Assembly: GCA_020726285.1 (NCBI GenBank)
Contig: DYSW01000012.1
Coordinates: forward strand, 1-38,161
Reading direction: 5' to 3'
Source: Melioribacter roseus
GTDB lineage: Bacteria > Bacteroidota > Ignavibacteria > Ignavibacteriales > Melioribacteraceae
DNA length: 38,161 bases
Below the pieces are notes generated by a model. It was given only the letters and a program-made list of their open reading frames with translations, was not told the DNA's origin and made no database searches. Every line of letters begins with the position of its first letter. The stretch's first letter is position 1. Positions 1 through 38,161 of this stretch are shown piece by piece. Both the position numbers and the translations under genes were made by a program.

Positions 1-9
1 ATTTGCTTT

Positions 10-996
10 TTAATTAATTAAGTTGAAATTTTTTCGTAAAAGATAAATAAAAATTGGAGCTCCGAATATTGCAGTTATTGCGCCAACAGGTAATTCCGAA
101 GGCAAAATAATGGTGCGAGCAAATGAATCTGCGATAAGTAAAAGAATTCCACCCCAAATGAAAGACATTGGAATTACATATCGATTATCATAACCGACAA
201 ATATTCTAACTATGTGTGGAATTATCATTCCAACAAAACCGATTACACCTGAAACTGAAACCAAACCTCCGACTAATACCGTTGTTAAAATGATAAAAAT
301 ATTTTCTAAACGATTTTTATTAATTCCAAGTGTTCGAATATGTTCATCGTTTGAAGCAAGCAAGTTCAGTTTGAAACTTCCAAGAAAAATAATTGCGGAA
401 AGTGAAAACGAGAAAATCATTACAAAATATGTCTTTTCTGAATTGATGAAAGATAAAGTTCCGACAAGCCAAAAAATTGCAGTTTGTAAGTTCTCTTTCA
501 TCAAAAGAAGAATAATTAAAATGCTTGAACCGAAAAATGCGCCAATCATAACTCCAAAAAGAAGAAAATTTGTTGGCGTGCGTAAATGATTTTTTGAAGA
601 AATAAGGAATAAAAGTAAAATAATTATCATCGCACCGATAAAAGAGAAGAATTGTGTGAACGCAAATGAAAGTCCGAGCCAAAATGAAATTAATGCACCG
701 AAAGTTCCGCCACTCGAAATTCCCAAAATGTACGGTTCTGCAAGTGGATTTTTAAGAATTACTTGCAAAACAGAACCAGCAACCGCAAGTCCGCCTCCAA
801 CAGCAATTGCAGATAAAATTCTTGGAAATCGCAATAAAAGTATAATTTGAGCATTTTTTGTAGGATTTTCTCTGAAAATGGAAAGGAAATCAGAATATGA
901 AAATTCCACAGAACCAAAAAATAAAGATGAGAATGCAACCAAAAAAAGTAAACCGAGAGAAAGAAAGAGAAAAATCATGAACTTTTTAAAATTCAT
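10..996 (-). CDS. FecCD/BtuC-type ABC transporter permease
   Basis: Membrane permease of an ABC importer for iron-siderophore, haem or cobalamin-type ligands (FecCD family). The 328-residue length and multi-helix hydrophobic pattern are usual for the family. An N-terminal helix is followed by the family hallmark RFPRILSAIAVGGGLAVAG and then LKNPLAEPYILGISSG, around residues 57-96. The C-terminal half has GVIGFVGMIIPHIVR, ADSFAR and ELPVGAITAIFGAPIF, the loops that contact the ATPase and close the family fold. The ATG lies two bases after the obgE stop, so the two genes are probably co-transcribed. The ATPase and binding protein are not in the window. They may lie beyond the left edge, since this gene's stop is at position 10. 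The ligand cannot be told from the sequence. Confidence 0.93.
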   Translation of the reverse strand: MNFKKFMIFLFLSLGLLFLVAFSSLFFGSVEFSYSDFLSIFRENPTKNAQIILLLRFPRILSAIAVGGGLAVAGSVLQVILKNPLAEPYILGISSGGTFGALISFWLGLSFAFTQFFSFIGAMIIILLLFLISSKNHLRTPTNFLLFGVMIGAFFGSSILIILLLMKENLQTAIFWLVGTLSFINSEKTYFVMIFSFSLSAIIFLGSFKLNLLASNDEHIRTLGINKNRLENIFIILTTVLVGGLVSVSGVIGFVGMIIPHIVRIFVGYDNRYVIPMSFIWGGILLLIADSFARTIILPSELPVGAITAIFGAPIFIYLLRKNFNLIN

Positions 997-998
997 TG

Positions 999-1985
999 TT
1001 AATTCTCAATTTCTTTCCAAAATCTTTCGATTAGTTCGTCGAGGTTAATTCTTGCCACAGAAGAAATGTAGTAAATTTGGTCGGAATAATTTCTAATTTT
1101 TCTCTTTTTAACTTTTTTAATTTCTTCTTCAGACAAAATATCCAACTTTGTAAAAGCAACAATTTTTTTCCTTTGAGTAAGCAAGTCGCTGAACTTTTCT
1201 AATTCCTTCATCAATGTTCGGAAAGATTTCTGATAATTTTCGTCAGTAGCGTCAATCATTATCAGAAGTATTTTTGTCCTTTCAATGTGCTTTAAGAATT
1301 TGTGTCCCAAACCTTTTCCCTCAGAAGCTCCTTCGATAATTCCAGGAATATCGGCAACGGTAAAGGTTTTATATTCGCGATATTTTACAATTCCTAAATT
1401 TGGTTGAAGTGTTGTAAATGGATAATCGGCAATTTTAGGACGAGCAGCAGAAATGGAAGAAATGAATGTCGATTTTCCAGCATTTGGAAAGCCAACTAAA
1501 CCAACATCTGCCAGTAATTTTAGCTCAAGTTTCACATATTTTTCAACGCCAATTTTTCCTTCTTCTGCAAATCTTGGTGCTTGGTTTGTAGCTGTTGCAA
1601 AATTTGAATTACCTTTTCCGCCTCGTCCACCTTTTGCTACAACAAACTGCATAAAATCTGAACTTAAATCAACAATTTCTGTGTCTGTTTCGAAATCCTT
1701 TATTATTGTTCCAACAGGAACTTTTACAATAATATCATTTCCACCTTTTCCATCTTTGAGCGATTTCCCGCCGTTTTCGCCATCTTCGGCAGCATATTTT
1801 TTTCGGTAATTAAAATCTAAAAGAGTGTGCAAATTTGGTTCTGCTATAAAAATTACATCGCCACCTTTTCCACCATTTCCACCATCTGGACCGCCTTTTG
1901 GGACAAATTTTTCTTTTCGAAAAGATGAGTGACCATCACCACCTTTTCCTGATTGTATGAATATTCTTGCTTCATCTATAAACAT
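999..1985 (-). CDS. obgE: Obg family GTPase (ribosome assembly)
   Basis: Essential GTPase acting in late large-subunit ribosome assembly and growth control. The Obg glycine-rich fold occupies residues 1-158, with its runs of Gly (GGPDGGNGGKGGD, and KGGRGGKGNSNFA near 118-130). The G domain follows: G1 GFPNAGKS at 165-172, the switch region DYPFTTLQPNLG, G3 DIPG at 212-215 and G4 TKLD at 279-282. At 328 residues it stops soon after the G domain. It therefore lacks the C-terminal OCT domain of some homologues, which is common in this lineage. The start is an ATG with a modest AGAG upstream. The gene sits between an unknown protein and the FecCD permease on the same strand. Confidence 0.97.
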   Translation of the reverse strand: MFIDEARIFIQSGKGGDGHSSFRKEKFVPKGGPDGGNGGKGGDVIFIAEPNLHTLLDFNYRKKYAAEDGENGGKSLKDGKGGNDIIVKVPVGTIIKDFETDTEIVDLSSDFMQFVVAKGGRGGKGNSNFATATNQAPRFAEEGKIGVEKYVKLELKLLADVGLVGFPNAGKSTFISSISAARPKIADYPFTTLQPNLGIVKYREYKTFTVADIPGIIEGASEGKGLGHKFLKHIERTKILLIMIDATDENYQKSFRTLMKELEKFSDLLTQRKKIVAFTKLDILSEEEIKKVKKRKIRNYSDQIYYISSVARINLDELIERFWKEIEN

Positions 1986-2015
1986 CGTTTCTCTATATTA
2001 TTTTTATTTGTAGAA

Positions 2016-2630
2016 TTAGTTAACCCAACTTATGGTTTTATCGCGAAGTGAGCGATTCAACAAATCAGCGTGTTCCAAAGTTAGAGCGACTTCTAAAATT
2101 GGTTCCAATTTAATTTTTTGTGATGTTGGAATGTAGATTTCGTTATAAACTAATTTTCCCTTTTCGAAATCGATTGTATAAACAAAAATTTCGTTGTTTT
2201 GCAAAAAAGATAGAACTGATTTTTCCTTTACTGCCTCGTGTAAACCTTGAGCAGCAAAAATACGAACGTGAAAAATAATTGCCATTTCTTGATTTGATTT
2301 TGCTAGTTCTTGCAAAGTTTGATTGAAAAGTAACATTGTTTGCTCAATTGGTGTTTCGCCGCCGAATAGAAGCAAAACTGCTTCGGGTTTAAATTCAATA
2401 ACAGATTTAATTGTTGGTTCAATCTGATTTTCTTCCACGATAAAGTGTGAAATTGTTCCGTTTGTATTGTTTGAAAAAACGGCTTCTGCGGCTGCACTTA
2501 AAGCGGAACAAATAATATTTTTAGTTGAAATTACAGCTACTTTGTTATATTCCGATAAAATTGCTTCGCCAACAACTTTCCCGGTTAATGCACGCAGGTA
2601 AATTTCTTCAGAAAATGTGGTTTTTGGCAT
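2016..2630 (-). CDS. Conserved-looking protein of unknown function
   Basis: I do not recognise this 204-residue protein. It is soluble, with alternating hydrophobic strands and helices (VAVISTKNIICSALSAAAEAVF; AVLLLFGG; MAIIFHVRIFAAQGL), suggesting an alpha/beta fold. There is no signal peptide, membrane segment or catalytic motif that I can name. The start was chosen at the ATG giving MPKTTFSEE because GGAG lies five bases before it. An upstream in-frame ATG nine codons earlier has no such site. It lies 30 bp upstream of obgE on the same strand and is probably in the same transcript. Confidence 0.75.
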   Translation of the reverse strand: MPKTTFSEEIYLRALTGKVVGEAILSEYNKVAVISTKNIICSALSAAAEAVFSNNTNGTISHFIVEENQIEPTIKSVIEFKPEAVLLLFGGETPIEQTMLLFNQTLQELAKSNQEMAIIFHVRIFAAQGLHEAVKEKSVLSFLQNNEIFVYTIDFEKGKLVYNEIYIPTSQKIKLEPILEVALTLEHADLLNRSLRDKTISWVN

Positions 2631-2766
2631 TTTTTCTCCATTTTTATTATTAGTCAAAATTTACCAATTATTTTGGCATTTTACTAATTAACTAAAAAAT
2701 GAAATTACTATTAATTCCCAATAGAAATTTTTACTATTTTTGCCTTCAACTAATTATTGTAAGTTT

Positions 2767-3276
2767 ATGAAAAATAGAATTAAATTTTTTCTAATAATTC
2801 CATTGGCAATTTTAATTTTTCAATATTATTCTTTCTATCATTTGCTTCCACAAGAAATTGCAGTTCACTTTAATATTTCGGGAAATCCAGATAGATGGTC
2901 AGATAAATCAACTGCTTTCATCACTTATTTTGTGATTTTATCTGCGATGACTTTCTTGTTTTTTGGAATTTCTTATTTAATTGGAAAAATGTCGGATTCA
3001 GTAATAAATTTACCACATAAACATTATTGGTTGAATTCTGAAAATCGGGAAAAATCTATAAATTATTTAAAAAACACGATAGTAACAATGGGAATTTTAA
3101 CAAATCTATTCCTTGTTTATTTTAATCAATTAAGTATAAAAGCGAATTTGACACAAACCGAAATTCCAATATTTTATTCACTTGCCGGAATGGTTGGCCT
3201 TTTGCTTTTTTTGGGAATAATAATTTTTAGATTATTTAATAGATTTAACAATATTCCAGAAGATGAGAATCCTTAG
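2767..3276 (+). CDS. DUF1648 (SdpI-like) membrane protein
   Basis: Predicted four-helix inner-membrane protein of 169 residues. The helices fall at about residues 3-22, 48-72, 101-122 and 130-155. After helix 1 comes the DUF1648 signature LPQEIAVHFNISGNPDRWSDK, given here only as key residues: Leu-Pro, His-Phe-Asn, Gly, Pro-Asp-Arg, Lys. This motif is shared with SdpI immunity proteins and related membrane proteins of unknown role. A TTG nine codons upstream is open in the same frame, but the ATG at 2767 directly precedes the first helix and is preferred. No clear Shine-Dalgarno site is visible. It is the only plus-strand gene of its neighbourhood apart from the pseudogene that follows. Confidence 0.8.
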   Translation: MKNRIKFFLIIPLAILIFQYYSFYHLLPQEIAVHFNISGNPDRWSDKSTAFITYFVILSAMTFLFFGISYLIGKMSDSVINLPHKHYWLNSENREKSINYLKNTIVTMGILTNLFLVYFNQLSIKANLTQTEIPIFYSLAGMVGLLLFLGIIIFRLFNRFNNIPEDENP

Positions 3277-3308
3277 TAAAATCTTTCAAATTTAATAAAG
3301 GAGAAAAT

Positions 3309-3663
3309 ATGCTTAGTCTAAAAATTTCGTTTTTGAACGCTTTTATTTTATTTTTTTTCTTTTCAACCGCTATTCCGCAGATTCACGAATTTTCCGGTGG
3401 TCCTTCAGGCGGAACTTTTCGAGGAAATTATTTTACTTGATATTTATTCAGAATTACAAAAAACATCTTTCTTTAAGGATTATCCGTATTTTGCAAAATC
3501 TGTAATTCCAGCAAAAACCTATCGAGGTCAGGAAAAAGATGTAGCAACTTTTCAAGATGCAGCACTTTGGGTTGCAAACGAAAAAATATCTTCTGAAAAT
3601 GTATATAAAATTGTTAAAAATGTTTATAGTAAAGACCGTAAAGGAAAAGTTAATTGTAAATGA
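3309..3663 (+). pseudogene. Decayed TAXI-family TRAP transporter receptor
   Basis: Remnant of a periplasmic solute receptor of the TAXI family (TRAP transporters). An excellent ribosome site (AAGGAGA) precedes the ATG at 3309. The reading frame gives a signal peptide and the N-terminal hallmark FSGGPSGGTF, then stops at 3443 after 44 codons. In another frame from about 3415 the sequence resumes with a TAXI C-terminal segment: IPAKTYRGQEKDVATF, then ALWVANEKISSENVYKIVKNVY. That second frame ends at 3663, short of the usual C-terminus. So some 200 central codons are missing, with a frame change at the junction near 3415-3430, and the tail is lost too. A receptor is normally about 320 residues long. 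No TRAP permease is visible nearby. Confidence 0.78.
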
Positions 3664-3727
3664 AAAAAAATTACTCAAATATTTTCTAAATTATATAAAT
3701 CAAAATAGAATTCAAGTTTAGTTATTT

Positions 3728-3800
3728 GCCCACGTAGCTCAGTGGAGAGAGCGACGGTTTCCTAAACCGCAGGTCGTAGGTTCAATTCCCACCGTGGGTA
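3728..3800 (+). tRNA. tRNA-Arg (anticodon CCU)
   Basis: A 73-nt cloverleaf can be folded by hand: acceptor GCCCACG/CGTGGGT with discriminator A; D stem GCTC/GAGC; anticodon stem ACGGT/ACCGC with loop TTCCTAA; a five-base variable region; T stem GTAGG/CCCAC with loop TTCAATT. The anticodon CCT reads AGG (Arg). CCA is not encoded. Three positions are imperfect: G1-U72, A27-C43 and A51-C63. It may therefore be a drifting copy, but all invariant loop bases are present. It lies just downstream of the TRAP receptor pseudogene and five bases from the end of the convergent TPR gene. Confidence 0.9.
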
Positions 3801-3805
3801 CAAAT

Positions 3806-4945
3806 TTATTTTCGTGATTCAATTAAAAAAATCTCTCGTTCGGCTCTTTTATGTGAATTATCATAATCGTCCAAATCTAATACTGAACGATAATATTTAA
3901 CCGCCAATCCATAATTTTTTTCTTGTTTAGCAATTTTTGCCAAATACATTTTCCCGTTAACAATAAATCCAAAATTTTCTTCTAAATTTAATTGCTGAAA
4001 GATTTGAACGCTTTCTTTAAAAAATTCTTTCGCTTTTGGCAAATTTCCATTTCGAAATTGAATATCTCCTAAATAATAAAGTGTACTTCCTTTTAATTGT
4101 ATTCCATAACCCAATTTTTGGGATTCTGATTTTTTTAATATCAACTGAAATATTGAATCGGCTTTTTCATTTTTTTTTAATCCAAAATAACTTCGAGCTA
4201 AAATATTTTCGAATATCGGATTTTGTGGAAATCGTTTAGCCAATTTTTTCGAAATTTTAGCCGATTTCTCATAATTTAATTCGAAAACCAATTCAACATT
4301 CGCAAGGAAATAATCGGCTTCAATTGCAGTATTTTTTCCTTTTTTCCCAGCTTTTTCTAGTTGCAACAAACCTTGTTCTTTATTTCCTTTTGGAAATAGT
4401 GAAGTAAATGGCTTTAAAATAGGATAATTTTTTGGAATTACATCTGCGTAGTAATTATAAATTCCCAGACCTAAATAAATATCATAATTATTAGGATACA
4501 ATTTGTTTAGTTCCATTACAATTGGAAGAGCTGCTTTTCCATCTAAAGCCGCAGAAAGCCATTCTTCACGAACGCTTTTTAATTGTCCACTAAAACCTAA
4601 GGCTCCCATTTTAAAAAAGAGAGCTTCAAAATTATTTGATTCTTTATCTAAAATATTTTCACATTTTTCTATTACAATGTCAAGTTTTTCATAAAATCTT
4701 TTGTCATTTTTCTGGTTTTTAATATCTATCAAAATTTCCCACCACAAAACCATCGCATCAAAAAAATATGGTTTAGGATTTTCTGGTTGTATTTTTTTCA
4801 AATCTGCAAAAGTTGAATTTGCACTATTAAAACGAAGAGAATATATTTGGTTGATTCCAACATTTATAAGGGAATCGATGTCAGTTTTTTTTGCCTCGAT
4901 AGTGCTAAATAAAATTAGAGCAATTATTGATATTGTTTTTATCAT
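3806..4945 (-). CDS. Exported tetratricopeptide-repeat protein
   Basis: A 379-residue protein with a short N-terminal hydrophobic segment (MIKTISIIALILFSTIEA) that looks like a signal peptide, so probably periplasmic. The rest is helical, with TPR-like spacing of Ala/Gly/Tyr residues. Clear units occur near residues 35-70, 150-165, 225-270 and 285-375, for example LYYLGDIQFRNGNLPKAKEF and AKIAKQEKNYGLAVKYY. TPR proteins scaffold protein contacts, and no specific partner can be named. It is the last gene of the minus-strand run that starts with iorA, about 39 bp after the small Cys-rich membrane protein. Its stop lies next to the tRNA. Confidence 0.82.
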   Translation of the reverse strand: MIKTISIIALILFSTIEAKKTDIDSLINVGINQIYSLRFNSANSTFADLKKIQPENPKPYFFDAMVLWWEILIDIKNQKNDKRFYEKLDIVIEKCENILDKESNNFEALFFKMGALGFSGQLKSVREEWLSAALDGKAALPIVMELNKLYPNNYDIYLGLGIYNYYADVIPKNYPILKPFTSLFPKGNKEQGLLQLEKAGKKGKNTAIEADYFLANVELVFELNYEKSAKISKKLAKRFPQNPIFENILARSYFGLKKNEKADSIFQLILKKSESQKLGYGIQLKGSTLYYLGDIQFRNGNLPKAKEFFKESVQIFQQLNLEENFGFIVNGKMYLAKIAKQEKNYGLAVKYYRSVLDLDDYDNSHKRAEREIFLIESRK

Positions 4946-4984
4946 GTTTGTTCTTTTTCTTAATGTAGGATTTTGTACTTTAAT

Positions 4985-5296
4985 TTAATTCTTAGGTTCC
5001 CAGTCAATTTTATCGCAAGGAATATAATTTTTTTCGGGATGTTCATCATATTTGCTACATAAAACTGCAGTTTCATCAAAATGCTTGCAAATTGAGCAAA
5101 GTGAATCTTCTAAAACGGGTTTATTTTTCTGAAGAAATAGTTGATATTGAATAAATGCCGGGTGCAATACAACAGCATAAATTGAAATAATTGTGATTGT
5201 CCACCAAAATTTGTAATCAACATAATTGTGAGAAAACCAAAGCGAAACAATTAAAATTGCCGTTCGGATTATTCCCCAAAAGATAATTTCGCCCAT
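4985..5296 (-). CDS. Small membrane protein with four-Cys C-terminal domain
   Basis: A 103-residue protein I do not recognise. Two membrane segments lie at about residues 4-23 and 30-50. They are followed by a soluble tail with C-x2-C-x9-C-x13-C (CSICKHFDETAVLC, then a Cys before DKIDWEP), which could bind zinc or another metal. The ATG directly abuts the stop codon of the upstream carboxypeptidase gene (TAAATG), so translational coupling is likely. Similar small proteins with a CxxC tail are common hypothetical genes, and function is unknown. Confidence 0.68.
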   Translation of the reverse strand: MGEIIFWGIIRTAILIVSLWFSHNYVDYKFWWTITIISIYAVVLHPAFIQYQLFLQKNKPVLEDSLCSICKHFDETAVLCSKYDEHPEKNYIPCDKIDWEPKN

Positions 5297-6688
5297 TTAT
5301 AAACTCGTTTCTGTAAAATTAATTGATTTATCCTGCGGGAAATCAAGAATTTTTAAGCTAATAAAATTTCCGTTCAAAATTAGAAACTCAACTTCGTTTT
5401 TCGTATTAATCAAAGAAAAATTTGCAAAATTTCCCACTAAAATATCTGTAGGAATGTTGCAATCAATTCTCTCAAGATTCAATCCAATTCCTTTGGTTTG
5501 TTTTTTTTCTATTTGAAGATTTGTAATTCCCTTCTTCCCAAAAATCAGACATTTTGTGCTGCAATGTGGAATTTCTTTTTCGGTAACTATTTGCTTTTTT
5601 CCTTTTTCTGCACGAAAACCCAATAAATCGTATTCTTCGAACGCATTATAAATGCTCGAATCTCCTATAAACTCAATTTTTCCATAATATTCAATTTTGT
5701 TATTTCGAACAAATGGAACTCGTTTTATTACAATATCAACCAATATTTGTTTTGATATTTCTATGTTTTTAAGAATCAAATCAAAGAATCTTAACTTATT
5801 GAAAGGAAGATGTTGGTATTTGTTAACGTTAAATGAGGTTTTATCTTGTTTTACAATATTATTAAAAATTGATAAAAGCGATAAAAAATATGCTTTTCTA
5901 ACAACTTCAAAATTTCTGTGTTTATCCCAGCGACCAGCTTCAATTAAAATTACAGATGAACCTTTTGCAGTAAAATTATCGCCAAAAGCTCTCGGCTCAA
6001 ATTCATCCGAATAGCGTGCTATTCTATTCGGATAAAATTGCTCCAGAATTTCAACACTTTTTGAAATTACTGAAATTGCAATTTTTCGTGTTGAATTTAT
6101 TTGATTTTCTGCATTAAACGGAGGCGATAGATATGAAATTAACGTCGGTTTAGATGTATTGCAAACAGAATACCAACCATCTTGATCGTGTAAATTCAAA
6201 CAATATTCTGGCAAAATATCTTCAAAACAAGATTGTAAAAACTTAGCTTCGGCACTAACTAATTTTATTGCGTCGCGATTTATATCAATACCAAAAAAAT
6301 TTTCTCTCGTCCATTTTTCTGCTCCATCGGGATTCAATAATGGAATTATATAAATCGTAAGATTATTAAGCAGAAAATTTTTTTCTTCTTCAAAAAGCGG
6401 ATTTTGTAGAAATTCAAGAAAGTCAAAAAGAGATTTTGTTGCTGTTGGTTCGTTTCCGTGCATTTGCGACCAACTTAATACTTTCGTTTTTCCTTTTCCC
6501 ATTTTGATTAGATAAATGGGAATTCCATTTTCACTTGCTGATATTTTTTCAATCTTTATAAAAGGAAAATCTCTTGTTAGATTTTCTAATTTATTTTTTA
6601 TTGTTGAATAATTAACAATTTCTTCAGAAAAATCTACGCTTTTGATTTGATTAAATTTTTCTGCAATATTTTTGTAGTCAAATTTCAT
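5297..6688 (-). CDS. M14-family zinc metallocarboxypeptidase
   Basis: Peptidase family M14 removes C-terminal residues from peptides or acts on related amide substrates. The zinc ligands are visible: SQMHGNEPT gives His77 and Glu80, and NLHDQDGW gives His167. Substrate-binding NPDGAEKWTR (Arg128) and DINRD follow the family pattern, and ILIEAGRW supplies the catalytic Glu251. Residues from about 290 to 463 form an extra C-terminal region I cannot assign. There is no signal peptide, so it appears cytoplasmic. The start at MKFDYKN was chosen because it lies one base past the iorB stop; an open extension of 16 codons upstream overlaps iorB. Its place after iorAB suggests a role in peptide or amino-acid catabolism (inference). 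Confidence 0.9.
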   Translation of the reverse strand: MKFDYKNIAEKFNQIKSVDFSEEIVNYSTIKNKLENLTRDFPFIKIEKISASENGIPIYLIKMGKGKTKVLSWSQMHGNEPTATKSLFDFLEFLQNPLFEEEKNFLLNNLTIYIIPLLNPDGAEKWTRENFFGIDINRDAIKLVSAEAKFLQSCFEDILPEYCLNLHDQDGWYSVCNTSKPTLISYLSPPFNAENQINSTRKIAISVISKSVEILEQFYPNRIARYSDEFEPRAFGDNFTAKGSSVILIEAGRWDKHRNFEVVRKAYFLSLLSIFNNIVKQDKTSFNVNKYQHLPFNKLRFFDLILKNIEISKQILVDIVIKRVPFVRNNKIEYYGKIEFIGDSSIYNAFEEYDLLGFRAEKGKKQIVTEKEIPHCSTKCLIFGKKGITNLQIEKKQTKGIGLNLERIDCNIPTDILVGNFANFSLINTKNEVEFLILNGNFISLKILDFPQDKSINFTETSL

Positions 6689-6689
6689 T

Positions 6690-7274
6690 TCAACCAGCTT
6701 GATTTTCTGTCTTTTCTCTTCCTTTTCTAAAAGCAAAAATGTTTTGGTTCACAACTTCTTCACCTTTTTTACCAAATAGTTGCTTAATCCCGTTTTCAAG
6801 ATTTTCTAAGGGAATATCTAAAAATAGCGATGCTGCTCCAACAAGAACAATATTAGCAGATTTTACTGAATTTATTTCTCGTGCTATTTCTTCAGCATCA
6901 ATAAGTCTGCTATTTTTTCTTGAAGAAATTTCAGCTAATATTTTTTCTATTTCTGGATAATTTGGAATATTTTCGAAAGGTTTTGTGTTTGTAATTATGT
7001 AACCATCTTCTTTCAAAAAATCTACATAACGCAAAGATTCCAAAGGTTCGAGCGATAAAATCATATCAGCTTTTCCTTTTGGTATTAAATCTGAAAAGAT
7101 TTCTTTATCAGATATTCGCAAATGAGAAATTACTTCCCCACCTCGCTGACTCATTCCATGAACTTCTGCTTGTTTAATAAATAATCCTTTATCAACTGCC
7201 GCAAAACCTATAACAGCAGCAATCGTTAGAATTCCTTGTCCTCCAACTCCAGCTAAAATTATATCTTTTTTCAT
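6690..7274 (-). CDS. iorB: Indolepyruvate oxidoreductase, beta subunit
   Basis: Small subunit of the ferredoxin-linked 2-oxoacid oxidoreductase that converts aryl pyruvates from aromatic amino acids to aryl-acetyl-CoA. The 194-residue length is typical. Signature features are the N-terminal ILAGVGGQGILT, then AEVHGMSQRGGEV, the POR gamma-type pattern. The start at MKKDIIL is supported by an ATGA overlap with the iorA stop; the longer open frame 15 codons upstream would lie inside iorA. It is translationally coupled to iorA and followed one base later by the M14 peptidase. Confidence 0.95.
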   Translation of the reverse strand: MKKDIILAGVGGQGILTIAAVIGFAAVDKGLFIKQAEVHGMSQRGGEVISHLRISDKEIFSDLIPKGKADMILSLEPLESLRYVDFLKEDGYIITNTKPFENIPNYPEIEKILAEISSRKNSRLIDAEEIAREINSVKSANIVLVGAASLFLDIPLENLENGIKQLFGKKGEEVVNQNIFAFRKGREKTENQAG

Positions 7275-8872
7275 TTTATCACTTTTAACTTTTTCTTTTT
7301 TGATAATTCTGTAACGCATTCTCTTCTTGCAATGATTACAGAAACCCCGTTGTAATTAATTTCTTCCAAAAGTAGCTTTTTCATCAATTCATGATTTTTT
7401 CGTAGCGGTACTACTATTTTAAGATGTTCTTTTTCAACGCCAATTGCCAGACAAATATTATCGATTTTTCCATCTCCCGAAGCCTTTTGTCCACCAGTCA
7501 TTCCAACCAAAGAGTTATCTAAAATAATTACTACAATATTAGATTTGTCGTTTACTGCGTCAAGCAATCCCGTCATTCCAGAATGAGTAAAAGTAGAATC
7601 GCCAATAACGGCAATAGATGGAAACATTCCCGCGTCAGAAGCTCCCTTTGCCATTGTAATAGAAGCTCCCATATCAACGCATGAATTTATAGCATTGTAC
7701 GGCGGCAATGCTCCTAATGTGTAGCAGCCAATATCAGAAAGTATTCGTTGTGGTTCAAAATCTTTCATTACTTCGTTCAAAGCATTATAAACATCTATAT
7801 GTCCGCAACCAGGACACAACGCTGGTGGTCGAGTTGCTAAAAATTCTGGAAAGTTTGTTTGCTTTTCTTTTTCAATTCCTAATGCTATTGCTACTAAATT
7901 CGGGTTTAGTTCTCCATCTCTCGGTAAATCGCCAGTTAGCCTTCCTCTAATTTTTTTCCCAATTCCTACAATATTTCCTATTTGTTCTTCAACAAAAGGA
8001 AATCCGTCTTCCAAGATTAAGAGTTCTTCTGATTCATCATATAATTTCTTAATTTTCTCCTGTGGAATAGGATGTTGACTTATTTTCAACACAGAAAAAG
8101 GAAGTTCTGAATCTTGAAAATTCTCCATTAAATAATTAAACGAAATACCACAAGCTACTATTCCAAGCGATTTATCTTTTCCTACAATAAAATGATTAAA
8201 TGAAGATAATTCAGATATTTTTTGCAAAAGAGATTGTTTTTCTAACAGCGATTTATAGCGTTTTCTGGCGATAGCTGGAAGTAAAATAAATTGTTTGGGA
8301 TCTTTAGGCACAGAAAATGAATTTTGTGTTTTAGATAATTGAGTTATTATTCCATAACGCGAATGAGCTAATCGAGTTGTAATTCTTAATAGAATTGGTA
8401 ATCCAATTTTTTCAGAAAGTTCAAAACCGTTGTAAGTCATTTCATATGCTTCTTGTTGGTTTGATGGTTCAAAAATAGGTAGAAGAGAAAATTTACCATA
8501 AAATCTTGAATCTTGCTCGTTCTGAGAAGAATGCATTGACGGATCATCTGCAACTAAAATTATCAAACCGCCGTTTACACCTGTTATTGCAGAATTGATA
8601 AAAGCATCTGCCGCAACATTCAAACCGACATGTTTCATACAAGCAATTGCTCGCTTGCCCGCATAAGACATTCCCAACGCAGATTCAACCGCAGTTTTTT
8701 CATTTGCTGACCAAGTTGCGTGAATTTTATTTTCTTTAGCTTGTTTGGATCGCTGAATAAATTCCATAATTTCGGTTGAAGGAGTTCCTGGATAAGCATA
8801 AATGCCAGAAATTCCACCATCTATTGCACCTTGACCAATTGCTTCATCACCAAGTAATAAGATTTTTTTCAT
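7271..8872 (-). CDS. iorA: Indolepyruvate oxidoreductase, alpha subunit (no ferredoxin tail)
   Basis: Large, thiamine-diphosphate-binding subunit of indolepyruvate oxidoreductase (533 residues). The N-terminal pyrimidine-binding domain has GISGIYAYPGTPSTEIME and Glu58 in SANEKTA. The C-terminal TPP domain has CPGCGH (353-358), GDSTFTHSG from 424, and LDNSLVGMTGGQ, the Mg/diphosphate-binding region. The classic enzyme ends in a domain with two [4Fe-4S] clusters. Here the protein stops after the IIARREC segment, with no CxxCxxC motif, and the reading frame runs straight into iorB. Electron transfer must use a separate or external ferredoxin. A divergent gene starts 125 bp upstream, so the promoter lies in that gap. 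Confidence 0.95.
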   Translation of the reverse strand: MKKILLLGDEAIGQGAIDGGISGIYAYPGTPSTEIMEFIQRSKQAKENKIHATWSANEKTAVESALGMSYAGKRAIACMKHVGLNVAADAFINSAITGVNGGLIILVADDPSMHSSQNEQDSRFYGKFSLLPIFEPSNQQEAYEMTYNGFELSEKIGLPILLRITTRLAHSRYGIITQLSKTQNSFSVPKDPKQFILLPAIARKRYKSLLEKQSLLQKISELSSFNHFIVGKDKSLGIVACGISFNYLMENFQDSELPFSVLKISQHPIPQEKIKKLYDESEELLILEDGFPFVEEQIGNIVGIGKKIRGRLTGDLPRDGELNPNLVAIALGIEKEKQTNFPEFLATRPPALCPGCGHIDVYNALNEVMKDFEPQRILSDIGCYTLGALPPYNAINSCVDMGASITMAKGASDAGMFPSIAVIGDSTFTHSGMTGLLDAVNDKSNIVVIILDNSLVGMTGGQKASGDGKIDNICLAIGVEKEHLKIVVPLRKNHELMKKLLLEEINYNGVSVIIARRECVTELSKKKKLKVIK

Positions 8873-8997
8873 ATTGATTTTCTTTTTAAGATGTTAATAT
8901 CCAAATATAAATAAAACAAAAATATTCCCCTTGCCATTACAAACGATTTTTACTTAATTTGATTTGTAAATAATCAATATCCAAAACATTTATTATT

Positions 8998-9516
8998 ATG
9001 TTAACATTATTAGAACAAAAGCTAATTTCTTCTTACAAAACAGATTTAATCTTTTTTCTGAAAACAACTCCTGAATTATTTAATGAAGCGATTGAGTTAG
9101 CTATTTCAGAAAAACAACCATTTTCTTGGAGAGCGGCTTGGTTAATTTCGAATAGTATGGAAATAAATGATTCGAAAATTAAGCCACATTACCCGAAAAT
9201 TGTCAAATGTTTGATGGGAAAAAGTTCAGGACATCAGAGAGAATTACTTAAAATTTTAGAAAAGTTGGATTCAGATGAAGAGTCTGAAGGTTATCTTTTT
9301 GATTTTTGCTTAAATCTTTGGGAACAACTCGACAAGCAACCTTCTGTTCGTTTTTCGGCATTAAAATTTATAATTAAGATGGCAGAAAAGTATCCGGATT
9401 TAAAGAAGGAATTAGATTTTATCACTCAAAAACAATATATAGAATCTCTTTCAAAAGGAATAAAATGTAGTGCTAATAAGCTTTTAAGTTCAATCTCAAA
9501 CCGAGAAGATTTTTAA
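8998..9516 (+). CDS. All-helical HEAT-like protein of unknown function
   Basis: A 172-residue soluble protein, almost wholly helical by its leucine/lysine pattern. Segments such as WRAAWLISNSMEIND, HQRELLKILEKL and SVRFSALKFIIKMAEKYP resemble HEAT/armadillo repeats. I do not recognise the family by name. It has no signal peptide or membrane segment. The ATG at 8998 is the first start in the frame and no strong ribosome site precedes it. It is a single-gene unit, divergent from iorA and convergent with rsmG; a hairpin lies just past its stop. Confidence 0.72.
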   Translation: MLTLLEQKLISSYKTDLIFFLKTTPELFNEAIELAISEKQPFSWRAAWLISNSMEINDSKIKPHYPKIVKCLMGKSSGHQRELLKILEKLDSDEESEGYLFDFCLNLWEQLDKQPSVRFSALKFIIKMAEKYPDLKKELDFITQKQYIESLSKGIKCSANKLLSSISNREDF

Positions 9517-9543
9517 AATTAAAAAGCCAACAAAAGTTGGCTT
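9511..9543 (-). terminator. Rho-independent terminator after rsmG
   Basis: Perfect 8-bp stem AAGCCAAC/GTTGGCTT (9524-9531 and 9536-9543) with a 4-base loop. Read on the minus strand it is followed by TTTAATTTT, as expected 24 bases past the rsmG stop. On the plus strand the downstream side is A-rich rather than T-rich, so it mainly serves the minus-strand operon. Confidence 0.75.
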
Positions 9544-9566
9544 AAAACAATATATATTTTGAGTTT

Positions 9567-10247
9567 TTATTTTGCTAGTTCAAGAACAATCAATTTTTTC
9601 TCTTTGATATTTCTAACATTCGTGGGTTTGTAGCCGAGTTCTATTTTTGTTGCTTTTTTAATATAATGTCCCCATTTTAACCGAGCTGTTTCAAGTTCTT
9701 CTTCAACATCTCCACCTTTCATTGCTAAAATAAAAGCTTTTTCTTTAATAAGCGGGACGGAATATCGCATTAAAATAATTAAACTTGTTGTTCCCCTAGA
9801 AACAATCAAATCAAATTTGTTTTGATATTTTTTTATAAACTCTTCTTCTTCAACTCTTTCGTTTGAAGTATTAATATTGCTTAATTTCAACTTATTAATA
9901 AATTCGTTTACAGCGTCAATTTTCTTTCCAGTGGAATCAACTAGAACTCCGCGAAGAGTTGGTTTCATAATAGCAATTGGAATTCCTGGCAAACCTCCTC
10001 CAGTACCAACATCAAGGAAAAAGGAAGATTTTTCTGGAATAAATCTGGAAATAAAAGCTGAAATAAAAATGTGATTTTCAATCAAATTTTCAACATCTTT
10101 TCTTGAAACTAAATTTACTTCTTCATTTCTTTTTGTGAGAAGTTCAGCAAAATGAGCCAATCTTTCCATCTGAAATATTTCTGGATTAATGCTGTTTTCC
10201 CAGAAAAATGATTTTAATTCTCCAAGGTATTTATCTTGTCTGTTCAA
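9567..10247 (-). CDS. rsmG: 16S rRNA (guanine-N7) methyltransferase G
   Basis: SAM-dependent enzyme that methylates G527 (E. coli numbering) of 16S rRNA. The 226-residue length is normal. Motif I is FLDVGTGGGLPGIPIA (GTGGGLPG at 81-88). The N-terminal family segment KRNEEVNLVSRKDVENLIENH is recognisable by its Asn-Leu-x-x and His residues, and FDLIVSRG follows the catalytic core pattern. The gene lies 13 bp downstream of mnmG on the same strand, the widespread mnmG-rsmG arrangement. In many genomes parAB follow, but here the next gene is a convergent unknown. Confidence 0.97.
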   Translation of the reverse strand: MNRQDKYLGELKSFFWENSINPEIFQMERLAHFAELLTKRNEEVNLVSRKDVENLIENHIFISAFISRFIPEKSSFFLDVGTGGGLPGIPIAIMKPTLRGVLVDSTGKKIDAVNEFINKLKLSNINTSNERVEEEEFIKKYQNKFDLIVSRGTTSLIILMRYSVPLIKEKAFILAMKGGDVEEELETARLKWGHYIKKATKIELGYKPTNVRNIKEKKLIVLELAK

Positions 10248-10260
10248 ATATTCCTCAAAA

Positions 10261-12135
10261 TTATCTTTTTAAATATACGTATAAAACAGAAATATCAGAA
10301 GACGTTACGCCCGAAATGCGAGTTGCTTGTCCTAAAGTTCGTGGATTAATTTTTGTAAGTCTTTGCCTTGCTTCTGTAGAAAATCCTTTAATGATTGAAT
10401 AGTCAAAACCAAGTGGAATTTGTACGTTTTCAATTTTGTCTAATTTTTCAACTAATTCTTGTTCTTTCTGTATATAACCTTCATATTTTATTTCTATTTC
10501 AATTTTTTCAAGAATTTCAGAATTATTAAGAATTTCAGAAAATAATTCTTCTTTATTAGTAAAAGACGACAACACGTCCGAGATAGTTAATTCTGGCCTT
10601 TTTATTAATTTTGATACAGTTTCAGAATTATCAAGAATTGATAAATTTTTCGTTTCTAATAGACTGTTTATTTGATTTGGTTTGATCTTTATTTCGTTTA
10701 ATGAAAATATTGTTTTGTGAATTAAGGAATATTTTTCTTCAATTTGGTTTAATTCTTCTTTAGTAATCAATCCATATTTATAACCATATTTTGAAAGTCT
10801 TTCCATTGCATTGTCTTGACGTAATAACAATCGATGTTCTGCCCGTGAAGTAAACATTCGATAAGGTTCTTCTGTTGACTTTCCAACTAAATCATCAATC
10901 ATAACTCCAAGATAGGCTTCACTTCGCTTAAGAATAAGTTCAGGCATTCCAAGTATTTTTGCCGCAGCATTTATTCCAGCCACTAGACCTTGTCCTGCGG
11001 CTTCTTCATATCCAGAAGTTCCGTTAATTTGCCCAGCAAAATATAGACCTTTAATAAGTTTGGTTTCATAAGTTAAATCAATTTGATAAGGAGGAAAAAA
11101 ATCATATTCAACAGCATAACCAGGACGAAGCATTTCTACATTTTCTAAGCCTTTTATTTTTTTCATAGCTTTTAGTTGAATTTCAGCAGGAAGTGATGAT
11201 GAAAACCCATTTAAGTACATTTCTATCGAATCTAACCCTTCTGGTTCAATAAATAATTGATGTTTAAGCTTATCATTGAACCGAACAATTTTATCTTCAA
11301 TTGAAGGACAATATCGAGGTCCTTTTCCGTCTATTAAACCTCGAAACATCGGAGAAAAATGAAACCCAGTTTCAAGAATTCGGTGAACATCTTCGTTTGT
11401 ATAAGTTAAAAAACAACTTAATTGTGGCAAAAAGGGAAATTTGCTTTTATTTGTTTTGAAAGAAAAAGGCAAAGGATTTTCATCACCAGCTTGTTCTTCT
11501 AAAATGCTAAAATTAATTGAATCTTTGTGCAAACGAGGAGGAGTTCCGGTTTTTAATCTACCTGAAATAAACCCCATTTTTACCATAGATTCTGTTAATC
11601 CAACCGCAGATTCTTCTTTAAATCTGCCTCCAACTGAAGGAGTTAAGCCTGTATACATAACTCCATTTAAAAACGTTCCAGCGGCTATAATTAAAGATTT
11701 TGTAATAATCTGTTTCCCATTTTTTGTTATTACCCCAACAATTTTGTTGTTTTCTTCAATAGCTTCTATAACTATATCTTCAATTATTTCGAGATTTTGT
11801 ATTTTTGATAGATAATCAATAGCTTCTATCGTATAAATTTTTCTGTCATTCTGGCTTCTTGCAGCCCAAATAGCAGGACCTTTTGATTTATTTAATGTAC
11901 GAAATTGTATTCCAGAGTTGTCTGCTATAATTCCCATTACTCCACCAAGCGCATCAATTTCATGAACTAAATGCCCTTTCGCGCTGCCTCCAATTGCTGG
12001 ATTGCAGGAAAGTCGACCCAAACCATCCTTCTCCATCGTTATAAGAGCGACTTTTAATCCCATTCTTGCGGCCGAAACACTTGCTTCAATTCCAGCATGT
12101 CCACCACCAGCCACAATAATATCAAAATTATTCAT
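10261..12135 (-). CDS. mnmG: tRNA uridine-5-carboxymethylaminomethyl synthase, MnmG
   Basis: FAD enzyme that with MnmE installs the (carboxymethyl)aminomethyl group at U34 of tRNAs. The 624-residue length is typical. The FAD site [10 protein letters not shown] is at 10-19. Family motifs include [59 protein letters not shown] and [16 protein letters not shown], all intact. The C-terminal helical domain ends with [22 protein letters not shown], the MnmE/tRNA contact region. mnmE lies just upstream, separated by an 83-bp gap that carries two parS-like sites; rsmG follows. Confidence 0.98.
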
Positions 12136-12150
12136 ATTTCTTTTTCTTTC

Positions 12151-12166
12151 TGTTTCACGTGAAACT
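12151..12166. promoter_or_regulatory. parS-like ParB binding site 1
   Basis: TGTTTCACGTGAAACT matches the bacterial parS consensus TGTTTCACGTGAAACA at 15 of 16 positions, with the full TTTCACGTGAAA palindrome. It lies in the short gap between mnmE and mnmG, the classic origin-proximal place for chromosomal parS. Confidence 0.88.
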
Positions 12167-12183
12167 TACAAGTTTCTGTTTTG

Positions 12184-12199
12184 TTTTTCACGTGAAATA
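12184..12199. promoter_or_regulatory. parS-like ParB binding site 2
   Basis: TTTTTCACGTGAAATA matches the parS consensus at 14 of 16 positions and keeps the palindromic TTTCACGTGAAA core. Its centre is 33 bp from that of site 1, about three helical turns, so two ParB dimers could load on the same face of the DNA. Confidence 0.75.
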
Positions 12200-12218
12200 A
12201 GTGTTTTTTTGAGTTTAA

Positions 12219-13574
12219 CTATTTTCCAATGCAAAATTTATTGAAAATATTATTTAATATTTCATCTGTTGTTACTACGCCAATTATTTCATCTAACATT
12301 TCTAAAGTATATCGTATTTCAATGGAAATAAATTCCTGGCTTTGATTAATTTCTAACGCGTAAATCGCATTTTTTAAATAATTCTTTCCTTTAGTTAATA
12401 TTTCTAAATGTCGTAGATTAGTAATTATTAAAGAATTTTCAGTATAGATTTTTGTTTGTCCGATTCTTTCCATTAGATGTTTAAACAGTTTTTCTATTCC
12501 TTCTCCTGTTTTAGCAGAAATTCCAATTTCATTTTCATTTAGTTTTTTTATTGTTTTATCAATTTTATTTTGAACTAACAATACTCTATTTTCCTCTGTT
12601 AAAGATACTATTCTGTTATAAAATTGTAAATCTAGTTCTTGTTCAACATCATGAATCAGCATAACAAAATCTGCTTGAAGAATTGTCTTCTCGCTTTTCT
12701 CAACGCCTAATGTTTCTATTTCATTGTCAGATTCACGAAATCCTGCCGTGTCATAAAATTTAAATAATATTCCTTCAATGTTAACTTCCTCTATTATTAC
12801 GTCTCTTGTTGTCCCGGGAATTTCGCTAACAATTGCTCTGTTTTCTTTAACAAAATAATTTAATAAAGAAGATTTTCCAACATTTGGCTTTCCAACTATT
12901 GCTATATTAACTCCATCTCTTAATATTCTGCCAAATCTATATGATGTAATTAATGTTTCAAATATTCTAATAATTTCCCTTATTTTACTAACAATTTCGT
13001 TTCTGGAAATAAACTGAAGATCTTCTTCTGCGAAATCTAGTTCTAATTCTAATAAAGAAATAATTTCGATAAGTGATTTTTTAATATTTTTTATTTCTTC
13101 TGAAAGCAACCCATTTAACTGATTTCTTGCTCCTTTTAATGCCGAATCGTTTCTTGATTTAATTATATCTGCGACAGCTTCTGCTTGAGTTAAATCAAAT
13201 TTTCCATTTAAGAAAGCTCTTTTTGTAAATTCTCCTGGTTCTGCTAATCGTATTTTTTGCTTTAATAATATTTCAATTATTTTTTGAACAATTAGCGGAT
13301 TTCCATGAGTACTGATCTCAACTGAATCTTCTCCAGTATATGAATTTGGTGAATGAAATATTGAGACAAGCACGTCGTCTATTAATTGGTTATTGAATGT
13401 GATTTTGCCGTAATTTATTGTGTTTTTTTTTACTTCTGATAAAAGATTTTTCCCCTTAAATATTTTATCAATTTGCTTAAAACATTCTTTTCCGCTAACT
13501 CTAATTACAGCGATAGCTCCTTCTCCATTTGGAGTTGCAAGAGCTGCAATAATATCTTCATCAAATTTCTTCAT
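12219..13574 (-). CDS. mnmE: tRNA modification GTPase MnmE
   Basis: GTPase partner of MnmG in U34 wobble modification. The 451-residue length is typical. The N-terminal folate-binding domain has DIIAALATPNGEGAIAVIRVSG and NSYTGEDSVEISTHGN. The helical domain contains LTQAEAVADII. The inserted G domain has GKPNVGKS at 228-235, PGTTRDVI, DTAG at 275-278 and NKID. The C-terminal FCIGK is the conserved cysteine motif of this family. Its start is in a 101-bp divergent gap with the Sua5 gene. Confidence 0.98.
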   Translation of the reverse strand: MKKFDEDIIAALATPNGEGAIAVIRVSGKECFKQIDKIFKGKNLLSEVKKNTINYGKITFNNQLIDDVLVSIFHSPNSYTGEDSVEISTHGNPLIVQKIIEILLKQKIRLAEPGEFTKRAFLNGKFDLTQAEAVADIIKSRNDSALKGARNQLNGLLSEEIKNIKKSLIEIISLLELELDFAEEDLQFISRNEIVSKIREIIRIFETLITSYRFGRILRDGVNIAIVGKPNVGKSSLLNYFVKENRAIVSEIPGTTRDVIIEEVNIEGILFKFYDTAGFRESDNEIETLGVEKSEKTILQADFVMLIHDVEQELDLQFYNRIVSLTEENRVLLVQNKIDKTIKKLNENEIGISAKTGEGIEKLFKHLMERIGQTKIYTENSLIITNLRHLEILTKGKNYLKNAIYALEINQSQEFISIEIRYTLEMLDEIIGVVTTDEILNNIFNKFCIGK

Positions 13575-13675
13575 AGTTTTGTATTTTGTCTTTTCTAAAT
13601 TACATAATTATTTTATATTTCACAATCAACACAATAGTTAAGTTGTTGATTTACAATAAGTTATAATAAGAGTTT

Positions 13676-14665
13676 GTGTCCATTTTGAATTTATATAATA
13701 ACATATTTCCTTCAACTGAAGAATTTTTACTTAAAGCTTCTGAAATAATTAAAAACGGAGGTCTGGTCGCCTTTCCAACTGAAACCGTTTATGGTTTGGG
13801 AGCAAATGGTTTTAATCCAATTGCTGTTGCTAAGATTTTTTCCGTTAAAAATCGTCCAAGTTTTAATCCTTTAATTTTACATATTGATTCTGTTTCCTCT
13901 TTGGAATTATTAACGACAATTCATTCAGAAAAAGTTCTCAAACTTGTTGATAAGTTTTGGCCTGGACCAATTACTTTAGTTCTACCAAAAACGGTTCTTG
14001 TTCCAGAAATTGTTACTGCCGGAAATTCAACAGTTGCAATTAGAATCCCAAACAACGAAATCGCTACTAAACTTATCAAACTCTCTGGCGTTCCAATTGC
14101 CGCTCCAAGTGCAAATTCTTTTGGAATGCTTAGTCCGACAACCGCTGTTCATGTTGCAAATCAGTTGCAAAATAAAATTGATTTTATTTTAGACGGAGGA
14201 AAATGTTCTGTTGGATTAGAATCAACTATTGTTGAATTTACAAACGATAATTTCTTCCTATTACGAGATGGCGGAATTTCTTCTGAGGAAATTGAAGAAT
14301 TTCTGTGTGAAAAATTAAAGAGAAAGGTTTTAGAGAATAATCCTAATTCTCCTGGACAACTAAAATCTCACTATGCTCCAATAAAAGCAATCTTTTTTAT
14401 TGATGAAGTAGATATTTCAAATTTCAACAAAGAAAAAACTGCAATTATTTGTTTTTCAGATGATAAAAAGTATTCTGAATTTACTTTTAGAAAAATATTA
14501 TCCACTAAAGCTGATTTTACCGAAGCCGCGGCTAATTTATTTTTCTTTCTACACGAATTAGAGAGCGAAAATGTTGATTTCATTTTAGCTGAGAAAATTC
14601 CTGAAATTGGTTTGGGAAAAGCAATAATGGATAGACTAACCAAAGCAGTAAATCATTATAGATAA
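13676..14665 (+). CDS. L-threonylcarbamoyladenylate synthase (Sua5 type)
   Basis: Makes threonylcarbamoyl-AMP from threonine, bicarbonate and ATP, the first step of t6A37 tRNA modification. The YrdC domain covers about residues 14-205, with AFPTETVYGLGANGF (PTETVYGLG at 34-42), FNPLILH, FWPGPITLVL, IAAPSANSFG and VGLESTIVEF. The linker SPGQLKSHYAP then leads to a Sua5 C-terminal domain to residue 329, so it is the long two-domain form rather than TsaC. Translation must begin at GTG: an in-frame stop lies two codons upstream, and no ATG precedes the YrdC fold. It is convergent with the TSUP gene (19-bp gap). Confidence 0.95.
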   Translation: MSILNLYNNIFPSTEEFLLKASEIIKNGGLVAFPTETVYGLGANGFNPIAVAKIFSVKNRPSFNPLILHIDSVSSLELLTTIHSEKVLKLVDKFWPGPITLVLPKTVLVPEIVTAGNSTVAIRIPNNEIATKLIKLSGVPIAAPSANSFGMLSPTTAVHVANQLQNKIDFILDGGKCSVGLESTIVEFTNDNFFLLRDGGISSEEIEEFLCEKLKRKVLENNPNSPGQLKSHYAPIKAIFFIDEVDISNFNKEKTAIICFSDDKKYSEFTFRKILSTKADFTEAAANLFFFLHELESENVDFILAEKIPEIGLGKAIMDRLTKAVNHYR

Positions 14666-14684
14666 TTTTAAAAGAATAATTTTT

Positions 14685-15455
14685 CTAAATCAAGTTTGCT
14701 AATTTTGCTGCCATTATAAATAAAACGATTACCAAAACTGGTTTAATAATTTTTTCTCCTTTTCTTACTTGCAACTTAACCGCAATTTTTGCTCCAATTG
14801 CGGTTCCTGAAGCAAGAGCCAAGCCTAAAAACCAATTTATTTTTCCGCTAAAAATAAAAATTGCAATCACTGGAATAGTGTAAACAAATACAATAAATAC
14901 TTTGTGCATATTTACGTGAACTAATTCCATTTTTTGAATATTATATAAAATAGACATCAACAAAAAACCAATTCCAGCCTGTACTACTCCGCCGTAAAAT
15001 CCAGCAAAAAAGAGAGAAATGTAAACCCAAATACTAATTTTTTCTGTAAAATAAACTTGATTTTTTTTTCTTGGAATAAATAACGTAGCAATTACTAATA
15101 GCAAAACAACAGAAAGAATTGTTTTGAAAATGATATCGTTTATTTCTATTGCATAAAAAGCTCCAAAAATTGCTCCAGGAATAGCCACAAGCGATAACTT
15201 CAGAGATGTTTTATAATCCGAATAATTTTCTTTTTTGTACGAATAAATAGCTGAAGTGTTTTGTACTAAAATTCCCAATCTATTTGTTCCGTTTGCCGTC
15301 GCCGTATCTAAACCTAAAAATATTAGTGTTGGCAAAGTTAATGTAGAGCCGCCACCAGCGTTTATATTCAATAAGCTTGATAATAATCCAACTAAAAACA
15401 ACACAAAAAAGCTAATTATTTGATTTTCCAATATTTCTCCAAAAGTAGAAATCAA
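14685..15455 (-). CDS. TSUP (TauE/SafE) family membrane transporter
   Basis: Predicted anion or organosulfur transporter of 256 residues with about eight hydrophobic helices. It shows the two-fold repeat expected of TauE/SafE. The first half has LLSSLLNINAGGGSTLTLPTLIFLG and NGTNRLGILVQN; the second half has FAGFYGGVVQAGIGFLLM and the segment ending ASGTAIGAKIAVKL. The substrate cannot be assigned from sequence; sulfite, sulfonates or other small anions are the family range. It is a monocistronic minus-strand gene, divergent from pdxB by 68 bp. Confidence 0.92.
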   Translation of the reverse strand: MISTFGEILENQIISFFVLFLVGLLSSLLNINAGGGSTLTLPTLIFLGLDTATANGTNRLGILVQNTSAIYSYKKENYSDYKTSLKLSLVAIPGAIFGAFYAIEINDIIFKTILSVVLLLVIATLFIPRKKNQVYFTEKISIWVYISLFFAGFYGGVVQAGIGFLLMSILYNIQKMELVHVNMHKVFIVFVYTIPVIAIFIFSGKINWFLGLALASGTAIGAKIAVKLQVRKGEKIIKPVLVIVLFIMAAKLANLI

Positions 15456-15523
15456 ACTTAGCCATCTTTTAAATTTTTATTTTGCAAATAATTTGAGAGT
15501 TATTCCTACTTTTGAACTAAAAA

Positions 15524-16666
15524 ATGAAAGTTTTGAAAATTTTAGTAGATGAAAATATTGTTTTTGGAAAAGAAGCATTTTCTGAATTTGGAGATGTTGT
15601 TCTTATTAACGGAAGAGAAATTACTAATTCCGTTGTGAAAGATTGCGATATACTGATAACTCGCTCAATTACTAAAGTTAATGAAAATCTCTTATCTGGT
15701 TCAAAAGTGAAATTTGTTGGCACAACTACAATCGGAGTTGATCATCTTGACGAAAATTATTTATCTTCTAATGGAATTTTTTATACTAACGCTTCTGGTT
15801 GTAATGCTTTTTCGGTTACAGAATATATTTTTTCTGCTCTTTTTCTTTTGTCAAAAAAGGATAATTTTATTCTCAGCGATAAATCAATTGGAATTGTCGG
15901 CGTTGGAAATATCGGCTCGAAAGTTGCTAAACTTGCATCTTCATTGGGAATGAACGTTTTATTAAATGATCCGCCTCGAAAGAGAAAAGAACGAGATTTT
16001 CAAAACACCGAAATTGAAAACATATTAAAATGCGATATAATTACAATTCACACTCCGTTAATTCTTTCTGGAATTGACTCAACTTTTCATTTGTTTGATA
16101 AGGATAAATTGGAATTAATTTCTGAAAATTCTATTTTAATAAACACATCTCGCGGAGAAGTTGTGAACAACTCTGCTTTACAAATAATACTTCAAAAAAC
16201 TAAATTATCTGCAGTTTTTGATGTTTGGGAATACGAACCGAATATCAATTTTGATTTGGCAAATCTTTGTAAAATTGCGACTCCGCACATTGCTGGCTAT
16301 TCTTTTGATGGAAAATTAGAAGGAACAAGAATGATATTCGAAAAATTAAATTCTTTTCTGAGTTTAGATAAAAAATTTAATTTTGCTGACGAACAAAAAA
16401 GAGAAATAGTATTTTCTTCATTTGCAGAAAAAGATAAATTTTCTGTTTTACAAGAAATTTTTTCAAATGTCTATTCAATACAAAAAGATGATACTAATTT
16501 TCGCAGATTTTTCTTAAAAAATGAAATACAGTACGGTTTTGATTTTCTTCGTAAAAATTATCCAAAAAGAAGAGAAATTCCTTTTTACAATTTTTCTTTC
16601 TCTAACGCTTCCTTTTTGTCAGCAGAAATCTTGAAGAATTTCAGAATAAATCAAAAAGCGTGTTGA
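15524..16666 (+). CDS. pdxB: Erythronate-4-phosphate dehydrogenase
   Basis: D-2-hydroxyacid dehydrogenase of the DXP-independent pyridoxal phosphate pathway; it oxidises 4-phosphoerythronate. PdxB-specific residues are in FVGTTTIGVDHLDENYL and NASGCNAFSVTEY. The Rossmann site is GIVGVGNIGSKVAK, followed by HTPL, INTSRGEVV (catalytic Arg), FDVWEYEPN and TPHIAGYSFDGK (catalytic His). The 380-residue length includes the C-terminal PdxB extension. The gene stops just before a very AT-rich gap with DnaA-box-like sites. Confidence 0.94.
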   Translation: MKVLKILVDENIVFGKEAFSEFGDVVLINGREITNSVVKDCDILITRSITKVNENLLSGSKVKFVGTTTIGVDHLDENYLSSNGIFYTNASGCNAFSVTEYIFSALFLLSKKDNFILSDKSIGIVGVGNIGSKVAKLASSLGMNVLLNDPPRKRKERDFQNTEIENILKCDIITIHTPLILSGIDSTFHLFDKDKLELISENSILINTSRGEVVNNSALQIILQKTKLSAVFDVWEYEPNINFDLANLCKIATPHIAGYSFDGKLEGTRMIFEKLNSFLSLDKKFNFADEQKREIVFSSFAEKDKFSVLQEIFSNVYSIQKDDTNFRRFFLKNEIQYGFDFLRKNYPKRREIPFYNFSFSNASFLSAEILKNFRINQKAC

Positions 16667-16894
16667 TAACTTGTTCTTCAGATGTTAATAATTTGTGTTT
16701 TAACTATGTAGAAAAGATATTTTGGTTTTTGTCAATTTTATTAACATTTAATTAACAATGGCTTTTGCGTTTATTGTTTGTTTTTGCAGTAAAAAACTTA
16801 TTTATTTAAGTTTTCAACAATTAACATCATTATTATTAATATTATTTTTTAAATATATAAAACAATAGAATAATTAATTATAAGTTGTGGATAA
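16667..16894. other. AT-rich intergenic gap, candidate replication origin
   Basis: A 228-bp gap between pdxB and the MscS-type gene with no reading frame I can support. It contains one exact consensus DnaA box at its right end and near-matches TGTTGATAA (16661-16669, starting inside pdxB), TGTTAATAA (16683-16691) and TTATTAACA (16738-16746). Its right half, about 16800-16885, is almost pure A/T and could act as an unwinding element. It may simply be a promoter region; the origin reading is inference. Confidence 0.4.
16886..16894 (-). promoter_or_regulatory. Consensus DnaA box
   Basis: TGTGGATAA on the plus strand is the reverse complement of the strongest DnaA box TTATCCACA. It ends one base before the ATG of the mechanosensitive-channel gene. 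By eye I found no other exact copy in the window, only one-mismatch versions. Confidence 0.5.
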
Positions 16895-18127
16895 ATGGAA
16901 AAAATTATTTCAAATGTTGTAGAGATTTTTAATAAAAGCGAATTACTTAAAGAGCTTTTAGATTTTTTAATTGGTTTGTTAATTTCTTTGACGATTCTTT
17001 TTATAAATAGAAGAATTTTAGTAAAAATTATTTCAAAGTTTCTTAAAAAAACAAAAAACCGTTTTGATGATTATTTAATAAAAAGTAAATCTCTTATTTG
17101 GCTTTCGTATTTATTTCCTCTTTATTTGCTTTTACTTTTCTCTCAAAAACTTGTGATTATTGGTTCGTTTCTAACTTTATTAACACAAATAATTCTAACT
17201 TTCTTTTTTTTACTTACAACTCTTTCCTTTTTAACATCAATTTCTTCTTATCTAGAAGAAAACGAAAAACTAGCTAATAAACCAATAAAAAGTTATTTCC
17301 AAGTTGTAAAAATTATTACAACCATTTGGTTTATTATTTTAATTTTTGGAATAATTACAGGACACTCGCCATTAGCAATTTTGGGCGGTTTAAGTGCAAT
17401 TACAGCAATAATTTTATTGCTCTTTCGAGATACAATTTTATCTTTTGTTGCAAGCATACAAATTAGTATGTATGATTTAATAAAAATAGGCGATTGGATA
17501 GAAGCACCAACATTTGGTGCTGATGGTGTTGTTATCGAAATTTCGTTAAATATTGTAAAAGTGCAAAATTGGGATAAATCTATCACTTTAATTCCAACGT
17601 TTAAATTAATTGATACTTCATTTAAAAATTGGAGAGGAATGCTTGATTCTGGAGGAAGAAGGATTTTTCGTTCAATTTTTATTGATATTGAATCAATAAA
17701 ATTTTTGTCAGAAGAAGAAATAAATCAGTTAGAAAAAATATATCTTCTTTCAGATTACTTAAAAGAAAAGAAAATTGAAATAGAAGAATGGAACAAAAAC
17801 AATTCAAAAGTTGATTCAATTGAAATTAATAAAAGAAAACTAACTAATATTGGCACTTTTAGAGAATATATAAAAAGGTATTTGGAAAGTAAAAAAGAAG
17901 TAAGTAAAGACTTTACATTTTTAGTAAGACAACTTGAATCAACGCCAAACGGACTACCAATTCAGATTTATGTTTTCTTGTCGGAAACGGAATGGGTTAA
18001 TTTCGAAGGAATTCAATCTGATATTTTTGACCATCTTTTAGTTTCTGTACAATACTTTAACTTAAAATTATTCCAAAATCCAAGTGGAAATAATTTCAGT
18101 AAACTAATAATCGAGAAAAATCAATAA
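16895..18127 (+). CDS. MscS-family mechanosensitive channel (YbdG/MscM-like)
   Basis: Inner-membrane channel protein of 410 residues that opens under membrane tension. Five or so hydrophobic helices span residues 15-195. The last, LAILGGLSAITAIILLLFRDTILSF, is the Gly/Ala-rich pore helix of MscS proteins and is followed by the beta domain (IKIGDWIEAPTFGADGVV). The segment ANKPIKSYFQVVKI and the later GGRRIFRSIFIDIESIKFL are characteristic of the YbdG (MscM) subfamily, which has a long cytoplasmic C-terminus. The ATG follows the DnaA-box-like site directly. The stop is one base from the convergent nuclease gene. Confidence 0.93.
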   Translation: MEKIISNVVEIFNKSELLKELLDFLIGLLISLTILFINRRILVKIISKFLKKTKNRFDDYLIKSKSLIWLSYLFPLYLLLLFSQKLVIIGSFLTLLTQIILTFFFLLTTLSFLTSISSYLEENEKLANKPIKSYFQVVKIITTIWFIILIFGIITGHSPLAILGGLSAITAIILLLFRDTILSFVASIQISMYDLIKIGDWIEAPTFGADGVVIEISLNIVKVQNWDKSITLIPTFKLIDTSFKNWRGMLDSGGRRIFRSIFIDIESIKFLSEEEINQLEKIYLLSDYLKEKKIEIEEWNKNNSKVDSIEINKRKLTNIGTFREYIKRYLESKKEVSKDFTFLVRQLESTPNGLPIQIYVFLSETEWVNFEGIQSDIFDHLLVSVQYFNLKLFQNPSGNNFSKLIIEKNQ

Positions 18128-18128
18128 A

Positions 18129-21100
18129 CTATTCTCCCTCTTCTTCATTTTCTTCTTGATATGAATTTTCAATTTCCGAAATTCTACAAACTGAAGAAAA
18201 ATCACAATTTTTGCAAAAAGAATTGACTTTTGTGAGAGGAAATTTTCCTTGTTTAATATTTTCAATAAACAATTTGATGTTTTCTCTTGTTATCTCAATT
18301 AATTCTTCAATATGATATTTATTTCTCTTTCGGCTTGAAAAAGAATCTTTGCCAAATTTTGTAGATTTATATTTTAATAGATAATAAGAAAAATCATTAA
18401 CGTGTTTTGTGTTTGAAAGTAATTTTTCAGCCACGAGCGAATAAAACGGAAGTTGTAAATTATAACCATTAATAATTTTTGAAATTTCCACTTTAGCTTC
18501 ACCAGTTTTGTAATCTATTATTTCAAAATTAGAATCATCAACGTCAATTCTATCAATTTTCCCAAAAAATTTATTTTCATCAAGAATAAAAGGTTCGGTT
18601 GACGAAATTTCAGAATCAATCTCGTTTCCCAACGCCATTCCGAAAGAAACCTCAAAAAAAGATGGCTTTTTGCTATTGTTTTTTCTTTCATTTTCTAAGA
18701 AATGAAAAAGAATAGAGTTTTCCTTTTTACCATCAATTCCAAAAAGCACTTCTTTTGTGAAAAAATAAATATCATCTTCAAAACTATATTTGTTAAACAA
18801 ATCTTCGGTTATTAAAAACAACTTTTCTTCAGCTTCTTTGTCGTTTATATCAATTTCGTTTTTTTTGAGATATGTAAAGAAATTGAACATTACAGAATGA
18901 AAAAACGAGCCATAATGAAGATAATTTACTTCCTTTTCTGGATTGTTAATTAACTTAATTTTTAGAATTTGCTCAATCAAAAACTTAAAAGGACATTTTG
19001 CGTAAGTTTCCAATTTTGTAATAGAAAAAGGTTTTTCCGTTAGAGAATTCATAAGTATTAAAGAATTTTCAGAAAGATTGTTCAATTCATCGGCAAATAG
19101 ATTTCCATTATAAATTGAATTTTTATCAATTTTACGCATTTCAGAAAAGTTTACTCTGCGGTAAAAATCAAAAACAAACGAATCTGTTTTTTCCTTTTCA
19201 AATTGAACTTTCTTTCCTATTTCAAAAAGAAAGTCTTTTTTGGAAAAAATAAAGCTATCTAATAAAATATCTGATTTTTGAAAAATAAAAACTTCATTCA
19301 AATCTTCTAAAAAGGAAGAAACTGACAATTCCTTCTTGTTGTTTTTGGAAGAAAAAGAAATGAAAAGCTTTTTGGTAAACGACTTAAAAACAGTAAACAA
19401 CTTTAATCTTTCTTCAACAATATGCTGATTTTCCTTTTTCGCAAGATTTTTAGACAAAAAGATTTCTGGACGATATTTGGTTGGAAAAGAAGAATCAACA
19501 AAATTTACAAGGAAAACATAATCAAAAGTTAAACCACGAATTTCATCAACTGAAGTTACCAAAACTCCAGAATCCGATCTTTCTTTTACATTAAAACGCG
19601 ACCAAAAAACAATAGATTTTAATTGTTTCAACAAAAAAGAAAGCGAATGTTTTGTGTTTTTTTCCTTTTCGCCAAAAAGAGAAAAAATTTCTTCTGTATT
19701 TTGAAGAAAAGTTGTTAAAATTTTCAGATTTCTTTCAGCCGAATCATTTCTATTTATTAAAATTTTCTCAACAATTCCTAATTCTGAAATTAACAACTTT
19801 ATTTCATTTAGAAATTCCGAGAAAGTCATCGCAGAAGCAAATTTATCTGTTATTTGTCTAATTTTCTGCAAATCCGAAATTGCTTTTTCGTAAGCAAAAA
19901 GATTTCTTTTTTCGGTTTTCATCGCTTTCAAAATTTTTTCCATCCAAAAATTATAACCACGAAAAATTTTAAACTCGGACGCAATTTTTTTAAGATTTCT
20001 ACCATCAAGATTTAGATTCAAATTCTTTGAAAACGCCGTTTTAAGCAAATCTTTATAATAATAATTGCCATTTTGAAGCTCAAGAATTGTAATAATTGAT
20101 GAAATTAGATTGGAATTATCAAGGGTTTCGCGGTCGCTCAAATTTATAGGAATTCCAAAATCTGAAAACACATAACCAACCAAACTTGAAACTTCGTTTG
20201 GTAAATTTGAAACGATTGCAATGCTGTTTAAGTTAACTTTTTCCTTTAAGTTAAGATATTTTATTTGTCGGGCAACATTTTCAATTTCCTCAAATAAATT
20301 AGCGGATTTTTTAATTTCGACTTTTTCTGTAGCAATTTTCGCGGGATTTATGCTAAACAAATTTTTGGCAATATGAGAGATAAAAGGATTTTCAATTTCC
20401 TTTTCGGTGGAAAAAGAAAAACCATTTTTAGAAAATTTTTGTAAAAGAGAAGAAATTTCACAGAACAGATTTTCGTTTATTTTGGCAAAATCAAAATGAA
20501 GTAAAATGGTAATATTTCCAACGGAAGATAATTTTTGAATTAATTCAAATTCTAAAAGCGAGAATTCCCTGAAATTTTCAAATAAAATAAATTTTACTTT
20601 TGGGAAAAAAGAAAGAAAATTTGTTTGAAAATCACTTTTTGAAAGAGAATTAATTGCTTGATAAGCATCGCCAATATCAAATAAATCCAAAGAGAACTTT
20701 TTTTGCTCAAAAAGCGAGAAAACAGACGCTATATCTTTTGTCTTTCTAATTTCTAATTGAGAAGGAGAATTTTCTGAAATTTCCTTCAACAAAAAATCTG
20801 GCGAAATTCCATTTCTTTTGTATTCCAAAATTACAGCCGAAATTCTTTGTAAAACTCCTTTTGGGAAACCGCCATTTTTATATTGAGAAAAATATTCAGG
20901 AGAAATTTCCTCTGAACTTTGTCGCAATAAAAAAGCCGAAACCGTTTCGGAAATCATCTTTTTTGAAATGATTTTTTGGGAAAATTTCTTTGCGAAAGTG
21001 GAAAATGTTTCAATAAACAAATCAGAAACCGCCGATTCGTTTGCGGAAATAAGCTCTTTTTTTAACAAACGCGATTTTCTATTTGTCGGAACAAAAAACA

Positions 21101-21185
21101 AAACTTCATCAAGCTTAAAACGAGAAGCGTTTTTGTTTAGAATTTCAAAAGAAATTTGGTTAATAGATTTATTTGATATTAACAT
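18129..21185 (-). CDS. AddB-like PD-(D/E)XK nuclease/helicase-remnant protein
   Basis: A 1018-residue protein related to AddB, the nuclease-bearing partner in AddAB-type DNA-end processing. The N-terminal half is a degenerate UvrD-like region without a Walker A motif. The C-terminal nuclease has ITKLETYAKCPFKFL (Cys near 731), FHSVMF, then IDRIDVDD and IIDYKTG near 880-895, and a Gln about 17 residues later. The final C-x2-C-x5-C (CKNCDFSSVC, near 995), together with the earlier Cys, forms the AddB-type Fe-S site. The ATG at 21185 was chosen for its GAGG ribosome site; it overlaps the CYTH gene by 17 bp. No addA is present in the window. Confidence 0.88.
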   Translation of the reverse strand: MLISNKSINQISFEILNKNASRFKLDEVLFFVPTNRKSRLLKKELISANESAVSDLFIETFSTFAKKFSQKIISKKMISETVSAFLLRQSSEEISPEYFSQYKNGGFPKGVLQRISAVILEYKRNGISPDFLLKEISENSPSQLEIRKTKDIASVFSLFEQKKFSLDLFDIGDAYQAINSLSKSDFQTNFLSFFPKVKFILFENFREFSLLEFELIQKLSSVGNITILLHFDFAKINENLFCEISSLLQKFSKNGFSFSTEKEIENPFISHIAKNLFSINPAKIATEKVEIKKSANLFEEIENVARQIKYLNLKEKVNLNSIAIVSNLPNEVSSLVGYVFSDFGIPINLSDRETLDNSNLISSIITILELQNGNYYYKDLLKTAFSKNLNLNLDGRNLKKIASEFKIFRGYNFWMEKILKAMKTEKRNLFAYEKAISDLQKIRQITDKFASAMTFSEFLNEIKLLISELGIVEKILINRNDSAERNLKILTTFLQNTEEIFSLFGEKEKNTKHSLSFLLKQLKSIVFWSRFNVKERSDSGVLVTSVDEIRGLTFDYVFLVNFVDSSFPTKYRPEIFLSKNLAKKENQHIVEERLKLFTVFKSFTKKLFISFSSKNNKKELSVSSFLEDLNEVFIFQKSDILLDSFIFSKKDFLFEIGKKVQFEKEKTDSFVFDFYRRVNFSEMRKIDKNSIYNGNLFADELNNLSENSLILMNSLTEKPFSITKLETYAKCPFKFLIEQILKIKLINNPEKEVNYLHYGSFFHSVMFNFFTYLKKNEIDINDKEAEEKLFLITEDLFNKYSFEDDIYFFTKEVLFGIDGKKENSILFHFLENERKNNSKKPSFFEVSFGMALGNEIDSEISSTEPFILDENKFFGKIDRIDVDDSNFEIIDYKTGEAKVEISKIINGYNLQLPFYSLVAEKLLSNTKHVNDFSYYLLKYKSTKFGKDSFSSRKRNKYHIEELIEITRENIKLFIENIKQGKFPLTKVNSFCKNCDFSSVCRISEIENSYQEENEEEGE

Positions 21186-21684
21186 ATTCCTCAATTAAAT
21201 TTTTGTACGAATTTTTGATTTGATTTTCGAAATCAAGCTCTAAATAATCTACAAGAAATTGAAATCGCAACCTTGCTTCAGATAAATCGTTTTCAACAAC
21301 CGTTTCCAACTCAATAAATTTTCCAAGATTTTCGACAACATCAAGATGAATTCTCGTGTTTTTGTAAACATAAACCACTCTATTTTTTGCAACAACAATA
21401 GTTTGTTTGAAAATATTGCTAAGAAACCCCAATGGATTATCTTCATTTTGTAAATGAAGAATTTTGTAATCGCTCCATCTTTCAGAATTTGTTTCGTCGC
21501 GTTTATAATAAATTAGTTCAGAATTATCCTTTAATAAACGCAACTTTAACAATCCAAAATTGGAATCAAAATAATAATCTCGCTGCTCAATCTCAAAATG
21601 CGAAGAAAAATCCAACTTTTTTATTTTCTCAAGATAAAAAATATGGTTTTCTACTTTTACTTTAATTTCTAAATTTTTTCCCAT
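21169..21684 (-). CDS. CYTH-domain protein (class IV cyclase/thiamine triphosphatase-like)
   Basis: The CYTH superfamily acts on triphosphate substrates, either hydrolysing them or cyclising ATP. The 171-residue protein opens with NLEIKVKVE, a variant of the N-terminal ExExK strand in which the middle Glu is Lys. It continues with QRDYYFDSNFGLLKLR (DxYFD and LKLR), LIYYKRDE and the C-terminal RIHLDVVENLGKFIELETVV, which carries the acidic metal-binding pair typical of CyaB-like members. The exact substrate cannot be decided. It is upstream of, and overlaps, the AddB-like gene on the minus strand, implying co-transcription. Confidence 0.88.
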   Translation of the reverse strand: MGKNLEIKVKVENHIFYLEKIKKLDFSSHFEIEQRDYYFDSNFGLLKLRLLKDNSELIYYKRDETNSERWSDYKILHLQNEDNPLGFLSNIFKQTIVVAKNRVVYVYKNTRIHLDVVENLGKFIELETVVENDLSEARLRFQFLVDYLELDFENQIKNSYKNLIEEYVNIK

Positions 21685-21799
21685 TTATTCTCATATTTAA
21701 CACAGAAAGAAAATTTTCAAAGCAATTTGTCTTTTTGTTAATCTTAATATTTTTTAACTTATTATCACAAAACATATTTTAAATTTAATAGACAAAGCA

Positions 21800-22450
21800 A
21801 TGAAAAAAACAATATTTAATATAGTATTTGTAATGGTTTTTTTATTTACGGTTAGTTTTTCTCAAAGAATAGGAAAAACAGTTCCAGATTCCAGTAAAAT
21901 AGATTTTCCGCCAACAACGATGGGCTTCAATTTAATTTTTTCAGATGGCGGATTTGGTGTTGGTTATATTTTTGAAAGAGAAATATCAAATGAAACTAAA
22001 ATAATTTTCAATGTAAAAATAGCAGAAGAGAAATCGCCAAAGGAATATGAATATTTTGATTATTGGGGACGACCAGTTATTTACGGTAAAGAAAATAGAG
22101 TTTTCACAATTCCTTTTTATGTTGGAATTAACCAACGGCTATTTCCCGAAACAGTTACAGATAATCTTCGCCCATTTATTATTGGCGGAATTGCTCCAGC
22201 GCTTGTTGTTACCTCAAAATACGACCGTGATATTTTCAAAGGCTTTGATAAAGCAAAATCTTATTTTGGAGCTTCAGCTTCGCTTGGTTTTGGTGCCGAT
22301 TTTGGAATCAACCAAAAAAATTTAATGGGAATTTCATTCCAATATCATTATACACACCTTTTTAATGACGGCGTGGAAATGTTAAAAGGAATCAAGAAGA
22401 AAGATTTTGGCGGACTTCATCTTCAACTGCGAATTGGTTGGATGTGGTAG
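21800..22450 (+). CDS. Predicted outer-membrane beta-barrel protein
   Basis: A 216-residue protein with a clear signal peptide (about residues 1-21, ending VSFSQ). Alternating hydrophobic strands rich in Gly and aromatics follow: GFGVGYIFEREI, TIPFYVGINQRLF, FIIGGIAPALVV, SASLGFGADFGI, MGISFQYHYTHLF. The C-terminal residues LHLQLRIGWMW end in an aromatic, as expected for barrel assembly. I cannot assign a ligand or named family. It is a single-gene unit convergent with the GWxTD gene. Confidence 0.78.
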   Translation: MKKTIFNIVFVMVFLFTVSFSQRIGKTVPDSSKIDFPPTTMGFNLIFSDGGFGVGYIFEREISNETKIIFNVKIAEEKSPKEYEYFDYWGRPVIYGKENRVFTIPFYVGINQRLFPETVTDNLRPFIIGGIAPALVVTSKYDRDIFKGFDKAKSYFGASASLGFGADFGINQKNLMGISFQYHYTHLFNDGVEMLKGIKKKDFGGLHLQLRIGWMW

Positions 22451-22479
22451 CGGTCGGATAAAATATTATCTCACAAACA

Positions 22480-23763
22480 CTATTGCCTGTATCGGTACCA
22501 ATCAGAATAAGTTGGTGAAGAAAGTCTGAAATCGCCGAAACCAGTTTCATCTATAAACACAAATTGTAAATTCATTGCATAATAATTCCAAACTTCATAA
22601 GGCTTGCGGTTTAATTCCAAAGGATGTTTGTCAACTTGATTTGGTTGTCCGAGACTTATATAAACTTTTCCCATATCGGTTTTCCAACCTGGAAAATAGT
22701 GTTTGAAATTCTTGTTTGAATATTCAACACGGCGGAAATATTCAATCAAAACTTCGTTATGCAACGAGCCTGGAGTTGGGTCTTTTGATTCCCAAAATTT
22801 TTTGAATTTATCTAACTTTTTAGCAAACTCTTTTGTTTTCTGAATATCATCAATAATTTCTTGAGGCGCAATGTAAATCATTTCTTCTACCGAAAGGTTC
22901 AAATCAACTATTGAAGATGGAAAATATTGCAAATGTGAAGAAAATTCCTTTTTTATTTCAGCAAGAGTTGTTTTTGTTTCGTTAGCAATCTTTATGGTTA
23001 ATGTATATTTTCCGAGCATAAAATCGACATTATTAAATGCTTTAATAATTGAATTTTTTCCTTGTTTAAGGGAAATAAGATCGGTTAGCAAAAAAGATTC
23101 GTCGTCGGTTTTGCCATAAATTTGATAATTTATAAGAACGTCAATTTGCGATGTTGAATAAATTTCATAATAAAATAAAAGAGAATCTATTCCGCTATCA
23201 ATTTTGTTCTTAATGTTTGGCACAAGCGATTCTTTTCCGTCAGCTGTTTTTTTAATTTCGTTCAAAAGAAGGATATCGCTAATTGCAACTTCTGTTTTAA
23301 TTTCGCGAATATTTAAATTTGCAGAAAATTGAATTCGATTTAAGGAATAAGTGTCTTCCAACATCACTTTCATTTTATATTCATTTGGAGCAAGATTAAA
23401 ATCTTTAAAACTAATATCAATTGCTTTGGTTGATGAAGTTATCTCGTAATTTTCAACTACAATTTTTTTTGACCATATTTTTTCGGCTACTACATTTTCG
23501 GTTTCATTTTCTAAAATAGTAACATCAACATTATAAACAGATTCGTAAATCGAACCTTTTTTGATAAAAGAAAGGCTTTGATAAGGCACTTCTACAAAGA
23601 AGCGGGAAAGTGTTTTTTCAGTTGTTTCGCTTTTGTAGTTTATCACATCAAAAAACAATTTGTTTTGGATGTTATGATTGTCAATGTTTCCAAAAAAATC
23701 GGGTTGAGCGAATAAAGTTGTAGTAAACAAAACAACTATTTGTGTGATTTTTAATATTTTCAT
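22480..23763 (-). CDS. GWxTD-domain secreted protein
   Basis: A 427-residue protein with a signal peptide (MKILKITQIVVLFTTTLFA). It has an all-beta middle region resembling immunoglobulin-like strands. The C-terminal GWxTD domain has GWKTDMGKVYISLGQPNQV starting at residue 359, and later PYEVWNYY and FVFIDETGFGDF. The domain is known from Ignavibacteria, Chlorobi and related phyla, but its biochemical role is unknown. GAGG precedes the ATG at 23763 at a suitable distance. It lies downstream of rimO and a very small ORF on the same strand. Confidence 0.9.
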   Translation of the reverse strand: MKILKITQIVVLFTTTLFAQPDFFGNIDNHNIQNKLFFDVINYKSETTEKTLSRFFVEVPYQSLSFIKKGSIYESVYNVDVTILENETENVVAEKIWSKKIVVENYEITSSTKAIDISFKDFNLAPNEYKMKVMLEDTYSLNRIQFSANLNIREIKTEVAISDILLLNEIKKTADGKESLVPNIKNKIDSGIDSLLFYYEIYSTSQIDVLINYQIYGKTDDESFLLTDLISLKQGKNSIIKAFNNVDFMLGKYTLTIKIANETKTTLAEIKKEFSSHLQYFPSSIVDLNLSVEEMIYIAPQEIIDDIQKTKEFAKKLDKFKKFWESKDPTPGSLHNEVLIEYFRRVEYSNKNFKHYFPGWKTDMGKVYISLGQPNQVDKHPLELNRKPYEVWNYYAMNLQFVFIDETGFGDFRLSSPTYSDWYRYRQ

Positions 23764-23807
23764 TTCAAACCTCGTGTTCTTTTGTTTTTATGACAAACGA
23801 ATTCAAA

Positions 23808-24014
23808 TTATGTTTCCATAGCAATAAGTAAAAAATCGTTAAGAGGATTTTCGGTTTTATATAGTTCAAAAACAGTTTTCAATAAATCTTTTTGTTGAAT
23901 AATTTTAATTGGCAACTCGTGTACAATATAGAAGTTTTTATTAGCGATTAATGGTTGATTTTGAACAATTTCGGCAAATTCAAGCGGAATTCTTTCTAAT
24001 TTTGCGAAAACCAT
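23808..24014 (-). CDS. Small unknown protein between rimO and the GWxTD gene
   Basis: A 68-residue open frame on the same strand as, and between, rimO and the GWxTD gene, with ATG start. It is soluble and has a normal amino-acid mix, but no motif I can name and no clear ribosome site. It fills an otherwise empty 320-bp gap, which is the main reason to list it. It could be chance. Confidence 0.4.
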   Translation of the reverse strand: MVFAKLERIPLEFAEIVQNQPLIANKNFYIVHELPIKIIQQKDLLKTVFELYKTENPLNDFLLIAMET

Positions 24015-24081
24015 TCTTTGTTGTTATTCTGTTTTAATTGCTCAAAAAATAAATTAAATTCAGATAAAAAAATCATTTCTT

Positions 24082-25374
24082 TTACATTTTATGTAATTTT
24101 GCAAATAAATCGTAGTCTTCAAAATCAATTATTTCAACTTCGTAAATATTACCGACTTTTAAATATTTATTTTTTGCTTCAATAAGAACATTACCGTCAA
24201 CTTCCGGAGCGTCCATTTTACTACGAGCAACAAAATATTTTCCTTCAATATCATCCACAATAACAGAAATTACTTTTCCAACTAAATTACTATTCTTTTT
24301 GTTAGAAATTTCTCGTTGAATTTCCATCAAAATCGACTCTCGTTCTTGTTTTATTTCTTCTGGAATTGCATCTTCAAGATTAAAAGCGGAAGTATTTTCT
24401 TCATGAGAATAAGTAAAAACTCCAACTCTATCAAATTCAATTTCCTTTACAAATTCGCATAATTCGTTAAAATCTTGTTCGGTTTCATTTGGATAACCAA
24501 CAATAAAAGTTGTTCGTAAAGTCAAATTTGGAATTTCTTTTTTCAGCTTAAAGATTAATTCTTTTTGTCGACTCGAAGAAATTCCTCTTCTCATCGATTT
24601 TAAAACATTCTCAGAAATGTGTTGTAGCGGAATATCAATATATTTCAGAATTTTTGGGTTATTTGCAATCTCGCGAATTGTTTCGTCTGGGAAATGAGAA
24701 GGATAAGCATAAAGCAAGCGAATCCACTCTATTTTGGGAATTTCGGAAAGTTTTGCAAGCAACTCGTGCAGATTTCTTTTTCCGTATAAATCAATTCCAT
24801 ATTCAGTTGTATCTTGTCCGATTATGATTAATTCCTTTACGCCTTTTTCTGATAAAAAAGAAGCTTCGGCAAAAAGCTCATCAATTGATGTCGAGCGATA
24901 TTTTCCTCGAATTAGCGGAATAGCGCAAAATGAACAAGGATTATCGCAACCTTCGGATATTTTTAAGTAAGCAAAATGTCGCGGTGTTGTAAGTTTTCTT
25001 TCTCCCAAAAGTTCGTACTTAAAATTTCCACCAAGATTTTCAATAATTCCACGGTAATCTTCGGTTCCAAAAAAAACATCAACTTCGGGAATTTCTGATT
25101 TTAATTCAGTTAAGTATCTTTCCGACAAACAGCCTGCAACAATTATTTTTTTGATAATGTCTCTTTTTTTTGCTTCAACAATTTCAAGAATTGTGTTGAT
25201 TGATTCTTCTTTTGCCGCTTCTATAAAACCACAAGTATTAATTAGCACAACATCTGATTGTTCAACAGAATCAACAATCGCAAAGTTATTAATATCTAAT
25301 TGCCGTAGAATTCGCTCGGAATCTACAATGTTTTTTGAACAACCAAGAGTAATTAAATTTATTTTTTGCATCAT
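24082..25374 (-). CDS. rimO: Ribosomal protein S12 methylthiotransferase
   Basis: Radical-SAM enzyme that methylthiolates an Asp of ribosomal protein S12. The 430-residue length is usual. The MTTase N-terminal domain binds one cluster through Cys12 (LGCSKNIVDSE), Cys48 (NTCGF) and Cys82 (AGCLSERY). The radical-SAM cluster uses Cys143, Cys147 and Cys150 in EGCDNPCSFC. LGCSKNxVDSE and IPLIRGKYRS distinguish RimO from MiaB. A TRAM-like beta domain closes the protein. Two adjacent ATGs begin the frame and either could be used. Confidence 0.97.
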   Translation of the reverse strand: MMQKINLITLGCSKNIVDSERILRQLDINNFAIVDSVEQSDVVLINTCGFIEAAKEESINTILEIVEAKKRDIIKKIIVAGCLSERYLTELKSEIPEVDVFFGTEDYRGIIENLGGNFKYELLGERKLTTPRHFAYLKISEGCDNPCSFCAIPLIRGKYRSTSIDELFAEASFLSEKGVKELIIIGQDTTEYGIDLYGKRNLHELLAKLSEIPKIEWIRLLYAYPSHFPDETIREIANNPKILKYIDIPLQHISENVLKSMRRGISSSRQKELIFKLKKEIPNLTLRTTFIVGYPNETEQDFNELCEFVKEIEFDRVGVFTYSHEENTSAFNLEDAIPEEIKQERESILMEIQREISNKKNSNLVGKVISVIVDDIEGKYFVARSKMDAPEVDGNVLIEAKNKYLKVGNIYEVEIIDFEDYDLFAKLHKM

Positions 25375-25521
25375 TCTCTTTCATTTAAATAATGAATATT
25401 TATAAACTAAAAATAAAAAATATTATCCAAATCAACTTTTAGAAATATCGAATGATGAATTGTTTAATTGCTTAAAAATCTTAGTTAAAAATCGACTTTC
25501 TAAATTGAAAATAGCGTTTTT

Positions 25522-25549
25522 TGTAATAATTCTGTAATAAATATGTAAC
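25522..25549 (+). promoter_or_regulatory. Pho-box-like operator upstream of pstS
   Basis: Three direct repeats TGTAAT, TGTAAT and TGTAAC begin at 25522, 25533 and 25544, exactly 11 bp apart. They lie about 50-80 bp before the pstS ATG. Eleven-base-spaced direct repeats of TGTNA type are what PhoB-family regulators bind, and the operon encodes such a regulator. The rest of the 225-bp gap between rimO and pstS shows nothing else definite. Confidence 0.72.
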
Positions 25550-25599
25550 ATCTGCAAAGTACATTTTGCCATCAAAAATTATTTATTAAAGGCATAAAA

Positions 25600-26562
25600 A
25601 TGAAAAGAAATCTAAAAATTGCAGTTTTGTTTGTGCTTTTTGCTACTTCACTTTTTGCACAAAAAACAGAAGTCGATAAAAATATTCCACATTATAAAAA
25701 AAATGGCAACATTAGTGGAAACGCAAGCAGTATCGGTTCAGACACAATGAACAATTTAATGACTCTTTGGTTGGAGGGTTTCAAAAAACATTATCCGCTT
25801 GTAAACATACAAATTGAAGGAAAAGGTTCGTCAACTGCTCCACCAGCATTAATTGAAGGAACCGCACAATTTGGTCCAATGTCCCGAAAAATGAAATCAC
25901 AAGAAATAGATTTATTCAAAAAGAAATATGGTTTTGAACCTACAATTATTAAAACTTCTTTAGATGCGTTGGCGGTTTTCGTAAATAAAGATAATCCAAT
26001 TAAAAGTCTTTCTTTAGACCAAGTAGATGCAATCTTTTCTAAAACAAGAAAAAGAAATGGAAGAGAAGTAAAAACTTGGGCTGATTTAGGTTTAAAAAAT
26101 GAATGGGCGGGCAAACCAATAAGTTTATATGGAAGAAATTCAGCTTCTGGAACTTACGGTTACTTTAAAGAAGAAGCCTTAAAAAAAGGTGATTTTAAAG
26201 ATGAAGTTAAAGAACAACCAGGTTCTGCCAGTGTTGTACAAGGAATTACAAAAGACAAATACGGCATTGGTTACAGTGGAATAGGTTATAAAACTTCTGG
26301 CGTAAAAGATTTGGCGCTAAGTGAAAAAATGGGTGAAGAAAGTTTTGATGGAAGTTATAAAAATGTAATTTCAGACAAATATCCACTTTCACGCTATCTT
26401 TATCTTGCAATTGCAAAATATCCTAAAAAACAGTTAGATCCACTTGTAAAAGAATTTATCAAATATATTTTCAGTTATGAAGGACAAGAAGTTGTTGTAA
26501 AAGATGGCTATTTACCACTTCCTTATGAAGTAATAAAAGAAGAATTAAAGAAATTAGATTAG
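25600..26562 (+). CDS. pstS: Phosphate-binding periplasmic protein
   Basis: High-affinity phosphate receptor of the Pst importer. A signal peptide covers about residues 1-20 (cleavage near LFAQ). Phosphate-loop regions seen are SSIGSDTMNNLM, GKGSSTAPPALIEGTAQFGPMSR and YGRNSASGTYGYF, with Ser/Thr/Arg/Asp side chains as in the PBP-like family. The 320-residue length is normal. It is the first gene of the pst-pho operon, behind the 11-bp repeats, and its stop nearly abuts pstC. Confidence 0.95.
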   Translation: MKRNLKIAVLFVLFATSLFAQKTEVDKNIPHYKKNGNISGNASSIGSDTMNNLMTLWLEGFKKHYPLVNIQIEGKGSSTAPPALIEGTAQFGPMSRKMKSQEIDLFKKKYGFEPTIIKTSLDALAVFVNKDNPIKSLSLDQVDAIFSKTRKRNGREVKTWADLGLKNEWAGKPISLYGRNSASGTYGYFKEEALKKGDFKDEVKEQPGSASVVQGITKDKYGIGYSGIGYKTSGVKDLALSEKMGEESFDGSYKNVISDKYPLSRYLYLAIAKYPKKQLDPLVKEFIKYIFSYEGQEVVVKDGYLPLPYEVIKEELKKLD

Positions 26563-26565
26563 TTG

Positions 26566-28752
26566 ATGCAAGAACTTACAAAATTTCAGAAACGATTAAA
26601 ATTTGAAAACAAAGTTGCCTCCGGGTTGATTACACTCGGAGGCTACGGCGTTATAGTAAGCGTTTTGTTAATTTTCTTTTTTCTTGTTTCAGAAACACTT
26701 CCCTTATTTTGGAAAACAAGTCTTGAAAAGGATTTTGAAATTAGTGGAAAAACTCCAATTTCAATTGGAATGGACGACTACAAGGAATTAGTTTATCAAG
26801 TTTACGAAAATGGAATAATTTCTTACTACAATATCAAACAAAAGAAAAATGTAAAATACGACACTCTTTCGCTTTCGGCGGGAGAAAAAATAATTTCGTC
26901 TTCATCTACATTGGAAAAAGACGAAATAGCATTTTGCACTGACTCGGGAAGAATTATTAACGCAGCAGTTTTACTTACGCCAGAATACAGCGGGAATTCG
27001 CGATCTATTGTTCCTAAGTTGGTGAATTACGAAGACTTTTATGGAAAAGAAAGTGGAAAATCATTAGAAAATTTAGCTTTTGATAAAAACGAAAATGGCA
27101 ACAAATTTTGGGTTTGGACAAGCGAAAAAAAGAATGTATTTATTAAAATTTTTGATTTAGAAGAAGATTTAAACTACACACACAAATTAACTGAACTTAC
27201 AGGCGGAACAAAAATTACTGCTTCCGCAATTAACGCCGAAACAGAAGTTCTTTTTCTTTCAGATGAAAACGGCGAAATATTCTATTTCGATATTTCAAAT
27301 TATGAATCGCCTGAATTAAAATCTCATTGGAAAGCAAGCAATAACGAAATCACAGCAATTTCATTTTTAATTGGTGGAAATGCGGTGGTTTTAGGAAGCA
27401 AAAAAGGTGAAGTAGAAATTTGGTTCCAAATACGCAACGAAAATGACGATGTCGTTTTTACAAAAACACAAGTCTTTGAAAATCACAATTCAGAAATAAC
27501 AAAAATTGTGCCTTCTCAACGAAACAGAACTTTTCTAACAGTTGACAAATCGGGTGAATTGCACTTAAATTATTCCACAACATCAGCCACAAATGTAAAA
27601 TTTGATAATGAGAAAAAAGGAATAAAATTGGTTGATTTTTCGCCAACCGCCGATGTAATTATTGTGGCAGACGACAATTCCAAAATAGGCTTTTTCAACC
27701 TTCAGAATGAACATCCTGAAGTAACCGTGAATTCCCTTTTTGGAAAAATTTGGTACGAAGGTTATTCAAAACCAGAATTTGTTTGGCAATCAACAGGCGG
27801 TTCAGATGCTTTTGAATCGAAAATGAGTTTAATTCCGTTAATATTTGGAACGTTAAAAGGCACACTTTACGCAATGCTTTTCTCTATTCCAATTGCCATT
27901 TTCGGAGCAATATACGTTTCGCAGTTTGCTCCCAAAAATCTTGCGGTAATTATTAAACCAATTATCGAAATTATGGCGGCTCTTCCTTCGGTTGTAATTG
28001 GATTTCTTGCGGGACTTTTCTTTTCGCCATTATTTGAAAAAAATTTACTACTTATTGTTTTACTTTCTGTGGCAGCGCCAATTCTATTTGTAGTTATAAT
28101 TTCACTTTGGGGTTTAATTCCAGAAGATAAGCGAAGAAAATTTTCAAATACTTGGGAACTTACTTTTGTCTTTATTGCAATGGTTTTGGTTTTTATGATA
28201 TTCTGGGGTATTTCCGAACCATTAGAAACCTTGTTTTTTGATGGAAATGTCAAAAATTGGCTTTATTCAAATTTTAATATTGGTTACGACCAACGAAATA
28301 GTCTTGTTGTGGGAATTGCTCTTGGTTTTGCAGTAATTCCAATAATATTTACAATTACAGAAGATGCACTTACAAACGTTCCAAAATCATTAACTTCTGC
28401 TTCGCTTGCTTTGGGCGCTAGTAAATGGCAAACAGTTCAACGCGTTGTTTTGCCCGCCGCTTCAGGTGGTATTTTTGCCGCAATTATTTTGGGTTTAGGA
28501 AGAGCAATTGGCGAAACTATGATTGTGTTAATGGCAACAGGAAATACTCCAATTTTAGACTTGAGTTTGTTTAACGGTTTTAGAGCAATGAGCGCCACAA
28601 TTGCTGTTGAAATTCCCGAAGCGCCAGTTGGTGGTTCGTTGTACAGAGTTTTATTTTTAACAGCTCTTTTATTACTAATTTTTACATTTATTGTGAACAG
28701 TTTGGCTACGTACATCGGCGATAAACTTCGCAAAAAATATGCTCGATACTAA
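26566..28752 (+). CDS. pstC: Phosphate ABC permease with beta-propeller-like insert
   Basis: Membrane subunit of the Pst importer, 728 residues, more than twice the classic PstC. After an N-terminal helix (about 18-44), residues 55-390 form a non-membrane domain. Its repeats read like WD40 blades, such as ASAINAETEVLFLSDENGEI, NAVVLGSKKGEVEIW and TFLTVDKSGELHL. The permease domain follows with six helices and the EAA-type loop ASLALGASKWQTVQRVVLP, then GLGRAIGETM. Long PstC forms are known in gammaproteobacteria. ATG at 26566 was chosen over the TTG just before it. Given a single preceding helix, the insert is probably periplasmic. Confidence 0.93.
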   Translation: MQELTKFQKRLKFENKVASGLITLGGYGVIVSVLLIFFFLVSETLPLFWKTSLEKDFEISGKTPISIGMDDYKELVYQVYENGIISYYNIKQKKNVKYDTLSLSAGEKIISSSSTLEKDEIAFCTDSGRIINAAVLLTPEYSGNSRSIVPKLVNYEDFYGKESGKSLENLAFDKNENGNKFWVWTSEKKNVFIKIFDLEEDLNYTHKLTELTGGTKITASAINAETEVLFLSDENGEIFYFDISNYESPELKSHWKASNNEITAISFLIGGNAVVLGSKKGEVEIWFQIRNENDDVVFTKTQVFENHNSEITKIVPSQRNRTFLTVDKSGELHLNYSTTSATNVKFDNEKKGIKLVDFSPTADVIIVADDNSKIGFFNLQNEHPEVTVNSLFGKIWYEGYSKPEFVWQSTGGSDAFESKMSLIPLIFGTLKGTLYAMLFSIPIAIFGAIYVSQFAPKNLAVIIKPIIEIMAALPSVVIGFLAGLFFSPLFEKNLLLIVLLSVAAPILFVVIISLWGLIPEDKRRKFSNTWELTFVFIAMVLVFMIFWGISEPLETLFFDGNVKNWLYSNFNIGYDQRNSLVVGIALGFAVIPIIFTITEDALTNVPKSLTSASLALGASKWQTVQRVVLPAASGGIFAAIILGLGRAIGETMIVLMATGNTPILDLSLFNGFRAMSATIAVEIPEAPVGGSLYRVLFLTALLLLIFTFIVNSLATYIGDKLRKKYARY

Positions 28753-28754
28753 TT

Positions 28755-30395
28755 ATGAATAAAATAATTACATTCTGGAAAAAAGGGGATTCCTACATTT
28801 TACTAACGGCTGGCGGTTTGCTCTTTTCGCTTGCGATGGTAATTTTTATGATTTCTATAATTCTTATAAAAGGATTTGGTTCATTTTATGTAAGCGATGT
28901 TGCTGAAATAAAAATGAAAGACAATACAATTTATCTTGCAGAAATATTAGAAAAAGAAGAAGTTGTATTACAAAGTGAATCAGGAAAAAGCTACAAGCAA
29001 GAGCAAACAAATATCAAAATTGCAAATAGAGATATTTTTGACCAAGATTTTAAATGGATAAATTCCCAAGAAATTTCCAAAATTGAATATCCACAAAATG
29101 TAACAGTTTTTGAGAGATGGGAATACGGCAATCTTATCGCTTATGTAAGAAATCTGAATTACAACGGCAAAGTTTATCTAACTAGTGATAAGGATTTTTG
29201 GGATACTTTCTCGAGGGCTTTTGAAAAATCTGAAGAAAATAAATCTGAAAAAGAAAATCTTGAAGAAGAACTAAATGATGTATTGTCGCCAGTTAGCGAA
29301 ATTCAGCGGGAAATTGCTTTAATGGAAATAAACTTTTCTTGGAAAACAAAAGAAATTGAAAAATTAAAGCAAGAAGAAGGAACGCTTCAAGCTGAAATAA
29401 ATTTTCAAATTGAACAATTGAACAAGAAAATAGAACAAAAAGTAATCGAAAATTCAGAAATTTATGCAATAGTTCAATCTGGTGATGGAACAGAAATTAC
29501 ACTTGAGCTAGAAAAAGTTTACAGATTTTGTCGCCCAAATGATATGAATTTTATTGCTAAATCCGGACTTTACTTAACAAAAATATGGGAATATTTGGTA
29601 GAAGACCCGCGAGAATCAAACACAGAAGGTGGAGTTTTTCCCGCAATTTTTGGAACAGTAATGATGGTAATTTTGATGTCGATAGCCGTAGTTCCTTTTG
29701 GTGTTCTTGCGGCACTTTATCTTAATGAATACGCAAAACAAGGATTTGTAACACGTTTAATTCGACTTGCAATAGCAAATCTTGCAGGAGTTCCATCAAT
29801 AGTTTATGGAATTTTCGGGTTAGGATTTTTTATTTACTTTTTGGGTGGAACGATAGACCAACTTTTGTTTTCATCAAAATTACCCGAACCAACTTTTGGA
29901 ACGGGTGGAATTTTATGGGCTTCGCTTACTTTGGCTTTGCTAACTTTGCCTGTTGTTGTTGTTGCAACAGAAGAAGGAATTCTTGCTGTTCCAAAAGCGA
30001 ATAAAGATGGTGCTTTGGCTTTGGGTGCAACAAAGTGGCAAATGATAAGAAAAATAGTTTTACCGAATGCAATGCCAGGAATTTTAACTGGAGTAATTTT
30101 AGCAATAAGCCGAGGCGCTGGCGAAGTTGCTCCGCTAATGATAACTGGAGTTGTAAAACTTGCACCAACATTACCATTCGACACATCATTCCCGTTTTTA
30201 CATCTCGACAGAAAATTTATGCACTTAGGATTTCATATTTACGATGTTGGGTTTCAATCGCCAAACGTTGAAGCCTCGCTTCCTATGGTTTACACTACAG
30301 CATTGTTGTTGATCTTTATTGTAATCACATTAAATTTGAGTGCAATTTTCCTAAGAAATTATTTAAGAAAGAAATTCAAAACATCCGCTTTTTAG
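28755..30395 (+). CDS. pstA: Phosphate ABC permease with coiled-coil insert
   Basis: Second membrane subunit of Pst, 546 residues against about 300 for the classic form. Helix 1 lies at about 15-42. Residues 45-285 form an extra domain with a charged coiled coil near 155-230 (SEENKSEKENLEEELNDVL, then IEKLKQEEGTLQAEI). The permease core holds GVLAALYLNEYA, NLAGVPSIVYGIFGLGFF and the EAA loop GALALGATKWQMIRKIVLP, then ISRGAGEVAPLMITG. The gene begins two bases after the pstC stop. The extra domains of PstA and PstC may contact each other (inference). Confidence 0.94.
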   Translation: MNKIITFWKKGDSYILLTAGGLLFSLAMVIFMISIILIKGFGSFYVSDVAEIKMKDNTIYLAEILEKEEVVLQSESGKSYKQEQTNIKIANRDIFDQDFKWINSQEISKIEYPQNVTVFERWEYGNLIAYVRNLNYNGKVYLTSDKDFWDTFSRAFEKSEENKSEKENLEEELNDVLSPVSEIQREIALMEINFSWKTKEIEKLKQEEGTLQAEINFQIEQLNKKIEQKVIENSEIYAIVQSGDGTEITLELEKVYRFCRPNDMNFIAKSGLYLTKIWEYLVEDPRESNTEGGVFPAIFGTVMMVILMSIAVVPFGVLAALYLNEYAKQGFVTRLIRLAIANLAGVPSIVYGIFGLGFFIYFLGGTIDQLLFSSKLPEPTFGTGGILWASLTLALLTLPVVVVATEEGILAVPKANKDGALALGATKWQMIRKIVLPNAMPGILTGVILAISRGAGEVAPLMITGVVKLAPTLPFDTSFPFLHLDRKFMHLGFHIYDVGFQSPNVEASLPMVYTTALLLIFIVITLNLSAIFLRNYLRKKFKTSAF

Positions 30396-30405
30396 TTGAG
30401 AAATT

Positions 30406-31221
30406 ATGAAAATTAATGTTCAAAATTCAATATCTGCAAGTTTTACAACCGATTTATCGAAAGAAAAAATCATTCTCGAGACAAAAAATGTTGATTTATG
30501 CTACGTTCCACAAGTAAGAACTCTGACAAATGTTTCAATTCAAATTCCTGAAAAGAAAGTAACGGCGTTCATTGGTCCTTCGGGATGCGGAAAATCGACA
30601 CTTTTGAGATGTTTTAATAGAATGAATGATTTAATTCCCGGAATTTCTATTAAAGGTTTAATAACTATTGATGGAATAGATATTTATTCACCCGAAACAA
30701 AATTGGAAGAATTAAGAAAGAAAGTTGGAATGGTTTTTCAGAAATCAAATCCGTTTCCAATGGGAATTTGGGAGAATGTTGCTTTCGGTCCGAAAGTAAA
30801 CGGAATTAGAGAAAAAGCAGAATTAGATGAAATGGTTGAGTCTGCACTAATTCAAGCAGATTTGTGGAAAGAAGTTAAAGATAGATTGAATAATTCGGCA
30901 TTGGATTTATCTGGTGGACAGCAACAACGATTGTGTATTGCTCGCGCGTTGGCAAACAAACCCGAAATAATTTTAATGGACGAACCAGCGTCGGCTCTCG
31001 ATCCAATTTCGACAAACAAAATTGAAGAAACAATAGATGAATTGCGAGAAAATTATACAATAATTATTGTTACTCACAACATGCAACAAGCGGCTCGAGT
31101 TTCAGACTACACAGCATTTATGATGATTGGCGAAATGATAGAGTTTAATGCAACATCAAAATTATTTACAAATCCAGAAAAAAAACTAACAGAAGATTAT
31201 ATTACGGGTAGATTTGGTTAA
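30406..31221 (+). CDS. pstB: Phosphate ABC transporter ATPase
   Basis: Cytoplasmic ATPase driving Pst. The 271-residue length is usual. Walker A is GPSGCGKST followed by the PstB-specific [11 protein letters not shown]. The Q loop is [16 protein letters not shown], the signature [16 protein letters not shown], Walker [14 protein letters not shown] and the H loop [13 protein letters not shown]. The N-terminal 25 residues are an extra tail of no known role. It is fourth in the operon. Confidence 0.97.
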
Positions 31222-31244
31222 AAATGTTCAACTAAAGGAAAATT

Positions 31245-31910
31245 ATGAGTGAAAAATTTCAAGATATGTTAGAACAAGTAAATAAAGATATTATCTTTCA
31301 GGCAAATGAAGTGGAAGATGCTTTATTTAAAGCCGTAAAATCATTTAAAATTCAAAATGAAAAAATGGCGGAAATTGTAAAGAAATTAGATAGAACAATA
31401 AATTTTCGCGAAGTAGAAATTGAAAAGAAAATTCTCGATTTACTTGCAACACAACAACCGGTTGCAATTGATTTGCGATTTATTGTTGGCGCATTAAAAA
31501 TGAATAATGATTTAGAAAGAATGGCGGACCATGCAAAATCGATAGCAAAAATTGCTTTAACTCTTTCCAACGAACCAATGATTTCAGAAGCAGAAGGTGT
31601 AATTGATTTAGGAAAAACAACACGGTTAATGGTTCACGATGCAGTTCAATCATTTATCCAAAGAGATTCTGATTTAGCGAAAGAAGTTCTTGAACGCGAC
31701 AATATTGTTGATGAAAAATTTGCTAAAGTAACCGAAATTGTTTACACCGCCGTTGAAATAAATCCCAAGAAATTCAAGCAAGGCTATGAAATAATTAACG
31801 CAGCAAAACATCTTGAAAGAATTGCTGATTTAGCAACAAATCTTTGCGAAGATGTTGTTTTTATGAACGATGCAACCATTTTAAGATACGGTTTTTATAA
31901 ACAGGATTAG
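31245..31910 (+). CDS. phoU: Phosphate-signalling regulator PhoU
   Basis: Links Pst transport to the PhoR-PhoB two-component system by binding metal and PstB/PhoR. The 221-residue all-helical protein has the two PhoU repeats with the conserved E/D-rich motifs (NFREVEIEKKILDLLA; RDNIVDEKFAKV) and ALKMNNDLERMADHAKSIA in the first half, mirrored by AAKHLERIADLATNLCEDV in the second. AAAGGA precedes the ATG at a good distance. It sits directly between pstB and the response-regulator gene. Confidence 0.97.
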   Translation: MSEKFQDMLEQVNKDIIFQANEVEDALFKAVKSFKIQNEKMAEIVKKLDRTINFREVEIEKKILDLLATQQPVAIDLRFIVGALKMNNDLERMADHAKSIAKIALTLSNEPMISEAEGVIDLGKTTRLMVHDAVQSFIQRDSDLAKEVLERDNIVDEKFAKVTEIVYTAVEINPKKFKQGYEIINAAKHLERIADLATNLCEDVVFMNDATILRYGFYKQD

Positions 31911-31913
31911 AAT

Positions 31914-32588
31914 TTGTCAACCAAAGTATATGTTGTTGAAGACAACCCGGATATTTCTGAATTAGTTGAATTTAATCTTTCTACAAAAGGATTTGAAGTT
32001 GAAGTAATTCCAGATGGTTATATAGCCTACGAAAAAATAATGGATTTTCCTCCCGATTTACTGATTCTTGATTTGAATTTACCAGGAATGTCGGGAATTG
32101 AAATATGCAAATACATTCGTAATTCAAACCAAATTAAAGATTTGCCAATTATTATGCTTACGGCTCGTTCGCAAGAAACGGACAAAGTAATTGGTTTGCA
32201 AGCAGGGGCTGATGATTATATTACAAAACCATTTGGAATAAAGGAATTACTTGCTCGCATTGAAGCTCTTTTGAGAAGGACAAAGAAAAGTCATAACCAA
32301 ATATTTAAAATCAATAATCTCGAAATCAACTTTGACTCACATTCTGTTGTTTGTCACGGAAAAGAAATTCACATTTCCGCAAAAGAAATGAAATTTATGA
32401 AGACTTTGGTTGAAGCAAATGGTAGAGTTTTATCGCGGTTTGATTTAATTGAAAATATTTGGGAAAAAAATTCAGTTCCAGATGAACACACGGTTAATGT
32501 AACGGTTAAACGACTTCGTGATAAATTGGGCGAATGTAAATCGATAATCAAAACTGTGCAAGGTGTTGGTTATCGTTTGAATAATTAG
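31914..32588 (+). CDS. phoB: PhoB-type response regulator
   Basis: Two-component regulator of 224 residues: a receiver domain (1-120) and a winged-helix OmpR/PhoB DNA-binding domain (about 130-224). The acidic pocket includes Glu9-Asp10, the phospho-acceptor is Asp53 (LILDLNLPGMSG), and ITKPF carries the conserved Lys. Translation must start at TTG: the receiver strand STKVYVVED begins right there, and no ATG or GTG is available between the phoU stop and it. A rare start could hold its level below that of its neighbours. It is the likely binder of the 11-bp repeats upstream of pstS. Confidence 0.95.
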   Translation: MSTKVYVVEDNPDISELVEFNLSTKGFEVEVIPDGYIAYEKIMDFPPDLLILDLNLPGMSGIEICKYIRNSNQIKDLPIIMLTARSQETDKVIGLQAGADDYITKPFGIKELLARIEALLRRTKKSHNQIFKINNLEINFDSHSVVCHGKEIHISAKEMKFMKTLVEANGRVLSRFDLIENIWEKNSVPDEHTVNVTVKRLRDKLGECKSIIKTVQGVGYRLNN

Positions 32589-32600
32589 TTAAATATTCCC

Positions 32601-34373
32601 ATGAAAAGATTATCTAACGGTATTTTAAAACGATTTTTTTTTATTTCTGTTATTGGAATTGTTTTTATTAACATTTTTGTTTGGGTGGAAATAAACAGCG
32701 AACTTGATTCATTTCTTCACGAAAAAGCATTAAAACACACTGAAATTCTTACTGATGTTTACGAAGGAATTCAAGATTCCACAATTAATTCTGATTCAGC
32801 TAAAATTTTGGCGGTTGTAAAAACATCAAAACTACTTTCTGTTCAAATGGCAGTGTTAAATAAAAGTGGGAATTTGGTTTATCCAACAAATTATTCACTA
32901 AATCCCGACAATTTTCCAACAAAAATTAGCTATTTGTACTTACCCGAAATCCAACAAGCAATGGAAGAAGGAAACGGAAAAAACTTCAGATTTTCAGATA
33001 AAATGAAGAAAGAAATTTATTTCTTCTCATCAGTAATTCGTAAAAATGGCAGAATGGATGGATTTTTTCATCTATCAGTTTCTACTTTTGAATACAATAA
33101 ACATCTGTTTTTTGCCAAATTGATGATAATTTTGGTCGATTCAATCTTATTGCTAATGATGTTTATTATTTTCTTAATCGTAAAAAAATACATCACAAAA
33201 CAGACAACTTTATTGATCGAAGAAGTAAAAAATTCGGCAACTGGAGATGAAGTTCTTCCGTTAAAATATCACAATTTGAATGAATTTAACCAAATTTCTT
33301 TACAGCATAATCATATCGTTAATTTGTTGAATGATAAAAATATGAAGGCAATAAAAAAAGAGAAGCAATTGCTCGATTTGCTAAACTCGCTAAGTGAAGG
33401 AATTGCAGCTTTTGATAAAAAAGGTAAATTAGTTTTCTCAAACTCAAAATTCAAAAATATTATCAATCCAAAACCGACGCATAAACTTGAGCCAACAGTT
33501 TTTGATTTGATTGATTTTCCGCCGATGATAACTGATATTAATAAGTTTCAAACTCAGGGAAAAGAGGAACATGCTCGAGTAAAATATTGGAACGAACATA
33601 TTATTGAATACACAATAATTCCATTGACTTTGGACGATAAAAAAAATGGTATGATTTTAATATTTCGAGATGTAACTGAAGTTGCAAGGTTGGAACAAAT
33701 CAGAACAGATTTCGTGGCAAATGTTTCTCACGAATTCAAAACGCCACTGACTTCAATTCGCGGTTATACAGAAACTTTGCTCGATGGAATACGAGATGAA
33801 AATGTTTTAAACAAGTTTTTATCAAAAATATTAAAGCAAACGCTTTATCTCGAAAACATGGTTTCTGATTTGCTTAAACTTTCAAGAATAGAAAAGAAAG
33901 AAGTTTACCAAATTTCTGAAATTGAAATTACTCCAATTTTGACCGAAATTTATGAAGAATTTCGCCAAAAAGTGGAAGAAAGCGGCTATCAATTTATTTT
34001 TGATAACACAATTCCCCAAAATGTAATTGTAAATGGCAACAAAGTTTTAATTTCCACGATAATTTCAAATTTCCTTTCGAATGCAATTCAATATTCTAAA
34101 CAAAATGGAAAAATTACAATGTATTGTTTTGTTAATAAGGAATTTTTGCAAATTGAAGTAATAGACGAAGGAATTGGAATTGACGAAGCTGAAATTGACA
34201 GGGTTTTTGAAAGATTCTATCGCACAAAAGACGCAAAAGATTTATTTAGCACTGGAAGTGGTTTGGGACTTTCGATTGTGAAAAACAGCATTGAATTGCT
34301 TGGTGGAAAATTTGGAGTAGAAAGCAAAAAGAATGTTGGCTCAAAGTTTTGGATAAGTTTAGCAAGAAAATAG
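32601..34373 (+). CDS. phoR: PhoR-type sensor histidine kinase
   Basis: Membrane kinase of 590 residues paired with the response regulator next to it. TM1 lies at 12-29 and TM2 at about 173-195, with a roughly 140-residue sensor domain between them. A PAS-like domain covers about 255-360 (LNSLSEGIAAFDKKGKLVFSN). HisKA follows with NVSHEFKTPLTSIRGY (His377), then the ATPase with SNFLSNAIQYS, DEGIGID and GSGLGLSIVKNSIELLGG. Such PhoR proteins are thought to report on Pst/PhoU state, and the large sensor domain is variable in the family. It is the last gene of the operon; a hairpin follows. Confidence 0.94.
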   Translation: MKRLSNGILKRFFFISVIGIVFINIFVWVEINSELDSFLHEKALKHTEILTDVYEGIQDSTINSDSAKILAVVKTSKLLSVQMAVLNKSGNLVYPTNYSLNPDNFPTKISYLYLPEIQQAMEEGNGKNFRFSDKMKKEIYFFSSVIRKNGRMDGFFHLSVSTFEYNKHLFFAKLMIILVDSILLLMMFIIFLIVKKYITKQTTLLIEEVKNSATGDEVLPLKYHNLNEFNQISLQHNHIVNLLNDKNMKAIKKEKQLLDLLNSLSEGIAAFDKKGKLVFSNSKFKNIINPKPTHKLEPTVFDLIDFPPMITDINKFQTQGKEEHARVKYWNEHIIEYTIIPLTLDDKKNGMILIFRDVTEVARLEQIRTDFVANVSHEFKTPLTSIRGYTETLLDGIRDENVLNKFLSKILKQTLYLENMVSDLLKLSRIEKKEVYQISEIEITPILTEIYEEFRQKVEESGYQFIFDNTIPQNVIVNGNKVLISTIISNFLSNAIQYSKQNGKITMYCFVNKEFLQIEVIDEGIGIDEAEIDRVFERFYRTKDAKDLFSTGSGLGLSIVKNSIELLGGKFGVESKKNVGSKFWISLARK

Positions 34374-34416
34374 TCTGAAAGTTAATTGCTTAAAATTCAG
34401 ACTTTAGTGTTTTCCT
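34372..34416 (+). terminator. Terminator-like hairpin after phoR
   Basis: AGTCTGAA (34372-34379) pairs perfectly with TTCAGACT (34396-34403) across a 16-base loop that can itself form a short TTAA pairing. It overlaps the phoR stop and is followed by TTAGTGTTTTCCTTT. The long loop makes it a moderate candidate. It would end the pst-pho transcript before the convergent gene. Confidence 0.5.
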
Positions 34417-34433
34417 TTAATATCGAACAAAGT

Positions 34434-36425
34434 TTATAATTTGAACATATTTAGGAATTTATCATCAACAACAACTTCTGTAATATTTTCTGAATTTAGA
34501 ACATTAAAGTAAGATTTGATATTGTCAATTAGCTTTTCGCCATCTACATATTCGTATTTTACTCGATTTAGGAAAAGTTCAACTCTTTCAACGGGTTGTC
34601 GCATCATATCGAATGATAATTTAGCGGATTCATGTTTGTTTTGATTTACCCAATTTATCGCTTCTTTTAATTCATTTAGAAATAACATTGATTCTTCTTT
34701 GTTGGCGTTGTAAAATTCTTCTTTAATTACAACTCCAGCATTCGGAAAGCTACCATAATTTTGATTAACCTGATTCCAAAGCTCGTTGAATGAAATTATC
34801 GAGATTTCTTCACCCATTTCTTCAAGAATTTTAATTGCAAAACTTGCTTCTGGTTCGCGAAGAATACAAGTGTCGGAAGTACCACGAACAAAATCTGCAT
34901 AAATCTGTTCTGGTCTGCCAAATGGTTTCCCGTAAACAAATGTAAAATCATCTGAATTATAGCCGAGCGATTTCATTAAGTATTTAGTAATTTTCGTAGG
35001 CGGTGCTTCTTCGAAAAGCGGTGTATTTATCTTTTTCCCCAAAATATCAGCAAAAGAAGTCGCTTTATAACGAGTAAGTAAATAGAAATTATCCCAAACA
35101 AAAAGAGCTGGAATTTTGATGTTCGAATTCTTCAATTTTGCGGCAACAATCAGAGCTGAAAAGCTAATGTCGGCTTTCCCACTTGTTATCCAAGCGAGAT
35201 GTTTTTCGGTTTCTTCCCAAACTTTAAGCTCTTTGATGTTGAAAGTCGAACGAATTTTATCGGATTGCAACAATCTCATAATTACTGGATAAGCAACTGG
35301 AGTTGCAGATTGAATTATAACATCTTTTTTATTGCTGTTTGACACTTCACCTTTTTCTGTAATTTTTTTATATAAAAAAACGTAATTTTCCGAATCGGTA
35401 ACACGCTGTACTTTGTGGTCAAATCCCATTTCAGTCAACATATTGATTATTGGAAAAGGCACAAATCTTTGGATAAGGATAAATCCGCTTCCTTCTTCAG
35501 TGCCATAAGCTGTTTTAATAATTGTGTCGAAAGGATCGGTTGTTAAATATCGAACATCAAGCACTGGAAAAGTAGAAGAAATTCTTTCCCAATTTTCATT
35601 CATTTCAAGATTCACAGAATTTGGGTTAAAAATTGAAATTCTGTAGTCTTTCCCTTTTTCTACATTAAATTGATAATTTAATCCTTCGGCAACTTTTAGC
35701 AATTCAATTGGATTATTTATAGAAATTATTACTATCGATTCTTGAGGTTTTAGATTGTTTACTCGCTCAATAATTTCGGGCATTGTGTCGGAATTATAAA
35801 TAAATCTGTCGTTGTTTTCATTCCAAGTAATTTCGCTTCCTAAAAGTTTTTCATCCAGATTCCCATCTTGTGAAATGCAATCTGGGAAAAATTCAACTAA
35901 CTTTTTCTCTTTTCCTATTGCTTTATTCAAAGTGTGTAAAATTTCGCATACAGATAAACCAGTTACGTTAGCTGCTTCTGTAAAAGTAGCAAATCTTGCT
36001 AAAGTGTTATAAAGTATGGGATTTTGCATTTTCTTAAATTTTGGAGAAAGTGAAACAAGAACATCTTTTAGTTGTGGATATTTATCCAAAGTTTCTTTGA
36101 TGTTAGATTTTGCAGTTATAATATCTGTCGTGTCGATTTCTACATCAATTAATTGTGAAATTTGTTTCTCTTTTGATTTTTCTTTTTCATCATTTGATGA
36201 GTATTTTTCCGTTTCTAAAGTTAGCTCGCTTTCCACATCAATATATTTTATTGCATCAACTGGGCAAGTTTGAATTGCTTCATCGGCAAGTTCTAATTCA
36301 AGTTCGGCTAAAGGTTGCTTGACAACAAAAGCATAAGAATTGTCTTCGTTCATCGTAAAAATTGATTCTGCAACATCAACACAAGCTTTACAAGCAATAC
36401 AATCATTTTTATCTACTATAAGCAT
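34434..36425 (-). CDS. Ferredoxin-DUF1858-DUF2249 x2-SBP fusion protein
   Basis: A 663-residue cytoplasmic protein without signal peptide. Residues 1-65 are a single-cluster ferredoxin: C9-x2-C12-x2-C15 and C54-Pro. A charged linker precedes a DUF1858 domain at about 91-165 (TLDKYPQLKDVLVSLSPKF, then NPILYNTLARFATFTEAA). Two DUF2249-like domains follow at about 205-265 and 287-352; the second is clear (FPVLDVRYLTTDPFDTI, GFILIQRFVPFPIINML). Residues 368-655 resemble a substrate-binding protein of the NitT/TauT (NMT1/SsuA-like) fold. DUF1858 and DUF2249 proteins often accompany nitric oxide and denitrification genes, and the qNOR gene lies directly upstream. AGGAAG precedes the ATG. Domain calls are by motif; the function is unknown. 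Confidence 0.82.
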   Translation of the reverse strand: MLIVDKNDCIACKACVDVAESIFTMNEDNSYAFVVKQPLAELELELADEAIQTCPVDAIKYIDVESELTLETEKYSSNDEKEKSKEKQISQLIDVEIDTTDIITAKSNIKETLDKYPQLKDVLVSLSPKFKKMQNPILYNTLARFATFTEAANVTGLSVCEILHTLNKAIGKEKKLVEFFPDCISQDGNLDEKLLGSEITWNENNDRFIYNSDTMPEIIERVNNLKPQESIVIISINNPIELLKVAEGLNYQFNVEKGKDYRISIFNPNSVNLEMNENWERISSTFPVLDVRYLTTDPFDTIIKTAYGTEEGSGFILIQRFVPFPIINMLTEMGFDHKVQRVTDSENYVFLYKKITEKGEVSNSNKKDVIIQSATPVAYPVIMRLLQSDKIRSTFNIKELKVWEETEKHLAWITSGKADISFSALIVAAKLKNSNIKIPALFVWDNFYLLTRYKATSFADILGKKINTPLFEEAPPTKITKYLMKSLGYNSDDFTFVYGKPFGRPEQIYADFVRGTSDTCILREPEASFAIKILEEMGEEISIISFNELWNQVNQNYGSFPNAGVVIKEEFYNANKEESMLFLNELKEAINWVNQNKHESAKLSFDMMRQPVERVELFLNRVKYEYVDGEKLIDNIKSYFNVLNSENITEVVVDDKFLNMFKL

Positions 36426-36448
36426 TTTTTCTTCCTATTAAAATAAGA

Positions 36449-36468
36449 GGACTGATATTACTCAGTCC
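36449..36468 (-). other. Intercistronic hairpin between qNOR and fusion genes
   Basis: GGACTGA (36449-36455) and TCAGTCC (36462-36468) form a perfect 7-bp stem with a 6-base loop in the 51-bp gap. On the minus strand it is followed by TCTTATTTT, only moderately T-rich. It may be a weak terminator or an RNA-stabilising hairpin setting the ratio of the two products. Confidence 0.5.
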
Positions 36469-36476
36469 CCAACTAA

Positions 36477-38161
36477 CTAACTATTTTTTTTGGCAAAATA
36501 GGTTTTTGTAACTAAATCATAAAAAATGGTGATTCCACCAAGAAGCATTAAAGTATCTGGAACAATTCTAAACCACATCCAACCTTTTAGAGGCTCAACT
36601 GCAGAACGTAATCTTGTATAGAAATATCCCATTTCCTGAGCAATCCTTGTCTGTTCAATACCAATTATATAAGTAGGTAAAGCAAATAGTAAGACACCGA
36701 CTGTTAATAACCAGAATCCGATTTTACTTATTTTTTCATCCCAGACTAAGTTGTTTGCAAGCGAGTTTGTACGAGATGCCATATATAGAAAAGCTAATGA
36801 GATATAACCAAAAGCTCCAAGCAAAGCAATATGTCCGTGAGGCATAATTAAGTAAGTACCGTGAGAATAGTAGCTTATTGTTGGAGTGTTAATTACCATT
36901 CCAAAGAAACCAGCGCCAATCCAGTTTAAAATTGCCGAACCGGAAATCCACATAAAAGGAGTTGCAAATTTAAATCCTTCTGCACTATGAACTTTTTCAC
37001 GATAATTTTTCATTGCTTCTACAATCATTAATGCAAGTGGAACTGGTTCAAGTGCCGAGAAAATTCCACCGATTGCAATCCAATATTCATCAAGACCTTG
37101 CCACCAATAGTGATGTCCAACACCAAGTGTTCCACTCATCATAATTAAAATAAGTTCGAAGAGCATTACTCTGACAGCGGTTTTGTTTGAAATTAGTCCT
37201 AACGAAACGGTGAAGAAAGCAATAACACCAGCGGCAAAAAGTTCGAATGTTAATTCTACCCAAAGATGAATTACCCACCAACGATAATAATCATCAACCG
37301 TAAAGTTTGGCACTACTTTATGAATAGGCATCATTCCAGCAATATATAAAGTGGCAATTGCGAAAGCAGACCAAATAATTGTGCTAACAATTGGATTGTT
37401 TGTCGCTGCTTTTTTGATTAATGAAATAATGAGCAAAAACCAGAAAACTAAGCCGATAACAAGTCCAATATCCCAAACTCTACCAAGGTTTATAAGTTCT
37501 CGACCTTCGTTTCCGAGCCAGAACCAAGTATCACGCATTTGTCCTGTTGCGCCCATATATAAACCTATGATACTTCCAACAGCAACTACTAAAAGAGCAG
37601 TCCAAAGTACATCAATCAACCAAGGAAATTTGTGGTCTTTATTTGCAACCCAAGGAGCAATTAACAACCCGCCAACTAACCAACCCACAGCAACCCAAAG
37701 AATAGCAAGTTGAGTATGAATTGAACGCAAAACATTAAACGGTAAGATTCCTTGAGAAACAATAAAATCTTGAGTAGGTTCAGTGTAAAGATGAGCCAAA
37801 TACCCGCCAATTAGAAGTTGAGCTAGAAATAATGCAGCAACTATTGGAATGTATTTCATCAATTTTTTTTGTGATTTGAACAAGCTTGTTATTTCCATAG
37901 GTTTTTCTAAATCTTCTTTAGAATCCTTTTTTAATAAGAATTCGTATGAAAGGAAAATCACAAAGATTGTTAATGTCCACAAAATTAAGAATTCCCACAA
38001 TGAAATTTTGTGTGATTCGAAAGTTAAATCTTGGTCTAACATTGGTTCTGGTGGCCAGTTGTTCGACCAAGTTCTGTTAGTCCCGGGACGTAATGAAGAC
38101 GCAACCAATTGCGACCAATCAACAAAAGCGGCAATTTTTTTTGCTTCTTCTGGTCTAATAA
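36477..38161 (-). CDS. norZ: Quinol-type nitric oxide reductase, qNOR (5' part outside window)
   Basis: Reduces NO to N2O with electrons from quinol in the inner membrane. The frame runs to the window edge without a start: the upstream codons still read PEEAKKIAAFVDWSQ, then RPGTNRTWSNNWPPEP, the qNOR N-terminal extension absent from cytochrome-c-dependent NorB. About 550 residues of an expected 750 or so are visible. Haem/FeB ligands and active-site residues seen are the His in RSIHTQLAILWV, HLWVELTFELFA (His and Glu), GVGHHYWWQG (paired His), FSALEPVPLAL (Glu) and HGTYLIMPHGHIALLG (His pair). The fusion gene follows after 51 bp on the same strand. The TTG at 38106-38108 is an internal Leu codon, not a start. 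Confidence 0.95.
   Translation of the reverse strand, partial: IRPEEAKKIAAFVDWSQLVASSLRPGTNRTWSNNWPPEPMLDQDLTFESHKISLWEFLILWTLTIFVIFLSYEFLLKKDSKEDLEKPMEITSLFKSQKKLMKYIPIVAALFLAQLLIGGYLAHLYTEPTQDFIVSQGILPFNVLRSIHTQLAILWVAVGWLVGGLLIAPWVANKDHKFPWLIDVLWTALLVVAVGSIIGLYMGATGQMRDTWFWLGNEGRELINLGRVWDIGLVIGLVFWFLLIISLIKKAATNNPIVSTIIWSAFAIATLYIAGMMPIHKVVPNFTVDDYYRWWVIHLWVELTFELFAAGVIAFFTVSLGLISNKTAVRVMLFELILIMMSGTLGVGHHYWWQGLDEYWIAIGGIFSALEPVPLALMIVEAMKNYREKVHSAEGFKFATPFMWISGSAILNWIGAGFFGMVINTPTISYYSHGTYLIMPHGHIALLGAFGYISLAFLYMASRTNSLANNLVWDEKISKIGFWLLTVGVLLFALPTYIIGIEQTRIAQEMGYFYTRLRSAVEPLKGWMWFRIVPDTLMLLGGITIFYDLVTKTYFAKKNS

Follow-up and report, generated by a model that had tools for sequence, protein, structure and literature searches.

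The window, a whole contig of 38,161 nucleotides, encodes on its minus strand a protein in which a ferredoxin, a core resembling the Thermus thermophilus protein DrpB, and a cytoplasmic binding-protein (SBP) domain are joined in a single chain. The reading that we favor, tentatively, is that this fusion is a DrpB-like cytoplasmic accessory protein or regulator that couples the redox state of the ferredoxin and the occupancy of a ligand site to NO reduction. No published description of the fusion was found in the literature searched, including the available portions of PMC13370916, PMC12914433 and PMC5492636, which contain nothing on it.

Gene structure and domain order

The order of domains in the fusion gene is [4Fe-4S]-type ferredoxin, DUF1858, DUF2249-like, DUF2249, and NMT1/THI5-type binding-protein domain, with coordinates in the window as follows:

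34434..36425, minus strand: fusion gene, 663 aa, ATG start (domain profiles and relatives)
36246..36416, minus strand: one-cluster ferredoxin domain, residues 4-60 (Fer4_13, E 5e-17; PDB one-cluster ferredoxins match)
35940..36119, minus strand: DUF1858 domain, residues 103-162 (PF08984, E 1e-13; PDB 2fi0, E 5e-5)
35877..35948, minus strand: C160, H164 and C183, residues 160-183, family-specific, a candidate redox or metal site
35628..35807, minus strand: first DUF2249-like domain, residues ~207-266 (hhalign to the second copy; secondary structure of the model)
35388..35564, minus strand: second DUF2249 domain, residues 288-346 (PF10006, E 5e-7; TusA/SirA fold)
34437..35336, minus strand: NMT1/THI5-type SBP domain, residues 364-663 (NMT1 matches of relatives, predicted fold, family-specific invariant residues)

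The plus strand of 34434-36425 is interrupted by stops throughout, and the coding strand is the minus strand. A chance open reading frame was ruled out by eight full-length relatives (91% and 57-61% identity) in which the domain order is identical. Among Bacteroidota in the wide sense, members of the fusion family were found in 44 genomes, and 41 members were aligned, 36 bearing the ferredoxin and five lacking it. The ferredoxin cysteines 9, 12, 15 and 54 are kept in all 36 ferredoxin-bearing members; the CxxCxxC and distant CP motif that they form, a predicted cluster site, is shared with one-cluster bacterial ferredoxins.

The initial annotation had named a four-cysteine ferredoxin, a DUF1858 domain and two DUF2249-like domains, and the profile matches bear out all of these, one DUF2249 domain by Pfam and the other by profile comparison. 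The protein was also said to have no signal peptide, and indeed its N-terminus is the ferredoxin itself; the maximum 19-residue KD mean of 1.25 indicates neither a hydrophobic N-terminus nor a transmembrane segment, and signal peptide and lipoprotein anchor are absent. An ABC domain and a PepSY_TM region are likewise absent from the window protein by Pfam search.

The DUF1858-DUF2249 core compared with DrpB

The two DUF2249 copies are recognized unequally. The second scores 29.8 bits against a Pfam cut-off of 29.5, and its predicted fold compares with TsuB/YeeD at Z 9.1 and with TusA at Z 7.7. The first (~200-275) has no Pfam match of its own in the window protein, and was assigned by hhalign to the second copy (probability 96%, E 1.8e-9, 56 columns); both have an identical strand-helix order in the models. 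The model of the middle module as a whole gave no Foldseek matches at E <= 0.001, and clear fold relatives were found for the second copy only.

DUF1858 followed by two DUF2249 domains is also the order of T. thermophilus DrpB, and both proteins are cytoplasmic and belong to a setting of nitrogen-oxide respiration, DrpB being tied to nar and the fusion to norZ. However, DrpB has 273 aa and neither a ferredoxin nor an SBP domain, whereas the window protein has both. A DrpB-type protein (~270 aa) carries no further domains, and because of its extra ferredoxin and SBP domains the fusion is classed as a DrpB variant and not as DrpB. The proximity to nitrate or NO respiration genes that goes with the DrpB type is found in the window but not in most members. 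C160, H164 and C183, retained in 40 of 41 members (the exception is L039, which also lacks the ferredoxin), are missing from the Thermus DrpB sequence.

According to the available part of PMC6282519, loss of DrpB together with DrpA makes nar expression independent of nitrate, and in the model of those authors DrpB is a cytoplasmic, membrane-binding protein that restrains the nitrate-respiration genes until nitrate is present. A Thermus protein with the DrpB-type make-up adjoins nar genes in our comparison as well. By analogy, DUF1858 and the two TusA-fold DUF2249 domains of the fusion may be its output and interaction module. No DNA-binding domain was found in the fusion protein, and a role as regulator would therefore need a partner.

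The binding-protein domain

Identification of the SBP domain, which the initial annotation had described as complete, is upheld by the NMT1 matches of relatives and by the predicted fold; the window sequence by itself gives a weak match to PF02621 (E 0.17-0.25) and none to PF09084, which is matched by eight of ten members (best E 6.6e-8). In a whole-genome search with PF09084 the window fusion protein was not reported, and the one other gene found is TRAP-TAXI-like in appearance. The predicted fold of residues 363-663 superimposes on 3hn0 at Z 16.9 (252 residues, 3.5 A) and is thus a Type II SBP fold. Since the top fold rows, 3hn0, PqqT and SsuA, are tied at Z 16.4-16.9, the ligand cannot be predicted from the fold.

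Conservation is highest in the SBP domain, where 27% of columns are at least 97% identical, versus 22% in the ferredoxin. All 41 fusion domains carry nine residues (T406, E407, K408, H409, D445, N446, R504, R523 and E526) that are missing at the matching places in 8 of 8 periplasmic relatives; the latter include six weaker matches (E 1e-11 to 1e-18), exported SBPs that do not count as members. These invariant residues probably line the cleft. The fusion domain thus shares with NMT1/THI5-type SBPs (SsuA, PqqT, binders of thiamin and HMP precursors) a fold and weak sequence similarity, but differs from them in its invariant residues, and from the importers of this type in having no signal peptide and no ABC partner and in lying within a cytoplasmic protein. 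It descends from an importer binding protein but is retained in the cytoplasm, and most likely it closes on a small charged ligand. An NMT1-like fold in the cytoplasm has a precedent in the regulatory domain of NrtC/CmpC (Z 13.0-13.3); there, unlike in the fusion, the domain is attached to an ABC ATPase, which belongs to an importer of nitrate or bicarbonate.

Because the domain resembles ABC binding proteins, the protein might also be an importer subunit that has left its usual place but continues to supply a transporter. This we consider highly implausible, and the reading was ruled out, there being no export signal and no importer partner recognized by eye beside members (an exporter pair at L141 looks unrelated). 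The initial annotation stated that the window has no ABC permease or ATPase of its own for such a protein; a pair is in fact present (~28755-31221), but by eye it reads as phosphate (pst) type and is not cognate. An enzymatic role for the domain, akin to that of Thi5, MqnA or MqnD and with the reaction fed by the ferredoxin, is improbable as well. Thi5 is first in Foldseek (E 6.5e-10), MqnD compares at Z 14.0, and invariant His, Lys, Arg and Glu residues are available; however, Thi5 positions Lys62 and His66, which we take to be catalytic in this HMP synthase, face Ser/Thr in a weak alignment (E 0.11), and no biosynthetic neighbors were recognized by eye.

The norZ locus and the link to nitrogen-oxide genes

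Two features lie upstream of the fusion gene:

36447..36470, minus strand: terminator- or attenuator-like hairpin in the gap between norZ and the fusion gene (9-pair stem)
36477..38159, minus strand: 3' part of a norZ-type quinol NO reductase gene (COX1, 2e-56; NorB_cytochrome_c-like, 2e-7)

The initial annotation placed a qNOR gene just upstream, and norZ is indeed adjacent on the same strand, across a gap of 51 bp, but its open reading frame is incomplete, being interrupted at the end of the contig; the 5' part is found on another contig together with an Rrf2 gene. The hairpin separates norZ and the fusion gene, and their co-transcription is therefore not assured. It is kept in the relative of 91% identity, L042, but shuffled controls yield 1.0 +/- 1.2 such hairpins per region, so that it is weak evidence alone.

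The association with nitrogen-oxide genes is real yet partial. In favor of the role in NO handling first suggested for the window, norZ lies within three genes of the fusion in 8 of 44 genomes (the window included), seven of which have an Rrf2 gene there too, and these norZ-adjacent fusions fall into three supported separate sets of the tree plus L149. Anywhere in the genome, a close relative of this qNOR is present in 23 of the 44 fusion genomes versus 0 of 36 controls, and inside one order in 14 of 28 versus 0 of 36; the Rrf2 genes adjoining norZ retain three conserved cysteines. On the other hand, 14 of 44 fusion genomes have neither a close qNOR relative nor Hcp. Tabulation of hcp beside homologues, which the initial annotation had proposed, is similarly divided: of the five aligned members that lack the ferredoxin, four adjoin Hcp, three of these with a Crp/Fnr gene as well, but Hcp is not enriched, being rarer in fusion genomes (6/44) than in controls (14/36). 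The fifth ferredoxin-less member, L039, has no adjacent Hcp or norZ. At L146 a separate ferredoxin-like gene stands between the ferredoxin-less fusion and Hcp. A perfect palindrome upstream of four fusions that carry a PepSY_TM region was found at full strength nowhere else among the Rrf2, norZ, Hcp, Crp and other fusion genes, and for this reason no common regulon is claimed.

At eight loci the fusion is accompanied instead, within six genes, by ferredoxin-MinD/ParA ATPases (ParA/NUBPL-like) and NifX-like genes, which resemble a metal-cofactor cluster; one call of each kind was run against family libraries and the others were made by similarity or eye. A DUF59-like gene is seen by eye in five loci and an ArsP_2-like gene in four (one run). 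These neighbors suggest a function in maturation or repair of metal centers, in which the protein would restore Fe-S or heme-iron sites damaged by NO, with the SBP domain holding a metal complex or cofactor precursor, the ferredoxin giving an electron, and C160, H164 and C183 passing metal or sulfur. FeS-assembly (DUF59) genes adjoin DrpB-like proteins both in the family of the window and in Thermus, and a periplasmic SBP relative adjoins a TonB receptor in Bartonella, others lying near receptor-like genes by eye. Available portions of two papers place DUF2249 on a haloarchaeal Fe-S carrier (PMC11218638) and DUF1858 on some SufT proteins (PMC4982691). Nevertheless, we judge such a function unlikely: no assembly gene was recognized by eye within five genes at the norZ/PepSY_TM and Hcp loci, and no scaffold or chaperone motif is in evidence. 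Moreover, neither DUF2249 copy has a Cys at the position that, from the motif, we take to be that of the TusA catalytic Cys.

PepSY_TM partners and possible electron transfer

In four relatives (L032, L033, L152, L153) the fusion is extended in frame by a PepSY_TM membrane protein, and in L145 and L149 PepSY_TM is a separate adjacent gene. Hydropathy and charge indicate four transmembrane segments in this part, with the ferredoxin at the predicted cytoplasmic end, and histidines H9, H32, H198, H259 and H461 (L032 numbering) are conserved in 6 of 6 sequences. A PepSY_TM region with conserved histidines is common to the four fusion relatives and to FoxB and CrpH, but not to the window protein. 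In the available part of PMC13038864, FoxB is described as holding two hemes through histidines of this kind and as reducing an iron complex in the periplasm, and CrpH as supporting heme-copper oxidases; no ferredoxin, DrpB core or SBP domain is mentioned for either. A second parallel is the pairing of hcp with frdX, a ferredoxin-like gene that is, like the fusion, genetically tied to Hcp, as reported from other phyla in the portion of PMC1274295 available.

Attachment of the ferredoxin to a membrane protein with invariant histidines, together with these parallels, argues for a protein that mainly delivers electrons, from cellular donors through the ferredoxin to a membrane partner (PepSY_TM hemes, quinone, or qNOR or Hcp directly), the SBP domain docking or gating. 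As the main function we regard this as somewhat unlikely: a PepSY_TM partner, fused or adjacent, is seen in just 6 of the 41 members aligned, the SBP domain is better conserved than the ferredoxin, and members without ferredoxin remain beside Hcp. More of a long shot is a ligand-gated intracellular electron switch, in which the SBP domain, by closing around a metal nitrosyl or a ligand derived from nitrogen oxides, would open or shut a flow of electrons from the ferredoxin to the DrpB-like core, in fused forms on to the PepSY_TM heme conduit, and so to NO-reducing enzymes; we know of no such use of an SBP.

Proposed mode of action and distribution

In the DrpB-like accessory or regulator that we prefer, the fusion would serve respiration of nitrogen oxides and related terminal acceptors on its DrpB-like core. 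The N-terminal ferredoxin, with a cluster presumably bound, would render the core redox-responsive or supply it with electrons, and ligand occupancy and cluster state might jointly set the action of the core on a partner, both the coupling and the direction of control being conjectural. Candidate partners are qNOR in the window, Hcp for most ferredoxin-less members, and the PepSY_TM protein when fused. DUF1858 and DUF2249 proteins recur near denitrification genes; a DrpB-type core in one chain with a redox-type domain and a domain of a ligand-binding class makes the question of how the DrpB type receives its signal testable, and the PepSY_TM fusions point to a possible route of electrons from ferredoxin to the membrane beside quinol NO reductase. 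If true, Bacteroidota in the wide sense, Melioribacter relatives included, would have a further, unrecognized level at which NO is handled.

The SBP profile was found in 2 of 395 genomes of an evenly drawn phylum sample, both of them already known members, a rarity that is approximate, as only some of the candidates in each genome were scored. Among viral contigs 77 pattern matches included no relatives. On plasmids, none of the matches listed (the best 15 of 21) spans 80% of the query; the partial matches among these 15 are Thermus DrpB-like proteins and SBPs.

Domain organization and conservation of the fusion

The genes of the window considered here, with the part of norZ that lies on a neighbouring contig of the same assembly, are as follows.

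18129-21194, minus strand: PD-(D/E)XK nuclease-type protein, 1021 aa (Pfam)
22480-23763, minus strand: GWxTD-domain protein (Pfam)
24082-25374, minus strand: radical-SAM/TRAM protein (Pfam), presumably of the MiaB kind
34434-36425, minus strand: fusion gene, 663 codons
36477-38159, same strand as the fusion gene: 3' part of the split norZ (quinol NO reductase, qNOR)
8817-9275 of contig C82 (locus L068): the other part of norZ

The initial annotation had described the fusion as a ferredoxin, DUF1858, two DUF2249-like domains and a substrate-binding-protein (SBP)-like domain lacking a signal peptide, and this description is borne out by Pfam, by profile comparison of the two copies, by the predicted fold and by a sequence scan in which neither export signal nor membrane segment was found. 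Pfam matched Fer4_13, DUF1858 and DUF2249. In profile comparisons based on the family alignment, the upstream DUF2249-like copy matches the certain copy with a probability of 96% (E 1.8e-9), and the probability for DUF1858 against the upstream copy is just 1.2%; strands and helices follow the same order in both copies in AlphaFold2 models (9 alignment rows each) of moderate confidence (mean pLDDT 67 over the full length and 74 over the middle part). The second copy resembles TsuB/YeeD (Z 9.1) and TusA (Z 7.7) in fold. Residues 363-663 are predicted to adopt a type II binding-protein fold, for which 3hn0 (Z 16.9 over 252 residues) ties with PqqT (Z 16.8) and SsuA (Z 16.4), and Thi5 (Z 14.8), MqnD (Z 14.0) and the NrtC/CmpC regulatory domains (Z 13.0-13.3) score lower. 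NMT1 (PF09084) matched eight of ten members tested; the window sequence itself gave no PF09084 match in Pfam or in the genome search.

Profile and protein searches found a member in 44 genomes. These include five from the window's own family (G053 and G043 with fragments only), seven behind the named loci L032-L038, 28 of 393 in the order of genome G430 (three already named), 3 of 173 in the family of G434 (one already named) and 4 of 71 in that of G428 (two already named); strong matches in the G430 family number 4 of 140, G430 itself among them. An evenly drawn phylum sample contained the fusion in 2 of 395 genomes. The spread is described as Bacteroidota in the wide sense, since the named records are Bacteroidota, Melioribacter or 'Chlorobiota' MAGs.

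Forty-one members were aligned, leaving out L031 (the same locus as L042, the 91%-identical relative of the window fusion), the fragments L040, L041 and L043, and the split gene L141/L142. The ferredoxin is present with all four Cys in 36 of the 41 and is missing from L127, L132, L137, L146 and L039. It is on this domain that a reading of the fusion as an electron-delivery protein would turn, a serious if somewhat improbable rival to the regulatory reading discussed below. Forty of 41 members conserve C160, H164 and C183, which lie where the DUF1858 match ends and just beyond it. The exception, L039 (genome G045, 11015-12607), lacks the ferredoxin, the first DUF2249 copy and all three residues, and is a diverged or different-function branch.

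The binding-protein domain

Conservation is highest in the SBP domain, where 27% of columns are at least 97% identical among the 41 members, compared with 23% in DUF1858, 22% in the ferredoxin, 18% in DUF2249 and 4% in the first DUF2249 copy. Its closest alignable periplasmic relatives are importer binding proteins, eight of which were aligned; a midpoint-rooted tree separates all 41 fusion domains from them as a single group (support 98/96). T406, E407, K408, H409, D445, N446, R504, R523 and E526 are identical in all 41 fusion domains and replaced by other residues in all eight relatives, whereas residues such as E405, W444, E524 and S528 are common to the fusion domains and most periplasmic relatives and reflect descent. 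The conservation and the fusion-specific residues point to a new function of the fusion domain, held under strong constraint.

Among these relatives, an exported SBP in six Prolixibacteraceae-family genomes (L158-L163, the G430 family) is accompanied by an ABC permease in six of six and an ATPase in five of six, together with a receptor-like gene of 737-788 aa and an 84-aa gene (all by eye), the product of the latter being TM1266-type in one run. The ligand of this importer would hint at what the fusion's pocket holds. A related SBP lies beside a TonB receptor, permease, ATPase and NnrS on a Bartonella plasmid, according to the record's annotation, and a gonococcal record has a similar gene set by eye.

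Neighbourhood of norZ

A norZ-type qNOR lies within three genes of the fusion in eight of the 44 genomes: G000 (the window), G029, G428, G429, G1244, G671, G825 and G892. In G825 it is a piece at a contig end (63% identity over 106 residues), and in G892 it is divergent. The gene order of the split window locus agrees with that of the intact locus L042. An Rrf2 gene, whose product keeps three Cys as C-x6-C-x5-C, adjoins norZ in seven of the eight genomes, in G000 on contig C82; in G825 the contig ends before any such gene.

In L032, L033, L152 and L153 the fusion carries an N-terminal PepSY_TM extension (total 1151-1164 aa), and in L145 and L149 PepSY_TM is a separate gene directly upstream. 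Hydropathy and charge predict four transmembrane segments with the ferredoxin end cytoplasmic, and five histidines (9, 32, 198, 259 and 461 in L032) are the same in all six. A hemerythrin-PAS gene sits between norZ and the fusion in L134; in L151 a COX1-family gene lies upstream of the fusion and a PAS protein downstream.

The 51-bp gap between norZ and the fusion contains a hairpin of 9 pairs with a T-rich stretch behind it, and this arrangement is kept in L042. In L032, L033 and L153, whose gaps are longer, norZ is also followed by similar hairpins (by eye). Expression of the fusion may depend on transcripts reading through from norZ or on a promoter of the gene itself. A perfect palindrome, TAATCT-n6-AGATTA, was observed upstream of all four PepSY_TM fusions; at full strength it is absent before the Rrf2, norZ, Hcp, Crp and other fusion genes examined.

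Hcp and metal-cofactor-like neighbours

Four of the five ferredoxin-less proteins, each 567-569 aa long, have Hcp no more than two genes away, one identified by Pfam (Prismane, E 1.6e-180) and the rest by similarity. A Crp/Fnr-type gene is also near three of these four; for the fourth, L132, the contig starts just upstream. The fifth, L039, adjoins an MltF-like (lytic transglycosylase) gene; norZ is present elsewhere in the same genome, and Hcp is absent from it. A protein that supplies NO reduction, or senses on its behalf, fits the norZ setting as well as the Hcp one.

At eight loci (L034, L035, L036, L038, L121, L122, L128 and L144) ferredoxin-MinD/ParA ATPases and NifX-like genes are found instead, and cydAB lies within six genes in two of them (L034, L035). 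A gene for an octahaem tetrathionate-reductase-type cytochrome and a b561-PAS gene are near the fusion in L035 (4862-9781; adjacent, directly upstream) and L036 (2-9884; 7-8 genes off); such OTR enzymes are counted among nitrite reductases (PMC10949509). In most genomes with these eight loci norZ is absent, and none of them has a close relative of Hcp; loci of this kind suggest that the protein may act beyond nitrogen oxides. It is beside such neighbours that repair of metal centres by the fusion has to be weighed, likewise a serious rival, and an unlikely one. Many of the remaining fusion contigs are short or have no recurrent neighbour.

Co-occurrence with norZ and Hcp

The G029 qNOR was used as query against the fusion genomes and 36 fusion-free controls, taken at even steps through the G430-order sample. 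A relative of at least 67% identity occurs in 23 of 44 fusion genomes versus 0 of 36 controls, four of which have a remote relative at 31-32%. The resulting Fisher values, 3e-8 (controls 0/36) or 1e-4 (4/36), and 8e-7 or 8e-4 inside one order (14/28), are not probabilities of independent gain, since kinship is ignored, the fusion genomes come from several groups and the controls from one order, and many are draft MAGs. Hcp is present in 6 of 44 fusion genomes versus 14 of 36 controls; its link with the fusion is local only and not a general one. Members next to norZ are spread over three separate tree sets with support (window and L042; L134 together with the PepSY fusions; the one that includes L145), and L149 comes in addition; the deep branching is too uncertain to tell repeated gain from repeated loss.

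A close norZ or Hcp was found in 30 of the 44 fusion genomes, counting the G825 piece. The role in NO handling proposed in the initial annotation is upheld in part, by the norZ-adjacent genomes, the co-occurrence with close norZ and the Hcp-adjacent ferredoxin-less members; its limits are the 14 genomes with neither gene and the eight metal-cofactor-like loci.

Comparison with DrpB

The middle of the fusion has the architecture of Thermus thermophilus DrpB; unlike the fusion family, DrpB lacks C160, H164 and C183. Loss of drpB derepresses the nar and dnr promoters, expression no longer depends on nitrate once drpA and drpB are both lost, and DrpB is cytoplasmic and able to bind the membrane (PMC6282519). 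Four DUF2249 proteins are reported as induced under denitrification in Haloferax mediterranei (PMC11218638), and a DUF1858 gene belongs to the Bradyrhizobium NnrR regulon (PMC6710368). In the window's family, further DUF1858-DUF2249(-DUF2249) proteins without ferredoxin or SBP (L046-L058) occur in two settings. Some lie near Crp-type regulators together with COX1-family membrane proteins and genes for FeS assembly (DUF59), others near DUF438-hemerythrin-PAS genes accompanied by what look by eye like cytochrome genes; Pfam was run on one example of each. Given the DrpB-type middle and the denitrification and regulator settings of DUF1858/DUF2249 proteins, the fusion may, tentatively, be a DrpB-like accessory protein or regulator that contains a redox centre and a ligand pocket of its own. 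The portion of the DUF2249/DUF1858 literature seen, most subscription journals being outside the search, describes no ferredoxin or binding-protein fusion, and searches on NO reductase with ferredoxin and PepSY, and on a cytoplasmic NMT1-type binding protein with ferredoxin, did not find the fusion.

Other observations

The record of locus L157 (NZ_CP119142.1), nominally a plasmid, is chromosome-like at 2.17 Mb and has only 17 features annotated. In the window, a phosphate-type cluster (25600-34373, plus strand) is convergent with the fusion gene; by eye it comprises two permease-like ORFs, an ABC ATPase, a PhoU-like protein, a response regulator and a histidine kinase, of which only the kinase was checked with Pfam.
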